A stretch of DNA of 52,210 nucleotides from a virus. The translations under genes and the position numbers were made by a program. Each line of letters starts with the position of its first letter. Positions within the stretch are counted from its first letter, which is position 1. The notes beneath the pieces were generated by a model. The model ran no database searches and was not told the origin of the DNA. It saw nothing but the letters and a program-made list of their open reading frames with translations. The stretch covers positions 1 through 52,210 of IMG/VR virus record IMGVR_UViG_3300044515_000086; one strand, given 5' to 3'. Shown one piece after another: positions 1 to 52,210 of this stretch.

Positions 1-261
1 ATGGCGGTTAAGCGATACAGTCCGTACATCACCGATCCAGACCTCGTGACGCTCACCGTGGAGGCGAAGCTAGGCGAGCATCCACAGGGCAAGTACGTGC
101 TCGCCTCAGACTACGACGCACTCGCAGAACTGTTGAAGCTGGTTCTGAGCGATCCTGGCAACTGGCTGCATTCGGATCTGTTGGACAAGATAGAGGAGGT
201 GGTGGGGGAAGCGGCGCCCTATCGCTCGATCGATGATTCGGGACTTGCGTCTACGGGCTAG
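1..261 (+). CDS. Hypothetical protein, 86 aa
   Basis: Short acidic soluble protein with no family I recognise. The first base of the window is the A of its ATG, so no upstream signal can be judged. It is on the plus strand, the same strand as the integrase at the other end of the window, and meets the late operon tail to tail with an 11-bp overlap. If the genome is circular it could be the gene after the integrase; otherwise it may be an edge gene. Function unknown. Confidence 0.5.
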   Translation: MAVKRYSPYITDPDLVTLTVEAKLGEHPQGKYVLASDYDALAELLKLVLSDPGNWLHSDLLDKIEEVVGEAAPYRSIDDSGLASTG

Positions 262-562
262 CCTTCAGGTACGCGATGGTCGCCTCCGCCCGCGCAATGT
301 CATCGAGAATGGCTTTGGCGCAATGGTCGACCTGGAATAGGCTCAGAAACCGATTGAGCCCAACAGCCCACCAGGGAGGCCTGGCGAGCTTCATCGCCTT
401 GCCGACTTCGCTCGATATCGTGACCCCCGGCTCACACCAGATCGCCGCTCCCAAAAACAGGTCGATGAAGAGGTCGAGCTTATAGCCGAACGTCTTGCCG
501 CGATTCTGGTGGACCAGGCCGAAGATGAGGTAGGCGAGCAGCAGGAGCCAGAAGTATCTCAT
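251..562 (-). CDS. Small membrane protein, end of lysis cassette
   Basis: 103 residues. The N-terminus is strongly hydrophobic (about residues 3-17), a second moderately hydrophobic stretch lies near residues 30-45, and the rest is soluble. It overlaps the gene before it by 4 bp (ATGA), so it is the last gene of the late operon. Position beside holin and endolysin genes suggests a lysis or membrane role, but no family is recognised. Confidence 0.55.
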   Translation of the reverse strand: MRYFWLLLLAYLIFGLVHQNRGKTFGYKLDLFIDLFLGAAIWCEPGVTISSEVGKAMKLARPPWWAVGLNRFLSLFQVDHCAKAILDDIARAEATIAYLKASP

Positions 563-987
563 TTCGGTAGATCCTTATCTTTGCTGGCGATCCAGTCGGC
601 AATTTGTATGGTTAAGCCTTTCAGTCGATCGACCAGCACATCGAAGGTCTTGATCAGCCATTGGATGCGCTCCTTGATGGCGGTGAGTTGGCCGCGCATC
701 TCATCGGCAAGATCGGTCACGCGTGTCTTTGTGGTCTCGGTGTCGTGCTGAATGGCGCCGACCGTATTTGAGACGTGCGCGCGCGTCAGCTCCTGTTGCT
801 CTTTTACGAGGTCAATGATGCGCTCCGTGCCTTCCGGGTTTGGCGGCAACTCGGCGATTTGCTTGGAGAGCTTCTCGTGCGCGATGCGGCTGTCGCGCCG
901 ATGCACGATGATGAGGGTGAGGATCGCGATGCTGATGAGCAGGATCACACAGACAATTCCTAGAGTTTCTCGCGCCATATCACTCAC
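559..987 (-). CDS. Single-TM coiled-coil protein, possible lysis accessory (spanin-like)
   Basis: 142 residues: one transmembrane helix near residues 8-28, then a long charged heptad-rich segment predicted to be coiled coil. This type II layout resembles inner-membrane spanins, which link the two envelope layers during lysis, but no Rz motif is visible. The GTG start is supported by GGAGG six bases upstream. An internal ATG three codons later is the alternative start. The spanin role is inference from topology and position. Confidence 0.6.
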   Translation of the reverse strand: MSDMARETLGIVCVILLISIAILTLIIVHRRDSRIAHEKLSKQIAELPPNPEGTERIIDLVKEQQELTRAHVSNTVGAIQHDTETTKTRVTDLADEMRGQLTAIKERIQWLIKTFDVLVDRLKGLTIQIADWIASKDKDLPK

Positions 988-1377
988 TTATCGCCTCCTG
1001 GCATGCGGAGGGGCTTCCGCCGCATCTTCAATTCTCTCGCGCCATTGCCGCTGCCGGTCGACCTCACTTGCGATGCCATCGACTTTGGTGTTCATGACGG
1101 CCAGCTGCGTATCGATCTTATGGAGGATGTCGAGCTGCTGGCGAAGATCCGCGACCGACTTTTGGGACTCGGCACTCGATTCTTTGAGCTGGTGAATATC
1201 GTGTTGCGCATTGATGAGCCAGGTGACCGCGATCGCAAGGGCCGTGATGGCACTCCACAGCGCCGCCGGGGTGAGCCGCTCGCGCAACGCCCGTGGTAGC
1301 CACGCAAAGCCCGGGGCGCGGCGCGCGAGGACGGCTGTGGTGGTTTCCCAGTCGTGGTTGTCGTCGTGCTCAGCCAC
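988..1377 (-). CDS. Membrane protein with C-terminal coiled coil, lysis region
   Basis: 129 residues. A basic N-terminal part of about 38 residues is followed by one membrane helix (about 39-56) and a coiled-coil stretch (about 60-115). The GTG start has only a weak SD. It lies between the 2TM holin candidate and another single-TM coiled-coil protein; the two share topology but no obvious sequence identity. Either could act with the holin or as a spanin component. Exact role unknown. Confidence 0.6.
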   Translation of the reverse strand: MAEHDDNHDWETTTAVLARRAPGFAWLPRALRERLTPAALWSAITALAIAVTWLINAQHDIHQLKESSAESQKSVADLRQQLDILHKIDTQLAVMNTKVDGIASEVDRQRQWRERIEDAAEAPPHARRR

Positions 1378-1380
1378 GCG

Positions 1381-1698
1381 TCACTTATCTGCCGTCCATT
1401 TGCGGCCGTTGTCGATATAGAACTTGAGTGCCACGCCGAACAGGGCCGACAGCACGGTGACGATCGAGCAGGCTGCTGCTGCGTCCGCGGTCGTGCGCTG
1501 GCCGGCTGGCAGGTGTATGTACCAATAGACGATGGTCGTGTCGAGGGAAATCACCATGTGGGCGACCATGAAGATGATCGCGCGCGGCACGATGCGCCAG
1601 CTGTCGAAAACTTCAGCCCAGTCCAGCCACAGCTGTTTTGAGGCGAGCGCGCGCACGGCACCCTCGAAATCGGTTATGGCATCGACCTGAAGGTTCAT
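1381..1698 (-). CDS. Putative holin, two transmembrane segments
   Basis: 105 residues with two clear hydrophobic helices at about 38-62 and 72-94, a short linker between them, and a charged C-terminus ending in NGRKWTADK. Size and two-helix topology fit a phage holin, which forms membrane holes that release or activate the endolysin. The start codon overlaps the endolysin stop (TGATG), so the two are translationally coupled. No named holin family is recognised. A second holin-like gene lies at 26742-27308. Confidence 0.65.
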   Translation of the reverse strand: MNLQVDAITDFEGAVRALASKQLWLDWAEVFDSWRIVPRAIIFMVAHMVISLDTTIVYWYIHLPAGQRTTADAAAACSIVTVLSALFGVALKFYIDNGRKWTADK

Positions 1699-2111
1699 CA
1701 GTCAAGGCCGGCGAGCACGCGCCAGTTCGGATGCTGCATGTGCGGCTTTTCGGGAAACGGGAACCCAGGCGTACCGGCCCATTCGAGCCCCGCGGCGACG
1801 CCCAACTTGCCAACCTGTTGCCATACGGGATCAGCGCCCCGCCAGTCCGGTTTGCCGCCGATCATCGGTACGATGTCGATCGCCAGCCCGTAGTTGTGCG
1901 CACTTTTTCCGGCTGGCGCATCCGTGACGACCCACTTGCGGCCGATCGGTGCGACCGTGCGTCCCTTCGCATACAGCGCAGCCTGCTCATCGTTCGACCG
2001 CAGTGTGCACGTGACCAAGACGTCGAGGCCCGCCGCCTCGCAAGCCGCCAGGAAAGCATCGACCTGCGGCCGGATCTCAGGGCGCAGATCATCGAGCTTG
2101 CGCGAGCTCAT
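1698..2111 (-). CDS. Endolysin, M15-family peptidase (L-Ala-D-Glu / D-Ala-D-Ala type)
   Basis: 137-residue zinc peptidase that should cleave peptide cross-links of peptidoglycan during lysis. The fold signature is complete: SAHNYGLAID gives zinc ligands H72 and D79, and the C-terminal PHMQHP supplies the third histidine (H124 or H127). The conserved early motif TCTLRSNDEQAALYAKGR is also present. There is no signal peptide, so export depends on a holin; the neighbouring 2TM gene overlaps its stop. Length matches single-domain phage M15 endolysins. Confidence 0.9.
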   Translation of the reverse strand: MSSRKLDDLRPEIRPQVDAFLAACEAAGLDVLVTCTLRSNDEQAALYAKGRTVAPIGRKWVVTDAPAGKSAHNYGLAIDIVPMIGGKPDWRGADPVWQQVGKLGVAAGLEWAGTPGFPFPEKPHMQHPNWRVLAGLD

Positions 2112-2320
2112 AACAAAAACCCTGCGATGAATCCGATGAGCCCTATCAAAAGGCTCATGGTCACCGCAACGCGAATGCGCACAAAGCCGACGGTTGAGGC
2201 CTGATCGCCGCCCAAGTTATCGACGACAGCTTGAAACTCATCGAGGGAACGCTGCGTATCGGTTCTCCCGGCATAGCGGCCGTGATGATCTTGATACAGC
2301 TCGTCTGGCGTCATGCTCAT
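2108..2320 (-). CDS. Small tail-anchored membrane protein
   Basis: 70 residues. The N-terminal 45 are polar, and the C-terminal 20 form a hydrophobic helix ending at the stop (SLLIGLIGFIAGFLL), so it is probably tail-anchored with its N-terminus in the cytoplasm. It overlaps both neighbours by 4 bp, typical of coupled late genes. It sits just before the endolysin. An antiholin or holin partner is possible but unproven. Confidence 0.6.
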   Translation of the reverse strand: MSMTPDELYQDHHGRYAGRTDTQRSLDEFQAVVDNLGGDQASTVGFVRIRVAVTMSLLIGLIGFIAGFLL

Positions 2321-2559
2321 GCTGGCATCTCCTCCGGTGGCTGTGGCGGCGGCGGAGCCTGCGGGGGTGCCACTGCATTCGTTGGCGCGCTCTGGGCTGG
2401 CTGCGGTGGCGCCAGCGGCTTTTGCGGCAGCTGCGGCGCGATCTCATCGAGCAGCGCCTGGTGCGGGGCCATGGCCATGTTCGCCAGCTGGTGAATCGTG
2501 GCAATGGCCCGGTCGGTAAGCTCGATGGTGTGGATGCGAACGCCGTTGACGATTTTCAT
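2317..2559 (-). CDS. Hypothetical protein with Pro/Gln-rich tail
   Basis: 80 residues. The first 45 are an ordinary helical stretch; the last 35 are dominated by proline, alanine and glutamine (PPQAPPPPQPPEE) and are probably disordered. It overlaps the fibre-like gene upstream and the small membrane protein downstream by 4 bp each, which supports translation. Function not recognised. Confidence 0.55.
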   Translation of the reverse strand: MKIVNGVRIHTIELTDRAIATIHQLANMAMAPHQALLDEIAPQLPQKPLAPPQPAQSAPTNAVAPPQAPPPPQPPEEMPA

Positions 2560-3485
2560 AGGCCTAATAGTCCGTGGGTGGTGAGAGCGTTTTGAATGGC
2601 GGCGACGCGCTGCGCCAATTGCACCAGGGTGACGGTGCTCGCGTCGTAGACGCTGGCGTTGTTGAGAATGCCGGTCCAGGGGTTCCAGCCTGTGTTTCGG
2701 GGGCCGACCACTTGAGCCGCCTCCACTTGGAGACCACCGGTGGCGAGTAGTCGTGTCTGGAGCGCACCGCTCACCGAATAATCTAGACCCAAGCCATTGA
2801 AGGCGAGTTGATTAAGCCCGGCGGCATCGAAAAGAATCGGCTGTCCCGCTGCCATGCGCAAAGCCCCGGTGGTGACGGTAGCGAACGCACAGTCGTAGGC
2901 GACGGCCGCATTACAGTCGAATACCGAAAAGGCGTTGGTGATGAAGGAGTGCGCGCCATCCTGGTTATTGCCGACGCGTACCCCGAATCCGCTTGTCGTG
3001 TCGGGTCCGCCCGGATCAAAGCGAGTGAGCACCACATCGATACCAACACGATTGAAGTTGTTGTCGGTGCCATTGGATCGCACATCGACCTCAAGGCTGA
3101 CAAGGCCGGAGGTTGGGTTATTGATCGGAACCATTTCGCGCGTCTCGAGCACGGCAGCCCAGGTGGGCCCGGTGGTCGATGTCATGCGATTGCCCTGCGC
3201 GTAGGAGGCGACGTTCTCCCCGCCTGTCGCAGAGTTATTCAAGATCGCGAGCGAGGCCCACTCAAAGTTCGTGACGCCGACGCCCGTGACATCCGTCTGC
3301 ACCGTGAGCGCGGTTGCGACATGTCCCGGCATGCCCCCGAGGTAGGCAGCGGTGCGATGGAACCACGCATCGCTATAGCCATCGGCCGCAGCGCCGTCGA
3401 AGGTCACTTGCGCAAGAAAACTATTGAAGAGAGCCTGCGTGGGATTTGGTCCCAGTCCGAGGCGATCGGTAATAGCTGAGGTCAT
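2556..3485 (-). CDS. Putative tail fibre / receptor-binding structural protein
   Basis: 309 residues, rich in Gly, Asn, Thr and Val and beta-strand-like, as in phage fibres. The C-terminus ends with a TLVQLAQRVAAIQNALTTHG segment, a heptad-type ending often seen on phage tail fibres. It is the last structural gene before lysis, where fibre genes usually lie. Its ATG overlaps the stop of a 23-codon leader ORF (ATGA), with AAGGA just upstream. Receptor binding is inferred; no adhesin family can be named. Confidence 0.6.
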   Translation of the reverse strand: MTSAITDRLGLGPNPTQALFNSFLAQVTFDGAAADGYSDAWFHRTAAYLGGMPGHVATALTVQTDVTGVGVTNFEWASLAILNNSATGGENVASYAQGNRMTSTTGPTWAAVLETREMVPINNPTSGLVSLEVDVRSNGTDNNFNRVGIDVVLTRFDPGGPDTTSGFGVRVGNNQDGAHSFITNAFSVFDCNAAVAYDCAFATVTTGALRMAAGQPILFDAAGLNQLAFNGLGLDYSVSGALQTRLLATGGLQVEAAQVVGPRNTGWNPWTGILNNASVYDASTVTLVQLAQRVAAIQNALTTHGLLGL

Positions 3486-3553
3486 AGGGAAATTTCCTTG
3501 AGGGCAACGCTCGCGCTCTCGCCGTAGATACGGTCAGTGAGGGTCGAAGTCAT
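3482..3553 (-). CDS. 23-residue leader ORF before the fibre gene
   Basis: Begins MTSTLTDRIYGESASVALK and is preceded by a good SD (GGAGA, 8 bases upstream). The stop overlaps the fibre ATG (ATGA). The start resembles the N-terminus of many phage fibre proteins (LTDRIYG.SAS). It therefore looks like the detached head of a fibre gene or a translational-coupling leader. It lies downstream of a terminator, so it may mark the start of a separately controlled unit. Confidence 0.5.
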   Translation of the reverse strand: MTSTLTDRIYGESASVALKEISL

Positions 3554-3573
3554 TTATTGGTTCTCCAGAAATG

Positions 3574-3600
3574 AAAAACCCCGCTCGTTGGCGGGGCTTG
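3574..3600 (-). terminator. Rho-independent terminator after the 874-aa virion gene
   Basis: On the minus strand a GC stem (GCCCCGC-type arm at 3591-3596 pairing with 3579-3584, six-base loop) is followed by five T residues (3578-3574). It lies 24 bp past the stop of the large ejection-protein gene and before the fibre/lysis genes, so it would limit read-through into them. Confidence 0.75.
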
Positions 3601-3623
3601 TTCGTGTTTGATCAATGAGGCTG

Positions 3624-6248
3624 TCAATTCATCGCGAGTGCCGATTGGGCTCGATCCAGTAGCGCCGCGACGTCGCCTTTTTCCTTCTCCCACCCTTGAG
3701 AAGCGCCCGGGTCCCAGGCCTTGGAGAAATCTGGGGCTCTAGCAGGTGCGGCCTCATGCGGATCGTAGTACCACGACGCGTCTCGTTGAGTGATCGCTCT
3801 ATTCTGCATCCGCTCCAAATAGCCGGGGCTCGCTGCTTCCTGCATGTCGTTGAATATCAGATGGTCCAACGCTGCCTTGAGATACCACGGGACGCCTAAC
3901 ATGCTTTTGGCGAATTGGATCAGTTTTGCACCCTCGTCGACCTTCTCGCCTTTGACCGTTTTGATGGCAGCACCGGCGGTGAGTTTAACCATCTGCTCCG
4001 CATCGGTGACAAGAGGACCGCCGAGTGCGGCGACCAAGGAGGTGTCGTGCGCGGTAACCTCGTTGTACAAAAATTCGCCGTACAGTCCTAGGCCACCACC
4101 TTTTGCCGCCGCGTGCGCCCAGAAGCGCCACGAAGCCATATTCTCTGGGTCCTGGCCCTTGGCGAGATTGTTGAGCTGCAGCGCGGTTGCGCCCATGACA
4201 GTGCCGACGGTGAGCAGTCGCGCGACGTATTGCGCTCGGTCGGTTCCGGTTGGCATCGTGCCGGCCCGCGCCCAGTGCTTGCCCACCATGGCAAATGAGA
4301 ACCCTTTGAAGAGCATCAGTGAACTGCCCAACTCGCCCAGATGTGTTCCCGGCGTGGTTCCAATCCTTTTGCTGACACGCTCTCGAATACCCTGCTCCAT
4401 CACGGCGGCGCCGACCTCATCCATCACGTGACTTAACAGCGAGGTCGAGGCGTTGCGACGCAGCTCGGTCGGATCCCCCAAAGCGGCCAATTGCTCATCT
4501 GGGATCGCGTGAATGGATTTTGGCGTAATAACGGTATGAGCCGCGGCGCCCCAGTCCTCGGTCTGCGCCAGCTGCCAGACTTTCCAATCCTCCTCGCTGA
4601 TACCCTTCGTGGCGAGAACGCCGTGATCATGCGGGTCGAGGTCGGCGAAATTCTCGTGCTCTCGCGTCATTTTGCCGACATAGGACATCAGCATCGAACC
4701 CATGGCGGCGCGGCGCGCGTTCCACATAAAGTTCATGAACGCAGCTTTGAGCGTGAAGGCCGCCATCTTGCCGGTTATCCTTGCCGCAGCGCCGGCCGCG
4801 CCACCGCCCCCGCCGCCGAAGTTCTCAGAGCCAAAGCGATTCACATGGTTGTCCATGACCTGAATTCCTAAGCTCGCACCCAGCGCCGTGGCGCGATCTT
4901 TGGACGAGAACGGGTTTAAGTAGCGCAATTGCCGAAATAGGCCACCCGCCCAAGGGACATGATTCGCAAACGCAGTGGCCGCCATGCCACCTTCATCCGA
5001 TAGCGCGGTTGCCGGGAGCATCACCAAATCCTTGAAGACTTCAAAGTTGCGTGCCGCCTGCCACCAGTCATGCACTCGCTGGTCGACGATCTGCGTGCGC
5101 CCAGCCACCGAATCGAACAGCGCCTGATTGAGGGCATGCGCCTTGGAAATAACGCTATCCGACTCTGTCGGGAACTGGCGCTCCTCTTCGAGGCGCGTGC
5201 GGTCGTTGTAATAGCCGAAGGTCTGCTCATCTTTCGGCCCCCACGTCTCGGCGAGCGCGATGTCATTCGCCATCGCCTTGATGTGGCCGCGAAAGGTATC
5301 CCACAGTCCTTCGCCTGAGTACTTCGCGGCGTAGGCCATCGCAGACGCCGCATCCTTGAAAAATAGCACCCGATGCTGACCGCCTTTATCGGAGCTGCCC
5401 TGCACGTAGCCGTTCTCGCCTGGCTCCTCCTTGTTGTGACCGTCGGTCGTTATGGTGTCGAACACATGCGCGAGCGTGTTGTTCAACTGCTCATCGCTCA
5501 TTCGAGTGCCGTCGGGATTCAAGTACATATCGCGGTCGAGCCATTGCGGTACATCTTTGACGTACTGCTCAATCCCAGCGTCTCCAACGCGATATTGGCT
5601 GTTGCTCTGCGGCTTGTGCCACACCTCGCCTAAGCTGCCGCGAGCGCGGCCGGCGGCGTTCGAGCGTGACCGAAGTTCCTCGGCGACTTTATGAAACTCC
5701 GCGACTCCCTTTTTTGCCGCCGGGCTGCCGCTATCCTCGCCATAGGTTTCCTTCCAAATGGCGGCTTCTGCGTCTTTGCGTCCGAAGAGGCCCAAGAAGC
5801 GGCCCTTGTCGGCATTCCACAAGTCGGTGAGCCGTCCCATCGCCTCACCGTAAATCGCATCAGACCTAGTGCTGGTGGACTCGATACCGTGCTGCTTCAT
5901 ATCGTGAGCCGCAAGCTGCCCGACGATCCGCAGTTTATCGCCCGCCTTATAATCATCCGGGAGCGCGTCGAACTGCTGGGCCAGCGTACTGTCGATCCGA
6001 TCATGCGCGGCGATATGCAGTTGGGTCTGACGCAATTTCTCCTGCACGTCAGCCGTCTTTTTTACGATAGCCGCCTGCGCACCGGCAGCGAGCTGTTCGT
6101 CATGCGACATCGCCAGCCACGCGCCGCGATCCTGGCGCGCGAGCAGGCGCATGTGACGCTCGACTGCCTCCTCGATCCCTTTGGCTTCGTTCTTGCGTAA
6201 GGGTCGGCCGATCGCGTCCTCGACGGCCAGAATGCATTCGTCTTTCAC
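3624..6248 (-). CDS. Large internal virion (ejection) protein candidate, 874 aa
   Basis: Long, mostly helical protein, with a Gly run near the middle (six Gly) followed by hydrophobic helices that could contact membrane after ejection. No catalytic motif found. It is the last of three very large proteins following the tail-nozzle gene, where podoviruses encode proteins injected with the DNA. The preferred start is GTG at 6248, which overlaps the previous stop (GTGA) and follows GGGAGAAAGGG. An upstream TTG at 6269 would add seven residues. Role inferred from size and position. Confidence 0.65.
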   Translation of the reverse strand: MKDECILAVEDAIGRPLRKNEAKGIEEAVERHMRLLARQDRGAWLAMSHDEQLAAGAQAAIVKKTADVQEKLRQTQLHIAAHDRIDSTLAQQFDALPDDYKAGDKLRIVGQLAAHDMKQHGIESTSTRSDAIYGEAMGRLTDLWNADKGRFLGLFGRKDAEAAIWKETYGEDSGSPAAKKGVAEFHKVAEELRSRSNAAGRARGSLGEVWHKPQSNSQYRVGDAGIEQYVKDVPQWLDRDMYLNPDGTRMSDEQLNNTLAHVFDTITTDGHNKEEPGENGYVQGSSDKGGQHRVLFFKDAASAMAYAAKYSGEGLWDTFRGHIKAMANDIALAETWGPKDEQTFGYYNDRTRLEEERQFPTESDSVISKAHALNQALFDSVAGRTQIVDQRVHDWWQAARNFEVFKDLVMLPATALSDEGGMAATAFANHVPWAGGLFRQLRYLNPFSSKDRATALGASLGIQVMDNHVNRFGSENFGGGGGGAAGAAARITGKMAAFTLKAAFMNFMWNARRAAMGSMLMSYVGKMTREHENFADLDPHDHGVLATKGISEEDWKVWQLAQTEDWGAAAHTVITPKSIHAIPDEQLAALGDPTELRRNASTSLLSHVMDEVGAAVMEQGIRERVSKRIGTTPGTHLGELGSSLMLFKGFSFAMVGKHWARAGTMPTGTDRAQYVARLLTVGTVMGATALQLNNLAKGQDPENMASWRFWAHAAAKGGGLGLYGEFLYNEVTAHDTSLVAALGGPLVTDAEQMVKLTAGAAIKTVKGEKVDEGAKLIQFAKSMLGVPWYLKAALDHLIFNDMQEAASPGYLERMQNRAITQRDASWYYDPHEAAPARAPDFSKAWDPGASQGWEKEKGDVAALLDRAQSALAMN

Positions 6249-8374
6249 GCGCCCTTTCTCCCAAAGCAATTGGTTGCCGCGGTGACGGCTTTTTGGAAAT
6301 CGGTGGTTTCTCTCGCGGCATCCTCTTCGGTCTGGCGCAGCAGATCCGCGGCCCGTGTGGGCTTGCCCTCATCGTTCGTGACTTTAAGGTCAGGGTGCTC
6401 TTGAAGCGCTTCGCGAACCTTATTGGCGAGCGGATCTACTTTGCCGCCAGCTTTTACGCTGGTAGCGTCGGCGCCGCCTGTGATGGATCCTGGCTCGCCG
6501 GCTGGATGTTCTGAGAGGCCAGCGCCCGTTTCAAGAGCACCGGATCTGTCTGCAGGTTCTGGTTCGCCTGATCGCCTTGCGCGTCCGCTGAGTCCTGCCC
6601 CTGAGTCGCTTTGGCCCCCTTGCTCTGCCGACGCGCGTTCACGAGCTTCGCTGCCTTGAGAAACTGGTGCGGACTCATCAACGAACTTCCGGATGGCTTG
6701 GAGGAATCCTGTACTGTCACCTGAGTGCTCCTTTACCAGCGATTCTACCCGGTCTCGGTCTAATTCGAGGGCCCTTGCGACATAAGCTGTGCCGTGAACG
6801 TTGGGAGTCGTGGGCTCGCCCCCGGACGCCCGGATTTCGTCAGAAGTCGGGAAGTGCTCCTGGACGGCATAGCCCTCCTGCGCGGAGCGTATATTCTCAC
6901 CTTGCGCCGGGCGCTCCATGAGGGGGCGACCGCCCTCCTCGCGAACCACTTGGAAGCCGAAGCGCTCGTACCAGGCGCGCAGCTTGTCCGGTGTGATGCC
7001 TCCCTTGTCGAGTGGCTGCGCATCGAGCGTTAAGTTAACGCCGTGTTCGTCGGCAAGCCGTGTCAGATTATCCATTGCAGCCGTACCGGCGCCGCTGCCT
7101 GGCTCTGTGGCACGGATATTGTCGATATGGACCGAACGCTCATCGAACGGGTCCGCCATCATGCGCACCTCGACGCCCTCGCGTGACTGAGCTTCTGCGG
7201 CACTGAGAAAGGACTCGGCGTTGCCGGATGGCGCAGATTCGCCAGTCGTTTCACGTGGAGCGGCAGGTACCTCAATCGGCACGTACTCGCGCGCAATCGT
7301 CTGCGCCTCGGCCTGGCGCGCCTCATCGATCGGCCTTGCGGCAAACTTCGCCTCATTGACTCCGGTCTGCGAGACGTCGTTGGGCTTCCCTTCGAGTAAT
7401 TGCTCGTTCGAGACCTCAAGCGCGTCTTGATGCGCGTGGGTCGCGGTCGGGTCCACCGGCACGCCGACCGCCAGGTTGCGGTCATGCACCGCGAGATTCG
7501 TCACGAGCGCCGCATCGACCATGCCGGGTTCGGCCGCCGCCACCTTGACAGCTTTCGCCTCAGCGCCATGCAGATGCGCAATGCCGCCGAAAGCGGCGCC
7601 CAGCAACGTATCGGTGAGCAGCGCCGTGCTATCCCATATCTTCTGCTGCGCGGCCATCTCAGGGTAACCGTTCGCCTCAAGGATCTTGTGATCCGCATAG
7701 CGCGAGGCGAACCCTAAGCCGACTTGGGAGCCAGCACCCGTGAGTAGTTTCGCTGCGAGTGTTGAACCGAAGCCGCCCGGAATCAGTACGCCGGCCGCAG
7801 AGGTGATTGCGGTCACGCCGGCAGACTCCAAAGCCGTCGTTTGATCAACTCCCTGATCGGTCAAGTCATGATACGTGCTTGAGCCTTCGACGCCGCCCGT
7901 CAAGGCTGCAGCGCCGGGTATCCCTCCCGTAAGGCCGCCCACAGTGGCGAGATACGCGCCTTCGCCCAAGCCATGCACGATTCGCACCGCAGTTCCCGTC
8001 GTCGCGGGATTTGGCGTCATGGCCTGCACGCGCGCCTTGGCATCCGCGCTGATCGCATCGGCGAGCGGATTTAAACCCTCGCTCTCACTTTGCTGACCGG
8101 CGGATGTGGCGATCAGTCCACCCGACTCATCAGTGGCGTAGTTGAAGCCCTCGGACTGATGCAACAGGTCGCCTACGACCCTTTCGCTCTTGGCCGCGCC
8201 AGAGCCGGCTGCTTCGAGCACGCGATAGGCTGGCCCCAGATACGCCGTGTCTTGGTTGAACCCCATTCCTGTGAAGAAGCCGGGCTTGCCGGGTCCGTGC
8301 CAAGGATCTGACATGGGTCCCGAATAGAGCGAATCGGATGCCGATCGCTCTTCGAGCGGAAATGGCGTGCTCAA
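6245..8374 (-). CDS. Ejection-type virion protein with embedded GNAT acetyltransferase domain
   Basis: 709 residues. The first half is Gly/Ala-rich helical sequence with membrane-active-looking stretches (about 125-260). Residues about 405-485 look like a GNAT acetyltransferase fold: a strand with VHIDNIRA, an acetyl-CoA loop (GSGAGTAAMDNL) and the terminal motif LRAWYERFGFQVV. The C-terminal third is low-complexity (Glu, Ser, Gly, Ala). The TTG start overlaps the previous stop (TTGA); ATG at 8314, just after GGGA, is an alternative. A polyvalent protein injected into the host that acetylates a target is plausible inference. Confidence 0.65.
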   Translation of the reverse strand: MSTPFPLEERSASDSLYSGPMSDPWHGPGKPGFFTGMGFNQDTAYLGPAYRVLEAAGSGAAKSERVVGDLLHQSEGFNYATDESGGLIATSAGQQSESEGLNPLADAISADAKARVQAMTPNPATTGTAVRIVHGLGEGAYLATVGGLTGGIPGAAALTGGVEGSSTYHDLTDQGVDQTTALESAGVTAITSAAGVLIPGGFGSTLAAKLLTGAGSQVGLGFASRYADHKILEANGYPEMAAQQKIWDSTALLTDTLLGAAFGGIAHLHGAEAKAVKVAAAEPGMVDAALVTNLAVHDRNLAVGVPVDPTATHAHQDALEVSNEQLLEGKPNDVSQTGVNEAKFAARPIDEARQAEAQTIAREYVPIEVPAAPRETTGESAPSGNAESFLSAAEAQSREGVEVRMMADPFDERSVHIDNIRATEPGSGAGTAAMDNLTRLADEHGVNLTLDAQPLDKGGITPDKLRAWYERFGFQVVREEGGRPLMERPAQGENIRSAQEGYAVQEHFPTSDEIRASGGEPTTPNVHGTAYVARALELDRDRVESLVKEHSGDSTGFLQAIRKFVDESAPVSQGSEARERASAEQGGQSDSGAGLSGRARRSGEPEPADRSGALETGAGLSEHPAGEPGSITGGADATSVKAGGKVDPLANKVREALQEHPDLKVTNDEGKPTRAADLLRQTEEDAARETTDFQKAVTAATNCFGRKGA

Positions 8375-8952
8375 TTGGGCACTCGAATCGTCCCAAGCGC
8401 GCCGGTGAAGCCAGGCGCGGCGAGGTCCATGATGAGGTGCGTTCGATCGCCGCCGCGGTTGATCACGCTGTGCAGGACCTGATGGTTAAACCACCACAGC
8501 TCTCCTACGCCCATGTTGACCATTTCCTCTCCGCAGCGAAAGCGACAGTGAGGATTCGAGTCGAGTACTAAGTGGAAGCGCGCGAAATACCTTGCATACG
8601 CACCCTCATCGACGTGCGGTTTTATTGAGCCGCCGGCGTTTAAACGCACGAGCATGATGCGACCTATCTCTCGAGCCTTTAGGAAACCGACGATGCCACG
8701 AATCAGTTCGACGGTTGCCGGCAGGTTGTCGTTGACGCCAAAGTTGACGCACTCCAAGTTATCGAAGATGCCTTCGATTGAATCCGGTCCACGCATCACA
8801 ATGGTCTCGGTGTCGACGTGCGCCGACCCCTCATACTGCTGACGGATCTGCATGATCTTCCATAAATCTGGCTGCTTCGCTATCTCAGCGACCGCAGCAG
8901 CCACATCGACCGCGGTCATGAGTCGGTGAAAATTCGGATGCTGTTCACTCAT
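8371..8952 (-). CDS. Aspartyl/asparaginyl beta-hydroxylase-like 2-oxoglutarate dioxygenase
   Basis: 193 residues with the Fe(II) facial triad HVD (H113, D115) and a distal histidine in HSVINRG (H161). The following R170 in RTHLIMDL is placed to bind 2-oxoglutarate. Such enzymes hydroxylate Asp, Asn or other residues of proteins using O2 and 2-oxoglutarate. It overlaps both neighbours by 4 bp in the virion operon, so it is made together with ejection proteins. It may modify a virion or host protein; the substrate is unknown. Confidence 0.8.
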   Translation of the reverse strand: MSEQHPNFHRLMTAVDVAAAVAEIAKQPDLWKIMQIRQQYEGSAHVDTETIVMRGPDSIEGIFDNLECVNFGVNDNLPATVELIRGIVGFLKAREIGRIMLVRLNAGGSIKPHVDEGAYARYFARFHLVLDSNPHCRFRCGEEMVNMGVGELWWFNHQVLHSVINRGGDRTHLIMDLAAPGFTGALGTIRVPN

Positions 8953-11180
8953 TGCGCGGGCCTCGGTTGATCCGCCGCGCTCGAGGGGGCGAACTGCTTG
9001 CGCAGATCAATGGTGAGCGGCCCTTTACCATCGGGCCGTGTCATAGGTATCGGACCATCCATGATGGTGTAACGTCCGGAGCCCACGCTCCCGCCTGAAT
9101 CTCCTGCGCTGATATCGCCCTCGCGCAATCGGTAGCCTTGGATGCGATCGGCCCAATCATCGCCACCCCCTGACGCTTTGACGACCGCCGCTATGGCCTT
9201 ATTCACGTATCCCTTGAATTTGGTCGGGTCCATCCCGTCTGGCACTTTGACTTGGGCACCATTGAAATCGAGGGTGTTGCCGAGCGCGATCTTGAGCGCT
9301 TGCTTCTCGATCGTGTGGTTCGGGTCGCCTTTAAGATCCCCGGCTCCGGCGCGCAAGCCCGCGTCTGCCGCCTTGAACGCGGCAAAGTAAGCCTCTCCCA
9401 ACTGCGGCCGATCGCGAAATAAATCGTGGGCCTCTCGCATGAACTGATCGCGCAGCCCGGGATTGTTATTCGTGCCATCGGGTGGCATCGGAACCGTGCT
9501 CTTAAGTTCGCCCTTTTCTTGTTGTCCCGTGGTGGCCTTATTGGGATTGAGCAGCGAATCGCCCGACAGCATCAAAGACGCATCCTTGATTGTCGCCGCG
9601 TATTTCTGATCGAACCACATCGGCGTCGATGCGGGCGCACTGTTGCCCACCATCGAGCCTGCGATCGCGGTCACGGGCGAGTGCGGCGCGATCTGATGCA
9701 TGGAGTTCTGGTAAGCCTGGTCATCGTTCATCGCGCCCCGCAGGCTTACGAGCATCTGGGCGCGCTGTGAGGGCGCCGCACTGTCGAGCTGCGCTGAGAG
9801 TTGCGTCGCCTCCTGCGGCAGGAGCACTGAGGGCGTGATCGTGGGACCGTACTGCGTCCGCAGTGCCTTTAACGTCGCCATGCGATCTTGGATCTGTGCT
9901 TGAAACTGCGCTTTGGGATCCGGTGCTTCGGTACCGGTGTGTGCAGCACCTACCGAGCCCAGCGCTGCGGCGATTGGGGAGGCAGGGTTCAAGGCACTCA
10001 TGTCCAGGGGTTGCACCTCGGTGCCGTTGCGATTCGCCCCGAAGAGAAGCGGCGCCTTCTGCATCAGATTGACGTTTTGATTGACCGCCGTCTGAAGGCG
10101 GTTGAGATTCGCCCTATCGCGCAAGGTTCCACCTTGCTGGTCCAGCGCTTGAGCGCGCTGCTGCACGTAGGCGAGCTGCTGATCGATGGGTTGGTGCAGC
10201 ACCTGTTGCACATGCTGCTCATCTTTCAGACGCTGTTTAAAGTCGTCCGCGAACGAGGTGTCCTGCGTCACGCGCTGGGCCGTATCCCACATATCAGCCG
10301 ACAGCGGCACGCCGCTCGAGATCTGCTCATCGATGCGCCCGATCATCGATTGCGCTTTCGCCTCGCGCTTATCGGCCTCGTGATCCATGCGGTTCTGCAG
10401 GATCGATTGATCGTTCAAGACCGTGCGCAGCACCATGTTGCGTTTCTCGGTATCGAGCTTGCCGGCGTAGGCGCCGTCGGCATCGGTCAAGTCGTGCTGC
10501 AGCTCCTGCAGGTCCGGCATACTGTCCTTCGCTTCCATCGAGCGCTGCGTCGCTTGATTGAGCCAATTGCGGTCCTTGAAATTTTGGATCGCCTTGTCGA
10601 CCACTGGCGATGGGATCCCCGCGGCGAGCGCCTGCGGTCGATAGGCATCGATTTGAGAGTTGATCGACTCGATGTCGGCCTGCGGCATGCCGGCGAGCTT
10701 GCCGAGCGAGTTCAGTGTCGTATCGAAGTTATCGACGAAAGCCTGTTTCTTGCCAGTGTTCGCGATGCCCTGCACGGCGACCGCGCCGCCCAATGCGTTG
10801 CGCTTCATGCCGCGCTCGAGCAGCTCCTGGCCCATCGGGTCCAAACCCTGGATCTGCGGCGTTTGCTGTTTGCTATTCCAGTCATCGAAGGCCTTCGGTG
10901 CCTGATCCCAAGGCAGCTGTCCGGAGGCGACCTGCTCGCGGATCGCCTCGGTCTGCGTCTTCACCGCAAGCTCATGATCGATGAGCGAGGTCGAAGCCTG
11001 CGAGCGGGCGAAGTTCACATCCTGCTGATGCGCCTGGTCGCCAGCGCGCTCGAGCGTTTGCCCAAATCCTGCGATCGCCTCATCGACGCCGCGCGCAGAC
11101 TCATCGATGAACGGACGGCGATAGGATGGGTTCGGGACCGGCGTGGGCCCGAGCGCGGTGTAATCCGGGATCTGCGCCAT
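8949..11180 (-). CDS. Internal virion / ejection protein, 743 aa
   Basis: Large soluble, Gln- and Ala-rich, almost entirely helical protein with no membrane segment or enzyme motif. It lies between a small Gly/Ala-rich virion protein and the hydroxylase-like gene. In size and place it resembles the second of the ejected core proteins of podoviruses (T7 gp15-like position). The start is an ATG with weak SD, 6 bp from the previous stop. Assigned by synteny and composition, not by homology I can confirm. Confidence 0.6.
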   Translation of the reverse strand: MAQIPDYTALGPTPVPNPSYRRPFIDESARGVDEAIAGFGQTLERAGDQAHQQDVNFARSQASTSLIDHELAVKTQTEAIREQVASGQLPWDQAPKAFDDWNSKQQTPQIQGLDPMGQELLERGMKRNALGGAVAVQGIANTGKKQAFVDNFDTTLNSLGKLAGMPQADIESINSQIDAYRPQALAAGIPSPVVDKAIQNFKDRNWLNQATQRSMEAKDSMPDLQELQHDLTDADGAYAGKLDTEKRNMVLRTVLNDQSILQNRMDHEADKREAKAQSMIGRIDEQISSGVPLSADMWDTAQRVTQDTSFADDFKQRLKDEQHVQQVLHQPIDQQLAYVQQRAQALDQQGGTLRDRANLNRLQTAVNQNVNLMQKAPLLFGANRNGTEVQPLDMSALNPASPIAAALGSVGAAHTGTEAPDPKAQFQAQIQDRMATLKALRTQYGPTITPSVLLPQEATQLSAQLDSAAPSQRAQMLVSLRGAMNDDQAYQNSMHQIAPHSPVTAIAGSMVGNSAPASTPMWFDQKYAATIKDASLMLSGDSLLNPNKATTGQQEKGELKSTVPMPPDGTNNNPGLRDQFMREAHDLFRDRPQLGEAYFAAFKAADAGLRAGAGDLKGDPNHTIEKQALKIALGNTLDFNGAQVKVPDGMDPTKFKGYVNKAIAAVVKASGGGDDWADRIQGYRLREGDISAGDSGGSVGSGRYTIMDGPIPMTRPDGKGPLTIDLRKQFAPSSAADQPRPAQ

Positions 11181-11186
11181 GTGCGT

Positions 11187-11645
11187 TTAAGCCGTTGCGC
11201 CGTATTTATCGTAGAAGCTCGAGCCGCCCGAGAGCACGCTCGACATGCCGGAGATCCAACCGGATTTCACCGCATTCCTGCCTTCGGTGCGCATGCCGGT
11301 AGCGCGATAGTCAAGTTCATTGGCGCGGTCCTGGCCCTGATACAGCGAGGTGAGTGCGCGATATTCGCCTTCACCGCGAATGCCTCCCACGGTCGCGATA
11401 GCGCTTGTTCCCGTGGTCGTAAGGCCCGCCCCCGCGATCGACGCCCGAGCATTCGAGGCAACATAGGTCGCGCGCCGTCGGTCTTGAATCGCGCCTTGGA
11501 TACCGGAGGCGACCGACTGGCCGGCCTCCTGCTCGAGCTGCGCAGCTCCGGCGTCGAGCGCGCCCTTTTGCGCGTACCCGGACGAGACTTTGCCATAGGC
11601 GCTGATCGCCGTCCCAGCAAGAGAGATGGCAGCTGTTGCGCCCAT
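11187..11645 (-). CDS. Small internal virion protein (gp14-like position)
   Basis: 152 residues rich in Gly, Ala and Ser. An N-terminal hydrophobic segment (AAISLAGTAISAYG) is followed by Ala/Gln-rich helices. T7-like phages encode a small, amphipathic, membrane-active ejection protein right before two large ones, and this gene has the same place, size and composition. Role inferred from context. Confidence 0.6.
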   Translation of the reverse strand: MGATAAISLAGTAISAYGKVSSGYAQKGALDAGAAQLEQEAGQSVASGIQGAIQDRRRATYVASNARASIAGAGLTTTGTSAIATVGGIRGEGEYRALTSLYQGQDRANELDYRATGMRTEGRNAVKSGWISGMSSVLSGGSSFYDKYGATA

Positions 11646-11653
11646 GTGTGCTT

Positions 11654-12139
11654 CTACCTTTGGTCGAGCCGTTTGGCCCAGAGAGTGTCGACGAGCGCGT
11701 AGCCGTTACGCTTCAAGATCGAGTCCATCGGAAAGGCGGCTTTGGTGTGGTGATACACCACCTGCACGCCTTCCGCGGCGAGAGACTGATCGCTGTACGC
11801 AATCAAACGGCTGCCTGCGAAAATGCCGCGCCGCTCAGGGGAGATGAAGATCACATCTTGGACCGCCTGGATCGAGCCCATGTAGTGCGGGTTCCTGTTC
11901 ACAATGTGCCCGACGTAGCCGACGAGCTCCCCATCCACGCGCGCACTGAAGCAGCGCAGCTTCCCGAGTTCATCCGCCTTCTCGTACATGGGCCAGTCGA
12001 TGTCCAGCGCAATGTCCTTAAAATGGGCGATCTCGTGGTAGTGGCGCTCGAGCAGCTCCTCGAGGCGGCCGCCATCGCGGATGGCACTTAAAGTCTCGCG
12101 CGCGAATTGCGGCGCGCTGCGAGAATAAGTGTCAGCCAC
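11654..12139 (-). CDS. GNAT-family N-acetyltransferase
   Basis: 161 residues. The central strand VQDVIFISPERRG is followed by the acetyl-CoA loop and helix (GIFAGSRLIAYSD), and the C-terminal half holds VVYHHTKA and the terminal motif DSILKRNGYALVDTLW. This is the standard GNAT order at about single-domain length. It overlaps the nozzle-like gene by 8 bp, so it belongs to the virion operon. Acetyltransferases at this site recur in podovirus genomes; the substrate is unknown. Confidence 0.8.
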   Translation of the reverse strand: MADTYSRSAPQFARETLSAIRDGGRLEELLERHYHEIAHFKDIALDIDWPMYEKADELGKLRCFSARVDGELVGYVGHIVNRNPHYMGSIQAVQDVIFISPERRGIFAGSRLIAYSDQSLAAEGVQVVYHHTKAAFPMDSILKRNGYALVDTLWAKRLDQR

Positions 12140-14912
12140 TGGTGGTCATCTCCGTGGTGAAGGCCAGACAGGTGCAGGGCCGCGGTGACGCGGCCTGCAG
12201 GCACACGCGCGAATCGGTCGACCAGATATCGTTGAAGGCGCCCATCTGTTGATCGTAGTCAACGAGGATCGCATTGAGGTCGGGCATGCCATTCGCGAGT
12301 ACCGGCAAGTCCGATTGCGGCAAGTCATCCAGGTGCTGAAAATCATTGCCGATCTTGATGCCCTGCGCGTGAGTGTTCTGCAGGATCAAGCCCAGCGCAT
12401 TGATGCGCTTCGGCTGATTGAGGGGCGTGCCGAGGGCGGCCGCGAAACTCTGCTTCATCGACTTCCACTGCGCGGTGTAGGGAAGTCCGACGATCGCATT
12501 GGTGATCGGGAAGGCCTCGCCGCCCTGATTGATGCCGCCGATGGACCCGGTCGCATCGACGACATAGAGCCCTAAGTCAAGGCCCACGGTGTTGCCAGCT
12601 GCGTCGACATACGGGTCCACCGTGTTCCAACCCCAGAGGCACACCGTCTCCCCGATGAGCCAGCTAAGCTCGCCCGTAATCGCGGTGACGGGCGTCGCAC
12701 CGTTATTCCACGCGAGGTGCGCATCCGAGACCTTGGCGATCGGCGTGCCCACGCATTCACCTTCCATTGCCCATTTCTCATGGAACCGCACCGTCTGCCC
12801 GTTGATCACGCGACGCACGGTGTAATAAACCTGATCCTCCGCCTGGCCCGACCCCGGTAGCACCGTGACATCCTCGACGAACCCGGCGCCGCCCCGGCTG
12901 CTCGCCGGCGTGATGCCAAGCCAGCAGGTGACGTTCTCGGTGGTGTCGTACACCATGACGCCGGCGCTGCCATCCTTGCGCACGCAGTGAATGCGGGTAT
13001 CAGGCTTGCGCTGGATCGCGATCTGCACGATGCCGGCGCTGTTGAAGTCCGGGACCAGCAGGGTGAGCTCGGTCGATTTGTAGCTGTAGGTGTAGACATC
13101 CAAGTCGAGCGTGAAGAGGCGCTGGCCAGTGACCTGCACGAACACGGCCGAGCGATCCATCTGCACCACATTCACATTTGCCGAGCCTTGCGTGGATCCG
13201 GTCATGACGTTGAAATTGGTCGGAGTTACGGGATCGCCAAGGTAAGTCGAGCGGACCGAGGTCTCCTGGGAGGCGGTCCCGACAACGAGCTGCTGCAGGC
13301 CGATCGCCCAATAGATGTTATCGACCGGGCCTGAATCGAGCTGCCCGATGATGGGCGCCGAGCCTCCGATTATCGTGTCATCGAAATTGTTAAAGTCATC
13401 CGACACCGAGCCGAAGACCCCGGTGCCGAACCACCACAAACGGCCGCCCCACAGCATCGGCGTGGCAGGATAGCCGCGAAATTGCGACCAGGATTCCTCG
13501 GACCAGTTAGACGTCGCAGCCGTTCCCCCTAAGTCCTCGAGCACAGCCGCATTCACGAGCAAGTTGCTGGTGTAGCCGGTGATGCGCGCGATGCCGGTGA
13601 TGCTCCCTTGAGGGATCGAAAGCGACACCAGCGTGGCACCAGAGGTGTAGTTTCCGGTCTCGAACCCTAAGCGGTAGTAGATGCTGTCGTTATTGTTGCC
13701 GTCGTTGAACGTGGCAACGAATGCCATATTCCAAGTTTGTCCAGCGACATCGATCCAGGGACCTGCATTCGTGCCCACCGAATACTGCAGCTGCACGACG
13801 CCGACGAAACCGCCGCCAATGCTGATGTTGATGGTCCGCTGCGCGCCGACGCCAGTGACCAAGATCGAGTTCGTGAATGTGTTGGCCGCGGCCAAGATGC
13901 TTTGCACCAGTTGACCCGCGGAGATGATGCGAAAAAGCGCGCCAACCTGTCCAGGCTTGAAAAGCGGCTTATTCGCGGTGAGCGTGATATTGCCGGTGAT
14001 CGCACTCGGTGCGATGGTGACATTCGTCACATTGATGGGACGAAACGGCCCGGCCGTGCAGGTTTGCGTGTAGTCGACGATCGACCAGGAATCAACCGCG
14101 CGCCGCTCGATCTGCTGCTGCGGGTAGCCGTTGGCGCCAACGAACATGACATCCCCCGACTGAGTCCAGCGCAGCCTGTAGAGATCCGTCGTCTGCCAGG
14201 GAGTCGGCAGCGTCAAAATCCCAGCAGGCTCGATGTTGCAGGACGCGAGGATCGAGGCGGATTGCCCTGCGTTCTCGAAGCGCACCCAGAAGTTCGGGCC
14301 GCCAGGCAGGAGCGCCAAGGAATGCGTGCCGGTAAAAAGGGTGGTCTCGTTAATGAGCAAGTCATCGCCTTGGGATGTGCCGCAGCGAAACGTGATGGGG
14401 CCCGTGGCAACGACGATACGCAGTGCGTGGCGCGTGAGCTCAGAGCCAAGCGCCACACTGATCTCTTGATCGATGATTGCATTATTGCTGCCCGTGCCGA
14501 CGAGTGATGCCTGCCCGTTGGCCACCCAGCTCGCGACAGCCCCCGCTTCGCTACTGTCGGTCCAGCCGGCGAGACTTCCTATGAACGAGCCGTTCGTTAC
14601 CGCCGTTGCGACAAAACTGCGCGTGATCAGATTATCGTTGACCCAAACTCGTGAGAGGCCTTGCGTGACCTCGATGCGCGCGGTGTCGGTCGCCCCGAAA
14701 ATAAAGGGGATCGTCTTCGCCTGATTGTTGCCGGCGGTGTTGCCGGTATAGGCCCAGCCCGGGCGCAGCATCATCGATCCTAAGACCCGCGCCATCCAGT
14801 TGTTCATGCTCTGCGCCGCCATGCGATAGCGCGCAAGATCCAGGCGCGCCAGCCCAAGCGTGGAGAGCACGCCGCGGTTAAAGGCGAGCGTGGCGGAGGT
14901 TTCTTTAGGCAT
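12132..14912 (-). CDS. Tail nozzle-like protein (T7 gp12 / tail tubular protein B position), 926 aa
   Basis: Large beta-rich protein starting with a motif typical of this podovirus group: R.AAQ.MNNW..RVLGSMMLRPG.AY. Further features are PFIFG near residue 70 and a repeated strand-turn composition suited to a beta-propeller or tail tube. It directly follows the adaptor candidate, as tail tube A and B genes do in T7-like phages. It would form the distal DNA conduit of the short tail. Moderately sure of the class, less of the exact equivalence. Confidence 0.7.
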   Translation of the reverse strand: MPKETSATLAFNRGVLSTLGLARLDLARYRMAAQSMNNWMARVLGSMMLRPGWAYTGNTAGNNQAKTIPFIFGATDTARIEVTQGLSRVWVNDNLITRSFVATAVTNGSFIGSLAGWTDSSEAGAVASWVANGQASLVGTGSNNAIIDQEISVALGSELTRHALRIVVATGPITFRCGTSQGDDLLINETTLFTGTHSLALLPGGPNFWVRFENAGQSASILASCNIEPAGILTLPTPWQTTDLYRLRWTQSGDVMFVGANGYPQQQIERRAVDSWSIVDYTQTCTAGPFRPINVTNVTIAPSAITGNITLTANKPLFKPGQVGALFRIISAGQLVQSILAAANTFTNSILVTGVGAQRTINISIGGGFVGVVQLQYSVGTNAGPWIDVAGQTWNMAFVATFNDGNNNDSIYYRLGFETGNYTSGATLVSLSIPQGSITGIARITGYTSNLLVNAAVLEDLGGTAATSNWSEESWSQFRGYPATPMLWGGRLWWFGTGVFGSVSDDFNNFDDTIIGGSAPIIGQLDSGPVDNIYWAIGLQQLVVGTASQETSVRSTYLGDPVTPTNFNVMTGSTQGSANVNVVQMDRSAVFVQVTGQRLFTLDLDVYTYSYKSTELTLLVPDFNSAGIVQIAIQRKPDTRIHCVRKDGSAGVMVYDTTENVTCWLGITPASSRGGAGFVEDVTVLPGSGQAEDQVYYTVRRVINGQTVRFHEKWAMEGECVGTPIAKVSDAHLAWNNGATPVTAITGELSWLIGETVCLWGWNTVDPYVDAAGNTVGLDLGLYVVDATGSIGGINQGGEAFPITNAIVGLPYTAQWKSMKQSFAAALGTPLNQPKRINALGLILQNTHAQGIKIGNDFQHLDDLPQSDLPVLANGMPDLNAILVDYDQQMGAFNDIWSTDSRVCLQAASPRPCTCLAFTTEMTTSG

Positions 14913-14916
14913 TTAC

Positions 14917-15645
14917 CTATCCGTAGAAGCTGTACGGATTCCCGCGCTCAAGACTCTGGCGGCGACCATGGCGTGCCTGGCGCCACATCCCGGGCGGCAA
15001 CATCGCGGTGGCCTCGTTCATGGCGTCAGTCGACTTGGCTTTCTTGAGGAACATGTCGCGCCGCTTCTCGACGTCCAGGCGCTTCTTCTCATCGCTGGTG
15101 ACGCGAATGCAGATTGCCTCCGCGAAATAGAGTTCCACGTAGCGCTGGAAATTATCCGGCCACATCCCCATGTTCATGCCCCAGCCAGCGTCATCCGAGA
15201 CGTACTTGACGAAAAGCACCTGCAGGTCGCAGTAGAAATGGCTGCCCTCATCCGTGTATTGCAGGAGCGGGGTGGAAAAGTACGGATCGGTACATACCAT
15301 CATCCAACGCACCCAGTCGGGTGGAAGCTCGAACGCGCACTGATAGCCAAAAGGCGGCGCGATGGCCGGATCGAAATTCCATTGCACGCCGCGGCCGGCG
15401 AAGTTCCACAGACCCATCGAGAGGCAGCTGCGTACGCCGCCGCGATTCCAGATGTCATCGAGCGCACGGCGCGATTCGCGGTTCTCGGTCGAAAAGGTTG
15501 CGCCCAGGCTTTCCGGCTGCAGCACGCGCTCGCCGATCGCGGTACAGGCGCCATTGTAAATCGAGAGCTGCGTCGCCCTCGCCCCGCTCGTGGGAGGGCC
15601 GCCAAACCCAGAGGAGCCAAAGGCAAAACCGCTCGGTGTACTCAT
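14917..15645 (-). CDS. Tail adaptor-like protein (T7 gp11 / tail tubular protein A position)
   Basis: 242 residues from the chosen start. It contains an early segment typical of head-tail adaptors (LSIYNGACTAIGER, then NRESRRALDDIWNRGG) and the FELPPDWVRW motif. These proteins join the portal to the tail tube. The ATG at 15645 is chosen because GAGGG lies 8 bases upstream; an in-frame start at 15708 would overlap the next upstream gene and has no SD. It precedes the nozzle-like gene by 4 bp. Confidence 0.75.
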   Translation of the reverse strand: MSTPSGFAFGSSGFGGPPTSGARATQLSIYNGACTAIGERVLQPESLGATFSTENRESRRALDDIWNRGGVRSCLSMGLWNFAGRGVQWNFDPAIAPPFGYQCAFELPPDWVRWMMVCTDPYFSTPLLQYTDEGSHFYCDLQVLFVKYVSDDAGWGMNMGMWPDNFQRYVELYFAEAICIRVTSDEKKRLDVEKRRDMFLKKAKSTDAMNEATAMLPPGMWRQARHGRRQSLERGNPYSFYG

Positions 15646-15664
15646 GGTAATACCCTCACGTTGT

Positions 15665-17086
15665 TCAATGCGATGTCCATGCGGTGCCGTTGCAATAGAC
15701 CGGAACACTCACCGCGCCGCTGCCGGTGAGAGTGGCGTTATAGGTCGGGGACGTCGCATCCGAGACCGCGTAAAGCGCACCCTTATTGCCCGCGGCGCAA
15801 GCGGGAAGGGAGGCGACCGTGGTCACAGGCAGTTGCAGCAGGGCACTGGCTGTGATCTTGGATGCGACGATGGTGAGAGTTCCGTCGCTCGCTCCAGTGC
15901 CACCGGATACCGTGAGCGATGCATCACCGCCTGCGTGACCGCTCGAATGCAACACCAGCGGAGATGACGCGGCGGACGTCAAGTTGCCGATATCGGTTTG
16001 ACCGGCGAAGTTCACATTGAAATTGAGCGAGCGGATGAAGTTGCCGCCGGTCATGATGGCAGTGTCTTGAAACACATTGCCCGTGGTTTGGGTGCTTAGG
16101 AAACCGCCTGAAGGATCGGGACCGCCTTCAGCGCTCCCCAGTACGTGATATCCATATGTCCACCCACCTGAACCGCCGCCGCCGCGCGCGATGAAGGCGC
16201 TGTTCGCTCTGGCGGTAGCGAGATTGACCGAGTCGTAGCCCCACGAGAGATTCGTGCTCGCGGTCGGAGAGTTATCTATCGTTCCCAGTTCGATGCCCGC
16301 CGAGGCAGTCGCTTGACTGGAGGACGTTAGAATCGCGTTGATGTTCATCCCCCATATCTTTATGTTGGGATTGACGATGACGTTAGGGCCGGACGGAGTT
16401 TGGCCAGCTGCGGTATTGCCCTGCTGAAACCATCCGGACACCGTGAGCGAGGTGCCGTTCAGTGCCCATCCGGTAATCGTGCCGGTGTAGAACGTCGCAT
16501 CTGACGTATTGACCAGCATCCCCACTTTAAATTTGGCGAGCTGTGGGCTCGTGAAGGGAGTCGTCGGCACAAAGGTTGTGGTGGTGAAGGTGCCTGGTAC
16601 ATTGGCCACGGCCGGCGGCGCGGTGATGTCCATATAGCAGCCGACCATATCCCGCCCGGAGTAGGTCGCTACGGCTGACGGTGTGCCGAATGTACCCATG
16701 ACTTGCGGGATGTGTGTCGAGTTCGTGACTTGAGAGCAGCCAATCGCATTGGCACCGAACCCAAAGGTGAAGGGATTCGTGCCAATCAGCTGCGCGACGG
16801 TAACTGGCCCGCTAAAGACCGGCGAGGCAGTTGTGGGGATATTGATTCCATTGAGTGTCGCTGTGCCGCTGAACGCGGGCGAAGCGGTGGTCGGCACGCT
16901 CACCCCGTTCAGCGTCATCACGCCTGTGAAGCCGGGATTGGCGACATCGGCCTTACTTTGCCATGCAGCTGTCCACTGCCCCGTGCTCCAAACCTGTCCT
17001 TGAGTGATGGTGCCGCCGTTCGGCACCGACTGGGCGAACGCCACCGCGCCGATGAGGGTACAGAGCGCCGCCAATAGTATTTTCAT
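15665..17086 (-). CDS. Fibre/spike-like structural protein with signal peptide
   Basis: 473 residues. The N-terminus MKILLAALCTLIGAVAFAQ is a classic secretion signal with an A-x-A-type cleavage site, which is unusual for a virion protein. Two near-identical repeats follow (TLNGVSVPTTASPAFSG and TLNGINIPTTASPVFSG), then a beta-rich Gly/Thr/Ser body and a C-terminal LPACAAGNKGALYAVSDA segment typical of fibres. The ATG at 17086 overlaps the previous stop (ATGA). It may be a fibre, a spike or an exported surface protein. Confidence 0.6.
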   Translation of the reverse strand: MKILLAALCTLIGAVAFAQSVPNGGTITQGQVWSTGQWTAAWQSKADVANPGFTGVMTLNGVSVPTTASPAFSGTATLNGINIPTTASPVFSGPVTVAQLIGTNPFTFGFGANAIGCSQVTNSTHIPQVMGTFGTPSAVATYSGRDMVGCYMDITAPPAVANVPGTFTTTTFVPTTPFTSPQLAKFKVGMLVNTSDATFYTGTITGWALNGTSLTVSGWFQQGNTAAGQTPSGPNVIVNPNIKIWGMNINAILTSSSQATASAGIELGTIDNSPTASTNLSWGYDSVNLATARANSAFIARGGGGSGGWTYGYHVLGSAEGGPDPSGGFLSTQTTGNVFQDTAIMTGGNFIRSLNFNVNFAGQTDIGNLTSAASSPLVLHSSGHAGGDASLTVSGGTGASDGTLTIVASKITASALLQLPVTTVASLPACAAGNKGALYAVSDATSPTYNATLTGSGAVSVPVYCNGTAWTSH

Positions 17087-17622
17087 GCGGCGATACTCTT
17101 GGCGTAGCTCGAGAGCCACGAATAGGCGTCCCCCTCGGCATTGTGCTTGTCGCTTAAGACCTTGCCATCAACGTCTCGAACGATGCGCCACTTCGAGAAA
17201 ATGCCCCCGTAGTTCACCGTGTGCCCGGGCAAGAACACGATCTTGTGAGCCTGCAGGCCGCCTAACTTCGTGATGAAGCGCTTGCCATCTTCGGTCGTCT
17301 TGAACACGACGCGCGCCCAGTTAACGCCGGCATCGACGACGATGAGTTCACCCTGCCACTTCAGATCCTCCGCGGTCACGGTGAGTTCGACATTGCCCTG
17401 CAGCTTCGCCGCCTGAAAAGTCGCCGCAAGATGCGACCAGTAGGCGACCGGCAAAATGTCATCCGGTTCGACACCGCTCTGCACGGTGACATCGAATTTT
17501 GCGGTGTTGTGCTCGGACTGCTTCATCCGATCCACCGTGATCTGCGGCACGAGACGCGCCGCCTTCTCGTCCTCTGCCGCGCGCGGTGCTGCTGCTTGCG
17601 GCTGCTGTTTGGCTTCGCTCAT
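17083..17622 (-). CDS. Hypothetical virion-operon protein, 179 aa
   Basis: An Ala/Gln-rich N-terminus of about 30 residues (disordered) is followed by a compact alpha/beta domain (about 35-179) with no family I recognise. The ATG at 17622 follows GGAG by 8 bases. A longer reading to 17745 is rejected because it crosses a terminator. It sits between the capsid cluster and the tail genes, so a head-completion or connector role is possible. Confidence 0.6.
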   Translation of the reverse strand: MSEAKQQPQAAAPRAAEDEKAARLVPQITVDRMKQSEHNTAKFDVTVQSGVEPDDILPVAYWSHLAATFQAAKLQGNVELTVTAEDLKWQGELIVVDAGVNWARVVFKTTEDGKRFITKLGGLQAHKIVFLPGHTVNYGGIFSKWRIVRDVDGKVLSDKHNAEGDAYSWLSSYAKSIAA

Positions 17623-17646
17623 TGTTATCTCCGTTCGATAGGTTGC

Positions 17647-17678
17647 AAAAAAAAGGGCCGGCGGTATGAGCGCCAGCC
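17647..17678 (-). terminator. Rho-independent terminator downstream of the capsid cluster
   Basis: On the minus strand the arm GGCTGGCG (17678-17671) pairs with CGCCGGCC (17663-17656, one G-U pair) across a 7-base loop and is followed by a run of eight T (17654-17647). It lies between the small head protein gene and the 179-aa gene, so it would lower tail-gene expression relative to capsid genes. Confidence 0.8.
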
Positions 17679-17707
17679 CCAGCACTTGAAAAATGCTCGA
17701 AGTCGAC

Positions 17708-18001
17708 TTACTGGGTCGTGACGTGCACGCCGCTCGTGGTGCCACCGATTGCGGTCACGGCACCCATGGTCGTGAGATACGCGTGCGGTGTCGTTGAGTC
17801 GACGATGTAGATCAGGTCCCCCGGCAGCATGCCGAGCGCCTGTGCGTTGGTGAAGTAGTTCGCCCCTTCGACCGTGGCGATCACATCCGGACTGTTGTAC
17901 ATCCAGAATTGACCGCCGGAATTGCCGGTCTCGCTGCGGCCGAAATTGACCAGCGGCCCGGTCGATTGCTTGATCGGCGGGTTGGTTACTGCGTAAGCCA
18001 T
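17708..18001 (-). CDS. Small head-associated protein, candidate decoration protein
   Basis: 97 residues, beta-rich, with Gly/Thr-rich ends and no membrane segment. It follows the capsid gene and is followed by a strong terminator, so it is transcribed at capsid level. That placement and size suit a head decoration or stabilising protein. No sequence family recognised; role inferred. Confidence 0.55.
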   Translation of the reverse strand: MAYAVTNPPIKQSTGPLVNFGRSETGNSGGQFWMYNSPDVIATVEGANYFTNAQALGMLPGDLIYIVDSTTPHAYLTTMGAVTAIGGTTSGVHVTTQ

Positions 18002-18035
18002 TGTCTGATTCTCCTCTAGGACCTACGGGCCGTTT

Positions 18036-18881
18036 TTAAGAAATCTGCGACGCGTCGTGGTTGATGACGACGATGCCCGAATTCTGCAGCACCTTCGTCC
18101 CGATGTTGGCCGACGCGCGAGCCCATGAGTAGGCCTGCTCCTCGTCATAGCCCACCGGGGTTTCGAGTCCCGCCGAGTCGAACGCATTGCCGATCGCGCT
18201 CTTGTGAAACGCGAAGCACTGTTCGGCATTCGTGCCGACACCCGGGATCGCCGGATGCACGATCCACATCGCGCCGTTCCACCAGTACATCTGCGGCTTA
18301 TCCCGCCACGCCGCATCGGCACCGTCAGTCGGGGGCTTGTTGACGTAGAGCCGGTTTGCGAACTCCGGAATCTGCATCAGGTACCCTTCAAAGCCGGAGC
18401 TGATCACGAACGTGATGTTGCCGTCCCACGGCACCTGCGCATTGCCAAGCTTGGTCTTGGCGCGGGTGACGAGCATCAGACTGGCGGTCTGCGCGGCGCC
18501 GGTGTTCACCGTGGCGGTCTGCAGTGCGCCGAAAATATCGGTGTCGATCTTTCGATTGATCACCGCCATCGTGGTTTCCTGCATGATCGCGCGCTGGTTG
18601 CCTTGGGACGCGAAGACGTTGAACTGAGTCTTGCGCACCAGGTCGTGCCATTCGTTCAAGGTGCAGCTGTTCTGCTGCAGGTTATCCGCCCGCGCCGGGA
18701 TCAAGCCATTGATGCCGCGGGTGGTGGCGGTTGCACCGCCGGAACCGGCGACCAGGAATACGGCCGTGTTGCCTTTGATGACCGCCTCGGTCGTGCAGCT
18801 GGTGCGCAGCAGCGACTGGCGCTGTTCGAACTGCTTGACGAATTCCTGGCGGTATTGAGTTTGAAACGCAGAGTCGCTCAT
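18036..18881 (-). CDS. Major capsid protein
   Basis: 281 residues. It starts with an N-terminal helix rich in Gln and Phe (FQTQYRQEFVKQFEQRQSLL), then a body typical of HK97-fold capsids of podoviruses: NGLIPARADN, NEWHDLVRKTQFNVF and TTMAVINRKIDTDI. It follows scaffold and portal genes in the usual order and is followed by a small head protein and a terminator. Its ATG overlaps the previous stop (ATGA), with GAGG upstream. Assigned from sequence character and synteny. Confidence 0.8.
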   Translation of the reverse strand: MSDSAFQTQYRQEFVKQFEQRQSLLRTSCTTEAVIKGNTAVFLVAGSGGATATTRGINGLIPARADNLQQNSCTLNEWHDLVRKTQFNVFASQGNQRAIMQETTMAVINRKIDTDIFGALQTATVNTGAAQTASLMLVTRAKTKLGNAQVPWDGNITFVISSGFEGYLMQIPEFANRLYVNKPPTDGADAAWRDKPQMYWWNGAMWIVHPAIPGVGTNAEQCFAFHKSAIGNAFDSAGLETPVGYDEEQAYSWARASANIGTKVLQNSGIVVINHDASQIS

Positions 18882-19105
18882 GACGACGATACCTCGTGAA
18901 AGAAGTGGGGACCGTGAGGTGCCTGGCTTCCGGGGTATCTGTCGCGCTCATCGAGCGGGGTGGCCTTATGGCGCCGCTCATTAAGCGTTCGAGTGCCGAT
19001 CGTCGTGGCGTTCTTGCCCTGGGCGCCGCGAACGCGGGGTGACCCAGTCGCGCCAACCTTAATCTGGGCGCCGGCGAGCGTCAAGAGCGACTTCGAGTAA
19101 TGCAT
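18878..19105 (-). CDS. Hypothetical small basic protein before the capsid gene
   Basis: 75 residues, Gly- and Arg-rich, ending HGPHFFHEVSSS. The stop overlaps the capsid start (ATGA). The ATG at 19105 lacks a clear SD but is 8 bases past the stop of a tiny upstream ORF, so coupling could start it. No family recognised; it may be a minor head component. Confidence 0.45.
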   Translation of the reverse strand: MHYSKSLLTLAGAQIKVGATGSPRVRGAQGKNATTIGTRTLNERRHKATPLDERDRYPGSQAPHGPHFFHEVSSS

Positions 19106-19113
19106 CACAAATG

Positions 19114-19218
19114 TCAACGCAACGGATGCGCGTTCAGCACTGCCTGTGCGCGCTTGGCTTCCTTGCCGCCCTTCTTGACCGCCTCCTCGAGTTTCGCATG
19201 CAGGATCTTCTCGTCCAT
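19114..19218 (-). CDS. 34-residue basic helical ORF
   Basis: Starts MDEKILHAKLEEAVKKGG and continues as a Lys/Ala-rich amphipathic helix ending NAHPLR. It fills the gap between the 126-aa and 75-aa genes on the same strand. No strong SD. Its composition looks protein-like, so it is listed as a probable tiny gene, but translation is uncertain. Confidence 0.4.
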   Translation of the reverse strand: MDEKILHAKLEEAVKKGGKEAKRAQAVLNAHPLR

Positions 19219-19244
19219 CCAGTGTTTTCAACCCATGGGCTTCT

Positions 19245-19625
19245 TTAAGCTTTTGACTTCGCGGCCGTCGGCTTCACGGGTTCCTTATCCGCTGCGGTAC
19301 GCGGTGGCCAGAACCAGCCGACGGCGCTCTCATCATCCGCTTTGACCTCAGCCATCGATTCGGCGGTGTGCGTCATGTGATCGCCCGTGAATATCTGCAC
19401 ATCGATCGAGCCATCCTCGCGCACCGCGGTGACGATGCCCGGGGCGGTACCGTGGTGTTCACGGCGCGTGATCACGATGCGGCCCATGCTCGGCAGCTGT
19501 TTGGGCTGCGATGCGGCCTGCCCTGCTTCCTGTTTCGTATCGGTGGGCGTTCCGAGGCCTGATGTGGGACTTTCGCCGGGCGCAGGGGCGCTCGCAACTT
19601 CTTGATTAGGATCGGTCATCGTCAT
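19245..19625 (-). CDS. Hypothetical protein, 126 aa
   Basis: An N-terminal third rich in Pro, Ala, Gly and Gln (disordered) is followed by a small beta-type domain (about 48-90; RIVITRREHHGTAPGIVTAV) and a Lys/Ala-rich end (AAKSKA). It lies between scaffold and capsid genes and has an SD (GGAG) upstream. Probably a head-assembly accessory; no family recognised. Confidence 0.55.
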   Translation of the reverse strand: MTMTDPNQEVASAPAPGESPTSGLGTPTDTKQEAGQAASQPKQLPSMGRIVITRREHHGTAPGIVTAVREDGSIDVQIFTGDHMTHTAESMAEVKADDESAVGWFWPPRTAADKEPVKPTAAKSKA

Positions 19626-19664
19626 CTCCTTCAGTTGATCAGTGTGGGAAAAAAGTGGGGAATC

Positions 19665-20747
19665 TTAAGCGGCGGTGCGCTTCTTCATGGCCTCGCGCGC
19701 ATCGATGAGCGCGCGGTACTCGGTCTGGACCTTAGGATCGGCGTAGTACTTCCGGTAGCTCTCGCTGCCTTTCTGCGCGCCCATCCAGCCCTCGATCTCG
19801 CCGATGCGCGCATCGACGCCTTTCTGATCGAGCGAGCCGCCATCACCGCCAACCGGGACGGAGTAGGGATTGACGGTGCGCGCGAGCTGCGCAAGCCAGC
19901 GCACCACTTCCGGCGTACCGACGAGCGCATTGCCATCCGGGGTGCGCGCCTGCAGGAATGCTTCCCGCACATCCGCGGGCGCGCCGTTGAGCATGCCGTG
20001 AATGTTGTTGATCTCGGCGCGGTAGTTATTGCCCCAATCCGCGCGCAGCGCATCCTCGGTCTTGGTGCGCAGCTGGCCATCCGCCTCGACGCGAGCCTCG
20101 ACCTGTCGATCCTGCTCGGCCTGGCGCACGGCGATGAGCTCGGAGGCCTGCGTCGGCGTCAAGTTCAGTTTGTGAAGCGCCGTCAAGTACGGCGTGATGA
20201 TCGCCTTATCATCATCGGTGAGCGTTTCCGCCACGTCCTTTGGCAACGCCTCGAGGTACGCCTCGGCCTTCTCCGGAATACCGTTGTCCTTGCGGAACGC
20301 CGTGATCTGCTCAGGGGTCGCATCCTTTGGGAGTACGGTCTTCGCAACCGTGGATAATTCGGCAATCCGCTGATCCGCAGCGTACGCAGAATCAAGCGCC
20401 GTCTTGATATCGGTGCGCCGTTCGGCCCATGCCTTTTTCTTATCATCGGCCCCGGCCCAGCTGCTGCGCCAATGATCGGCATCGTAGTTCGCCGAGGGGG
20501 TAGGTGCGGGTGCCGGCGCATCCGTCGGCGCCGGTGCTGCCGCGGGAGCGGGTGTCGCGCTGGGACTTGGGGCTGGCGCCGGTGTTGCCGACGGGGAAGG
20601 CGCCCCCGATGGCGACGGTGTCGGAGCGGGACTCGGCGCCGGACCAGGCGCGGGTGCTGGCGCAGGTGCGGGCGAAGGCGCTGCACTCGGGCTGGGTGCA
20701 GGAGCCGCTGCAGGGGCGGGTGCTGGTGTGGGAGCTGCTTGTGGCAT
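19665..20747 (-). CDS. Scaffolding protein with long Ala/Pro repeat N-terminus
   Basis: 360 residues. About the first 85 are almost wholly Ala, Pro, Ser and Gly in short repeats of the APAPSPS type; the rest is acidic, charged and helical, as in phage scaffolds. It lies between portal and capsid genes, the standard scaffold site. The low-complexity arm is coded by an imperfect GC-rich repeat tract (about 20495-20740). Scaffolds direct procapsid assembly and are lost on maturation. Confidence 0.75.
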   Translation of the reverse strand: MPQAAPTPAPAPAAAPAPSPSAAPSPAPAPAPAPGPAPSPAPTPSPSGAPSPSATPAPAPSPSATPAPAAAPAPTDAPAPAPTPSANYDADHWRSSWAGADDKKKAWAERRTDIKTALDSAYAADQRIAELSTVAKTVLPKDATPEQITAFRKDNGIPEKAEAYLEALPKDVAETLTDDDKAIITPYLTALHKLNLTPTQASELIAVRQAEQDRQVEARVEADGQLRTKTEDALRADWGNNYRAEINNIHGMLNGAPADVREAFLQARTPDGNALVGTPEVVRWLAQLARTVNPYSVPVGGDGGSLDQKGVDARIGEIEGWMGAQKGSESYRKYYADPKVQTEYRALIDAREAMKKRTAA

Positions 20748-20750
20748 GTT

Positions 20751-21095
20751 CTATTGTTCCTTCGGAGTCTCGCCCTGTTCTGTTGTCTTGCCGCGCAACC
20801 GGGCGATGTTGAGCTGCGCAAACTTCACCATCTGTAATCCAACGAAGCGTTTGCCTTCGGCGAACGCGGTGTCGCGATCACTCGTCGGCCGATACGAGAG
20901 GTCATACGTGCCGCACACCTGATGCACGATGAAGTTCATCGCGCGCCGTTGCTGCTCCTCGCTCGCGCGCCCCGTCATGACGGCCTGCACCGAATAGGCA
21001 TCCTCCGGCTCCCACTCGGCCGGCTTCCAAGGTTCTGCGCGCGGCACATTCGGGATGCGGCCGCGGGCAGTACGCTGCTGCGTCGGCGGCTTCAT
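20751..21095 (-). CDS. Bbp19-like phage protein
   Basis: 114 residues. The core matches the small phage family typified by Bbp19: a helical segment with VHQVCGTYDLSY, then the signature TAFAEGKRFVGLQM and a final helix. The family lies next to portal and scaffold genes in many podoviruses, but its function is unknown. The ATG at 21095 overlaps the previous stop (ATGA). Confidence 0.7.
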   Translation of the reverse strand: MKPPTQQRTARGRIPNVPRAEPWKPAEWEPEDAYSVQAVMTGRASEEQQRRAMNFIVHQVCGTYDLSYRPTSDRDTAFAEGKRFVGLQMVKFAQLNIARLRGKTTEQGETPKEQ

Positions 21096-21361
21096 GCGGC
21101 GGGTGGCTTGGAGGAGGAAAAATCCTCATCGACGCCGGAACCTGCTGTCATGACATCCAGCCCGCGATGTAGCCATCCGGTTGCCTCGAGTGCCGAGGTG
21201 CGCTCCCCGAATCCGCGCACGCACACGAAACCATCCGCATAGCCGACAACAACGATCGCGGTACGCAGTTCACCGGACCGGCGTTCGTATTCGGCCGCCA
21301 TCTCGCGCAATTTTGCCGGTACATCGAGGAGTGAGACACGCTTGATCTCGTGAAGACTCAT
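21092..21361 (-). CDS. Hypothetical protein, 89 aa
   Basis: Small alpha/beta protein: a helical start (AKLREMAAEYERRSGE), two strands (TAIVVVGYADGFVCVRGFG) and an acidic C-terminus. The ATG overlaps the portal stop and its own stop overlaps the next ATG, so it is a coupled gene in the head operon. Function unknown. Confidence 0.55.
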   Translation of the reverse strand: MSLHEIKRVSLLDVPAKLREMAAEYERRSGELRTAIVVVGYADGFVCVRGFGERTSALEATGWLHRGLDVMTAGSGVDEDFSSSKPPAA

Positions 21362-23025
21362 CCGATACCGCCCGCCGGTGCGCCCTGGAAGCTCTTAACC
21401 GCCGCGCCCATGGACTGCGCAGCGTTTCCGGCATTTTGAATCTGCTGCGTGCGCAACGCCTGATTCTGTTGCTGCTGCTTCGCTTGCGCGATCTGGGCCA
21501 CTTCCTCAGGATCCCTAAGCCACGTCGCCGGCACGCCCACTCCGGTGAGTGCATCGCGCAAGGCATCCGAGGCATTAAGCTCAGCTCCGACATTCGGATC
21601 GAGCTGTACCGCGGCGCCGATGAGCTGCGCGGCCTGCAGCAGCAGCGCGCCCTTCTTGCGCTCGGTCGCCTGGTGCAGCGGGGACTCAAACCGAAACTTC
21701 ACGTTCTGGCCGCGCACCGATTGCGGGATGTCGCGATAGCTGCCAAAGGCATTCTGGTTGAACAACGCCTCGAACGTATCCTCGCACAGCGCCGCGTTGT
21801 ACTCGGTCTCAACGGGCTCAAAGAGCGGCAGCGCCGAGCGGATCCACTCCTGGATGCGTTGTCCGGTTTCATACGCGGTCATGTCGCGATCGGGCGCCGG
21901 CAGCGCGAGCTTGTTGAGGTAGAAGGCCTCCGACAGTTTCTCGCGCGCATCTTTCAGCATTTCCATGCCGGCGGGCAGTCCCCCGGTTGAGAGCTGGATC
22001 GGGCGCAGTGCTTCGCCCAAGCGCTCATCGTATTCGGCATCGACCCAGGTGATGCCGCCGGAATACAGCGCGACGTCCGAACGAATCGCTTCCTGCGTCG
22101 CGATCAACGGCGGCCGCACACTGTTCTCGCCCGCCTCCATCAAGGTGAGCGTCATCGCTTGAAGCAAGCGCGCATCGGGAAGCCCGGCCACGGCCGCCGG
22201 CGAGTAGGCCCACTGGGAACCTGACACCGTCTCCCAACGCGGGATGGTGTAGATGCGCGAGAAGCTGGCCGATTCCTCGAGCACTGCGCCGTTCTCCAAG
22301 TCGACGTAGATCTGCACCCACGGTGTGCGGTACTTGAGCGGCTTATCCTGACCCGGACCTGCGACGCGATCGTAATCCTCGCCCGGGATTACGGCGTGCA
22401 TGCAGCGCACCTCGCGATGCGGCTCGGTCTTGACCCAATTGTCGATCGCCTTCGGGTAGGTCTTCGGAAAGCGCTTGATGAGCTCCGCGCCGCTCGGATT
22501 CCACCAGCGATACACCTCACCGATCGAGCCGTCGTATTTTTCGGCCCACACCGTATCTTTCAGATGCCATGACCGGTACAGGAGGCGCAGCTCCTTCATG
22601 TCGGTCTCGCGCGTGATCACGGCGTTGCCGAACGTGGCGAAATCCCCGTCGGCTTCCTTGGTGGCGCGCGCGAACTGAGCCTTGTTGTCGTACATCGCAG
22701 CGCGCTGCACCTTGGTTGCCCACTCGAGCCACGCCCGTCCACGCCGATCGAGGCGCTCCTCCCGATCGATAGTCATCTCGAACCAGTCCTGATCGCGCGG
22801 CCGCAGCATCGCGGAGAACGTGTTCTTCAATTCCCTGGCGACGATCAATGGGTAGCTCGTTAGCTGGATATCCATGAACTGCTCGGACAGGTAGAACTGC
22901 CGGGTGAACTGTGCGCGCAGCGGGTGAAACTGTTCGGCGAGCTCCTGCCAGAACGGCAGCAGCGCCATGCGCTTGCCGCGCAGCGAGTCGGCGCGGCGCT
23001 CTAGCGTATCGACGGGTTCTGCCAT
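21358..23025 (-). CDS. Portal protein (podovirus head-to-tail connector)
   Basis: 555 residues. It has the podovirus connector layout: an N-terminal helical part with a KRMALLPFWQELAEQFHP motif, a middle with the Trp-rich DWFEMTIDREERL segment and RYWSW-type clip/stem residues, and a C-terminal Gln-rich helix (EEVAQIAQAKQQQQNQ). It forms the dodecameric vertex through which DNA is packaged and ejected. Length and position, between terminase and scaffold, match the family. Confidence 0.88.
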   Translation of the reverse strand: MAEPVDTLERRADSLRGKRMALLPFWQELAEQFHPLRAQFTRQFYLSEQFMDIQLTSYPLIVARELKNTFSAMLRPRDQDWFEMTIDREERLDRRGRAWLEWATKVQRAAMYDNKAQFARATKEADGDFATFGNAVITRETDMKELRLLYRSWHLKDTVWAEKYDGSIGEVYRWWNPSGAELIKRFPKTYPKAIDNWVKTEPHREVRCMHAVIPGEDYDRVAGPGQDKPLKYRTPWVQIYVDLENGAVLEESASFSRIYTIPRWETVSGSQWAYSPAAVAGLPDARLLQAMTLTLMEAGENSVRPPLIATQEAIRSDVALYSGGITWVDAEYDERLGEALRPIQLSTGGLPAGMEMLKDAREKLSEAFYLNKLALPAPDRDMTAYETGQRIQEWIRSALPLFEPVETEYNAALCEDTFEALFNQNAFGSYRDIPQSVRGQNVKFRFESPLHQATERKKGALLLQAAQLIGAAVQLDPNVGAELNASDALRDALTGVGVPATWLRDPEEVAQIAQAKQQQQNQALRTQQIQNAGNAAQSMGAAVKSFQGAPAGGIG

Positions 23026-23026
23026 G

Positions 23027-23299
23027 TCAGGGCCCGAGCTTATCGCCCGTCGTATTCGCGGCGCCGGTGTTGGTGAGCACGGTCGAGGTGCGACCGTAGC
23101 GAAGCGCAGCGTCTTTCGATTCCTGCAGCGTCTGCGCCTGGGTGAGTGTCGCCTGATCTGGCATCACGGGCGGTGGCCCAGGCGCGAGCGGCGAATTGAT
23201 CCCGATCGAGCCTTTCACGTCGGAGCCTTTCCACGGATTCTTGCCCGTGATTGCCATACCGCCGCCGATGACAAGTGCGCCGACTGCTGCCATACCCAT
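23027..23299 (-). CDS. Small podovirus head protein with conserved C-terminus
   Basis: 90 residues. A hydrophobic Gly-rich N-terminus (about 2-18) is followed by a Pro-rich linker and a helical segment that ends ALRYGRTSTVLTNTG. A similar (R.G.ASTILT) ending is common on small proteins between terminase and portal genes in podoviruses. Start ATG with SD (GAGG). Function unknown. Confidence 0.6.
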   Translation of the reverse strand: MGMAAVGALVIGGGMAITGKNPWKGSDVKGSIGINSPLAPGPPPVMPDQATLTQAQTLQESKDAALRYGRTSTVLTNTGAANTTGDKLGP

Positions 23300-23311
23300 G
23301 AGAGGTGCCTC

Positions 23312-23494
23312 CTATTTACCCAGAATCGAGGTGGGCGCGACGAGCGCGGCGTGATTCGGTACGCCCTTCTTCGTGCGCTTCATCGAACGCCCGCGCTGAT
23401 GCGGGTTCAACTTCGCGAGTGCGCCGGGCGCTAAATCCTGAAGCGGGGTATCGGGATGCAGCGGCATGCCGGCGGACACGTTATGTTTTGCCAT
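23312..23494 (-). CDS. Hypothetical basic protein, 60 aa
   Basis: Short Lys/Arg-rich protein (NPHQRGRSMKRTKKG in the middle) with no membrane or enzyme motif. It sits between terminase and portal genes, 5 bp from the terminase stop and 12 bp from the next gene, so the spacing is operon-like. A nucleic-acid or head role is possible but unsupported. Confidence 0.5.
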   Translation of the reverse strand: MAKHNVSAGMPLHPDTPLQDLAPGALAKLNPHQRGRSMKRTKKGVPNHAALVAPTSILGK

Positions 23495-23499
23495 GGCGC

Positions 23500-25104
23500 T
23501 TACCTCTTGCCCGGTCGATGACGGGGACCTAAATCAATCTTGAAACCACCGCCAGGTCCTGCGCGATGTCCACGTTGGGGGATGTACTGCTCGCGCCCGA
23601 ATTGCCCGGGCCCAGCCATCGGAGCTAAACCTCGAAGCCCAGCGCTCCAGGCGAGCACCACCGCATCGCCTTTGTCGGGCGAATGACCCAAGAGCTTCAC
23701 GACCTCGTCCTTCTCGAGGACCTTGATGCCGCGAGCGACCACCTCGTAGGTGAGCACGGTCAGATCGCTTACGAGCTCTGGGTCCGGCGGCAACGCGATG
23801 GGCGAGCCGCCTAACTGATCCGGATCCAGGGCTTCGCGAAACAGCCAGTACACTTCCGAGCGCTTGTTGACGAAGGCGAGCTTTTTATCTCGCGTACGCT
23901 TCATCGATTTGTTGGCGCCCTTGTGCACCTGCACCGGGATCTCGTTCTCAACCAGGGTCGTGTACGTGCCGCCGCCGTAGCCGCCGCCCATGTCGAGCAC
24001 GATGTCGGCCGAGTCGCGTCGAGCTGCGACCACGTGCCCCGCGCCTTGGGATCCGAGTTTGACCTCGATGCCAGGAATGCATTTCAACGGCGCATACCAG
24101 CCATCATTGCGGGTCGCGATCGTGAAGCGATCTTTGCCGCCCTCCGCCGGATCCACGCCCAGCGCACACATCGGCACGCCTTGCGGCGGCTGCGCTGTCC
24201 AACGCTTTTGCGCCTCCAGCACCCAGCCGGTCGGGACCACTTGGAAGGGGTGATCTTTCAGTGCCTTGTCGAACCGGCCGCCCCGATACGCATCGCGCAG
24301 CTCCTTGGGCAACTGCGCGAGCGTCGCATCGTACTCATCGCGATCCAGGTCCGGATTATCCTCAAGCCGCGCGCGAATGAAGGTGCGGCTCTTGGCGTAG
24401 GTTTCCTTCCCATCCACCACGTAAGGCCCGGGTCCATCGACGTCGATCTCGGTGTCATCGTCCTGGCGCAGATACCAGCGCAGCTCGCCGTCCTTGGCCG
24501 GGTTTGGATGACGCGGGTCGAGCCACGCACTCCACCGCTTAATGACCCACAGGCCTTTCGCTCTGGTCGGCGGATTCCCGGTGCAGACGATGCGGGAGCG
24601 CTGCCCGGGGTAGGTCGAGCGGTTCCACCCGGTGACGAACAGGTACTGGCTCTCCGTGAAATCAGGGATCTCATCGAAGCCGTAGAAGTCGCGCGCCTTG
24701 CCCTTGTGGTGCTCTTTGTCCTTCTCGTTAGGTAACCCAAAGAAATTGAAGCGCTGCTCACCGCTGCGCCAAGTCGCCTGCTGATCGTTCCAGCCACTCG
24801 TCGAGCCCACGATCTCGCACAGTCGAGTCCCTAAGGCCCGGGCATCATCCTTGAACTCGCGAAAGATGCTCGCCTGCCTGTGATCGTTGAGCGCAAGTCC
24901 CAACACCAGATCCGACTTGCCCCCGCCGGCCTCGCCGCCGTAGTACAGCTCATCCGCTTCGGAGTAGTACGCTTCCGTCTGCGGTCCTGGGTTTGGAACC
25001 CAGCGCAGGTGCGCGGTGGCATCGAGCGCCTCCTCCTCGAGCTTCGCGCGCGCCGCCGGCGGCAGCCCCTCAAGTGCCTGCAGGATCTGCTCGAGCTGCT
25101 GCAT
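23500..25104 (-). CDS. terL: Terminase large subunit
   Basis: 534 residues. The ATPase domain has Walker A (GGEAGGGKS, residues 56-64), Walker B with the catalytic Glu (FYGFDEIPDF, about 140-149) and the coupling motif VCTGNPP. The C-terminal RNase H-like nuclease has acidic positions in LGVDPAEGGKD, VLDMGGG and KGDAVVLAWSAG. It powers DNA packaging and cuts the concatemer. It follows the small subunit in the operon, after two intervening genes. Confidence 0.92.
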   Translation of the reverse strand: MQQLEQILQALEGLPPAARAKLEEEALDATAHLRWVPNPGPQTEAYYSEADELYYGGEAGGGKSDLVLGLALNDHRQASIFREFKDDARALGTRLCEIVGSTSGWNDQQATWRSGEQRFNFFGLPNEKDKEHHKGKARDFYGFDEIPDFTESQYLFVTGWNRSTYPGQRSRIVCTGNPPTRAKGLWVIKRWSAWLDPRHPNPAKDGELRWYLRQDDDTEIDVDGPGPYVVDGKETYAKSRTFIRARLEDNPDLDRDEYDATLAQLPKELRDAYRGGRFDKALKDHPFQVVPTGWVLEAQKRWTAQPPQGVPMCALGVDPAEGGKDRFTIATRNDGWYAPLKCIPGIEVKLGSQGAGHVVAARRDSADIVLDMGGGYGGGTYTTLVENEIPVQVHKGANKSMKRTRDKKLAFVNKRSEVYWLFREALDPDQLGGSPIALPPDPELVSDLTVLTYEVVARGIKVLEKDEVVKLLGHSPDKGDAVVLAWSAGLRGLAPMAGPGQFGREQYIPQRGHRAGPGGGFKIDLGPRHRPGKR

Positions 25105-25127
25105 GGATTTCAGCGGTTCTTGCGCTT

Positions 25128-25274
25128 CTAAGCTTTGGCGAGCGCGTTCTTTTTGCGGCGCTTATCGACACGACGCGCGAACGCCACGCTCTCCATCGTG
25201 ACGTCGCGTTGCTGAATCTTCTCGTGGAGCGCGACGCGGTCAGAGACCCGCGCCGGCTGCAAGGCAGGACTCAT
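25128..25274 (-). CDS. 48-residue basic protein between structural gene and terminase
   Basis: Begins MSPALQPARVSDRVALHEK and ends with a Lys/Arg-rich helix (FARRVDKRRKKNALAKA). The start overlaps the preceding stop (TGATG), and the terminase ATG follows 23 bp after its stop. Coupled position and charge suggest a DNA-contacting accessory. No family recognised; too short for most gene finders. Confidence 0.5.
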   Translation of the reverse strand: MSPALQPARVSDRVALHEKIQQRDVTMESVAFARRVDKRRKKNALAKA

Positions 25275-26086
25275 CAGATGCGATTCATCGAAGCCATGAG
25301 GTAGTCGGCCACGATGTTCTTGGAAGCGGCGATGCGATCAAACGCTGCAACCACCGGTGCCAAGGCCACCGTCGGGGTCACGGCATTCGCCATGGTGGCG
25401 CCGACCTGGATGCCGTTGCGGAAGAAGGTCGCGTTGCCAAGCTGATCGACGCTAATCGCCAGCTGATCATAGGTGTTGGCTACCGGCAAGAACCCGCTGT
25501 TCTGACCTGCCGCTAGGGCTCCGGCCTTGTTGCCAATCATCCACCAGCCCGGGGTCGTCATGGTGGTGTCGTACAGGAACCCCACCGCATCGGCCGCGTT
25601 GCCGGTAAAGCCGTTGCCGCCGCCCGCGCCTTGGATCGGCATCTGCAGCGCCGCGACTTGATTGGTAAAGCCTGCGAAGAGCGTGAGGCCCGTGATCAAC
25701 GATGTCTGTACACGCACATTGAACTCGAGGTTGTTGCTGGAGGCTGCGGCCCCTGCGCCTTGGGCTTTGAGGTTCAGGTGCGAGGTGATCTGAATCCCGG
25801 AGCCTGCCATCGTGGTGGTGGTCGCACCCGTGGTGCCCAAGACCGTGCCGCCGATTCCGCCGTTGCAGGCGAAATTCGCGGCGGCCGCATCAGTACCCTT
25901 GAGCACGCTCCAGGTGCCCAAAAGGGTGGCGCCGTCAAAGTCATCGAAATTGACGTAATTGTTGGTGTCGCCTTGCGGCATTTGATTGCCCCAGGGACCG
26001 GTGATGATGCCCTGCTGGGCCATCACTCGAAAGTCGTCGACCGTGCCGACGTACTGGCCATAGATCGATCGTAGAACTCGCTTCAT
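25274..26086 (-). CDS. Structural protein, beta-sandwich-like, 270 aa
   Basis: Gly, Ala, Thr and Asn-rich protein with alternating short strands. The central part (VGFLYDTTMTTPGWWMIGN and YDQLAISVDQLGNATFF) reads like a lectin or concanavalin-like jelly-roll seen in phage decoration proteins. It lies between the two terminase genes. The N-terminal MKRVLRSIYG is basic but is not a signal peptide. Assigned as a likely virion protein by composition only. Confidence 0.5.
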   Translation of the reverse strand: MKRVLRSIYGQYVGTVDDFRVMAQQGIITGPWGNQMPQGDTNNYVNFDDFDGATLLGTWSVLKGTDAAAANFACNGGIGGTVLGTTGATTTTMAGSGIQITSHLNLKAQGAGAAASSNNLEFNVRVQTSLITGLTLFAGFTNQVAALQMPIQGAGGGNGFTGNAADAVGFLYDTTMTTPGWWMIGNKAGALAAGQNSGFLPVANTYDQLAISVDQLGNATFFRNGIQVGATMANAVTPTVALAPVVAAFDRIAASKNIVADYLMASMNRI

Positions 26087-26134
26087 GGGAAAAGTCTCCT
26101 GCTTGTTGCTGATTTGCTGGTGGAGAACATCGAA

Positions 26135-26734
26135 CTATCCGGCATCGCCGGAAACTGGATCTTCGTCGGTAAGGACGGTTGCTGGCGGTTGCGCGCGCAG
26201 GCCTTGAGCCAACAGGTGCGCGATGCGCCGCGCCTTCTCAAGATCCGAAACCTCGTGCGCCTCGGTTTGAATCGGACCGCCGTCCTTGCCCTGGTGCTCA
26301 TGCACCTCGGTGAAGAGTTTCAAGTACTGGCCGAGCATGCGCAGGCCATCGACCTTCGCGAGACGCAAATTTTTAATCGAGCCGTCCGCGTTGAATTCGA
26401 CGCTTTGCGCGCCGGCCAGTAACTCTGGGGGCAGATCCTTGAAGGCCAGCGGCTTACCGTCCTCGCCGCGCAGCAGCCTCAAGTTCGCATACGCGAGGAG
26501 CGCCATCTCCTCGAGCACCCGCACATGACGCACGCCTGCCTTCGCAATCGCCTGCTCGGTGCGCTCGACGATCGCCGCCTTGACCTCAGGATTGGCGAGG
26601 ATCTTGGCGGATGCGGTGTCCGGCCGCTTGCCGGCGTAACCGCTCTCGATGGCCGCGGCGCTCGCTACACCGGTGCGCACGAAAGCATCGACGAAGAGCT
26701 GACGGCGCCGGCGCAGCTTCGCGTAGGCCGACAC
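26135..26734 (-). CDS. terS: Terminase small subunit
   Basis: 199 residues. The N-terminal half is the helix-turn-helix domain of the Terminase_2 type: RRRQLFVDAFVRTGVASAAA, ESGYAGKRPDTASAKILANPEV, then a helix with ERTEQAIAKAG. The C-terminal half is helical and acidic, for oligomerisation. It recognises phage DNA and recruits the large subunit, whose gene lies two genes downstream. Length fits the family. Confidence 0.85.
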   Translation of the reverse strand: MSAYAKLRRRRQLFVDAFVRTGVASAAAIESGYAGKRPDTASAKILANPEVKAAIVERTEQAIAKAGVRHVRVLEEMALLAYANLRLLRGEDGKPLAFKDLPPELLAGAQSVEFNADGSIKNLRLAKVDGLRMLGQYLKLFTEVHEHQGKDGGPIQTEAHEVSDLEKARRIAHLLAQGLRAQPPATVLTDEDPVSGDAG

Positions 26735-26741
26735 GTAGCGC

Positions 26742-27308
26742 TTACGTCTGGGCTGACTTCGCGAGATTCGCGAGCGTGACGTCTTTCGCCTGGCTGCCGC
26801 TCGAGCTGCCGAAGTAGTACCCGAGAATGAGCATCAGCGCGGAATCGAGCGTGCCTAAGATGCGTCCGAGCACAACCCCGTCGATGCCTTTAGGTTGCCC
26901 CACGAAGAACATGCTGCCCTCGGCAACGAGCACCAGAATGATCACGACATAGGCGATGATCTTTGGCGTCGCATCCTTGACTACCATTTCGCGGCCGCGC
27001 GCACTCGCGGTATCCGCGTAGGCGAGCTGCTCCTCCTGCACGCCTAAGTCCGCCATGTGCTTTTGCAGATCCGCCTCGACCTGCTTGATCGCGAGCAGCG
27101 TTTGCGGGTCTCCCCCTAAAATGGCGCTCTCGATTTCCTTCTGTGTCGCGGGCGCGGGATTGCCGGACGCATCCTTTTTGCCGATGACCGCGCCGATGCC
27201 TTTGGCGAGCAGACTGCCGGCGAGGCCACCTAAGGGACCGCCGAGCGCCGTGCCTAAAGTGGGCGCCAGCGTACTAACGACACTCAAGGCCTCTTGGATG
27301 AGATTCAT
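26742..27308 (-). CDS. Holin-like protein of the 3TM (GTA_holin_3TM) family
   Basis: 188 residues. A Gly/Ala-rich N-terminal membrane segment (about 12-42) is followed by a helical cytoplasmic linker with the family motif (ADTASARGREMVVKDATPK) and two C-terminal membrane helices (about 118-140 and 148-168), ending in YYFGSSSGSQAKD. This matches the phage/GTA 3TM holin family (PF11351). It is far from the lysis cassette at 1-2 kb, so the phage may have two holins. Confidence 0.75.
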   Translation of the reverse strand: MNLIQEALSVVSTLAPTLGTALGGPLGGLAGSLLAKGIGAVIGKKDASGNPAPATQKEIESAILGGDPQTLLAIKQVEADLQKHMADLGVQEEQLAYADTASARGREMVVKDATPKIIAYVVIILVLVAEGSMFFVGQPKGIDGVVLGRILGTLDSALMLILGYYFGSSSGSQAKDVTLANLAKSAQT

Positions 27309-27325
27309 AAACCTTTTGACTCCTG

Positions 27326-28120
27326 TCAGCCCGGGATCACTTCGACCGTCATCGAGTCGAGGATCAGGTAATCGGTCGCGACCGAGGTCTGCAGAATCGC
27401 CTGCAGCGTTTGCGTAGCGCCGGTGTTGATCGCGAAGAGTTTCTGTGCGCCCGTGGCCGCGCCGAGCAAACCAGCGCTCTGCACCACTTGGGCGTTAGCA
27501 ACGCCGCTGTTGGTCAATTCGTTGGCGGCGACATAGGCGAGCGTCGTGGCAGTGGCCTCCGTGTGTCCCAATACGTTTTGCGTGCCGTACTGGATGATCA
27601 TGATTTTGTTGTTGACGTTGCCCGGGCAGCCCCACTGCGACCAGATTCGCAAGGTCCCGTTCGCGCCCATCGAACCGCCGGGAACGCTGTAGTTGGGGCC
27701 AACCTGCGAGGTGATGACGCCCGTATACGCGCCGGGCCCGGTCGTCGCAAACGCTATCGGGCTCGAGGGGATGTTCGGTTGCCCACTCACGTAGGTGTTG
27801 TTGAACACCGTGCCCACTGTCGCGGATGAGAACTGCGTGAAATACCAGCCAGCACTTGAACCAGCTGAAACGGCGGAGGCGGGCAAGAACAGATAGGCGT
27901 TTGGATACGTGACGGGAAGCGCGGTGCCTAACGTGATGGCGCCGTTGTTCGCCATCGAGCCCGTGGGCGAGATGATGAAGGGGATTGCGCTGGATGCGAA
28001 TTTGCGCACTCCGGGGACGGAGCTCACACCGGAACCGGAGATCTGCCCATGCAGGGAATTGACGGCGACGACGCTCACCAGGAGCGCGGCGAGAAGTCTT
28101 AAAGGTTTTGGGAAGCGCAT
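27326..28120 (-). CDS. Secreted-type beta-rich phage structural protein
   Basis: 264 residues. The N-terminus MRFPKPLRLLAALLVSVVA is a signal peptide (basic n-region and hydrophobic core, with cleavage likely after HGQ). The rest is Ser, Gly, Thr and Ala-rich with fibre-like beta composition. It precedes the 3TM holin gene. Like the 473-aa protein, it carries a secretion signal within a virion operon. Function unknown; capsid display or periplasmic action are both possible. Confidence 0.5.
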   Translation of the reverse strand: MRFPKPLRLLAALLVSVVAVNSLHGQISGSGVSSVPGVRKFASSAIPFIISPTGSMANNGAITLGTALPVTYPNAYLFLPASAVSAGSSAGWYFTQFSSATVGTVFNNTYVSGQPNIPSSPIAFATTGPGAYTGVITSQVGPNYSVPGGSMGANGTLRIWSQWGCPGNVNNKIMIIQYGTQNVLGHTEATATTLAYVAANELTNSGVANAQVVQSAGLLGAATGAQKLFAINTGATQTLQAILQTSVATDYLILDSMTVEVIPG

Positions 28121-28124
28121 CGCG

Positions 28125-28688
28125 TTAGTACCCCTTGCCCTGTTGCGCGGTGAGCGTGGCTTTGCCCGCGGCGTAGGCCGTGACCTTCAAGCGAAGCGCG
28201 CCGATCTGGAACGAGTAGTTTCCATCGAGCCGCCCGGGTGGCGCGCCAACGATCCCGCTGAGTGTGGCGTGATTGAACACTCGAAAGGATTGCACGAACC
28301 CGGTGCCGGCGGCAGAGCCTGCGTTCGCGACCGTGACGACATAATTGTTCGCATCGGTCACCGAGGCGATGTCGTAACTCGTGCCGACGGGCACGCCCCC
28401 GTCCCAAATGTTGCTGGCATCTTTGGCCGGGTTTGAGAGCAGGATGTTGTCTGCGGCGTTCAAATTGTGGCCGGGGTCGTTGATGGTGAGGTTGACACCG
28501 ACTCGCGTCAGGGTGACGGCGCGTGGGTTTTGCTGCGGATCATCGAGGGTGTGTTGCACGCCGGCGGTGAGATTTGCATCGACGCTGAAGGTCAGCGCGA
28601 GGCCTAAGCCAGGCGTTTCCATCATCGGGCCCGGGATCATCCAGGGCGAGGATCCGAGGGCGGCAAGCGTTTGCGAGGACAGATGCAT
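28125..28688 (-). CDS. First late-operon gene, structural protein, 187 aa
   Basis: Beta-rich protein (VTLTRVGVNLTINDPGHNL) with no enzyme motif. The ATG at 28688 is preceded by GAGGTG at 6 bases. The reading frame stays open upstream to 28889, but that stretch crosses a terminator and the transcript leader, so the shorter form is chosen. It is the first protein read from the late promoter after the leader terminator. No family recognised. Confidence 0.6.
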   Translation of the reverse strand: MHLSSQTLAALGSSPWMIPGPMMETPGLGLALTFSVDANLTAGVQHTLDDPQQNPRAVTLTRVGVNLTINDPGHNLNAADNILLSNPAKDASNIWDGGVPVGTSYDIASVTDANNYVVTVANAGSAAGTGFVQSFRVFNHATLSGIVGAPPGRLDGNYSFQIGALRLKVTAYAAGKATLTAQQGKGY

Positions 28689-28712
28689 GAGGCACACCTC
28701 GAGGCGAGAAAT

Positions 28713-28736
28713 AAAAACCCCGCGCAAAGGCGGGGC
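28713..28736 (-). terminator. Leader terminator in front of the late operon
   Basis: On the minus strand GCGGGG-type arms (28735-28730 and 28723-28718, six-base loop) are followed by five T (28717-28713). The same stem sequence occurs at 3579-3596. It lies between the late promoter candidate and the first late gene, so it must be bypassed for late expression, as lambda tR' is by Q. Confidence 0.75.
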
Positions 28737-28835
28737 GTAAGGGACCGGAACCTGGCAAAGCTCCGGCTTGGGGGTACCCCATCGACGAACGAGGGAGCGT
28801 TCAGACGACGTGGGAATAAGCCTCCCAAGAACGAC

Positions 28836-28881
28836 AAAGGCCCACCAAGATCGCTCCTGGAAGGCCTTTTTGGCTGGTGGG
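28836..28881. promoter_or_regulatory. Nested inverted repeats in late leader
   Basis: Two pairs of arms overlap and exclude each other: AAAGGCC (28836-28842) with GGCCTTT (28863-28869), and CCCACCA (28841-28847) with TGGTGGG (28875-28881). A perfect palindrome GGGGTACCCC lies further on at 28771-28780. They fall in the 250-bp gap between the Q-like gene and the late operon. They could be antitermination signals or alternative RNA hairpins. The region holds no gene. Confidence 0.4.
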
Positions 28882-28899
28882 TACACCAACGTTGCCAGA

Positions 28900-28929
28900 T
28901 TTCTACGCTAAGTGTTCGGACAAAGTCAA
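28900..28929 (-). promoter_or_regulatory. Candidate late promoter (PR'-like)
   Basis: On the minus strand TTGACT (28929-28924) and TAGAAA (28905-28900) are separated by 18 bases. It starts inside the gap just downstream of the Q-like gene and points at the late operon, as PR' does in lambda. The -35 is near consensus; the -10 is fair. Confidence 0.5.
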
Positions 28930-28939
28930 CTGCTTGGCC

Positions 28940-29470
28940 TTAAGGTTCCACCCAAAATGTGACGGGCAGCCCTATTTCCACGAACCTGCCGAGGTAGTAC
29001 GCGAGCACCAAACGTCGTTCCTCGTACACGGCCTGGCGCCGGCTGATCCTAAGCGCATCGGCCATTTCTTGCACGGTGTAGGCAGCGCGATACCACAGCA
29101 TCGCGAAGGAGCGCGCCCAGACTGGGGAGGATTGCACGGTGGCATCGACCAGCAAGGATTCACGATCGTCGAGCGCCGGAACCACTTCCGCTGTGCGCGC
29201 GATCAGTGTCACCTCAGCCATGCTCGGCACCGCAGGTCCACTGCCATGGGTCACTGCCCAACGTTCGAGCAGGCGATCGGCCGGGCGCAGGCGAGGATCG
29301 GTGGCACTCGGCCGATTGATCACCCGCGCTTCTTCGGGCGACAACTGACGCCGGCGCGGCAGCTCGATGCGCATATCTGGCGCATCAAGGATGGTCTGCC
29401 GTGGCCGCAGCGCCACCGCACTGTGCATCACGTACGGTCTTGGCTTCCGTGCCACGTTCGCTTCAGCCAT
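28940..29470 (-). CDS. Q-like late antiterminator / ArpU-type regulator
   Basis: 176 residues. The C-terminal half (about 108-165) has a sigma-region-4-like helix-turn-helix: MLWYRAAYTVQEMADALRI followed by SRRQAVYEERRLVLAYYLG. This arrangement is found in phage Q and ArpU-type late regulators. The Arg/Pro-rich N-terminal third is probably disordered. It is the last gene before the late promoter and leader terminator, the position of lambda Q. It should let polymerase read through into the late genes; assigned by domain and synteny. Confidence 0.7.
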   Translation of the reverse strand: MAEANVARKPRPYVMHSAVALRPRQTILDAPDMRIELPRRRQLSPEEARVINRPSATDPRLRPADRLLERWAVTHGSGPAVPSMAEVTLIARTAEVVPALDDRESLLVDATVQSSPVWARSFAMLWYRAAYTVQEMADALRISRRQAVYEERRLVLAYYLGRFVEIGLPVTFWVEP

Positions 29471-29789
29471 TGCGCGGCACGCTGCCGCGGGCGATTTCGA
29501 TCTGCGGCGTGCCCCTCATCTGCTCGACTTCGGTGAGCAGTTTATTGCGCAGCCTCACCGTCAAGGCCTGCGGATCCACCACGCCCGTTTCGACCAGGGC
29601 CTCGAACAGCACTTCGATGCGCACATTGGCGAGCTCGAGGTCGACGAAGAGTTGCATCGGATTGATTTGCATCATGCCGTTCGGTGTGGTGTTGAGCTTC
29701 ACCAACGCCTCGGCGTGTTGCGTGATGGCTTCGGCGAGACCGGTAGATTGCGGTGGCTGGGTCGCTGCGCCATTGGTTCGTTCTGTCAT
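29463..29789 (-). CDS. Hypothetical protein, 108 aa
   Basis: Helical soluble protein with an acidic middle (MQLFVDLELANVRIEVLFEA) and a basic C-terminus. It overlaps the Q-like gene by 8 bp and the previous gene by 4 bp (ATGA). Early-right operon member of unknown function. Confidence 0.55.
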   Translation of the reverse strand: MTERTNGAATQPPQSTGLAEAITQHAEALVKLNTTPNGMMQINPMQLFVDLELANVRIEVLFEALVETGVVDPQALTVRLRNKLLTEVEQMRGTPQIEIARGSVPRNG

Positions 29790-29932
29790 GTCGATGAATC
29801 TCCCTCGGCTGGTTTACTCGCTTCAAGTACTCGCAGATCATTGGCCGCATCCGATACACCGTGCCAGTCGCCCTCCTCGGTTTTCATCTTGAGGTAGGCG
29901 AGGAGAACTGCGTATCGCTGCGCATAGGTCAC
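29786..29932 (-). CDS. 48-residue protein, early-right operon
   Basis: Starts GTG overlapping the RusA stop (GTGA) and begins MTYAQRYAVLLAYLKMKTEE; helical and acidic. It also overlaps the following gene (ATGA). Longer readings in this frame lie inside rusA and are rejected. Function unknown. Confidence 0.5.
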   Translation of the reverse strand: MTYAQRYAVLLAYLKMKTEEGDWHGVSDAANDLRVLEASKPAEGDSST

Positions 29933-30438
29933 GCGATCACCGTGATCTCGATGATTGCCCCACAGGCCTCGAGCGCATCCGGATCCTCGCCTGGATACAC
30001 TTTCGCCAGGCGTGTGTACTCGGTGATGCGCGCATCGTCGGTCCAGATCCCGGCGTCGGTGAGCGCATCCTCGGTCGAGCGCGCAAGCTTCGAGACATCC
30101 GGCTTGCGCATCGGATACAGGCGCCGGCGCTTCGGTGCCGAGGCGGGTTTCGGCACGGTGAAGATCATGCGCACGGCCAGCGGTCCGTCCAAGGGCGGCG
30201 CGCCATTGCGTACCAGGAGCGCCGCTTCCTTGACGTCGTTGCGCCACGGGCGAACCTTCTTCGAGCTCTCCGCCATGATGCCGTGTGTACGCCCATCCTT
30301 GCCGACGAAGGTGCCCTTGAACGCCTTCGAACCTTGCGGCGCCGGCGAGCCGTACACGACGATGCGATAGCTCGGCGGGATATGCATCAGAGCTGGCTCT
30401 TGACTCACGAACAGGTCAGCCATTGCGAGCGTCTGCAC
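29929..30438 (-). CDS. rusA: RusA-family Holliday junction resolvase
   Basis: 169 residues. The family core is present: YGSPAPQGSKAFKGT near the N-terminus, RPWRNDVKEAA, and the acidic catalytic block KPDVSKLARSTEDALTDAG then WTDDARI. RusA cleaves branched DNA, clearing junctions before packaging. The GTG start at 30438 has GGAGA six bases upstream; ATG at 30423 is an alternative. RusA next to Q is a recurring lambdoid arrangement. Confidence 0.85.
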   Translation of the reverse strand: MQTLAMADLFVSQEPALMHIPPSYRIVVYGSPAPQGSKAFKGTFVGKDGRTHGIMAESSKKVRPWRNDVKEAALLVRNGAPPLDGPLAVRMIFTVPKPASAPKRRRLYPMRKPDVSKLARSTEDALTDAGIWTDDARITEYTRLAKVYPGEDPDALEACGAIIEITVIA

Positions 30439-30440
30439 AA

Positions 30441-30818
30441 TCAGTCTCCGTGCCCGAGCGCGGCCGCGGTGGCGGCATCGGACAGGCGCTGTTTCAGCAG
30501 GTAGCCCTCGAGCAGCCAGATCTTATCCACCGCATGGCCACGCGCGATCTTGCGGCCGAGCTCGGCGTCGAAGTTCTCAGGTGACGCGCACGCTGATTCG
30601 CCCGTTACGGTGAAGCCGTTGACGAGCACCAGGACGCAGATCGTCAGCAACTGCAGTGACGGCGATGATTCTCCAGGCGTGTCCTTCAGTGCAGCGGCCG
30701 CGGTGAACGAGTACTCCTCGGCAATCGTCGCCTCGATCTGTGCCGGCGTCACGCGAGGTGCGATCAAACCCTTGGTCTGGATCTCCTGCTCGATCGCGCC
30801 GTCTGTCGGTGTGTTCAT
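30441..30818 (-). CDS. Gp49-like (Phage_gp49_66) protein
   Basis: 125 residues. Strong resemblance to the gp49/gp66 phage family: GLIAPRVTPAQIEATIAEE, then CVLVLVNGFTVTGESACASP and FDAELGRKIARGHAVDKIW ending GYLLKQRL. Family function unknown, though the proteins often lie near replication or recombination genes. The ATG at 30818 has GGGAG eight bases upstream. An in-frame upstream reading to 31211 is rejected because it lies inside the next gene. Confidence 0.85.
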   Translation of the reverse strand: MNTPTDGAIEQEIQTKGLIAPRVTPAQIEATIAEEYSFTAAAALKDTPGESSPSLQLLTICVLVLVNGFTVTGESACASPENFDAELGRKIARGHAVDKIWLLEGYLLKQRLSDAATAAALGHGD

Positions 30819-30859
30819 GAGAAATTCTCCCTCGTGTTTTAACCTGTTTAAAGCCGTTT

Positions 30860-31573
30860 TCAGTTCACCGCATCGCCGGATATAGATCGCGCTGGCGCGC
30901 GCTTCGGGGGCTTGCGCTCTGTGTCGCCTGGCCCATCGCCGTTCACATGCGCGTCCTCGAGGGCTTGCGCGATCGCGACCTCGCGAAGCCGAGCCTTCTC
31001 GCGCTCCTCCTCCGGCGTCCCGACTGCATCCGCGTCCGATGATTCCGCAGAGGCTTTCGCTGCCGGCGGCTCGAGCGGCAACTGCTGCTGCGCCTTGTCG
31101 GCCTTGATGCGCAGCTTTCCGCTGCTCAATTGCACCGCGATCTCCTGCTTCTGGTATTCCTGCAGCAGCAAGTTTCCATCGCCGATGCCGGGCTTCACGT
31201 ACAGCTGGCACTCGATCAGCGTGTAACCGCCATCCTCAAAGCCGACGAGCTCGATGTCCGACACGCGACAGTCCTCGAAGGTGAGCTCCTCACCACCGAG
31301 ATGCAGCTCGGACGCGACGCCCACGTACACCTCGCCATGCAAAGCGATCGGTGTGCACCTGCGCGCCCAGGCCTGCGCCACCACTCCTGTCCCGAGCGCC
31401 GCCCAGCAGCTGCGATCAAACTCCTGGCCCATGAGCGCAACCGCTTGCTCGCGCGGCACGCGCAGTTTCAATGGCAGCGTGAATCCGGTGATCAGATCCT
31501 CATCACCGTGCTTCTCCAAATTGTTCGAGATCTTGCCCATCTGGGCGTGTTCATCCGTCAGTGCCAATGTCAT
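30860..31573 (-). CDS. Conserved phage protein, early-right operon, 237 aa
   Basis: It starts MTLALTDEHAQMGKISNNLEK and has a beta-rich middle (LPLKLRVPREQAVALMG) and a charged, probably disordered C-terminal third. Proteins of this kind accompany replication genes in several temperate phages, but the function is not known to me. The ATG at 31573 follows AAGGGGAA. A longer form from 31645 is disfavoured because it overlaps the P-like gene. Confidence 0.55.
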   Translation of the reverse strand: MTLALTDEHAQMGKISNNLEKHGDEDLITGFTLPLKLRVPREQAVALMGQEFDRSCWAALGTGVVAQAWARRCTPIALHGEVYVGVASELHLGGEELTFEDCRVSDIELVGFEDGGYTLIECQLYVKPGIGDGNLLLQEYQKQEIAVQLSSGKLRIKADKAQQQLPLEPPAAKASAESSDADAVGTPEEEREKARLREVAIAQALEDAHVNGDGPGDTERKPPKRAPARSISGDAVN

Positions 31574-31638
31574 CGTGCTTCCCCTTGTCGTTTTACCCAC
31601 CATTTCCCACCCACTCGGGCAGGTCGCGCCATTTCCAA

Positions 31639-32238
31639 TTACCACCCGCCCATTCCAGGCAAGCCCTGCTGTACTGCTTCCGCATTGGCCTGCTGATGCC
31701 GATTAGCTGGACGCCGAAAACTTCGCATCACGATGCGATACACCTCGGTGTCGGCTTGCATCGCGGCCACGCTGAAACCGAGTCGTTTCCCGTCATCCAG
31801 ATCGATCACGACCCCGGTACATTCCGCGCATTTCTCCGTGCCCCTGGGCCGCGTCGCATCCCACCATTCGCGATAGACATACGACCACGGCCTGGAATTG
31901 ATCCAAAACTTCTTCGGATCGTTGATGCCGTCGTACAGGTGGCGCAGCTTCAGCATCGCGTACTCGCAAAGCTGTTCCTGCAAAGTTGCGACAGGTTTGG
32001 TCTGCGAGAGCGGCATGTTCGAGCAGGCCTGCGTGAACTGACCGAGCGTCGGCGGATGAATTGGCGTGATCCCGATGACCGCCCTGATGCCGTAGGCAAT
32101 TTGTTCGTCCGTCAGATCATCGATCGCGTCTTGCCAAGGTTTCGGCATATCCGCGCCGTAGGCTTCCGCGACGCGCGTGCCGTAACTTTGAATCAGCCGA
32201 TCCCACACCCTATCGCCACGTTTATTTTTAGTGGCCAT
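31639..32238 (-). CDS. P-like replication protein (helicase loader candidate)
   Basis: 199 residues. The N-terminal half (VWDRLIQSYGTRVAEAYG to LGQFTQACS) resembles the lambda P / replisome-loader class that recruits DnaB to the origin. A CAEC pair in the second half may bind zinc. It overlaps the O-like gene by 11 bp, the O-P order of lambda. Family assignment rests mainly on context. Confidence 0.6.
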   Translation of the reverse strand: MATKNKRGDRVWDRLIQSYGTRVAEAYGADMPKPWQDAIDDLTDEQIAYGIRAVIGITPIHPPTLGQFTQACSNMPLSQTKPVATLQEQLCEYAMLKLRHLYDGINDPKKFWINSRPWSYVYREWWDATRPRGTEKCAECTGVVIDLDDGKRLGFSVAAMQADTEVYRIVMRSFRRPANRHQQANAEAVQQGLPGMGGW

Positions 32239-33079
32239 TTCTTCGCATCGCCTGTATTTGATCGAAGCGGGTAGGTTTCGGCGCGCTTCTCGCCTTCGCG
32301 TCCTTAGCGTCCTTCAGCACCCAGGATTGCCAGGTTTTGTCCCAATTGAGTTTCGTGGCGCCCGTCGGCTTGTTGCTCCAGTACAGCGTGAAGGCCTCGA
32401 ACGTCGAGTCCGGCTCGACGCCTTTCGCGATCGCGTAGTCCCGACGCTCCGCAGTCAGAACAAAATCCTCCGGGATGCGTGAACCGCGAATGGGCTTCGG
32501 TGCCGTGGTGGGGACTTGCGAAGCAAGTGCGTCCCCGACCAGGGGGCGGGAATCAGGTATCAGGTATCCGGAATCCGGAATCAGGGATCCGGAATCAGGA
32601 GTCAGGAATCCGGAATCCGGAATCAGCCGGGTTTTACCCTCAACGGTAGGGGGTGACAACGCAACTTTACTGGGCTTTACCCCCGACGATGACGCGTCTT
32701 TGACGTCAGAACCCAGGGTTTCGGTTTGATGATTGACCCCATTGCCTAGGGTTTTGGGTCCAGCTGGGATGGTCGATGGTGGCTCTTTATAGTGCGGATT
32801 TTGGTGCTTCCAGAACATCACAACCTGGATGTACGCCTTGCCATCGATCGAATAGCGGTAGATAAACTCGTTCTCGGTAAGCCAGGCGAGCGATCGTTCG
32901 GTGGTCTCGAATCCGCGCCCCGGATTGATGGCCATGTGAATTTTCGCCGGCCGATCCTCAAGGCGCCCTTCCCTGTCGGCCGCGCACCACAGGCCCTCGA
33001 AGATCACGGTGTAGAGCGGATCAGCGACCGCGAGCAGCTCGTTCGTGAAGATCGCCGGCTTGAGATTGCGGGCCCTCAT
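32228..33079 (-). CDS. O-like replication initiator containing origin iterons
   Basis: 283 residues. The N-terminal 100 form a winged-helix-type domain of the phage O / DnaD-like group: [39 protein letters not shown]. Next is a low-complexity stretch of four 7-residue repeats (LIPDSGF, LTPDSGS, LIPDSGY, LIPDSRP) coded by eleven tandem heptamers. The C-terminal domain (about 195-270) should contact partners. Lambda O likewise binds iterons inside its own gene. Replication role well supported by layout, repeats and the following P-like gene. Confidence 0.75.
   Translation of the reverse strand: MRARNLKPAIFTNELLAVADPLYTVIFEGLWCAADREGRLEDRPAKIHMAINPGRGFETTERSLAWLTENEFIYRYSIDGKAYIQVVMFWKHQNPHYKEPPSTIPAGPKTLGNGVNHQTETLGSDVKDASSSGVKPSKVALSPPTVEGKTRLIPDSGFLTPDSGSLIPDSGYLIPDSRPLVGDALASQVPTTAPKPIRGSRIPEDFVLTAERRDYAIAKGVEPDSTFEAFTLYWSNKPTGATKLNWDKTWQSWVLKDAKDAKARSAPKPTRFDQIQAMRRNGH
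32549..32625. repeat. Eleven tandem 7-bp repeats, candidate replication origin
   Basis: Consensus GGAATCM (variants GGTATCA, GGTATCC, GGGATCC, GGAGTCA), repeated head to tail without interruption inside the O-like gene. Because 7 is not a multiple of 3, the tract encodes a 7-residue peptide repeat. Position inside the initiator gene parallels the lambda origin iterons. Confidence 0.8.
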
Positions 33080-33585
33080 CGCGTCGCATCCGGCGCGCGA
33101 GGCCGCAGAGCGTAAAGTCGCTTAAGCGAGATTTCGTCGTGATTGCAAATCCCAGCTTCTGGAGCATGATCGCAAATCTGACCTACTCCGTCAGAGTCCC
33201 TAATCGCAAAACCTATGGAAATTCCGAGTCCGTGATACCAGGAGCGAACGCGTATGGTTTCGGGACTATTAATCTGCGCAGCCTTCGCTTCCGCATAACC
33301 CACGATTATTTCGATAGATCGCTGGTCAAGGATCGCGAGCGCCTCGTTCAGCGCATTTCGGAACCGGTGATCGACTTCATGACACTCTTCGCAAAGACAG
33401 ATCAGTTCGTGGTCTTCGTATTCCCACGGCATCGCGCCCTTGCGATAGAGTTTGTGATGAACGTGCAGCGTCTTTTCCGCCGATTGGCAATTGTGGCACT
33501 TGAAATCAGCCTTCCCGAGTACCTCCAATCGCCGGCGTTGCCAGCGCGGATCTCGCAACAATTCGATATAGGTCAGTTTTCTCAT
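33076..33585 (-). CDS. HNH nuclease-like protein
   Basis: 169 residues from ATG 33585. The HNH motif lies in the first 75: a CHNC knuckle (C30, C33), the catalytic [10 protein letters not shown] (H41-H44), [16 protein letters not shown] (second zinc pair and final His). The remaining 90 residues are of unknown fold. GAGGGG precedes the ATG, which overlaps the stop of the zinc-finger ORF (ATGA). It could be a homing or packaging-type nuclease; context favours an early DNA-metabolism role. Confidence 0.75.
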
Positions 33586-33749
33586 CGGCCCCTCGCCGGT
33601 AGTGGCTTGATTTGCCGAAGAGGCTGCGCGAACATCTCTTTGACGCAATGGACCACGCACTCGTCACAGACGAAAACGGATGGGCCTGCGACCAGGTGTT
33701 GAACGTCCTGTTCGCTCTTTCCGCAAAATGAGCAATAATTTAGCTTCAC
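33582..33749 (-). CDS. 55-residue ClpX-type C4 zinc-finger protein
   Basis: GTG start (33749), beginning [20 protein letters not shown] and continuing to VFVCDECV. The cysteines C6, C9, C28 and C31 have the spacing of the zinc domain of ClpX (C-x2-C-x18-C-x2-C). The stop overlaps the HNH start (ATGA), so the two are coupled. No ATPase is attached. It might bind ClpX substrates or adaptors. No strong SD is visible before the GTG. Confidence 0.65.
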
Positions 33750-33802
33750 GTCGGCGCCATCCGACGGCCGAGCACGGTTTCAGCCGATACCTGACAGCCA
33801 GC

Positions 33803-33835
33803 TTGACGGGCAGGCTTGCAGTGCGGTGGTATATA
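33803..33835 (+). promoter_or_regulatory. Promoter for the lipoprotein gene (extended -10)
   Basis: Reads TGG followed by TATATA (33830-33835), an extended -10 of the TGnTATATA type, with a TTGACG at 33803-33808, though the 21-base spacing is longer than usual. It faces the lipoprotein ATG at 33878, with GGAAG just before that start. Confidence 0.5.
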
Positions 33836-33877
33836 GTTGGCTTGGGTACGACGCCCAAAACACACGGAAGTTTGCCG

Positions 33878-34171
33878 ATGCGCTACCTGCTCCTTACCGC
33901 CCTGCTCGCTCTCGCCGGCTGCGTCACCTCGCCCGTCATGCCACTCGACGACGGCAGCTATCTGGTCTCTATGCACACGGCGTTTAGCATCACGCCCAAG
34001 GGCACGCTCATCGAAAAAGCGGCGATCGAGGCGCAGGCTTTCTGCGCTAAAAGCGGCAAGGACGCTCTCGTCAAAAACTCGCAGGCCACGGGCATATTTG
34101 GCGTGACGAGCAAGAATGCCAACGTGGTGTTTACGTGCGTCGCGCCCACGAAGCCGGGCGAGCGGCAGTAG
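33878..34171 (+). CDS. Small lipoprotein, moron-like
   Basis: 97 residues. MRYLLLTALLALAGC is a lipoprotein signal with lipobox LAGC (Cys 15), so the mature protein should be membrane-anchored. The body has one pair of Cys (FCAKSG and VFTCVAP) likely to form a disulfide. ATG at 33878 with GGAAG at 8 bases. It is transcribed against the early-right operon from its own promoter. Such isolated lipoprotein genes in prophages often act in lysogens, for example in superinfection exclusion; that role is inference. Confidence 0.65.
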   Translation: MRYLLLTALLALAGCVTSPVMPLDDGSYLVSMHTAFSITPKGTLIEKAAIEAQAFCAKSGKDALVKNSQATGIFGVTSKNANVVFTCVAPTKPGERQ

Positions 34172-34174
34172 CGT

Positions 34175-34276
34175 ATGGATCGAAGCGATTGGATTAGGGT
34201 GGCCTGCACGCTGGCGATTGTTGCGACGCTTATTGGCTGTGCGTGGCGGATCGGCTATGAACTCTCTTGGATCTAG
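34175..34276 (+). CDS. 33-residue single-helix membrane protein
   Basis: Starts MDRSDWIRVACTLAIVATL and is one hydrophobic helix. ATG is 3 bp after the lipoprotein stop on the same strand, so the two are likely made together. Too short for most gene finders. Function unknown. Confidence 0.45.
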   Translation: MDRSDWIRVACTLAIVATLIGCAWRIGYELSWI

Positions 34277-34307
34277 AGGGACCTCGAGCAGCTGCAGCGC
34301 TGACATC

Positions 34308-34517
34308 TTAAGCGTCGGCGAGCTGGGAAAGAAAATCGTGCAGCGCTTGGATTCTGTTGACTCCTGGGTCTGGGATCGCGCCGGCCTTCAACTTCTTCAG
34401 CCACTCGTAGCCCAAATTTGACTTTGTCGCGATCTCCACGAGTGGCATGTCACAGTTCAGGAGGAGCTCGACCGTCTTTTCGAGTAACGGGCGGTTGGGG
34501 GGTTGCTGCATCCCCAT
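34308..34517 (-). CDS. Cro-like helix-turn-helix regulator
   Basis: 69 residues. Sequence ELLLNCDMPLVEIATKSNLG then YEWLKKLKAGAIPDPGVNRI is an XRE-type HTH followed by a short dimer strand (ALHDFLSQLAD). It is the first gene of the minus-strand early operon and starts 7 bp from a perfect GGTAA-N4-TTACC operator. In lambda this is cro's place. The ATG at 34517 is chosen; ATG at 34511 is an alternative. Acts as the lytic repressor partner by inference. Confidence 0.65.
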   Translation of the reverse strand: MGMQQPPNRPLLEKTVELLLNCDMPLVEIATKSNLGYEWLKKLKAGAIPDPGVNRIQALHDFLSQLADA

Positions 34518-34523
34518 AGCTTA

Positions 34524-34537
34524 GGTAACACTTTACC
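34524..34537. promoter_or_regulatory. Operator (OR-like): GGTAA-CACT-TTACC
   Basis: Perfect 5+5 palindrome with a 4-base centre, in the gap between the divergent cro-like and cI-like genes. The minus-strand hexamer TAAAGT inside it could be the -10 of the cro promoter. Same motif recurs at 35006 and 35040, so it is a likely repressor/Cro site. Confidence 0.7.
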
Positions 34538-34598
34538 GATATGCAATGGGTTGCCTTCAAATGTTAGCGTGCAATGCGGCAACTCTTTTCCGAGAGGA

Positions 34599-34612
34599 GG
34601 TAATAACTTCCC
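34599..34612. promoter_or_regulatory. Imperfect operator upstream of the cI-like gene
   Basis: GGTAATAACTTCCC differs from the operator consensus GGTAA-N4-TTACC at one base in the right half-site. It lies 8 bp before the cI-like start, so it may give autoregulation. It also overlaps a purine-rich GAGGAGG. Confidence 0.45.
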
Positions 34613-34620
34613 TGTTCGTA

Positions 34621-34962
34621 ATGGACGAACAGATCAAAAACTTCGGCCGCAATGTCCATTCCCACATGGAGCATCAGGGCCTCACCACAGCCACCTTGGC
34701 GAAGCGCGCAGGCATTGCGCCTAAAACTCTCAACAATGTCTTGAACGGCCGCCACGCGACACAGCTCGATGTGCTCACGAAGATCGCTAAGGGGCTGAAG
34801 GTTGAGCTGTGGCAGCTCTGGCTCCCTGAGTTCCCCGCCGACGTCGCGCACGATGAAACCTTTCCCAGACTGATCGCGACCGCATCGAAGTTAAGTCCCG
34901 TCGCGCTCAAGGCCGTCGCCCGCATGGCGGACCTGGAATTAGAGGCTGGCCGACGTTCATGA
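34621..34962 (+). CDS. CI-like phage repressor (XRE-family HTH)
   Basis: 113 residues. The N-terminal 60 are an XRE HTH: HMEHQGLTTATLAKRAGIAP and TLNNVLNGRHATQLDVLTKI. The rest is a short helical tail with no S24 peptidase motif (no Ser-Lys catalytic pair seen), so it is not a self-cleaving CI and release must work differently. The ATG at 34621 is chosen; in-frame ATGs at 34546 and 34561 give longer forms, and the nearest SD (GAGGAGG) is 20 bases away. It lies between two sets of operators, like cI. Confidence 0.7.
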   Translation: MDEQIKNFGRNVHSHMEHQGLTTATLAKRAGIAPKTLNNVLNGRHATQLDVLTKIAKGLKVELWQLWLPEFPADVAHDETFPRLIATASKLSPVALKAVARMADLELEAGRRS

Positions 34963-34984
34963 TTTGACCTAATACCTCGGCTTA

Positions 34985-34998
34985 AGTAACTCTTTGCC
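34985..34998. promoter_or_regulatory. Imperfect operator (OL-like 1)
   Basis: AGTAA-CTCT-TTGCC matches the consensus GGTAA-N4-TTACC in 8 of 10 arm bases. It lies just after the cI-like stop, first of three sites before the plus-strand early operon. Confidence 0.4.
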
Positions 34999-35005
34999 CA
35001 TGCTC

Positions 35006-35019
35006 GGTAAAGTTTTACT
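35006..35019. promoter_or_regulatory. Operator (OL-like 2): GGTAA-AGTT-TTACT
   Basis: Matches the consensus except the last base. It abuts the -35 TTGCAA of the early-left promoter, so bound repressor would block RNA polymerase. Confidence 0.65.
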
Positions 35020-35047
35020 TGCAATGCTCGCCCGCTGTAGGTAAAGT
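35019..35047 (+). promoter_or_regulatory. Early-left promoter (PL-like)
   Basis: TTGCAA at 35019-35024 and TAAAGT at 35042-35047, spacing 17. The -10 lies inside a perfect operator and the -35 touches another. It fires into the ORF at 35074, which has AAGGAGG nine bases before its ATG. Confidence 0.55.
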
Positions 35048-35053
35048 CTTACC
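35040..35053. promoter_or_regulatory. Operator (OL-like 3): GGTAA-AGTC-TTACC
   Basis: Perfect copy of the palindrome, covering the -10 of the early-left promoter. With the perfect site at 34524 it defines the consensus. Confidence 0.7.
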
Positions 35054-35073
35054 GTTCTTCAAGGAGGCGGTAA

Positions 35074-35187
35074 ATGCAGAACCTAAAGCCGATGGTCAAA
35101 GGGATCGTATGGAGTGCAGCCGTGGCCAGCACGCTCGCCGCGGTCGTACTCGTGGTCGCCTATTTCCACGTGATGAGCTTCGCCTAA
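35074..35187 (+). CDS. 37-residue membrane protein, first early-left gene
   Basis: Starts MQNLKPMVKGIVWSAAVAS and is mostly one membrane helix (about 10-32). Ideal SD (GGAGG, 7 bases). The stop overlaps the next start (TAATG). First gene after the PL-like promoter. Function unknown. Confidence 0.55.
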   Translation: MQNLKPMVKGIVWSAAVASTLAAVVLVVAYFHVMSFA

Positions 35188-35594
35188 TGAGCGGCGCTCG
35201 CCGAGTTCGATCACGCCGCCGCGGAGCGCTCGTCAGTCGCTTTCCGTTCCAACCGATCAAAAATCAGTATCAGGTTTTGCTGCCCGGTACGAGCGGCGAC
35301 ATCATCCTGCACAAAGCGTCATCGCTTTACGCGGCCGCGGGATGGCTCTGGTTGCACGTGCGTCGCTGCTACCTGCCCGCAATTAAATCCTCGGACATCG
35401 CACACTGCGTTCTCGACACCGAGACCGGTGAGCGTTGGTCGTACAGCGAATTGCTCGCCGGCCATTTCATGGATGACGCGCTACCTCTCGAAGTACTGTC
35501 GATGGGCCGCGACGCTCGAAATGAACACGACCCGTCGCTGGCGTGGGCGAGCTCCACTCTCGTTAAATCGAAATATCGCCGGGTGCGCAAGTGA
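35187..35594 (+). CDS. Hypothetical protein, 135 aa
   Basis: Basic N-terminus (ARRVRSRRRGALVSRF) and a mixed alpha/beta body with LLPGTSGDIILHKASSLYAA and DTETGERWSYSELLAGHFMD. ATG at 35187 overlaps the previous stop; an in-frame start at 35019 is rejected as it covers the promoter. No family recognised. Early-left, coupled gene. Confidence 0.55.
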   Translation: MSGARRVRSRRRGALVSRFPFQPIKNQYQVLLPGTSGDIILHKASSLYAAAGWLWLHVRRCYLPAIKSSDIAHCVLDTETGERWSYSELLAGHFMDDALPLEVLSMGRDARNEHDPSLAWASSTLVKSKYRRVRK

Positions 35595-35839
35595 ACGGAC
35601 CAGACGGTCCCGAAGAGCGCACCGCTGACCTCGAAGAAGCGAGCGAGCGCGAATACGAGCGCATCGAGGTCATCGAGGAACGCGCTGACGAGACGGTGCT
35701 CGCCACGTCGCGCGAAGTCCTGGATGCGACCCGCGATGCTCGCGACACCATCGCCCGCCTCCTCGAAGAGAACGAATCGCTGCACGAGGATGTTGCACGG
35801 CTGCGCCGCCAACTGCGTGCTGCTCAGGCGCACGCATGA
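35591..35839 (+). CDS. Acidic coiled-coil protein, 82 aa
   Basis: Glu/Asp/Arg-rich and almost wholly heptad-patterned (REYERIEVIEERADETVL to LLEENESLHEDVARLRRQL), so a dimeric coiled coil. GTG start overlaps the previous stop (GTGA). Function unknown. Confidence 0.55.
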   Translation: MNGPDGPEERTADLEEASEREYERIEVIEERADETVLATSREVLDATRDARDTIARLLEENESLHEDVARLRRQLRAAQAHA

Positions 35840-36045
35840 GCGAGATCCAGCAACTCACGTTCGCCGTATGGTTCACCGCACTGTGCGCCATCGGCAGCCT
35901 CGCATTCTTTGCCTGGCTTCTCTGGTCGCTCTTTTGGGACGTCTACGATCACCTGATGCAGCAGCGCACCCGTAGGCGCAATGCGCAGTTCGATGCGCGT
36001 GTCGGGCGCGATTGCTATCGCGACACCAAGGGGATCACGCGATGA
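35836..36045 (+). CDS. Small membrane protein, 69 aa
   Basis: One long hydrophobic helix (about 9-34; FTALCAIGSLAFFAWLLWS) followed by a basic cytoplasmic tail. Overlaps both neighbours by 4 bp. Early-left gene of unknown function. Confidence 0.5.
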   Translation: MSEIQQLTFAVWFTALCAIGSLAFFAWLLWSLFWDVYDHLMQQRTRRRNAQFDARVGRDCYRDTKGITR

Positions 36046-36287
36046 CTCCTTGCGAAAGCGAATGTGATTGCGGCGCGCCTGGCGGCTATCCGCACGATCC
36101 GGATTGCCACTCATTCGATAACTGCGATGAGGGGCGCGCCTGTGACAAGCACGCCGCCGAAGCCATGGCCGACCATGCGTATCTCAAGCACGTGCCACGC
36201 CATCAGGTCTTCAATGACCAGGCGGCAAAGGACGAGCGCGACCAGGAACTGCGCGATGCCGGCCGCGGGCATCTGGTGGCGCCATGA
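36042..36287 (+). CDS. Cys/His-rich protein, 81 aa
   Basis: Begins MTPCESECDCGAPGGYPH; six cysteines and several histidines in the first 45 residues suggest a metal-binding knot, then an acidic helix. ATG overlaps the previous stop. No family recognised. Confidence 0.5.
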   Translation: MTPCESECDCGAPGGYPHDPDCHSFDNCDEGRACDKHAAEAMADHAYLKHVPRHQVFNDQAAKDERDQELRDAGRGHLVAP

Positions 36288-36436
36288 GTAAACAACTCAC
36301 CGAGCTCGAGCTTGCGACGGCGCGCCACTGGTTTTGCAAGCTGCAGCGCCTCCTCGCGCAGCGCAAAGACCGGGAGCTCGAGCGCCGCTCCAAGCAATCG
36401 CCGCACGCCTTCCTTCGTCTGCAGGCGGGAGAGTAA
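36284..36436 (+). CDS. 50-residue basic protein
   Basis: Begins MSKQLTELELATARHWFCKL; helical, Lys/Arg-rich, ending in AFLRLQAGE. ATG overlaps the previous stop (ATGA) and the next gene starts 2 bp after its stop. A partner of the exonuclease that follows is possible. Confidence 0.45.
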   Translation: MSKQLTELELATARHWFCKLQRLLAQRKDRELERRSKQSPHAFLRLQAGE

Positions 36437-36438
36437 TC

Positions 36439-37350
36439 GTGGCGCTCACTGCCGAACAGATAGTGACACGCCAGACCGGCATCGGCGGCTCGGATGCCGC
36501 GGCCGCGCTGGGCTTGTCGAAGATGAAGACGGCGCTCGAGCTCTACCTTGAGAAGCGCGGCGAGATCGCGCGCGCGGAGCCGGCGGCCAATGATGAGGTC
36601 ATCTGGTGGGGCCGCGCGCTCGAGCCGATCGTGCGCCAGAAGTACGCCGAGACCACGGGGCGCGTGGTGGTGATGCCGCACGGCACGCTGCATCACCCGG
36701 TGCATCGCTTCATGCTCGCGCACGTCGATGGATTGATCGATGGCGAGCCGCGCGGTTATGAAGGCAAGACCGCCTTTCGCTCAACCGGCTGGGGCGATGA
36801 GGGCACCGATCAGATCCCGCGCGAGTACCTGCTGCAGGTGCACCACTATCTCACCGTGTGCGATTTCGAAGTGTGGGATGTGTGCGCACTTATCGGTCGA
36901 CACTTCGCCATTTACGAAGTGCCACGCGATCGCGAGATGTCAGAAATGCTGATCCACGTCGAGGGCGATTTCATGCGCCGCGTGCGCGAGGGTCACCCGC
37001 CTGGTCTTGACTACGATCACCCGACCGCGCGCGACGTGCTCAAAAAACTCTACCCGGGCACCAATGGCGCGCGCCTCGTGGCCTCTGAATCAGCGATCGC
37101 CTGGCGCGAGCAATTGGCCGCGGCGCAGACCGCCGAGAAGACGGCGAAGGCGAACATCGAGAGCTTGAAGTCACGGCTCCTCGAGGAGATGGGCGAGGCG
37201 GCGCTGCTCGCCTTTCCTGACGCGAAGTGCTATCGCCGGCAGGTCACCCAGCGCGCGGGCTACTCAGTCGAGCCCACCGAATACGTCGATTTTCGCCTTA
37301 TAAATGACGGCAAAGCGGCCGCCCTTCTCAAAACACGGAGCACGATGTGA
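36439..37350 (+). CDS. YqaJ-type exonuclease (lambda Exo-like recombinase nuclease)
   Basis: 303 residues. Characteristic blocks are present: TGIGGSDAAAALGLSKMKTA near the N-terminus, GRALEPIVRQKYAE, the catalytic core AHVDGLIDGEPRGYEGKTAF (acidic residues then the E-x-K motif), and YLLQVHHYLTVCDF. It resects double-stranded ends to give 3' overhangs for annealing. The GTG at 36439 follows GGGAG. It opens a recombination module with the next two genes. Confidence 0.85.
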   Translation: MALTAEQIVTRQTGIGGSDAAAALGLSKMKTALELYLEKRGEIARAEPAANDEVIWWGRALEPIVRQKYAETTGRVVVMPHGTLHHPVHRFMLAHVDGLIDGEPRGYEGKTAFRSTGWGDEGTDQIPREYLLQVHHYLTVCDFEVWDVCALIGRHFAIYEVPRDREMSEMLIHVEGDFMRRVREGHPPGLDYDHPTARDVLKKLYPGTNGARLVASESAIAWREQLAAAQTAEKTAKANIESLKSRLLEEMGEAALLAFPDAKCYRRQVTQRAGYSVEPTEYVDFRLINDGKAAALLKTRSTM

Positions 37351-38450
37351 GCACACCAGAACGAGCTGTCAATCCCTTCACCGGCGAGGTGGTCGCAGCG
37401 CCCACTGGAGCCTCAAGCCAAGCGCTCGTACAGCGCGAATCTCAGGAGATTCAGGCGCGCATGCTGGTCGCCCGCAATTTCCCGCGCGATCCCATCAAGG
37501 CAATGGACAAGATCATCAACGCCTTCACGCGCCCGACCTTGTGCGAGGACGCACAGTACGCCTACAGCAAGGGAGGCACTGACGTGCAGGGCCTCTCCAT
37601 TCGCGCAGCCGAAGTGCTGGCGCAGAACTGGGGCAATATCTCGTGCGGCGTGGTCGAGCTCACGCGCGCCGGCGGGCAGTCGGAATGCCTCGCGTATGCG
37701 ACGGATCTTGAGACAGGCTTCCATGATGAAAAGCGATTTTTCATCAAGCACTGGCGCGACACCAAGAAAGGCGGCTACCCGATCACTGAGGAGCGCGACA
37801 TCTACGAAGTGGTCGCGAACTATGGCGCCAGGCGCAAGCGCGCGTGCATCCTGGCCGTAATCCCGAGCGATGTACAGGAAGCGGCCGAGCATCAGATCGA
37901 TGTCACGCTCAAGACCAAAATCGAGATCACACCCGACTCCATCAAGGCGATCGTCGAGAAGTTCGAGCCCCTGGGCGTGAACAAGGAAATGATCGAGAAG
38001 CGGATCCAGCGACACCTCGAGGCGATTTTGCCGGCGCAAGTACTCACCCTGCGGCGCATCTACACGTCGCTTAAAGATGGCATGTCGGAGGTCGGCGCGT
38101 GGTTTGAGATCCCGCCGCCGGCGCCGGAGACCGGCAGCGATAAGCCGCCGGCGGATGTTCCGGGCACTCAGACCGACCAGGTCAAAGAGCAGCTGCGGAC
38201 ACGTGCGAGCGCCAAGAAACCCGCGGCCGGCGAGACGGCGATCGACGAGAAGATCCCATTCTTTGATGCCGCGGCCGCAATCGCGGAGCTCAGGAAGGCG
38301 AAGACGCTCGCCGAACTGGAGGCCTCGAAGGTCGCGGTGTGGAAGGACTTCGAGGTCACCAGGCGCGCGATCCCGATCGAGGTCGACGATGCCTACAACA
38401 TGGCCAAGGAAACGCTCGGCGAGCGCGAAGGCAAGCAACTGGAGCTCTAA
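37347..38450 (+). CDS. Candidate single-strand annealing / recombination protein
   Basis: 367 residues. A globular N-terminal half (about 40-225; FPRDPIKAMDKIINAF, GTDVQGLSIRAAEVLAQNWG, RDIYEVVANYGARRKRAC) is followed by a linker and a C-terminal helical domain with paired Ala/Glu helices. It overlaps the exonuclease gene by 4 bp and precedes an SMC-like ATPase, the usual place of a phage annealing protein. No RecT, Red-beta or Erf signature can be confirmed by eye. Confidence 0.55.
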   Translation: MSTPERAVNPFTGEVVAAPTGASSQALVQRESQEIQARMLVARNFPRDPIKAMDKIINAFTRPTLCEDAQYAYSKGGTDVQGLSIRAAEVLAQNWGNISCGVVELTRAGGQSECLAYATDLETGFHDEKRFFIKHWRDTKKGGYPITEERDIYEVVANYGARRKRACILAVIPSDVQEAAEHQIDVTLKTKIEITPDSIKAIVEKFEPLGVNKEMIEKRIQRHLEAILPAQVLTLRRIYTSLKDGMSEVGAWFEIPPPAPETGSDKPPADVPGTQTDQVKEQLRTRASAKKPAAGETAIDEKIPFFDAAAAIAELRKAKTLAELEASKVAVWKDFEVTRRAIPIEVDDAYNMAKETLGEREGKQLEL

Positions 38451-38451
38451 G

Positions 38452-39870
38452 ATGAAAGTCACCGAACTGTCCGTCGAGAATTTCAAGCGCATCACCTCGG
38501 TTGCGGTGCGGCTCAAGCCACACGTGACCGAGATCTCAGGTCCTAACGGCGCCGGCAAGAGCTCCTACATCGATGCGCTGTGGGTGCTCTTGAAGGGCAA
38601 GAAGGTGGCGCCGGCGGAGCCGATCCGCAAAGGCGCCGAGCGCTGCCGGATCCGCGGCCGCATCGGCGAGTACATGGTCACGCGCATCTTCAAGCGCACG
38701 CGCACCGATGAGGTGACCACCGAGCTTCGCATCGAGCGCGACAACGAATCGATGCCGCCCACCGAGAACTTCATGCGCACCCTGATCGGGGATCACATGC
38801 TCGATCCGGGGGATTTCATCAATTTGAGTTCGGACGCCAAGTTCGACGTCTTTCGCTCCTTCGTGCCGGGCGTCGATTTTAAGGTGATCACGAACCAGAA
38901 CCGCCAGGACTACGAGCGGCGCACCGATGTCAATCGCATGGCCAGGGAGTCGCGCGCGGCCGCGCACATGATCAATGTTCCCGAAGGCACACCCGACACG
39001 GCGATCGACAAGGGGGCGCTCGTGCAGCAGCTGCAGGAGGCGGGCGATGGGAACGCTGCCATCGAGCGCCGGCGGGCGAACCGCGAGAAGGTCGTCGATC
39101 AAATCACGCAACTAAAGGCGCTGCATGCGAGCGCTGATGAGCGTTTCAATGTCTTCGCGACCGAGCGCCAGGCGACCTGCGACGCCCGGGTTGATGAACT
39201 GCTCGCGCAGATGGAGCAGTTGAAGGCTGCTATTGAAGCGACTCAGAAGACGGCGCGAGAGGAAGCCTTAAAGCGCAGCGCTGAAATTGCGGTCGAAGCC
39301 GTGAATGCACTCGATCAAGCAAACGAACTGCAGGCCAAGCTCGACGCGGCGGGTCCGCTGCCGCAGCCCATCGATACGCAGGCCTTGGCCGAGACCATCC
39401 GCCAGGCCGAGTTCGCCAATGAGGCGATCCTCAAGCTCCAGACGCGCGACAAGCACGTCAAGGTCGCCGAGCGCTACGAGGGAGAAGCGGCTGAGATCAC
39501 GGCACGGATGGACGCGCGCGAGAAGGTCAAGCAGGACGCGATTGCCGCGGCGCAGCTGCCGGTCGCTGGCATCACCTTCGGCGATGGCGAGGTGTTCTTA
39601 GATGGCGTGCCGTTCGACCAAGCCTCGACCGCGCAGAAGTTTCGCGTAGGTGTCGCGATCGCGGTCGCCAAGAATCCGACGCTGCGGCTGGTGTGGGTGC
39701 GCGATGCCTCGCTGCTCGATGACCATTCGTATGAGCTGATCAGCAAGCTCGCCGCGGAATTCGATTGCCAGATCCTCTTGGAAACGGTGCGCGCGATCGG
39801 TAAGGACGCGATCGTGCTCGAGGATGGGCACATCAAAGAGGCGGCCGCAGCCGAGGCGGTGCCGGCGTGA
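38452..39870 (+). CDS. SMC/RecF-like ATPase
   Basis: 472 residues. Walker A (GPNGAGKSS, about residues 30-38) lies right after LSVENFKRI, the N-terminal pattern of RecF/SbcC ATPases. A coiled-coil central region (about 200-370) splits the domain, and the C-terminal part holds a degenerate Walker B (LRLVWVRDASLLDD) and a final ILLETVR. This is the shape of phage AAA_23/AAA_15 recombination ATPases. ATG at 38452; longer in-frame extensions upstream are rejected as they lie inside the previous gene. Confidence 0.75.
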   Translation: MKVTELSVENFKRITSVAVRLKPHVTEISGPNGAGKSSYIDALWVLLKGKKVAPAEPIRKGAERCRIRGRIGEYMVTRIFKRTRTDEVTTELRIERDNESMPPTENFMRTLIGDHMLDPGDFINLSSDAKFDVFRSFVPGVDFKVITNQNRQDYERRTDVNRMARESRAAAHMINVPEGTPDTAIDKGALVQQLQEAGDGNAAIERRRANREKVVDQITQLKALHASADERFNVFATERQATCDARVDELLAQMEQLKAAIEATQKTAREEALKRSAEIAVEAVNALDQANELQAKLDAAGPLPQPIDTQALAETIRQAEFANEAILKLQTRDKHVKVAERYEGEAAEITARMDAREKVKQDAIAAAQLPVAGITFGDGEVFLDGVPFDQASTAQKFRVGVAIAVAKNPTLRLVWVRDASLLDDHSYELISKLAAEFDCQILLETVRAIGKDAIVLEDGHIKEAAAAEAVPA

Positions 39871-40310
39871 TTCGAACCGGTCGACCACTCAAGCCGCCCC
39901 TCTACGTGCTGCCGCATGGGATTGAGGTCATCGGTGAATATCCGCCGGGAGGCGCTAATCGATACTGGCGCGTCCGCCTCCGACCGCACCACTTCTTTCC
40001 GACGGTCCGTTCGGTCAGAGGCGGCATCTATGTACGCCGCAGCCGCGTGATCTTGGCATCAAAGCTCGGGCGTGCACTGAGACCGAAAGAGCATGCGCAT
40101 CACAACGATGAGGACCGCGGTAACGACGCCGTCGGGAATATCGAGCCGCTCTCGCCGGCTGCGCACAACCGCCACCATAAGACCGGGTCGCGCCATGCCG
40201 TCATCAGCAAGCGACGTATCAGCGAGTCGCTGAAGCGCGCGTATGCCAGCGGTGCGCGTCGGCGTCCCGTGATTTCAACTCGCGACAACCTCGGAAGGAT
40301 CTCCCGATGA
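39867..40310 (+). CDS. HNH homing-type endonuclease
   Basis: 147 residues. The HNH core is in the middle: LRPKEHAHHNDEDRGNDAVG followed by NIEPLSPAAHNRHHK (H...N...H). The C-terminus is Arg/Lys-rich and has a NUMOD-like RISESLKRAY helix, common in homing endonucleases that bind DNA. GTG start overlaps the ATPase stop (GTGA). Second of three HNH proteins in the window. Confidence 0.75.
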   Translation: MIRTGRPLKPPLYVLPHGIEVIGEYPPGGANRYWRVRLRPHHFFPTVRSVRGGIYVRRSRVILASKLGRALRPKEHAHHNDEDRGNDAVGNIEPLSPAAHNRHHKTGSRHAVISKRRISESLKRAYASGARRRPVISTRDNLGRISR

Positions 40311-40927
40311 GCTTAGCTATTTTTTACGATTCGGAGACGACCGGCCTGCCGCTTTTCAGCGAGCCGAGCGAGGATCCGCGCCAGCCGCACATCGTGCAGC
40401 TCGCCGCCTGCTTAGTCGACCTCGAGACTAAGGCGACGATCGCGAGCATGGATGTGATCGTGCAACCGCGGGGCTGGGAAATCCCGGATGACGTCGCGGC
40501 CATCCATGGCATCACGACTGAGCACGCGACGGACGTCGGCATCCCAGAATCGGTCGCGGTCAACATGTTCATCGAACTGTATCGATTCCGGCCGCGCATC
40601 GCGCATAACGAGGCCTTCGACGCTCGTATTTTACGCATTGCATTAATTCGTCACGCGATCAACGCCGCACTTCCGGATCTGTGGAAGGGGGGGGCAGCCA
40701 TTTGCACTCAGGCGCTCTCGACGCCGATCTTAAAGCTCCCACCGACCGCGAAGATGATCGCCGCGGGCCGGCGCCATCACAAGAGCGCGAACTTGCGCGA
40801 GGCCTATCGGCACTTCACTGGCAACGAGCTCGTCGGCGCCCATCAGGCCATGGTCGATGTGCAGGCCTGCATGGCGGTTTACTTCGCGATCCTCGAGCAG
40901 ACGCGCCGCGCCGCGGCCGCGGTGTAA
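40307..40927 (+). CDS. DnaQ-like 3'-5' exonuclease (DEDDh)
   Basis: 206 residues. Exo I is FYDSETTGLP (D8, E10), Exo II is AHNEAFDARI (D105), and Exo III is GAHQAMVDVQAC (His and Asp, about residues 180-187), so all catalytic residues are present. Phages use such exonucleases in recombination or proofreading. It follows the recombination module and overlaps the HNH gene by 4 bp. Confidence 0.88.
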   Translation: MSLAIFYDSETTGLPLFSEPSEDPRQPHIVQLAACLVDLETKATIASMDVIVQPRGWEIPDDVAAIHGITTEHATDVGIPESVAVNMFIELYRFRPRIAHNEAFDARILRIALIRHAINAALPDLWKGGAAICTQALSTPILKLPPTAKMIAAGRRHHKSANLREAYRHFTGNELVGAHQAMVDVQACMAVYFAILEQTRRAAAAV

Positions 40928-40952
40928 CTCAACAACTTCCGGAGACTAGTCA

Positions 40953-42485
40953 ATGACCATCGCATCCACAGCCGACGGCACCCGTGCCCTCTCGATCGGG
41001 GAGTTGAAAGTATCGACCACCGCCGGCCAGGCCGAACGGCGCAAGCATTTCGATAAGGTTGAACTCGATCAGCTCGCCAAGTCGATCAAGAAAGTGGGTG
41101 TGCTCTCGCCCATCCTCGCTCGCCCGGTCAACGGACACTTCGAGATCGTGTTTGGCGAACGGAGATTCATCGCCGCGAAACTCGCCGGCCTCACCGCGAT
41201 CGACGTCTCCGTGCGAACTTTAAGCGATGAGCAGGTGCTCGAGGTGCAGCTGATTGAGAACCTGCAGCGCGAGGGGCTGCATCCGCTCGCGGAGGCGGAA
41301 GGCTACGAGCAGCTGCAGGGGTACGGGCATTCTGCCGAGGAGATCGCCGACAAGCTCGGCAAATCGAAGGCGTACGTTTACGGCCGTATGAAACTGCTGG
41401 CGCTCGGGCCCGCGGCCCGCGAGGCCTTCTACCGCGGCGAATTGAACGCATCGACCGCGTTGCTGCTCGCCAGGATCCCCGTCGAGTCCCTGCAGTCGGA
41501 TGCCCTGAAGGCGATTACCGGCAAGCGCTGGAATAACGAAGTGATGTCGTTCCGCGAGGCCGCCGAGGTCATCCGGCGCGATTACATGACCAATCTGTCG
41601 GACGCAGGATTCCCCACCGAGGATGCGACGCTGGTGGCGGCCGCGGGCGCATGCGGCGCATGCCCGAAGCGCACGGGCAATCAGGCTGAACTCTTCGACG
41701 ATGTGAAAAGTGGGAACGTATGCACTGACCCGATTTGCTTCAAAGCCAAGCGCCAGGCGCACGCCGCGCGGGCGATCGCGCAGGCGAAGGAAGACGGGCA
41801 GCAGGTAATCACCGGCGCTGAGGCGAAGAAGATCATCCCATGGCAGCACAGTCTGGCGACGGGCTACTCAAAGCTGTCGGACGTATGCTACGACGACAAG
41901 AAGCAACGCACATACGCGCAGCTGCTCGGCAAGGACTTCAAGCCGACGCTCGTCCAAAACCCCGAGACCGGCGTGTTGGTCAAAGTCGTCACGCCGGCCG
42001 CCGCCAAGCAGGCGAGGCTCGACAACAATATCAAGCCGCCGACCTACAGCCAGCCGACGCGCGGCGCGAAATCCGGTGGGACGTCAAATAAAGCCGAGAC
42101 CGCATTTCGCGAGGCTCTATTTCTCGCCATTCACGCCAAAGCGCCGAAGAAGTTGAGCCGCCACGTGCTCGAGACGATCATCGAACACGAGCTGGATGCC
42201 ATCGGTGAACTGCCCAATGTTCTGACGAAGGCCTGGGGATGGGATGCCGACACGCACAACCTCGAGAGCCTCACCGAGCCGCAGCTAAACCAGTTCCTGT
42301 TCGAGCTGTGCGTTGTCGAGGAGCTCAACATGTCGGCGTACGCGCAGACGCCGAAGCTGCTCAATCTCGCCAAGTCGATGAAGATCGACACGAAGAAGAT
42401 TCGCAAGGCTATCGCCGCCGCGGCCAAGCCGGCGACGAAGGCGAAAGCGGCGCCTAAGAAAAAGTCGACCACCAAAGGAAAATAA
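40953..42485 (+). CDS. ParB-like protein, 510 aa
   Basis: The N-terminal ParB nuclease-like fold holds GERRFIAAKLAGL (arginine-rich box II) and LIENLQREGLHPLAEAEGY, then an HTH (EEIADKLGKSKAYVYGRMKL). A Cys-rich patch (GACGACPKR, CTDPICF) and a Lys/Ala-rich end follow, as in larger ParB-like phage proteins. There is no ParA partner nearby, so plasmid-style segregation is unlikely; gene control, nicking or anti-defence are options. It directly precedes the DGR. Confidence 0.75.
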   Translation: MTIASTADGTRALSIGELKVSTTAGQAERRKHFDKVELDQLAKSIKKVGVLSPILARPVNGHFEIVFGERRFIAAKLAGLTAIDVSVRTLSDEQVLEVQLIENLQREGLHPLAEAEGYEQLQGYGHSAEEIADKLGKSKAYVYGRMKLLALGPAAREAFYRGELNASTALLLARIPVESLQSDALKAITGKRWNNEVMSFREAAEVIRRDYMTNLSDAGFPTEDATLVAAAGACGACPKRTGNQAELFDDVKSGNVCTDPICFKAKRQAHAARAIAQAKEDGQQVITGAEAKKIIPWQHSLATGYSKLSDVCYDDKKQRTYAQLLGKDFKPTLVQNPETGVLVKVVTPAAAKQARLDNNIKPPTYSQPTRGAKSGGTSNKAETAFREALFLAIHAKAPKKLSRHVLETIIEHELDAIGELPNVLTKAWGWDADTHNLESLTEPQLNQFLFELCVVEELNMSAYAQTPKLLNLAKSMKIDTKKIRKAIAAAAKPATKAKAAPKKKSTTKGK

Positions 42486-43097
42486 ATGAACGCAGTATCG
42501 ATCGATATTCCGCCGGCCGTGGCCGCACTCCTCGAGGGCGGCTTCTATGCCGGCCGCATTCTCATTGCGGGCGTTCTCTATGCGCTGATCGTGGCACCCA
42601 AAGCTGAGGGTGAGCGCAAGCCGGGTGTGTGGTCCAAATCGGAGAAATCGATTGCCGGTGCCATGAGCTGGAATGACGGCCTGGCGAACACCGGCGCGAT
42701 GTCCGATGCGGGAAGCGCGCTCGCGAAGTGGGCGCAGGGCCTCACCATCGGCGGCTATTCGGATTGGTACCTGCCGGCGCTCGATGAGCTCGAGCTCTGC
42801 TATCGATATCTGAAACCGACCGCGGAGCCAAGCTATCTTTGGAGCCGATCGGGCATCAACGTGAGCGCGGTCCCACCGACGTATCCGTATGTCGCGGATT
42901 CCCCGGCGCAGACCGAACACGAGATCTTCCGCGCCGGCGGCGCGGAGGCCTTCGCCGATGAAATTTACTGGAGTTCGACGCAGCACGCCTCTGGCAGCAA
43001 CTACGCCTGGAGCCAGCATTTCAGCAACGGCTGCCAGAGCTACTGGTTCAAGGGCCATCACTTCAGGGCTCGCGTCGTCCGCAGATTAGCCATTTAA
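42486..43097 (+). CDS. DGR target protein 1 (C-type-lectin-like, carries VR1)
   Basis: 203 residues. After an N-terminal helical part with a short hydrophobic segment (GGFYAGRILIAGVLYALIVA) comes a DUF1566/CLec-like domain: WNDGLANTGAMSDAGSALAK, GGYSDWYLPALDELELCYR, then YWSSTQHASGSNYAW and the FRARVVRRL end. The last 35 residues are coded by VR1. The fold tolerates mutable surface residues and binds ligands. ATG follows AAAGGA and immediately abuts the parB stop. Its ligand is unknown. Confidence 0.88.
   Translation: MNAVSIDIPPAVAALLEGGFYAGRILIAGVLYALIVAPKAEGERKPGVWSKSEKSIAGAMSWNDGLANTGAMSDAGSALAKWAQGLTIGGYSDWYLPALDELELCYRYLKPTAEPSYLWSRSGINVSAVPPTYPYVADSPAQTEHEIFRAGGAEAFADEIYWSSTQHASGSNYAWSQHFSNGCQSYWFKGHHFRARVVRRLAI
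42978..43086 (+). repeat. DGR variable repeat 1 (VR1)
   Basis: 109 bp aligned to TR 44196-44304 without gaps. Thirteen positions differ and every one is an A in TR (to G, T or C). The rest, including the last 24 bp (TCAGGGCTCGCGTCG start), is identical. The 3' end diverges right after GCAGAT, marking the IMH boundary. Confidence 0.95.
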
Positions 43098-43136
43098 CCA
43101 TTCATCTATTTTTCCAAGGGCTTTAAAGGGGCATCC

Positions 43137-43640
43137 ATGAACGTGACCAAGAACGGCATCACCATCACCATCTCGGACGCTGAGGTCGTCAAGATGGCGC
43201 TCGAGCGCCTGAACGACGCACCGAGCCCCGTCGCCTTTGTCCACCTCGAATCCGACGTCCCTCGCATTGGCGAACACTGGTCGACTCAGGGCGGCATCTA
43301 TGCAGGCGTGGCGCGTGGCCGCGATGGTGCGCCGGACTATCACCTGATCGTAGGCCCTGAGTTCGACGGTCAAACGGACTGGGACGGCGCCGGCAAGTGG
43401 GCGGCCGGCGTGACAGTCCATGGGTTTTCTGACTTCGCGCTGCCGTTTCGCAAGGAGCAGGCGCTCAGCTTCGGGAACGTGCCCGAGCTATTTAAGGAGG
43501 AGTACTACTGGTCGTGCGAGCAGCGCGCCTCTAGCAGCAACTACGCCTGGGACCAGCATTTCAGCAACGGCTACCAGACCACCTGGTACAAGGACGATCA
43601 CATCAGGGCTCGCGTCGTCCGCAGATTAGTAATTCAGTAA
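43137..43640 (+). CDS. DGR target protein 2 (C-type-lectin-like, carries VR2)
   Basis: 167 residues. The start NVTKNGITITISDAEVVK is followed by a CLec-like domain: HWSTQGGIYAGVARGRDGA, VHGFSDFALPFRKEQAL, YYWSCEQRASSSNYAW and the RARVVRRL end. VR2 codes the C-terminal 35 or so residues. SD AAAGGGG at 8 bases. It shares the C-terminal fold with target 1 but the N-terminal halves differ, suggesting two ligand-binding partners or positions fed by the same TR. Confidence 0.88.
   Translation: MNVTKNGITITISDAEVVKMALERLNDAPSPVAFVHLESDVPRIGEHWSTQGGIYAGVARGRDGAPDYHLIVGPEFDGQTDWDGAGKWAAGVTVHGFSDFALPFRKEQALSFGNVPELFKEEYYWSCEQRASSSNYAWDQHFSNGYQTTWYKDDHIRARVVRRLVIQ
43520..43626 (+). repeat. DGR variable repeat 2 (VR2)
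   Basis: 107 bp aligned to TR 44198-44304. Nine positions differ and all are A in TR. Two residue positions differ from VR1, which shows independent mutagenesis of the copies. The last 26 bp are identical to TR and VR1. Confidence 0.95.
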
Positions 43641-43667
43641 TTCGATAATTTTCTTTCCCCAATCAGC

Positions 43668-44027
43668 ATGGCCATCCATACCAAGTTACCGATCTACAAA
43701 GTCGCCTATGACCTCCTGAGCGTCGCCGTGGACTATGTGCAGAACATGCCACGGGACTTCAAGGCGGCCATCGGCGGCCGAGTGCGCGATCTGTGCGTCG
43801 ATATCGTCCTGTCGATCTTCAAGGCCAATTGCGCGGCCGAGAAGACCCCGTACCTCGATCTGCTGCTCGAGCAGGTCGAGGAGCTGCAGCTGCTCCTGCG
43901 GCTTTGCCAGGACAAGCGATTCATCTCAAAGCCGCAGTACGCGGCCGCGGTGGAGTTGACGAACAGCGTCGGTCGGCAGGCGAACGGATGGAGGAAACAC
44001 TTTGCAGCAGCATCGCCCGTTACCTGA
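43668..44027 (+). CDS. avd: DGR accessory variability determinant, Avd-type four-helix protein
   Basis: 119 residues, all helical, with the pattern of bAvd-family four-helix bundles (IYKVAYDLLSVAVDYVQNMP, VRDLCVDIVLSIFKAN, LLLEQVEELQLLLRLCQDKR, ELTNSVGRQANGW). Avd forms a pentamer that binds RT and template RNA and is needed for mutagenic homing. It lies between the targets and the TR, as in Bordetella phage BPP-1. Confidence 0.88.
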   Translation: MAIHTKLPIYKVAYDLLSVAVDYVQNMPRDFKAAIGGRVRDLCVDIVLSIFKANCAAEKTPYLDLLLEQVEELQLLLRLCQDKRFISKPQYAAAVELTNSVGRQANGWRKHFAAASPVT

Positions 44028-45420
44028 TCGTCAAGGCGGTCCGGTCAGTGCGACGATTAATCTGGTCGCGCCGCTGGCATCCACAGCCACCGACAAGCGC
44101 ATCCGGGATATCGCCGGTCGTCCCACGATCCGGAGTCGATCCCGCGCAGTTTCCCCACTGAGAGTTCGGTGGGGCGACATCGATAGCGCGAACCTACGCA
44201 GCACGCCTCTAGCAGCAACAACGCCTGGAACCAGAATTTCAGCAACGGCAACCAGAACAACTGGAACAAGGACAATCACATCAGGGCTCGCGTCGTCCGC
44301 AGATAATCATGCAAGGGAAGGCCATGCCGATTTTTCCTTCTTGGAGCTCACGCAAGCCTATTTCGACTGCCGCGAGCACAAGCGCAACACCCGATCCGCC
44401 CTCGCCTTCGAGCAGAACCTAGAACACAATCTGCTCCGGTTGTGGGATGACCTGCAATCGGACGCCTATCGCCCAGGCCCATCGATCTGCTTCGTCATCA
44501 CACGCCCAAAGCCGCGGGAGGTGTGGGCCGCCAACTTCCGCGATCGCATCGTGCACCATCTGCTCTATAACCGGATCGCGCCACGCTTCCACCGAGCCTT
44601 CATCGCGGATTCCTGCGCCTGCATTCCTGGCCGCGGCACCCTCTACGCTGCGAAGCGTCTCGAGGCCAAGGTGCGCAGCATCACCCAGAATTGGCAGCGG
44701 CCTGCGTTCTACCTTAAATGCGACCTCGCGAACTTCTTCGTCAGCATCGACAAGCGCATCGTCCGGGATCTGCTCGCGCCCAAGGTTACTGAAGCCTGGT
44801 GGCTGCGCCTCGCCGAATCGATCCTGTTTCACGACCCGCGCTCGAAGGTCGAGCTGCGCGGACATCGAGAGCGCCTCGCGCTCGTGCCGGCCCACAAGAG
44901 CCTCTTCAATCAGGTCCCGGGGAAGGGGCTGCCGATCGGCAACCTCTCCTCGCAGTTCTTTGCGAACGTGCTGCTCGATTCCCTCGATCAGTACGTCAAA
45001 CAGAAGATAGGCGCGGCGTACTACATCCGCTACGTCGATGATTTCCTGCTGCTGCACGAATCGGCGCAATGGTTGAACGCCGTTCGGGCGGACATCGAGG
45101 CGCATCTTAAGACGCTTGGGCTGCGGCTGAATCCCACCAAGACGATCCTGCAGCCGATCGAACGTGGGATTGACTTCGTCGGCCAGGTGATCAAGCCGTG
45201 GCGGCGTACGCTGCGCCGGCGCACGTACCGCGACGCGCTTCACCGAGTCGCAACGATTACGAACGCCGATCTCTTTCAGACCGCCAACAGCTACTTCGGG
45301 CTGCTACGCCAGGCGACGCACAGCCGCCGCGATCGGATGCGACTCGCGAAGGTCATTGGCCGCCGCGGCCGCGCGGTGGATCTGGCGCTCACCAAAACCT
45401 ATCGCGGGAATTTTCTTTAG
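44002..45420 (+). CDS. DGR reverse transcriptase
   Basis: Retron/DGR-type RT core from about 44338 on: ELTQAYFDCREHKRNTRS, LRLWDDLQSDAYRP, FLKCDLANFFVSID (catalytic D), GLPIGNLSSQFFAN (DGR-type motif), YVDD at 45031-45042, and a thumb with LNPTKTI. It reverse-transcribes TR RNA with adenine errors. No ATG or GTG lies in frame upstream of the core; the TTG at 44002, seven bases after GGAGG, would run through the TR, and TTG 44341 is a second option. ATG at 44324 is one base out of frame. Confidence 0.9.
   Translation: MQQHRPLPDRQGGPVSATINLVAPLASTATDKRIRDIAGRPTIRSRSRAVSPLRVRWGDIDSANLRSTPLAATTPGTRISATATRTTGTRTITSGLASSADNHAREGHADFSFLELTQAYFDCREHKRNTRSALAFEQNLEHNLLRLWDDLQSDAYRPGPSICFVITRPKPREVWAANFRDRIVHHLLYNRIAPRFHRAFIADSCACIPGRGTLYAAKRLEAKVRSITQNWQRPAFYLKCDLANFFVSIDKRIVRDLLAPKVTEAWWLRLAESILFHDPRSKVELRGHRERLALVPAHKSLFNQVPGKGLPIGNLSSQFFANVLLDSLDQYVKQKIGAAYYIRYVDDFLLLHESAQWLNAVRADIEAHLKTLGLRLNPTKTILQPIERGIDFVGQVIKPWRRTLRRRTYRDALHRVATITNADLFQTANSYFGLLRQATHSRRDRMRLAKVIGRRGRAVDLALTKTYRGNFL
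44196..44304 (+). repeat. DGR template repeat (TR)
   Basis: Invariant source copy for VR1 and VR2. It carries AAC/AAT codons at the positions that vary, as expected of adenine-directed diversification. It ends at GCAGAT followed by AATC, where the VRs read TAG. It lies between avd and the RT core and inside the RT reading frame as extended to TTG 44002. Confidence 0.95.
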
Positions 45421-45861
45421 ATGCCGATCCGCCCCGAAAACCTCGCTCGCTACCCTGCTGACTGGCAGCAGATCCGGGAGCGGATCCGCAAGCGCGCCGG
45501 CAACCAGTGTGAGGAGTGCGGCGTCGCGAACTACGCGCTCGGCGGGCGCCTGCGCGACGGCACTTGGTATAAGGCACTCCCCCTCGGGGACAACGGCCTG
45601 GCGCTGCAGTGGCCGGCGGCTGGCAGCTGGGCATGGTGCGAGCGATTCGGTCATCACATGATGCTGCGCATCGTCAAGATTGTTTGCACGACTGCGCACC
45701 TCGATCACGTTCCGGAGCATTGCTGGGACGACAACCTGCGCTTCTGGTGCCAGCGATGCCATCTGCGTTACGACCACGCAGAGCACCAGCGCCATGCCTA
45801 CGAGACCCGGCGCGCCGGCCGCGCGATCGAGATGTTCCCAACACAGGAGTCAACGGGATGA
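45421..45861 (+). CDS. HNH nuclease downstream of the DGR RT
   Basis: 146 residues. HNH elements are complete: C30-C33 (NQCEECG), catalytic TAHLDHVPEH (H93-H96), DDNLRFWCQRCHLRYD (N105, C110, C113, H114). Its ATG is the base after the RT stop, so it is probably co-expressed with the DGR. Third HNH protein here. It might act in retrohoming (a nick at the target) or be an unrelated passenger; I have no direct evidence. Confidence 0.8.
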   Translation: MPIRPENLARYPADWQQIRERIRKRAGNQCEECGVANYALGGRLRDGTWYKALPLGDNGLALQWPAAGSWAWCERFGHHMMLRIVKIVCTTAHLDHVPEHCWDDNLRFWCQRCHLRYDHAEHQRHAYETRRAGRAIEMFPTQESTG

Positions 45862-45983
45862 GCAAAACACCGTGTAAGAAGTGCGGCGGCACCGATTTCA
45901 CGCCAGGCGGCGCCTGCAGGCCGTGCAAGCGCGCAGTCAACGATGCGTATCGCGCCAAGCACGCGGGGGGGGTAGCGCTGTGA
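45858..45983 (+). CDS. 41-residue zinc-ribbon-type protein
   Basis: Begins MSKTPCKKCGGTDFTPGGAC and carries CxxC twice (C6/C9, C20/C23). ATG overlaps the HNH stop (ATGA). A tiny metal-binding protein, function unknown. Confidence 0.55.
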   Translation: MSKTPCKKCGGTDFTPGGACRPCKRAVNDAYRAKHAGGVAL

Positions 45984-46195
45984 AGTCAAAAGCGAAAGCC
46001 ACGCCGAAATCAGCCACTGCGCCGCTGCGCCTCGAGATCGATCCTTGCTTCGGATATAGCGCCGCCGTCAATGGCGAAGGTTATCTCGAGATCCAGCAGC
46101 GCGATCAGAAAGGGGACATAACTGATTCGGTGCTCATGTCGCGCACCGAGTTTCGCCAGCTCGTCGACAAATTCACGCCATGGGCAGCTACATGA
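45980..46195 (+). CDS. Hypothetical protein, 71 aa
   Basis: Basic N-terminus (KSKAKATPKSATAP) followed by a small beta-type domain (LRLEIDPCFGYSAAV, ITDSVLMSRTEFRQLVDKF). GTG start overlaps the previous stop (GTGA) and the next ATG overlaps its stop. Function unknown. Confidence 0.5.
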   Translation: MKSKAKATPKSATAPLRLEIDPCFGYSAAVNGEGYLEIQQRDQKGDITDSVLMSRTEFRQLVDKFTPWAAT

Positions 46196-46437
46196 AATTC
46201 AAGAAAGGCGATCTCGTTCGGATCGTGGCTGTCGATGCGAGCTCGAACCCGCACGCCGGGAAGATCGCACTCGTCACCGGACATTGCGTGTGCTTCTGCT
46301 CGGCGATATCGCTGCTGCCGTTCTATCGCCTGGATGGCCTGCAGGCCTGCTGTCGAGAAGACACGCTGCGCTTGATCGGCGGCGATCGCGCTGATTCGGA
46401 CGTTCAGGAAACTCGCGACGAACCGGTGGCGGCGTGA
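46192..46437 (+). CDS. Hypothetical protein, 81 aa (SH3-like)
   Basis: Begins MKFKKGDLVRIVAVDASS, with a Cys-rich centre (HCVCFCSAISLL) and ends acidic. It resembles the protein coded at 48819 in motif order (FK.GD, G.I..., Cys cluster, TLR.I), so the two may be paralogues. Start ATG overlaps the previous stop. Confidence 0.5.
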   Translation: MKFKKGDLVRIVAVDASSNPHAGKIALVTGHCVCFCSAISLLPFYRLDGLQACCREDTLRLIGGDRADSDVQETRDEPVAA

Positions 46438-46619
46438 AATCGCTATCCAAGGCGCAGCAACGTGCGAAGGCGCTTCTCAGTGTAGGACCGCTGCATAGAT
46501 GCAGCGATGGCTGGAAGACCGCTGGCGGCCAATTTGTCGCGCTGATTGTCATCAAGAAGCTGCGGGTGGCCGGGCTCGCGAAGCTCTCGACCGATCGGCG
46601 CTCGGTGCATCCGGCATGA
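46434..46619 (+). CDS. Hypothetical protein, 61 aa
   Basis: Begins MKSLSKAQQRAKALLSVGP and is basic. GTG start overlaps the previous stop (GTGA). No family recognised. Confidence 0.45.
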   Translation: MKSLSKAQQRAKALLSVGPLHRCSDGWKTAGGQFVALIVIKKLRVAGLAKLSTDRRSVHPA

Positions 46620-46975
46620 GTGTAATGACCGCATCGGACCATCGGCGCATCGAGGAACTCGCGGAGAAGCGGTTCAGCGTCGGCCGGATCGCTCAACTGA
46701 TCGGCCGCAACAAATCAACGGTGAATTGGTACATGTACTGCAACGGACTGCGCGCGCCGAAGAAGCTCGAAAAGCCGATCACGTATGTGCGCGGCGGCGT
46801 TCGCGTACATCGGTTTACCGACGAAGAGGACACCTTTATCGAGGCGTTGCGGATCCAGGGATGCACGCCAGAGGCAATCGCCGGTCATGCATCCGCCAGG
46901 TTCGGCACGGAACGTAAACACCATTCAATTCGCTGCCGCCTCAAGATGCTGGCCGCCAGGGAACTCGCGGAATGA
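46616..46975 (+). CDS. Helix-turn-helix DNA-binding protein, 119 aa
   Basis: The first half has an HTH of the Hin/homeodomain type: HRRIEELAEKRFSVGRIAQL then GRNKSTVNWYMYCNG. The second half has a Myb/SANT-like segment (FTDEEDTFIEALRIQG, HHSIRCRLKM). Two DNA-binding segments in tandem suggest a transcription factor or nuclease partner. The ATG at 46616 overlaps the previous stop; an in-frame longer form is rejected. Confidence 0.6.
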   Translation: MSVMTASDHRRIEELAEKRFSVGRIAQLIGRNKSTVNWYMYCNGLRAPKKLEKPITYVRGGVRVHRFTDEEDTFIEALRIQGCTPEAIAGHASARFGTERKHHSIRCRLKMLAARELAE

Positions 46976-48822
46976 GCAAGATGATCTTAGGTGCCTGGTC
47001 GGACGGCGGTGATGTAAAGCTCGACCTCGCGCGCTTGCTGCTTACTCGTATGTTGATCCAAGCGAATAGCGGCAACGGCAAGAGCTGGGCGCTGCGTAGG
47101 CTTTTCGAACGCGCCGCGGGCCTGGTGCAGCAGCTCATCGTGGATCCGGAAGGGGAATTCGCGAGCCTGCGCGAGAAGCATGATTTCGTGATCATCGCGG
47201 CGAACGGTGGCGATGCTGTCGCGCATCCTCGCACCGCCGCGTTGCTCGCAATCAGGCTCTTGGAGACCGAAGCTTCTGCCGTTCTTGATATCTCGGAGTT
47301 AAAGGCGGCCGACCGTCATACCTTCGTGCGGCTGCTGTTCGAGTCCTTGATCGATGCGCCTAAGAACCTGCGCCATCCGGTCCTGGTCGCCCTCGACGAG
47401 GCGCAAATGTTCGCTCCGGAGAAGGGCCAGGGCGAGAGCGAGGCGACTGATTCGGTGATCGACATGGCGACGCGCGGCCGCAAGCGAGGCCTGTGCCTGA
47501 TAGCGGCAACGCAGCGCATCAGCATGTTCCACAAGGGCGTCGCCGCGGAGCTGAAAAACCGCATGATCGGCGGGACGAGCCTGGACGTCGACGTGAAGCG
47601 TGCGGCGTTCGACTTAGGAATGCCGCCGAAGGATGCGCTGGTGGTCTTACGCGCGCTCGAGCCCGGGCACTTCTATGCGTTCGGTCCCGCATTGGCTCAG
47701 CTTGAGCCGCGGGAATTTGTTGTGGGTGATGTTGAGACCAGTCACCCGAAGGTTGGTCACCGGCAGGCGGCGCCGCCGAAGCCCACCGCGGCGATCGTCG
47801 CGCTGCTACCAAAACTCGCGGATCTCGCAAAGGAAGCCGAGGAGCGCGCGCGCAGCATCGATGACTTGAAGCGCGAGCTCGCCCAGGCCCGCCGCGAGCT
47901 AACCGTCGCCAAGAAACAGCAGCCCGCGCCCACGCCGGCGCCCGTCATCAAAGGAGATCCAGCGGCCGAGCGCCGGGCCGCGGCGCAGATTACAAAATTA
48001 ACCGCGGCCATCGAGGAACTCATGAAATTCATCGTGACGGTAACGGCCAAGGATTTCGAGGGCACCGCTGGCATCGACGTCGAAGCCATGCGCAAGGCGA
48101 TCGAGGCAGCTGTGGAACAGTCTCGTCGGCTCGTCGAGAAATCGATGGATGTGCGCAACGCGCAGTTGAAGTCTCTGCAGTCGGAAGCCTCGAAGATCGT
48201 CACACGCGTGCGCAAGCTGCTCGATTCTCAAGAGGTCAAGATCGAACTTGAGGTAAAGAAGAATGCGCCGTTCACAGTGGCGCCCACGCCAACGCGCGCG
48301 CCGGCGGCGCCGCGGCCGCCACCTAAATCAAATGGCGCGTCCGAATCTGGTCTGAGTACTCCGCGCCAGCTGATATTGGATAAGTTGGCATGGCTCGAAT
48401 CGATGGACCTGTATCCGGCTCCTAAGGAAACGCTGGCTGCGGTCTGCGGCGTAAGCCCCACGTCCGGCGGCTACTTCAATAATTTAGGTGCGCTGCGCTC
48501 ATCAGGCCACATCGATTATCCGCAGCCCGGCATGGTGGGATTTACTGATGCCGGTCGCGCGGCCTCCAATCCTCCGGATGGCGATGGTCGCGAAGTGCAC
48601 GAGCATTGGCTCGATATCGTCAGCACTCCACAGCGGGCGATCCTGGCCGCGCTCATCGCTAAGCACCCCAACGCGATGGGGAAGGATGAGCTCGCCGGCG
48701 AGATCGGCGTCTCATCGACGAGCGGCGGGTATTTCAACAATCTCGGACGACTGCGCACGCTTGGAGCTATCGACTATCCCTCGCCCGGTCAAGTAAATCT
48801 CACGCAGTACGTGATGCCGTGA
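46972..48822 (+). CDS. HerA-like ATPase with duplicated C-terminal domain
   Basis: 616 residues. N-terminal HerA/FtsK-type ATPase: Walker A ANSGNGKSW (about 31-39), Walker B VALDEAQMFAP, and ATQRISMF as sensor. A coiled-coil linker (about 285-430) leads to two copies of a winged-helix-like repeat (TSGGYFNNLGALRSSG and TSGGYFNNLGRLRTLG). HerA-type motors pump or unwind DNA with nucleases; phage versions serve packaging or anti-defence. ATG overlaps the HTH gene stop. Confidence 0.8.
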   Translation: MSKMILGAWSDGGDVKLDLARLLLTRMLIQANSGNGKSWALRRLFERAAGLVQQLIVDPEGEFASLREKHDFVIIAANGGDAVAHPRTAALLAIRLLETEASAVLDISELKAADRHTFVRLLFESLIDAPKNLRHPVLVALDEAQMFAPEKGQGESEATDSVIDMATRGRKRGLCLIAATQRISMFHKGVAAELKNRMIGGTSLDVDVKRAAFDLGMPPKDALVVLRALEPGHFYAFGPALAQLEPREFVVGDVETSHPKVGHRQAAPPKPTAAIVALLPKLADLAKEAEERARSIDDLKRELAQARRELTVAKKQQPAPTPAPVIKGDPAAERRAAAQITKLTAAIEELMKFIVTVTAKDFEGTAGIDVEAMRKAIEAAVEQSRRLVEKSMDVRNAQLKSLQSEASKIVTRVRKLLDSQEVKIELEVKKNAPFTVAPTPTRAPAAPRPPPKSNGASESGLSTPRQLILDKLAWLESMDLYPAPKETLAAVCGVSPTSGGYFNNLGALRSSGHIDYPQPGMVGFTDAGRAASNPPDGDGREVHEHWLDIVSTPQRAILAALIAKHPNAMGKDELAGEIGVSSTSGGYFNNLGRLRTLGAIDYPSPGQVNLTQYVMP

Positions 48823-49097
48823 GCTTCAAGGCAGGCGACATGGCAGTGGTGATCGCGGTGCCGGGGGCCATCTATCCCAATGATGCGCTGCCCGGCACCA
48901 TTGTCACGATCGTCAGCGCATGCAGTTGCATATTCACGCTGCTCACCGGCACGCCTTACTGGGTGATCGATGCACCCTCGAAGCGCCGGCTGTGCGCCGC
49001 TGAGCCGACGTTGCGCAAGATCGACGGTGAGAGTCGCCAGCTGGTGCGCTGGGATACGGTGCCCTGGCAGCCGCAGCGCGAAGAGATGCCGGCGTGA
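48819..49097 (+). CDS. Hypothetical protein, 92 aa (paralogue candidate of 46192 product)
   Basis: Begins MSFKAGDMAVVIAVPGA and holds a Cys pair in TIVSACSCIFTLL. GTG start overlaps the HerA-like stop. The same order of motifs as the 81-aa protein suggests gene duplication. Function unknown. Confidence 0.5.
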   Translation: MSFKAGDMAVVIAVPGAIYPNDALPGTIVTIVSACSCIFTLLTGTPYWVIDAPSKRRLCAAEPTLRKIDGESRQLVRWDTVPWQPQREEMPA

Positions 49098-49264
49098 AGT
49101 GGCGCGCCATGCTCGGCGATCAGTTCATCGATGTCGAGGCCGACACGGAAGCGGCCGCCCAGGAGCAGGCGTTCGCGAAATTCGTACGTGATCTGTCACC
49201 AGCGGATTTCACGGCATGGGAGACCGGGCCGCAGGATGCGTGGGCTGGGGAGCAATCGACGTGA
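49094..49264 (+). CDS. Hypothetical acidic protein, 56 aa
   Basis: Begins MKWRAMLGDQFIDVEADTEA, with a helix rich in Ala/Gln/Glu. GTG start overlaps the previous stop (GTGA), and the next gene overlaps its stop. Function unknown. Confidence 0.45.
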   Translation: MKWRAMLGDQFIDVEADTEAAAQEQAFAKFVRDLSPADFTAWETGPQDAWAGEQST

Positions 49265-49665
49265 GCATCGGCGGAATGCGTAGCGAGCTTGAGTACGCGC
49301 TCCTCGAGTGGCAGAACGCCGGCGCGCCCGCGTCCAGCGTGGTGATCATGCTCGAGGGATTTATAGAGAACGTGGTCGAGCAGCGGCTGCGGACACCGAC
49401 GCTGCCGCAAGAGTTTCTCGACGGCGACGCCGTGCTGTTGGTTCGCGCCCTGCGCTACATGGCTCACGACGACGAGCATTGTGGAATGCTCGAATGGCAG
49501 AACGCTGCCGATCACTTTCGCACATCATTCGGCGTGCCGATCGATGCGCCCAAATGCAAGTGCGGCATGATCAAGTTGGCACTCGAAATAGAGCGGGCGT
49601 TCTATCGTAACGCGGCGATCCCGGTACAGCACCGCGAGGAGCTGCTCGGTATGGGGGAGGGCTAA
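49261..49665 (+). CDS. Hypothetical protein, 134 aa
   Basis: Helical, with a Cys/Lys motif near the C-terminal third (DAPKCKCGMIKLALEIE). GTG at 49261 overlaps the previous stop and is chosen over an earlier in-frame start at 49216. Function unknown; coupled early-left gene. Confidence 0.5.
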   Translation: MSIGGMRSELEYALLEWQNAGAPASSVVIMLEGFIENVVEQRLRTPTLPQEFLDGDAVLLVRALRYMAHDDEHCGMLEWQNAADHFRTSFGVPIDAPKCKCGMIKLALEIERAFYRNAAIPVQHREELLGMGEG

Positions 49666-49941
49666 GTGAAATTCCGCAAAAAGCCGGTTGTGATCGAGGC
49701 GTATCAGATCCCCGTAAATCGCGACCACACTGCCGTGATGCCTCCCGCGTGGCTCCTCAAAGCAATCATGGACGAGGTGGTCGTTGCCGACCAGGCGACA
49801 GGCTGCATCCACATCAAGACGCTGGAAGGGGAGATGGTCGGCAACCCCGGCGACTGGATAATCAAAGGCGTCAAGGATGAACTGTATCCAGTCAAAAATG
49901 ACATTTTTCGCCAGACGTACGAGGCGGTCGATGCCGCATAA
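49666..49941 (+). CDS. Conserved phage protein of the PGDW type, 91 aa
   Basis: Begins MKFRKKPVVIEAYQIPVN; the core motif GNPGDWIIKGVKDELYPVK and DIFRQTYE ending is common in small phage proteins of unknown function. GTG start directly abuts the previous stop. Confidence 0.65.
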   Translation: MKFRKKPVVIEAYQIPVNRDHTAVMPPAWLLKAIMDEVVVADQATGCIHIKTLEGEMVGNPGDWIIKGVKDELYPVKNDIFRQTYEAVDAA

Positions 49942-50086
49942 AGATCCAGAGACCGCGAAGGCATGGCGGCGCAACTGGTGGAAGACGGCCCACAAGGCCC
50001 GGTCAGATCAGAATGCAGCTGCGCGGCGGCGTCACGAGGAAATCAACACCTTTCTGCGCCGGCAGAAGCGGAGGAACTGTCAATGA
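49931..50086 (+). CDS. Small basic protein, 51 aa
   Basis: Begins MPHKDPETAKAWRRNWWKTA; Arg/Lys-rich helical. It overlaps the end of the previous gene by 11 bp and the next by 4 bp. The KDPE.A..W.R.WW pattern is shared with small phage DNA-linked proteins. Function unknown. Confidence 0.5.
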   Translation: MPHKDPETAKAWRRNWWKTAHKARSDQNAAARRRHEEINTFLRRQKRRNCQ

Positions 50087-50274
50087 TCCCTGAGCTGCTG
50101 TGGGAGCTAAATCCCAACCTCGACGCGGCCGCGAAGGTGCGCCTACATGCGCTAGCCGAGGAGGGGGGCCGCGCCAAATGCAACGCGATCATCGACAACG
50201 CAAAGGAAACGATGACGGATGAGGAGTTGGCGCTATTCCTGCCGCTGGCCATGCAGGTCATGGTGTGGATGTAG
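50083..50274 (+). CDS. Hypothetical helical protein, 63 aa
   Basis: Begins MIPELLWELNPNLDAAAKVR; acidic amphipathic helices with no motif. ATG overlaps the previous stop (ATGA). Function unknown. Confidence 0.45.
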   Translation: MIPELLWELNPNLDAAAKVRLHALAEEGGRAKCNAIIDNAKETMTDEELALFLPLAMQVMVWM

Positions 50275-50276
50275 CC

Positions 50277-50429
50277 ATGGGCGATAACCGCGCCGCCTCC
50301 GTGTTGGTCGAGTGCGCGAAGTGCGGCCAGCGCTTTCAGGGCATCGTATCGGCCTTGACGCGCAAGGCCTGTCCGTTCTGCGGCGGGGAGTTGAAACCGG
50401 TGGAACCGAAAGCGAAGGAGCCGCGCTGA
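50277..50429 (+). CDS. 50-residue zinc-ribbon-type protein
   Basis: CxxC pairs CAKCGQ and CPFCGG give a four-Cys ribbon; begins MGDNRAASVLVECAKCGQRF. The stop overlaps the next ATG. Possibly DNA- or RNA-binding. Unlisted by usual size cut-offs. Confidence 0.55.
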   Translation: MGDNRAASVLVECAKCGQRFQGIVSALTRKACPFCGGELKPVEPKAKEPR

Positions 50430-50695
50430 TGCCCTACGACGTGCGCGTACGCATGCCGGGCGGCAACGTCGCCTGGCTTCGCATGGCGGGGAAGCGACCG
50501 CGGCCGTGCCGGTGCGGCGCCGAGGCGACGCGCCTATGCGATTGGAAAACCGGCGCGACCTCTGGCCGGCGGCTCAAGGCCGTCACCTGCGATGAGCCGC
50601 TGTGCGACAGTTGCACATCCTCGCCGGCGCCTGACAAGGATCTGTGCCCGACCCACGCGGCCCAGTGGAAGGCGCGGACGGAGGCGCCGGCGTGA
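50429..50695 (+). CDS. Cys-rich phage protein, 88 aa
   Basis: Two halves with several Cys: CRCGAEATRLCDWK and CDEPLCDSCTSSPAPDKDLC. This CD..LC..C and KDLC ending recur in small phage proteins. ATG overlaps the previous stop. Probably a metal-binding protein; function unknown. Confidence 0.55.
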   Translation: MPYDVRVRMPGGNVAWLRMAGKRPRPCRCGAEATRLCDWKTGATSGRRLKAVTCDEPLCDSCTSSPAPDKDLCPTHAAQWKARTEAPA

Positions 50696-50820
50696 CCCAC
50701 CGCCATTTCCTCATCGTCGTCGGCCGCTGGAAGCTGGAGAACTGGCACCTGTATTGCCTGCGGCCGCACCAAAACCGCAGCGGCCGGGCGCGCTGGACCA
50801 TGTGGGATCGCGTACTGTGA
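50692..50820 (+). CDS. 42-residue Trp/Arg-rich protein
   Basis: Begins MTHRHFLIVVGRWKLENWHL; GTG start overlaps the previous stop (GTGA), and the excisionase-like gene overlaps its stop. Function unknown. Confidence 0.4.
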   Translation: MTHRHFLIVVGRWKLENWHLYCLRPHQNRSGRARWTMWDRVL

Positions 50821-51023
50821 AGTGGGTAACGATCAAAAAGGCTGCCGAATTATCGGGTTACACCGAGAAGGCAATCGAGGCGAAACGAGCCGACGGCACC
50901 TGGCTGGAGAACGTCGTATGGATAAAAGCCCCGGATGGCCGTATCTTGATCTCAACGGAGGGGATCGACGCATGGGCAGAGGGTCGGGCGTGCGCGCCGC
51001 AAGCAGAACCTCAATCGAGATAA
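50817..51023 (+). CDS. Excisionase-like DNA-binding protein, 68 aa
   Basis: Begins MKWVTIKKAAELSGYTEKAI, a winged-HTH of the Xis/MerR-like type (AELSGYTEKAIEAKR, then a wing GTWLENVVWIKAPDGR). GTG overlaps the previous stop and its end overlaps the integrase start by 52 bp. Its place directly before int is typical of xis, which steers integrase toward excision. Confidence 0.7.
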   Translation: MKWVTIKKAAELSGYTEKAIEAKRADGTWLENVVWIKAPDGRILISTEGIDAWAEGRACAPQAEPQSR

Positions 51024-52210
51024 CGTTCGAATATCGCAGCGTCCGCTGCCGCCAAAAGCTCAAGCTCCCACCCAACCATGCAAACCTCAAATATGCGCAA
51101 CGCTTCAAGGCGACGATCGAGCACGAGATCGAAACCGGCGTGTTCGACTACGCCAAGCATTTCCCGCGCAGCCCTCGCGCCAAGTTATTCGCCAAAGTGC
51201 CAGCGACAGTTGTCACCGTCGGAGAACTGCTCACCGAATGGCTGGCCTCAGTTCAACGCAAGCTCGAGCCTGAGACCTATGATCTCTACGCGCGCTACGT
51301 CCGCACGACCTGGCGTCCACGTTTCGGCCGGTCGTTCCTTGTCGACTTGACGGCGGCGCGCCTCGAGGAGTGGATCGGCGAGCAGACGACGACGCGCAAA
51401 CGTATCTTGAATCTGCTGACGCCGCTGCGCCAGGCGCTTAGGTTCGCCGTGCATCCGCAGAAGTATCTGACCGTCGATCCGATTGCGAAGATCAAGATCG
51501 AGAGGCCGGCCGGCATAAAGAAGTCCCCGATCGACCCGTTCTCCATCGCGGAGATCGACGCGATCCTCGCCGTGCTCGATCCGCCGAGAGCCAACATGGT
51601 GCAGTTTTGGGTGTGGACTGGGCTTCGCGTCGGCGAGCTCGTCGCGCTCACGTGGAATGACATCGACGCCGAGCGCAGCACGGCCAGCATCACGAAGTCA
51701 GCCCGCGGCAGCCGGCGCAAAGCGCCGAAGACCCAGGCCGGGTTGCGCGACGTCAAGCTGCTGCCGCCAGCATTAGAAGCCCTGGGGCGGCAGAAGGCGG
51801 TGACCCGACTCCTACACCGGGAGATCTTTTTAGACCCAGGCGCACCTGTCCGGTATCGCGACGCCGAGGGAAAATGGCACACGCCGACCGGCAACGTCGA
51901 GCGCAAGCCGGAGACCGTCAACCAGCCGTGGAAGAGCGACAAGGATATCCGCAAGTGGTGGCGGCAGGCATGCGTGGCGGCCGACGTGCGCTACCGGTTC
52001 CCGCGCCAGCTGCGGCACACCTATGCATCGTGGATGCTCAAGTTTCGCGAGGAGCCATTGTGGATCTCCAAGCAGATGGGCCACGCGAGCGTCTCGGAGA
52101 CGCTGGAGACCTATGCGAAGTACATTCCGAGCATGAGCCCGGACGCCGGAATGGGCGCGTACGCCGCAATTATGGCGTCGAAAAAGGACACGATTGGGAC
52201 GCGGTCGTGA
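50972..52210 (+). CDS. int: Tyrosine recombinase integrase
   Basis: 412 residues. An N-terminal arm-binding part (SRTSIEITFEYRSVRCRQKL) and core-binding helices are followed by the catalytic domain: GLRVGELVALTW (Arg), FPRQLRHTYASWML (His...Arg type box), MGHAS and the nucleophile Tyr in ETYAKYIP. All expected residues appear. The ATG at 50972 is preceded by GGAGG at about 9 bases. It integrates the phage at an att site that is not visible within the window. Confidence 0.92.
   Translation: MGRGSGVRAASRTSIEITFEYRSVRCRQKLKLPPNHANLKYAQRFKATIEHEIETGVFDYAKHFPRSPRAKLFAKVPATVVTVGELLTEWLASVQRKLEPETYDLYARYVRTTWRPRFGRSFLVDLTAARLEEWIGEQTTTRKRILNLLTPLRQALRFAVHPQKYLTVDPIAKIKIERPAGIKKSPIDPFSIAEIDAILAVLDPPRANMVQFWVWTGLRVGELVALTWNDIDAERSTASITKSARGSRRKAPKTQAGLRDVKLLPPALEALGRQKAVTRLLHREIFLDPGAPVRYRDAEGKWHTPTGNVERKPETVNQPWKSDKDIRKWWRQACVAADVRYRFPRQLRHTYASWMLKFREEPLWISKQMGHASVSETLETYAKYIPSMSPDAGMGAYAAIMASKKDTIGTRS

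Follow-up and report, generated by a model that had tools for sequence, protein, structure and literature searches.

A diversity-generating retroelement with two target genes, a 5' RT-15 RNA and a TR in frame with its reverse transcriptase

What is known about the mechanism of diversity-generating retroelements (DGRs) rests largely on the element of Bordetella phage BPP-1. In this phage one adjacent target lies beside tail genes, TR follows directly after avd, and a 144-nt spacer with the RNA family RF03022 lies 3' of TR and before brt, the reverse transcriptase (RT) gene. The inverted repeat after the VR is needed for homing (PMC3240598). DGRs with more than one target are an already known kind. 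In DiGReF they make up roughly one seventh (PMC3521204), and a figure of about 13% is quoted in PMC10743442.

For Burkholderia phage Magia (MT701587, PMC7883833) a DGR was described whose RT belongs to the same clade as the one analyzed here (67%). It shares the RT-15 RNA and tandem targets with our locus, its RT coding sequence is annotated from 5' of TR and includes TR, and it adjoins recombination genes and an integrase. Unlike our locus it has a third target, gene 57, far from the other two. Genes 47 and 57 are the targets given by the authors (PMC7883833); gene 46, not among these, carries a VR too in our comparison (L155 32336-32426). The Pseudomonas phages Haboob, phPA-G and Cruim01 and the Shewanella phage QDWS show the same clade and layout with two tandem targets. 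In QDWS and Cruim01 a further VR lies away from the cassette (L156 44975-45066 and L158 37890-37993), and in Haboob and phPA-G an ATG follows closely after TR.

Organization of the cassette

In our study we analyzed a viral stretch of 52,210 nucleotides, referred to as the window. It contains a complete DGR on the + strand at 42486-45420 in the order target 1, target 2, Avd, TR and RT, with all parts present as originally predicted. The features are as follows.

42486..43097, + strand: target gene 1, 203 aa, predicted Lcl_C / C-type-lectin (CLec) fold, VR1 at its 3' end
42978..43088, + strand: VR1, 14 of 38 A and 0 of 73 non-A positions changed relative to TR
43086..43110, + strand: period-8 NTT array 3' of VR1, ATT at 43092, 43100 and 43108
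43137..43640, + strand: target gene 2, 167 aa, predicted Lcl_C / CLec fold, VR2 at its 3' end
43520..43628, + strand: VR2, 10 of 37 A and 0 of 72 non-A positions changed relative to TR
43626..43650, + strand: period-8 NTT array 3' of VR2, ATT at 43632, 43640 and 43648
43668..44027, + strand: Avd, four-helix bundle accessory protein (Pfam bAvd, phrog_3206)
44011..44198, + strand: RT-15 structured RNA (Rfam RF03018) 5' of TR, full length, 151.7 bits, E 3e-36
44095..44097, + strand: AAG inside RT-15, at the position of an in-frame ATG in many relatives
44196..44306, + strand: TR, open and in frame with the RT
44341..45420, + strand: conserved part of the DGR reverse transcriptase, with a TTG at 44341 and an open frame that reaches upstream as far as 43960

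The RT carries the motifs IGNLSSQ and YVDD, in agreement with the DGR signature predicted for it, and profile searches matched it to phrog_1423 (1.8e-110) and to RVT_1 of Pfam (1e-15). Its best solved relative was the BPP-1 RT (8ub7, E 3.8e-32), whereas the top group II intron RT reached 3e-10, and it did not group with retron or group II intron RTs. Among the matches listed, the best IMG/VR relatives were 70-75% identical, and the RT clade comprises at least 530 confirmed RT-encoding stretches. The protein expected to be of the Avd type was recovered as bAvd (3.4e-13) and as the PHROG family 'Avd protein of DGR' (9.6e-32).

The locus had been described beforehand as having the BPP-1 order with a duplicated target. 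The gene order held, as in both elements target, avd, TR and RT lie on one strand, the differences between TR and VR are adenine-specific, and RT and Avd are related. The likeness did not extend to the side of the RNA, the spacer, the frame of TR, the hairpin or the location. Instead of one target beside tail genes the window has two near an integrase, RT-15 is inserted between avd and TR, and a spacer of the BPP-1 kind is lacking. Moreover, TR lies in the RT frame in most members of the clade, unlike in BPP-1, and a period-8 array takes the place of the hairpin after the VR.

We consider it highly probable that the locus is the DGR of a temperate phage in which one TR RNA, copied by RT and Avd with adenine-directed errors, supplies mutated cDNA to VR1 or VR2. 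Judging from the families of the parts, the TR RNA would be reverse transcribed by RT-Avd, and the mutated cDNA would take the place of either VR, each at the 3' end of a lectin-fold gene. One template would in this way vary two ligand-binding faces. A widespread phage lineage in which the RNA flanks TR on the opposite side, TR lies in the RT frame and another mark follows the VR would show that more than one design is possible for priming and target recognition.

RT-15, TR and the start of the RT

In the window Rfam placed RT-15 between avd and TR and gave no hit in the interval from TR to RT; RF03022 was absent from the window in the Rfam search but found in BPP-1. RF03018 was also located 5' of TR in 10 of 10 relatives tested. 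The internal closing stem of RT-15 was more stable in native strand pairs (-10.96) than in swapped ones (-9.08). The fold of the window suggested that TR might be closed into a loop, with the RT-15 3' strand paired to a block at the TR 3' end; we rejected this, since native pairs had no advantage over swapped ones (p 0.17). Likewise, we discarded the idea that the 5' part of the RT coding sequence conceals a spacer of the BPP-1 kind, as identity at four-fold sites there (0.47-0.48) was within that of the rest of the RT (0.37-0.52).

The conserved part of the RT starts about 35 nt 3' of TR in the window. The mechanical start of its open reading frame is the TTG at 44002, within avd, and conserved RT sequence extends from near 44341 to the stop at 45420. 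An open frame alone is no evidence, because the brt frame of BPP-1 is also open for 699 nt upstream; as proof of coding it was dropped. The phase between TR and RT was determined from the distance between the TR 3' end (CCGTCCGCAGA) and a fixed RT residue. This distance took 12 lengths, 24 to 63, which were multiples of 3 in 93 of 99 clusters. In each of the six out-of-phase clusters (46 or 52) an ATG in the new phase precedes the reference residue by 24 nt. The association of phase with an own ATG gave a Fisher p of 2e-7, which is no clean probability since the clusters are related by descent; on the RT tree the new phase corresponds to at least three changes. No ATG, GTG or TTG was present between TR and RT in 79 of the 99 clusters, and no RT-frame stop in any of them. 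In a Pseudomonas group a stop is located at -99, and the first ATG is the ATGATG at -90/-87 inside TR. Third codon positions were the most variable in the linker between TR and RT (0.47 vs 0.34 and 0.32), and within TR most of the variation fell on third positions when read in the VR frame. Codon periodicity 5' of TR was weak.

The simplest reading of these comparisons is that translation of the RT would begin in RT-15 or in TR, that is, upstream of or inside TR, and that TR would be a Thr/Ala/Ser-rich extension of the RT as well as the template. On balance we favor, with some reserve, that TR is part of the RT coding sequence and the RT messenger its own mutagenic template, with RT-15 on the 5' side probably substituting for the 3' spacer RNA of BPP-1. 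If true, RT synthesis and reverse transcription would be coupled, or opposed. The natural variants, with a start inside TR or after it, would serve as a test of translation and templating sharing one RNA. DGRs with a TR overlapping annotated RT open reading frames appear in the relevant DiGReF passage as structural group 3, an annotation class (PMC3521204). A test of frame maintenance for a TR within the RT is not given in this passage and was not found in the searchable literature.

RT start calls vary between the records of the clade, as would be expected if the true start were hidden in or before TR; the QDWS coding sequence (L002 3156-4187) starts 69 nt inside the conserved RT. In the linker (44307-44343 in the window) conservation also goes beyond coding. 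In the window and its relatives the His before Ala is always CAT (31/31), compared with CAC in 73% elsewhere in the RT, and third positions are AT-rich. This suggests a signal at the nucleotide level, perhaps with a role in priming.

The window was the sole cluster of the 99 without an in-frame ATG upstream of the RT. The position of the RT-15 ATG is AAG here, and the relative L050 retains the ATG. This may be explained by initiation at a TTG (44002 or 44341), by decay, or by an error in the sequence. That the window holds a decaying DGR, once active and silenced by this loss of the RT start, seems unlikely to us. The window stands alone among the clusters in this respect and the RT of L050 ends early, after about codon 98; nevertheless, apart from the start codon there is no damage to RT, Avd, TR, RT-15 or either VR frame, neither VR has a non-A mismatch, both TTG codons are available as starts, and a single base of a metagenome contig may be an error. 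In L050 (5001-6100) the RT match is 88% over 97 residues up to the cut and both VRs are kept; the sequence joined to the cut RT is unrelated and has a helicase-like reading.

The RT could also start 3' of TR, at the TTG at 44341 and at non-ATG codons in relatives, which would make the in-frame TR a by-product. Sister DGRs, with 40-55% RT identity and usually one VR, begin just past TR in 16 of 16 cases, and the TTG at 44341 is present. Nevertheless, we regard such a start as quite improbable, as it does not fit the 79 clusters devoid of ATG, GTG and TTG in this interval, would omit a conserved F-S-F segment and would leave the spacing in multiples of 3 without a reason. Initiation at an out-of-frame linker ATG (44324 in the window) followed by -1 frameshifting on ATTTTTC is very improbable. 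It would leave the phase of TR and RT free, 43 of 99 linkers have no ATG at all, TTTTT occurs in just 22 of 99, and the relatives listed have no Shine-Dalgarno sequence, set against an ATG in that frame in 45 of 99 linkers, the invariable CAT of the His-Ala pair and a partial Shine-Dalgarno sequence in the window. The frame-1 ATG as start of its own open reading frame was rejected too, since the lengths scattered from 6 to 250 codons and a Shine-Dalgarno sequence was missing in the relatives listed.

Variable repeats and their targets

VR1 and VR2 match TR at every non-A position (73/73 in 111 and 72/72 in 109 aligned positions, respectively), which bears out that one TR serves both targets; the two pairs together comprise 24 A changes and no non-A change. 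In the target frame the changes affect mainly Asn codons, e.g. N to Y, S, H, F, D or T. Such a bias towards Asn codons is common to other DGRs. A search of both strands of the whole window (52,210 nt) gave no third copy. Clade-wide, TR/VR pairs differed at 2831 of 6689 A positions compared with 35 of 14869 non-A positions.

As natural experiments we compared the VRs of locus pairs with the same RT and TR. In L103/L106 the RT is 100% identical, TR (0/107) and gene flank (0/150) are unchanged, and the near VR differs at 14 of 35 A and 0 of 72 non-A positions. Similar results were obtained for the phages phPA-G and Haboob (VR 12/34 A, 0/69 non-A; flank 0/150) and for L114/L141 (VR 17/33 A, 0/69 non-A). 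Change of the VR with a fixed TR, the behavior of a DGR, was thus found in the relatives. As the VRs of near-identical relatives differ at adenines only, the mechanism works in this lineage, and the lineage is active in nature. The activity of the window's own copy is uncertain, since its RT has no in-frame ATG.

The CLec-type fold assigned to both targets beforehand agrees with profile matches and predicted structures. Target 1 matched Lcl_C of Pfam (1e-12), and its AF2 model (pLDDT 91.9) had the C-terminal domain of Legionella Lcl as best PDB match (E 1.7e-4). Target 2 reached 3e-5 for Lcl_C, under the Pfam cut-off, and its model (pLDDT 91.6) matched the Lcl C-terminal domain (TMt 0.70) and many CLec domains. 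The models therefore support a C-type-lectin fold for both targets, probably nearest to that of Legionella Lcl.

One TR with two targets had been thought less common than one with a single target, which is wrong in this lineage. We counted VRs in 93 loci with sufficient sequence upstream and an RT identity of 60% or more, drawn from phage records, IMG/VR and GTDB genomes. At least two VRs were present in 89 of the 93 (two in 73, three in 15, four in 1 and one in 4). At the N-terminus the best match in other loci was the positional counterpart in 78 cases vs 14 for the near target and in 65 of 77 for the upstream target. As the N-termini mostly match the target at the same position in other loci, the pair is old, with some exchange, and not a fresh duplication.

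Downstream of the repeats, runs of at least 3 NTT triplets with a spacing of 8 (ATTYARYM-like) were found in 154 of 192 VR tails, 2 of 99 TR tails and none of 192 shuffles. A BPP-1-like GC-rich inverted repeat was not found after VR1 or VR2. From this comparison the array may mark the recipient from the donor. The AT-rich array also occurs in several sister-group loci. Its octamers often hold stop codons, and the period of 8 places these in successive frames.

Genomic setting

In Magia, QDWS, Haboob and Cruim01 the cassette is located in an early region with recombination genes and an integrase, away from the tail genes. An integrase match was present in 23 of 30 IMG/VR records, and the distance between RT and integrase was about 10 kb or less in most listed records, in a few only with the contig ends joined. 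In the window a RecE-like exonuclease, an AAA protein and a ParB-like protein are encoded upstream of the cassette and an integrase downstream (50822-52210); the virion genes are on the other strand. Both targets might still be tropism proteins of the tail, like that of BPP-1, with genes that lie apart from those of the tail, and phage fibre proteins with the same domain are among the fold matches. We consider this possible but doubtful, since the targets have no fibre domains and the cassette is found in the early recombination and integration region in 4 of 4 annotated phages, with an integrase near in most other records. This location argues against the targets as virion tropism proteins. 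Between cassette and integrase, 46972-48822 encodes an ATPase-like protein with a terminase match (phrog_2666, 6e-15) and two similar tandem C-terminal segments (SGGYFNNLG...IDYP.PG).

Follow-up and report, generated by a model that had tools for sequence, protein, structure and literature searches.

The rules that govern the RNAs of diversity-generating retroelements (DGRs) have been worked out mainly for Bordetella phage BPP-1. The locus described here has a template repeat (TR) that lies in the reading frame of the reverse transcriptase (RT) and is followed by no spacer. It is part of the 52,210-nt viral sequence IMGVR_UViG_3300044515_000086, which was analyzed at its full length (hereafter the window). 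The window belongs to a temperate phage that carries a two-target DGR with the gene order target-target-avd-TR-RT (Table 1), and the set at the locus is complete: two Lcl_C/C-type-lectin targets, avd, the TR and a DGR-type RT. The presence of a DGR in a temperate phage and the A-only pattern of TR/VR differences are in themselves of an already known, textbook kind.

Table 1. Features of the DGR and of the adjoining gene (window coordinates)
Feature	Position	Strand	Basis and remarks
Target gene 1, 203 aa, Lcl_C with C-type-lectin-like fold	42486..43097	+	Pfam Lcl_C E 1e-12; VR1 C-terminal
Variable repeat VR1	42978..43088	+	vs TR: 13 differences/109 bp, 14/111 bp, all at A
Target gene 2, 167 aa, Lcl_C-like	43137..43640	+	phrog_4245 E 3e-14; VR2 C-terminal
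Variable repeat VR2	43520..43628	+	vs TR: 9 differences/107 bp, 10/109 bp, all at A
avd accessory gene, 119 aa	43668..44027	+	bAvd PF22296 E 3e-13; phrog_3206 'Avd protein of DGR' E 1e-31
Shine-Dalgarno-like GGAGG	43990..43994	+	7 nt ahead of TTG 44002, candidate RT start
Reverse transcriptase frame, 472 aa	44002..45420	+	phrog_1423 E 8e-111; Pfam RVT_1 E 1e-15
RT-15 structured RNA (RF03018), 5′ leader of TR RNA	44011..44198	+	151.7 bits, gathering score 82, model 1-192
Helix 5′ strand GAUUAAUCUG	44055..44064	+	in RT-15; followed by invariant GU
Template repeat TR	44196..44306	+	alignment with VR1/VR2; between avd and RT
Helix 3′ strand CAGAUAAUC	44300..44308	+	at end of TR/VR homology
HNH endonuclease gene	45421..45861	+	phrog_1571 E 3e-21; begins one base past RT stop codon

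The preliminary description had reported that VR1 (42978-43086) differs from the TR (44196-44304) at 13 of 109 positions, each of them a template adenine, and an independent ungapped realignment agreed. The adenines were changed to T (six sites), G (five) or C (two), and no mismatch at a non-A template base was found in the 109 bp, which include 73 C, G or T positions. Random divergence had been dismissed as an explanation, and this was borne out by the probability that 13 random mismatches would strike nothing but A when 36 of the 109 sites are A (P=9.9e-8). The accompanying statement that the changed codons are of the Asn type holds for eight of the 11 codon changes; the other three are AGC>GGC (Ser>Gly), GAC>GGC (Asp>Gly) and ATC>TTC (Ile>Phe). 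The homology of VR1 and the TR extends 2 bp further (42978-43088/44196-44306) and includes a 14th A-site difference, at A 44305.

VR2 gave the same picture. Its comparison with the TR (43520-43626) revealed nine differences in 107 bp, all at adenines, and the sole non-A difference nearby, at TR position 44197, lies just beyond the VR2 homology. The two variable repeats have some changed sites in common, and many more at which one is unlike the other, a pattern such as separate homing events would leave. Across the related cassettes, 4251 TR/VR mismatches fell on A, compared with 494 on C, G and T together. Mutagenic homing, which the preliminary description had proposed, fits with the other components as well, since the RT is of the DGR family, avd adjoins it, the TR lies between avd and the RT, and both VRs close targets with a C-type-lectin-like fold; on this evidence, mutagenic retrohoming is the supported reading of the locus. 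No stable inverted-repeat hairpin was detected in the 61 nt past VR1 or VR2, whereas BPP-1 has one just after its VR, an accessory feature that is not universal among DGRs.

The product of target gene 1 was modeled by AlphaFold2 with a mean pLDDT of 91.8, and the best PDB match of the model was 8q4e, the C-terminal domain of Legionella Lcl (E 4.5e-4), with C-type lectins next. Together with the Lcl_C domain, this identifies a C-terminal VR in a target of C-type-lectin fold, as expected of a DGR. The Pfam Lcl_C match of target 2 (E 3e-5) is under the curated cut-off. Related cassettes contain from one to three targets. Homologues of target 1 are also present in the Pseudomonas phages Medea1, Aurca01 and PMBT3 (H42-H48), outside the 40 best RT hits, and may be targets without a DGR of their own. 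The RT is likewise of DGR type: it shares 66% identity with the RT annotated in the DGR of phage Magia, and its best family is the DGR-type phrog_1423 and not a retron-type one. Its conserved part starts at approx. 44317, and the N-terminal part of the frame overlaps RT-15 and the TR in frame. Residues 1-108 of the 472-aa reading were modeled as disordered (pLDDT approx. 27).

The plus strand of the window also carries integrase, RecE-like exonuclease, ParB-like and SbcC-like genes; the head, portal and tail genes are on the minus strand, and both targets therefore sit apart from the tail genes. The HNH endonuclease gene was considered as a DGR component and rejected: a homologue is found near the DGR in only three of approx. 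180 related cassettes (phage Magia and two others), and the gene is therefore probably a passenger, a neighbor outside the DGR. On the other side, a 510-aa ParB-like gene (40953-42485) stops at the base preceding the start of target 1, and it may share a transcript with the DGR. Further along the early region, positions 46972-48822 encode a 616-aa HerA/DUF87-like ATPase that also resembles a terminase large subunit family; a second terminase-like gene is located at 23500-25104 on the minus strand.

Relatives collected by RT homology came to 182 distinct loci, drawn from bacterial genomes, viral contigs and phages with names. A profile search detected RT-15 in 163 of them, and the RT of every carrier was at least 59% identical to that of the window; the same search found no RT-15 in any of the loci with an RT identity to the window of 51% or less. 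When bacterial genomes were searched with the RNA only, 26 RT-15 matches exceeded the cut-off, and a DGR RT adjoined all 26. The window and every relative tested scored above the Rfam RF03018 gathering threshold. In the window, the TR start and the RT-15 3′ end coincide; in nearly all of the 155 relatives that have both RT-15 and a strict TR/VR pair, the two are no more than approx. 5 nt apart. These comparisons show RT-15 as the regular, profile-predicted 5′ neighbor of the TR in this RT lineage. The possibility that RT-15 is a conserved protein-coding domain was ruled out by the lack of codon-position bias in its conservation (179/207/231 for positions 1/2/3) and by the disordered model of the extension. 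Within the RNA, the sequence CUGGU (44062-44066) is near-invariant across the 163 sequences.

A structured spacer of approx. 140 nt, as in BPP-1, is not present in the window, where the TR ends at 44306 and the conserved RT begins at 44317, approx. 10 nt further on. Throughout the RT-15 clade, the TR ends 26-75 nt ahead of a fixed point within the RT core, which therefore leaves no room for a spacer of the BPP-1 type; the TR-RT spacer measures 143-185 nt in 40 BPP-1 relatives. In BPP-1 itself, the spacer recruits bRT-Avd, and an internal adenine of the spacer primes the cDNA (PMC12875486, 2026). The sequence UGGUCAGCC around this priming adenine (A56) is invariant in 40 of the 40 BPP-1 relatives (L267-L324), and UGGUCAGCC resembles the CUGGUCGCGCC core of RT-15; the UGGUC core common to RT-15 and the BPP-1 spacer may be due to chance.

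The sequence AAUCUGG, which the Rfam consensus of RT-15 leaves single-stranded, was found to pair with the 3′ junction of the TR. Across the clade, the 5′ strand of this long-range helix corresponds to UUXAAUCUG of RT-15, and the 3′ strand to CAGAU at the TR end plus the bases that follow. The window is a weak example, in which nine pairs form with A44059 bulged and the outer pairs fit only with this one-base bulge. At the variable position, X and its partner X′ form a standard pair in 94% of the 163 sequences, compared with 45% in shuffles (maximum 56%), and the pair types vary (U-A 70, G-C 46, C-G 26, A-U 5). The two pairs next to X:X′ likewise exceed the shuffles, and the entire helix is 81% paired, as against 28-46% after sliding by 1-3 bases. 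On the RT tree, X:X′ switched between Watson-Crick pairs by double changes 17 times, as against 0-3 times in the slid controls. In an unbiased all-against-all column scan, X:X′ was the second-ranked pair, listed with those of the established RT-15 stem, and it was kept in 10 of 10 loci that were found later by RNA search alone. Plain MFE folding of 44011-44330 did not produce the long-range helix (z -0.98). The covariation shows a helix closing a loop that holds the RT-15 core and the TR. No description of it was found in the searchable literature, a scope outside which the main papers on DGR RNA and RT-15 fall; relative to that literature only, the helix is newly seen.

We also considered whether this is the TR/Sp helix of BPP-1. 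There is a 7-bp match in BPP-1, but it was not kept in the 40 BPP-1 relatives, and because these gave inconsistent matches it was not relied on; any parallel to the BPP-1 spacer is loose. Sister DGRs (L024-L049), whose RTs are 45-58% identical and which have neither RT-15 nor a spacer 3′ of the TR, contain matches of 9-13 bp that connect, at a constant place, a site approx. 200 nt before the TR with the first RT codons. These matches are suggestive and may represent another version of the enclosing helix, though in the deeper set plain Watson-Crick complementarity did not exceed that of shuffles.

The position of the helix is informative with respect to the start of copying. In approx. 300 TR/VR pairs, adenine mutation is free until approx. 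18-19 nt before CAGAU and nearly absent from there up to CAGAU, and TR/VR identity is lost within CAGAU. The helix therefore lies on the boundary at which copying would be expected to start, and we infer from this that RT-15 sets a ribose 2′-OH beside the template end.

The same RNA appears to be translated. On the tree, the distance from the RT-15 3′ end to the RT core changes 52 times, always by a multiple of three, and the same holds for 44 of the 47 changes in the length of the TR-RT linker; the linker is the stronger test of frame, because the frame of the target already forces multiples of three inside the TR. The TR 3′ motifs stand in one frame relative to the RT in 139 of 140 cases, with linkers of 37-67 nt, and many members have no canonical start codon between the TR and the RT core. 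RT-15 is likewise free of stops in this frame in 125 of the 155 members; the other 30 have an RT-frame stop in RT-15 or the TR, followed in every case by a start inside the TR or the linker (e.g. the ATGATG of the Pseudomonas group). The length changes therefore argue that the TR is coding, and RT-15 too in most members, and this frame constraint shows a TR RNA that would also serve as RT coding sequence. In the window, the conserved ATG of RT-15 is AAG and the ATG of the TR is ACG, so TTG 44002, with its GGAGG, is the sole remaining upstream canonical start. Our reading is that the RNA structure is probably primary and that the RT frame is merely kept open through RT-15.

Three other explanations have to be weighed against these data. 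According to one, the DGR is of the ordinary BPP-1 type: RT-15 serves just as a 5′ UTR or as an element that controls translation of the RT, and the RT coding region 3′ of the TR conceals the true priming spacer. RT-15 does span the avd/RT junction and holds candidate RT starts, and BPP-1 and its 40 relatives do have a structured spacer 3′ of the TR. Yet the entropy of fourfold sites at the start of the RT gene (1.41-1.49 bits) matches the mean of the whole gene (1.49), and with variability this flat no conserved RNA or spacer is seen in the coding sequence, so that the concealed spacer was rejected; moreover, covariation with the TR 3′ junction would not be expected of a mere UTR element. We therefore consider this explanation unlikely.

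An equally unlikely alternative is that the RT is not translated through the TR and begins at a non-standard start between the TR and the RT core, the open frame being a by-product of RNA conservation and target codon use. This would agree with the disordered model of the N-terminal extension, with the presence of a start codon in the linker of 28 of the 155 members, and with the lack of codon-level conservation in RT-15 (179/207/231), and the conserved RNA itself places stops in the other frames. It does not explain why a linker of free length changes in steps of three, why the TR 3′ motifs share one frame relative to the RT, or why each of the 30 stops in RT-15 or the TR has a start downstream of it. 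Finally, the TR and VRs might be plain diverged duplicates whose adenine pattern arose by chance or another mutational bias. No support was found for this view, chance would yield the patterns with probabilities of approx. 1e-7 (VR1) and 2e-5 (VR2), and the identical bias recurs in all cassettes found; it can be practically dismissed.

We regard it as very probable that, taken as a whole, the locus is a two-target DGR whose RNA consists of the RT-15 leader and the TR, is closed by the helix, is coding within the TR and would be primed from the RT-15 side. The RT, together with Avd, would copy the TR part of the transcript and misread its adenines, and the cDNA would replace VR1 and VR2 by retrohoming, thereby varying the face on which two small Lcl_C/C-type-lectin proteins bind ligands. 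The functional RNA would be 5′ leader plus TR, in place of the TR plus 3′ spacer of BPP-1. By bringing the invariant CUGGU of RT-15 beside the first copied TR bases, the helix would allow a ribose 2′-OH at CUGGU to prime the cDNA, which would be the job done in BPP-1 by the adenine of the downstream spacer and in retrons by the guanosine of the upstream msr. We infer that RT-15 takes over from the downstream spacer and that it primes cDNA on the 5′ side, in the manner of retrons. Translation and reverse transcription would presumably compete for one RNA, with CUGGU in the priming role. More tentatively, and with somewhat less than even confidence, the whole lineage may carry its priming RNA 5′ of the template, having shifted it there from the 3′ side, giving a retron-like closed RNA with a 2′-OH start near CUGGU, a template translated as the RT start, and competition between ribosomes and RT-Avd.

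The arrangement described here amounts to a second RNA layout for DGRs, in which a precisely placed helix points to a testable priming site. It assigns RT-15, an orphan Rfam family, to the RNA of a DGR, relates DGRs to retrons by layout, and could offer a compact RNA design for DGR-based directed-evolution tools. Gene and DGR finders that require an intergenic TR will mis-call the RTs of the RT-15 clade.

In comparison with BPP-1 (mtd-avd-TR-brt), the window has in common the order target-avd-TR-RT, A-specific TR/VR differences, Avd, and a C-type-lectin target with a C-terminal VR. The two differ in that the BPP-1 TR directly follows avd and is separated from brt by a spacer of 144 nt, whereas in the window approx. 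170 nt, including RT-15, precede the TR and there is no spacer. Furthermore, the window has two targets, which are small stand-alone proteins encoded on the strand opposite to the tail genes, and its TR lies in the RT frame. The closest named systems, Burkholderia phage Magia and Pseudomonas phage Cruim01, have RTs of the same family (66% and 63% identity, respectively), RT-15 upstream of the TR, two or three VRs and a recombination-gene neighborhood. The Magia paper reported a potential DGR, proposing candidates for its target and IMH without mention of a template (PMC7883833); the Cruim01 record bears the RT-15 label, and the helix and the RT overlap are described in neither the Magia nor the Cruim01 record.

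Overlap of the TR with the RT ORF was an annotation class in a 2012 survey, which considered the arrangement irrelevant and separate transcription of the TR and RT RNAs probable (PMC3521204); here, in contrast, the overlap is frame-constrained throughout the clade. Retrons are msr-msd-RT transcripts primed from a guanosine 2′-OH (PMC8867640, review). Unlike them, the window has an RT and Avd of DGR type and a template that would home into target genes, and the likeness, which is one of layout and covarying helix only, consists of a structured RNA 5′ of the template, an RT directly downstream, and a helix between that structured RNA and the template's 3′ end.

Follow-up and report, generated by a model that had tools for sequence, protein, structure and literature searches.

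A lineage of phage diversity-generating retroelements carries its lectin-fold targets in the early operon

The characterised targets of phage diversity-generating retroelements (DGRs) are mostly tail proteins (PMC8144416). In Bordetella phage BPP-1 (mtd-avd-TR-brt) the cassette is found in the late operon beside the tail fibre gene and serves one target, Mtd (381 aa); the DGRs of BPP-1 and phiARM81mr are both embedded among virion genes. In the BPP-1 record an early-operon gene (bbp36, L174 33229-33558) also bears the annotation 'variable region 2'. According to Roux et al. 2021, the viral targets of DGR clades 1, 4 and 6 are mostly assigned to tails and clade 3 is a mixture of viral and cellular systems, with non-structural targets mentioned only in general terms (PMC8144416). 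The commonest Pfam domain among DGR targets is reported to be DUF1566 (PMC6642488). Cellular DGR antigen-sensor targets have a lectin fold, several are predicted to be cytoplasmic, and a role in conflict or bacterial defence has been proposed for them (PMC10907252); these systems are bacterial and are tied to NACHT/STAND and other conflict systems. The paper describing Burkholderia phage Magia notes a DGR and suggests adaptation or a change of host range, leaving its early location undiscussed (PMC7883833). The open-licence literature searched yielded no description of a phage DGR lineage that is fixed in the early operon.

The DNA analysed here (the window) is a stretch of 52,210 nucleotides, IMG/VR record IMGVR_UViG_3300044515_000086, from a temperate, podovirus-like phage that is a distant relative of BPP-1 (TerL 40% identical, integrase 28%, portal 24%). 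It starts with an ATG at position 1 and finishes with the integrase stop codon at 52210, as if a provirus had been trimmed at gene boundaries. A two-operon genome layout is common to BPP-1 and the window phage. All packaging, head and tail genes found are on the minus strand between 2.6 and 25.1 kb, and the plus strand carries an early operon in the order Cro/C1-type regulator, RecE-like exonuclease, AAA ATPase, HNH, RNase_T and ParB, with the integrase last. The features of the two blocks and of the DGR cassette are as follows.

2556..25104, minus strand: late cluster (packaging, head, tail), the contrast to the early operon
12132-15708, minus strand: tail tubes, late cluster
15665-17119, minus strand: fibre-like gene, late cluster
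18036-18881, minus strand: major capsid, late cluster
21358-23025, minus strand: portal, late cluster
23500-25104, minus strand: TerL, late cluster
34546..34962, plus strand: Cro/C1-type HTH regulator at the head of the early operon (HTH_3, 34.6 bits)
36334..37350, plus strand: RecE-like recombination exonuclease, early operon (phrog_434, 1.8e-62)
40307..40927, plus strand: RNase_T-type exonuclease, early operon (RNase_T, 3e-12)
40953..42485, plus strand: ParB-like protein, 510 aa (ParB_N, 2e-21; HTH_ParB, 2e-12)
42486..43097, plus strand: target 1 (T1), 203 aa, Lcl_C/DUF1566 C-type-lectin-fold protein with VR1 C-terminal (Pfam Lcl_C, 48.8 bits, cut-off 34.9)
42980..43087, plus strand: VR1, 14 differences from TR, all facing TR adenines
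43137..43640, plus strand: target 2 (T2), 167 aa, N-terminal beta-hairpin and helix followed by a lectin-fold domain with VR2 (Pfam Lcl_C, 24.7 bits, below the cut-off)
43520..43627, plus strand: VR2, 10 differences from TR, all facing TR adenines
43668..44027, plus strand: Avd (accessory variability determinant), 119 aa (Pfam bAvd, 50.5 bits; phrog_3206 'Avd protein of DGR', 9.6e-32)
44011..44198, plus strand: RT-15 structured RNA (RF03018), between avd and TR (cmscan, 151.7 bits, gathering threshold 82, full-length model)
44198..44305, plus strand: TR, 108 nt
44311..45420, plus strand: DGR RT (RVT_1, 58.4 bits; phrog_1423, 8e-111; YVDD catalytic motif in the translation)
45421..45861, plus strand: HNH endonuclease, directly 3′ of the RT (phrog_1571, 3e-21)
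50822..52210, plus strand: integrase at the right end of the window, ~6 kb beyond the DGR (phrog_1, 1.7e-55; PF00589)

The window holds a complete DGR, consisting of T1, T2, Avd, the RT-15 RNA, TR and RT. The differences between TR and VRs are restricted to TR adenines (24/24 mismatches), which make up 36 of the 108 TR bases, giving a chance expectation of ~(1/3)^24. The RT is of the DGR type and lies beside TR, Avd is present, and a lectin-fold target carries its VR at the C-terminus. Within the window, tail genes included, no other TR-like copies or VRs were found. The start codon of the RT is uncertain: there is no in-frame ATG near the conserved start, leaving a TTG at 44341 or a far-upstream TTG at 44002, and the frame at 44311-44341 needs a TTG start if it does not hide a frameshift or a sequence error.

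The cassette resembles that of BPP-1 in its target-avd-TR-RT order, its Avd, its adenine-specific TR/VR pairs and its lectin-fold target with a C-terminal VR. It differs in that it lies in the opposite-strand early operon, has two short targets, carries the RT-15 RNA between avd and TR, and encodes an RT only 30% identical to that of BPP-1; moreover, no Mtd homologue was found in the window at 1e-3. The late-operon location of the BPP-1/Mtd type is not seen here. Instead the DGR sits between the HTH regulator (34.5 kb) and the integrase (52 kb), and the T1 ATG directly abuts the ParB TAA, with the RecE-like exonuclease, the AAA ATPase and RNase_T upstream on the same strand. An initial annotation of the window had placed the targets in the recombination/early region beside parB and on the strand opposite to the tail genes, and both statements hold. 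Its further claim of a distance above 25 kb from the tail cluster is right, in linear coordinates, for the tail-tube genes (~27 kb); virion genes, however, extend to 2.6-6.3 kb in the window, and the nearest would be ~12 kb away if the genome circularises at the integrase end. A scan of 40.2-46.3 kb for promoters and terminators gave no signal exceeding that of shuffled sequences. No ParA gene was seen near the ParB-like gene (40953-42485), the AAA ATPase and HerA-like proteins (38449-39870, 46972-48822) matched mad3 (1.5e-14) and mad8 (6e-12) of PADLOC, and a degenerate 21-bp tandem repeat is found at 32540-32623 within a minus-strand ORF.

When named phages were searched with the window RT by tblastn, nine records were recovered at 60-66% identity, the next falling to ~35%. 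These represent seven distinct temperate phages, Magia, QDWS, SC_8_H2H8_2017, Cruim01, LPPA56, phPA-G and Haboob (the zrk29-1 record is counted with QDWS on a match in identity and record length), of which Magia has the closest RT (66%). Scans of IMG/VR and GTDB added 160 further loci, ~126 of them with at least 59% RT identity. A TR-like repeat and adenine-biased VRs were detected in 137 of the 139 loci analysed (the clade and five sister loci), and TR directly precedes the RT in nearly all of the 139. A pair of VRs is present in 89 loci and a set of three in 31; one locus has four, and 16 have a single VR and often lie at contig ends. Additional remote VRs are found 2-10 kb upstream, on the repressor side. 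The sampled clade members group together in the RT tree (SH-aLRT 97), to the exclusion of BPP-1, VP58.5 and phiARM81mr.

The DGR of this clade is shared by phages of unrelated tail types. Magia and QDWS are taken as myovirus-like because baseplate genes are annotated in both, whilst Haboob, phPA-G and Cruim01 are taken as siphovirus-like because they have a tape measure without an annotated sheath or baseplate; the window phage is podovirus-like. Magia illustrates both sides of the comparison. Like the window phage it has Avd and small lectin-fold targets, one of them remote, in an early operon with RecT, an AAA ATPase and a nuclease; unlike the window phage it has baseplate and sheath genes.

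In the five annotated records inspected (Magia, QDWS, Cruim01, phPA-G and Haboob) the DGR lies between the repressor and the integrase, next to recT, exonuclease, ERF, Bet, SSB or methyltransferase genes, and the late genes are on the other strand. The same arrangement was surveyed in 101 loci, non-redundant at 90% RT identity, by searching for markers within 10 kb. An early marker (cI, integrase, parB or a recombination class) was found in 79/101 loci, with 142 of 148 early markers on the DGR strand, and a late marker in only 2/101, at 8.8 and 9.3 kb and both on the opposite strand; these counts rest on marker queries taken from a few phages and on ORFs called by length, and they speak to position rather than to expression. 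Integrase accounted for 33 matches, cI for 30, ParB for 29, Dcm for 19 and exonuclease for 10, with others making up the remainder. A PHROG scan of 296 neighbouring ORFs gave a similar picture, in which the top families were ParB, DNA methyltransferase, integrase and nucleotide-phosphatase, with exonuclease also represented; across the two top-25 neighbour lists only one virion-labelled family, with 3 members, appeared.

Forty whole records were also considered. An S24 repressor (cI) lies upstream on the same strand, at 3.4-11.7 kb, in all 17 records in which cI was found (17/17), terminase is on the opposite strand wherever it was found (11/11), and 28 of 32 integrase matches are within 8 kb when distances are taken circularly. 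Lcl_C matches elsewhere in these records were, in each case checked, no more than 10.6 kb from the RT and on its strand. Taken together, these data strongly support an early-operon position of the targets as a trait of the whole DGR lineage, as far as gene order and orientation can tell, and extend to the lineage the central idea of the initial annotation, that the targets belong to the early operon rather than the tail region. The position, downstream of cI, on its strand and before the integrase, is that of exclusion and counter-defence genes, which temperate phages often keep between repressor and integrase. Annotations close by in phPA-G, D3 and others include Lar-like proteins and methyltransferases.

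The recurrence of ParB-like proteins (29 marker matches over the 101 loci), DNA methyltransferases and exonucleases among the neighbours would suit a role in phage DNA metabolism, with the targets acting as adaptors for neighbouring recombination, ParB or methyltransferase proteins. Against this, none of the neighbours is found throughout the clade, and a hypermutating partner for the phage's own conserved enzymes would bring no evident benefit. We regard such a role as improbable.

Near-identical contigs were compared for signs of recent diversification. L058 and L062 are identical in RT, in TR (compared parts) and in 564 flanking bases, and their VR differs at 19 of 123 positions, all facing TR adenines. 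Similarly, L077 and L078 show 14 VR changes, 14/14 at TR adenines, with one change in 906 flanking bases. Other near-identical contig pairs show no VR change. As two pairs differ in their VRs at TR adenines, the lineage therefore diversifies its early targets in nature; the ongoing retrohoming seen in these pairs is shown for clade members other than the window phage.

The RT-15 RNA recurs in the clade. It ends where TR begins in the window (44198) and was found beside TR, on the RT strand, in 21/21 further clade loci scanned, and also in the sister loci L139 and L140; it is absent from sister locus L136 and from all four distant outgroup loci scanned. In L121 and L126 TR lies ~1.1 kb upstream of the RT, yet RT-15 still ends at TR, so RT-15 goes with TR rather than with the RT gene. 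In Rfam RT-15 has no description beyond that of an sRNA gene, and it may form the 5′ portion of the DGR template RNA. No paper naming RT-15 together with a diversity-generating retroelement was found among the open-licence papers searched.

The target proteins themselves were modelled with AF2. T1 forms a single compact lectin domain (pLDDT 96, pTM 0.92), and T2 a lectin domain preceded by a small hairpin and a helix at the N-terminus (pLDDT 93). The best PDB match for both is 8q4e, the C-terminal domain of Legionella Lcl (E 1.6e-5 for T2); only T1 reaches the Pfam Lcl_C cut-off, yet the T2 model matches the fold. T1 and T2 share the fold of this Legionella domain and of DUF1566 (PF07603), with the difference that in the clade the domain is nearly stand-alone and sits in phage early operons. 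Searches of viral and PDB folds with T1 and T2 returned the lectin fold only and no adapter or effector, and neither protein matched the PADLOC anti-phage library. In contrast to the cellular antigen-sensor DGRs, no effector was recognised beside the phage targets, and none of the neighbouring genes points to a binding partner.

The initial annotation had noted a short hydrophobic segment in T1. The hydropathy peak is real (19-residue KD 1.84), but in the model the stretch forms a beta-hairpin within the lectin fold (strands 19-27 and 30-36) and homologues have a polar turn at this position; on these grounds the membrane-anchor reading was rejected. A strongly hydrophobic N-terminus (17-residue KD of at least 2.0) was found in 0/286 clade targets, the highest value being that of the window T1 (1.98), and in 4 of 5 bacterial outgroup targets examined. 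Accordingly the hydropathy scan of the 286 targets gave no clear signal peptide or membrane anchor, with the proviso that such a scan is an incomplete test of secretion and that tail proteins too lack signal peptides.

These results bear on the possibility that the targets are displayed on the surface of the lysogen, where they would serve adhesion or hide receptors from other phages. Lysogens can express genes that lie downstream of cI, as is established for lambda cI-rexAB, and cellular outgroup DGR targets of related RTs bear pilin- or signal-like N-termini. Within the clade, the hydropathy scan showed no strongly hydrophobic, signal- or anchor-like N-terminus in any target and the one conspicuous hydrophobic segment is a hairpin, both of which argue against display; we consider it very improbable.

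A different possibility is that T1 and T2 are made early, attach to the particle and vary adhesion or host range, as a relocated form of the BPP-1/Mtd system. The products of early genes can be incorporated into virions, the precedent of the tail-protein targets cited above is in its favour, and other phages have Lcl_C domains in collagen-like, S74 and tail-fibre proteins. A weak fold match to an annotated virion protein of phage 201phi2-1 points the same way. On the other side, the targets have no tail-fibre N-terminus, and the trimerisation or virion-attachment domain of the BPP-1/Mtd type is missing, T1 being one lectin domain and T2 adding only a hairpin and a helix. The initial annotation had suggested structure prediction as a way of finding an adapter that binds a tail protein, and none emerged. 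Moreover, the targets occur with unrelated tail types, late markers are nearly absent from their surroundings, and the window phage has a fibre-like gene of its own in the late cluster.

Phages that carry the target without an RT are informative in this respect. D3, U9, PAN70, FBPa42, Medea1 and Aurca01 all keep an Lcl_C homologue between the repressor and integrase or recombination genes. In D3 this is orf68 (L175 24081-24641), a T1 homologue and the first gene past cI on the cI strand, which goes out of frame within the variable region; a search of 36 kb of D3 found no homologue of RT, Avd or T2. As D3 is a long-known infectious phage with a broken T1 homologue, the target would appear to be dispensable for D3 virions. 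The virulent phage PMBT3, by contrast with the early-operon position, has its T1 homologues in the late region near tail and lysis genes, with no RT among the matches listed, and this favours a virion role. Nothing usable on PMBT3 virion proteomics, or on Haboob with its RT, was found in the open-licence literature.

The sister locus L139, whose RT is 49% identical to that of the window, also speaks for a link with the tail. Its T1-like domain forms the end of a 589-aa protein (7507-9276) that adjoins a 2196-aa ORF; we read these sequences as tail-fibre-like and tape-measure-like, respectively. On that reading, the module beside the tail carries a fibre and the module of the early clade does not, a contrast that counts for the non-virion reading of the clade. 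Weighing both sides, attachment to the virion seems rather unlikely for the early clade. The three roles offered in the initial annotation therefore separate: action within the cell fits the data best, attachment to virions is less likely, and display on the lysogen fares poorly.

On balance, and with moderate confidence, we favour an active early-operon DGR lineage that diversifies soluble, non-virion, intracellular lectin-fold binders used in conflict. In this scheme the RT, assisted by Avd and probably by the RT-15 RNA, would miscopy TR at adenines, and the copies would be written into the 3′ ends of two target genes (up to four elsewhere). Retrohoming would alter the C-terminal binding faces of small soluble proteins with a C-type-lectin fold. 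The targets would be expressed with the early operon that is linked to the repressor (cI, recombination genes, integrase), either early in infection or in the lysogen, and not with the late virion operon, and most likely would remain cytoplasmic in the infected or lysogenic cell. The candidate partner is a fast-changing one in a conflict with the host or with another phage: host defence proteins, for example, or the proteins of a competing phage. The fuller version of this proposal, in which a retroelement hypermutates soluble cytoplasmic binders as a form of adaptive recognition against host defences or rival phages and RT-15 is the 5′ part of the template RNA, is put forward tentatively.

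Phage DGRs have so far been explained almost wholly as host-range devices. The cultured members of the clade (Haboob, phPA-G, Magia, QDWS, Cruim01 and LPPA56) make the idea testable. If it is true, phages with unrelated tails would also be evolving something intracellular at a hypermutation rate.
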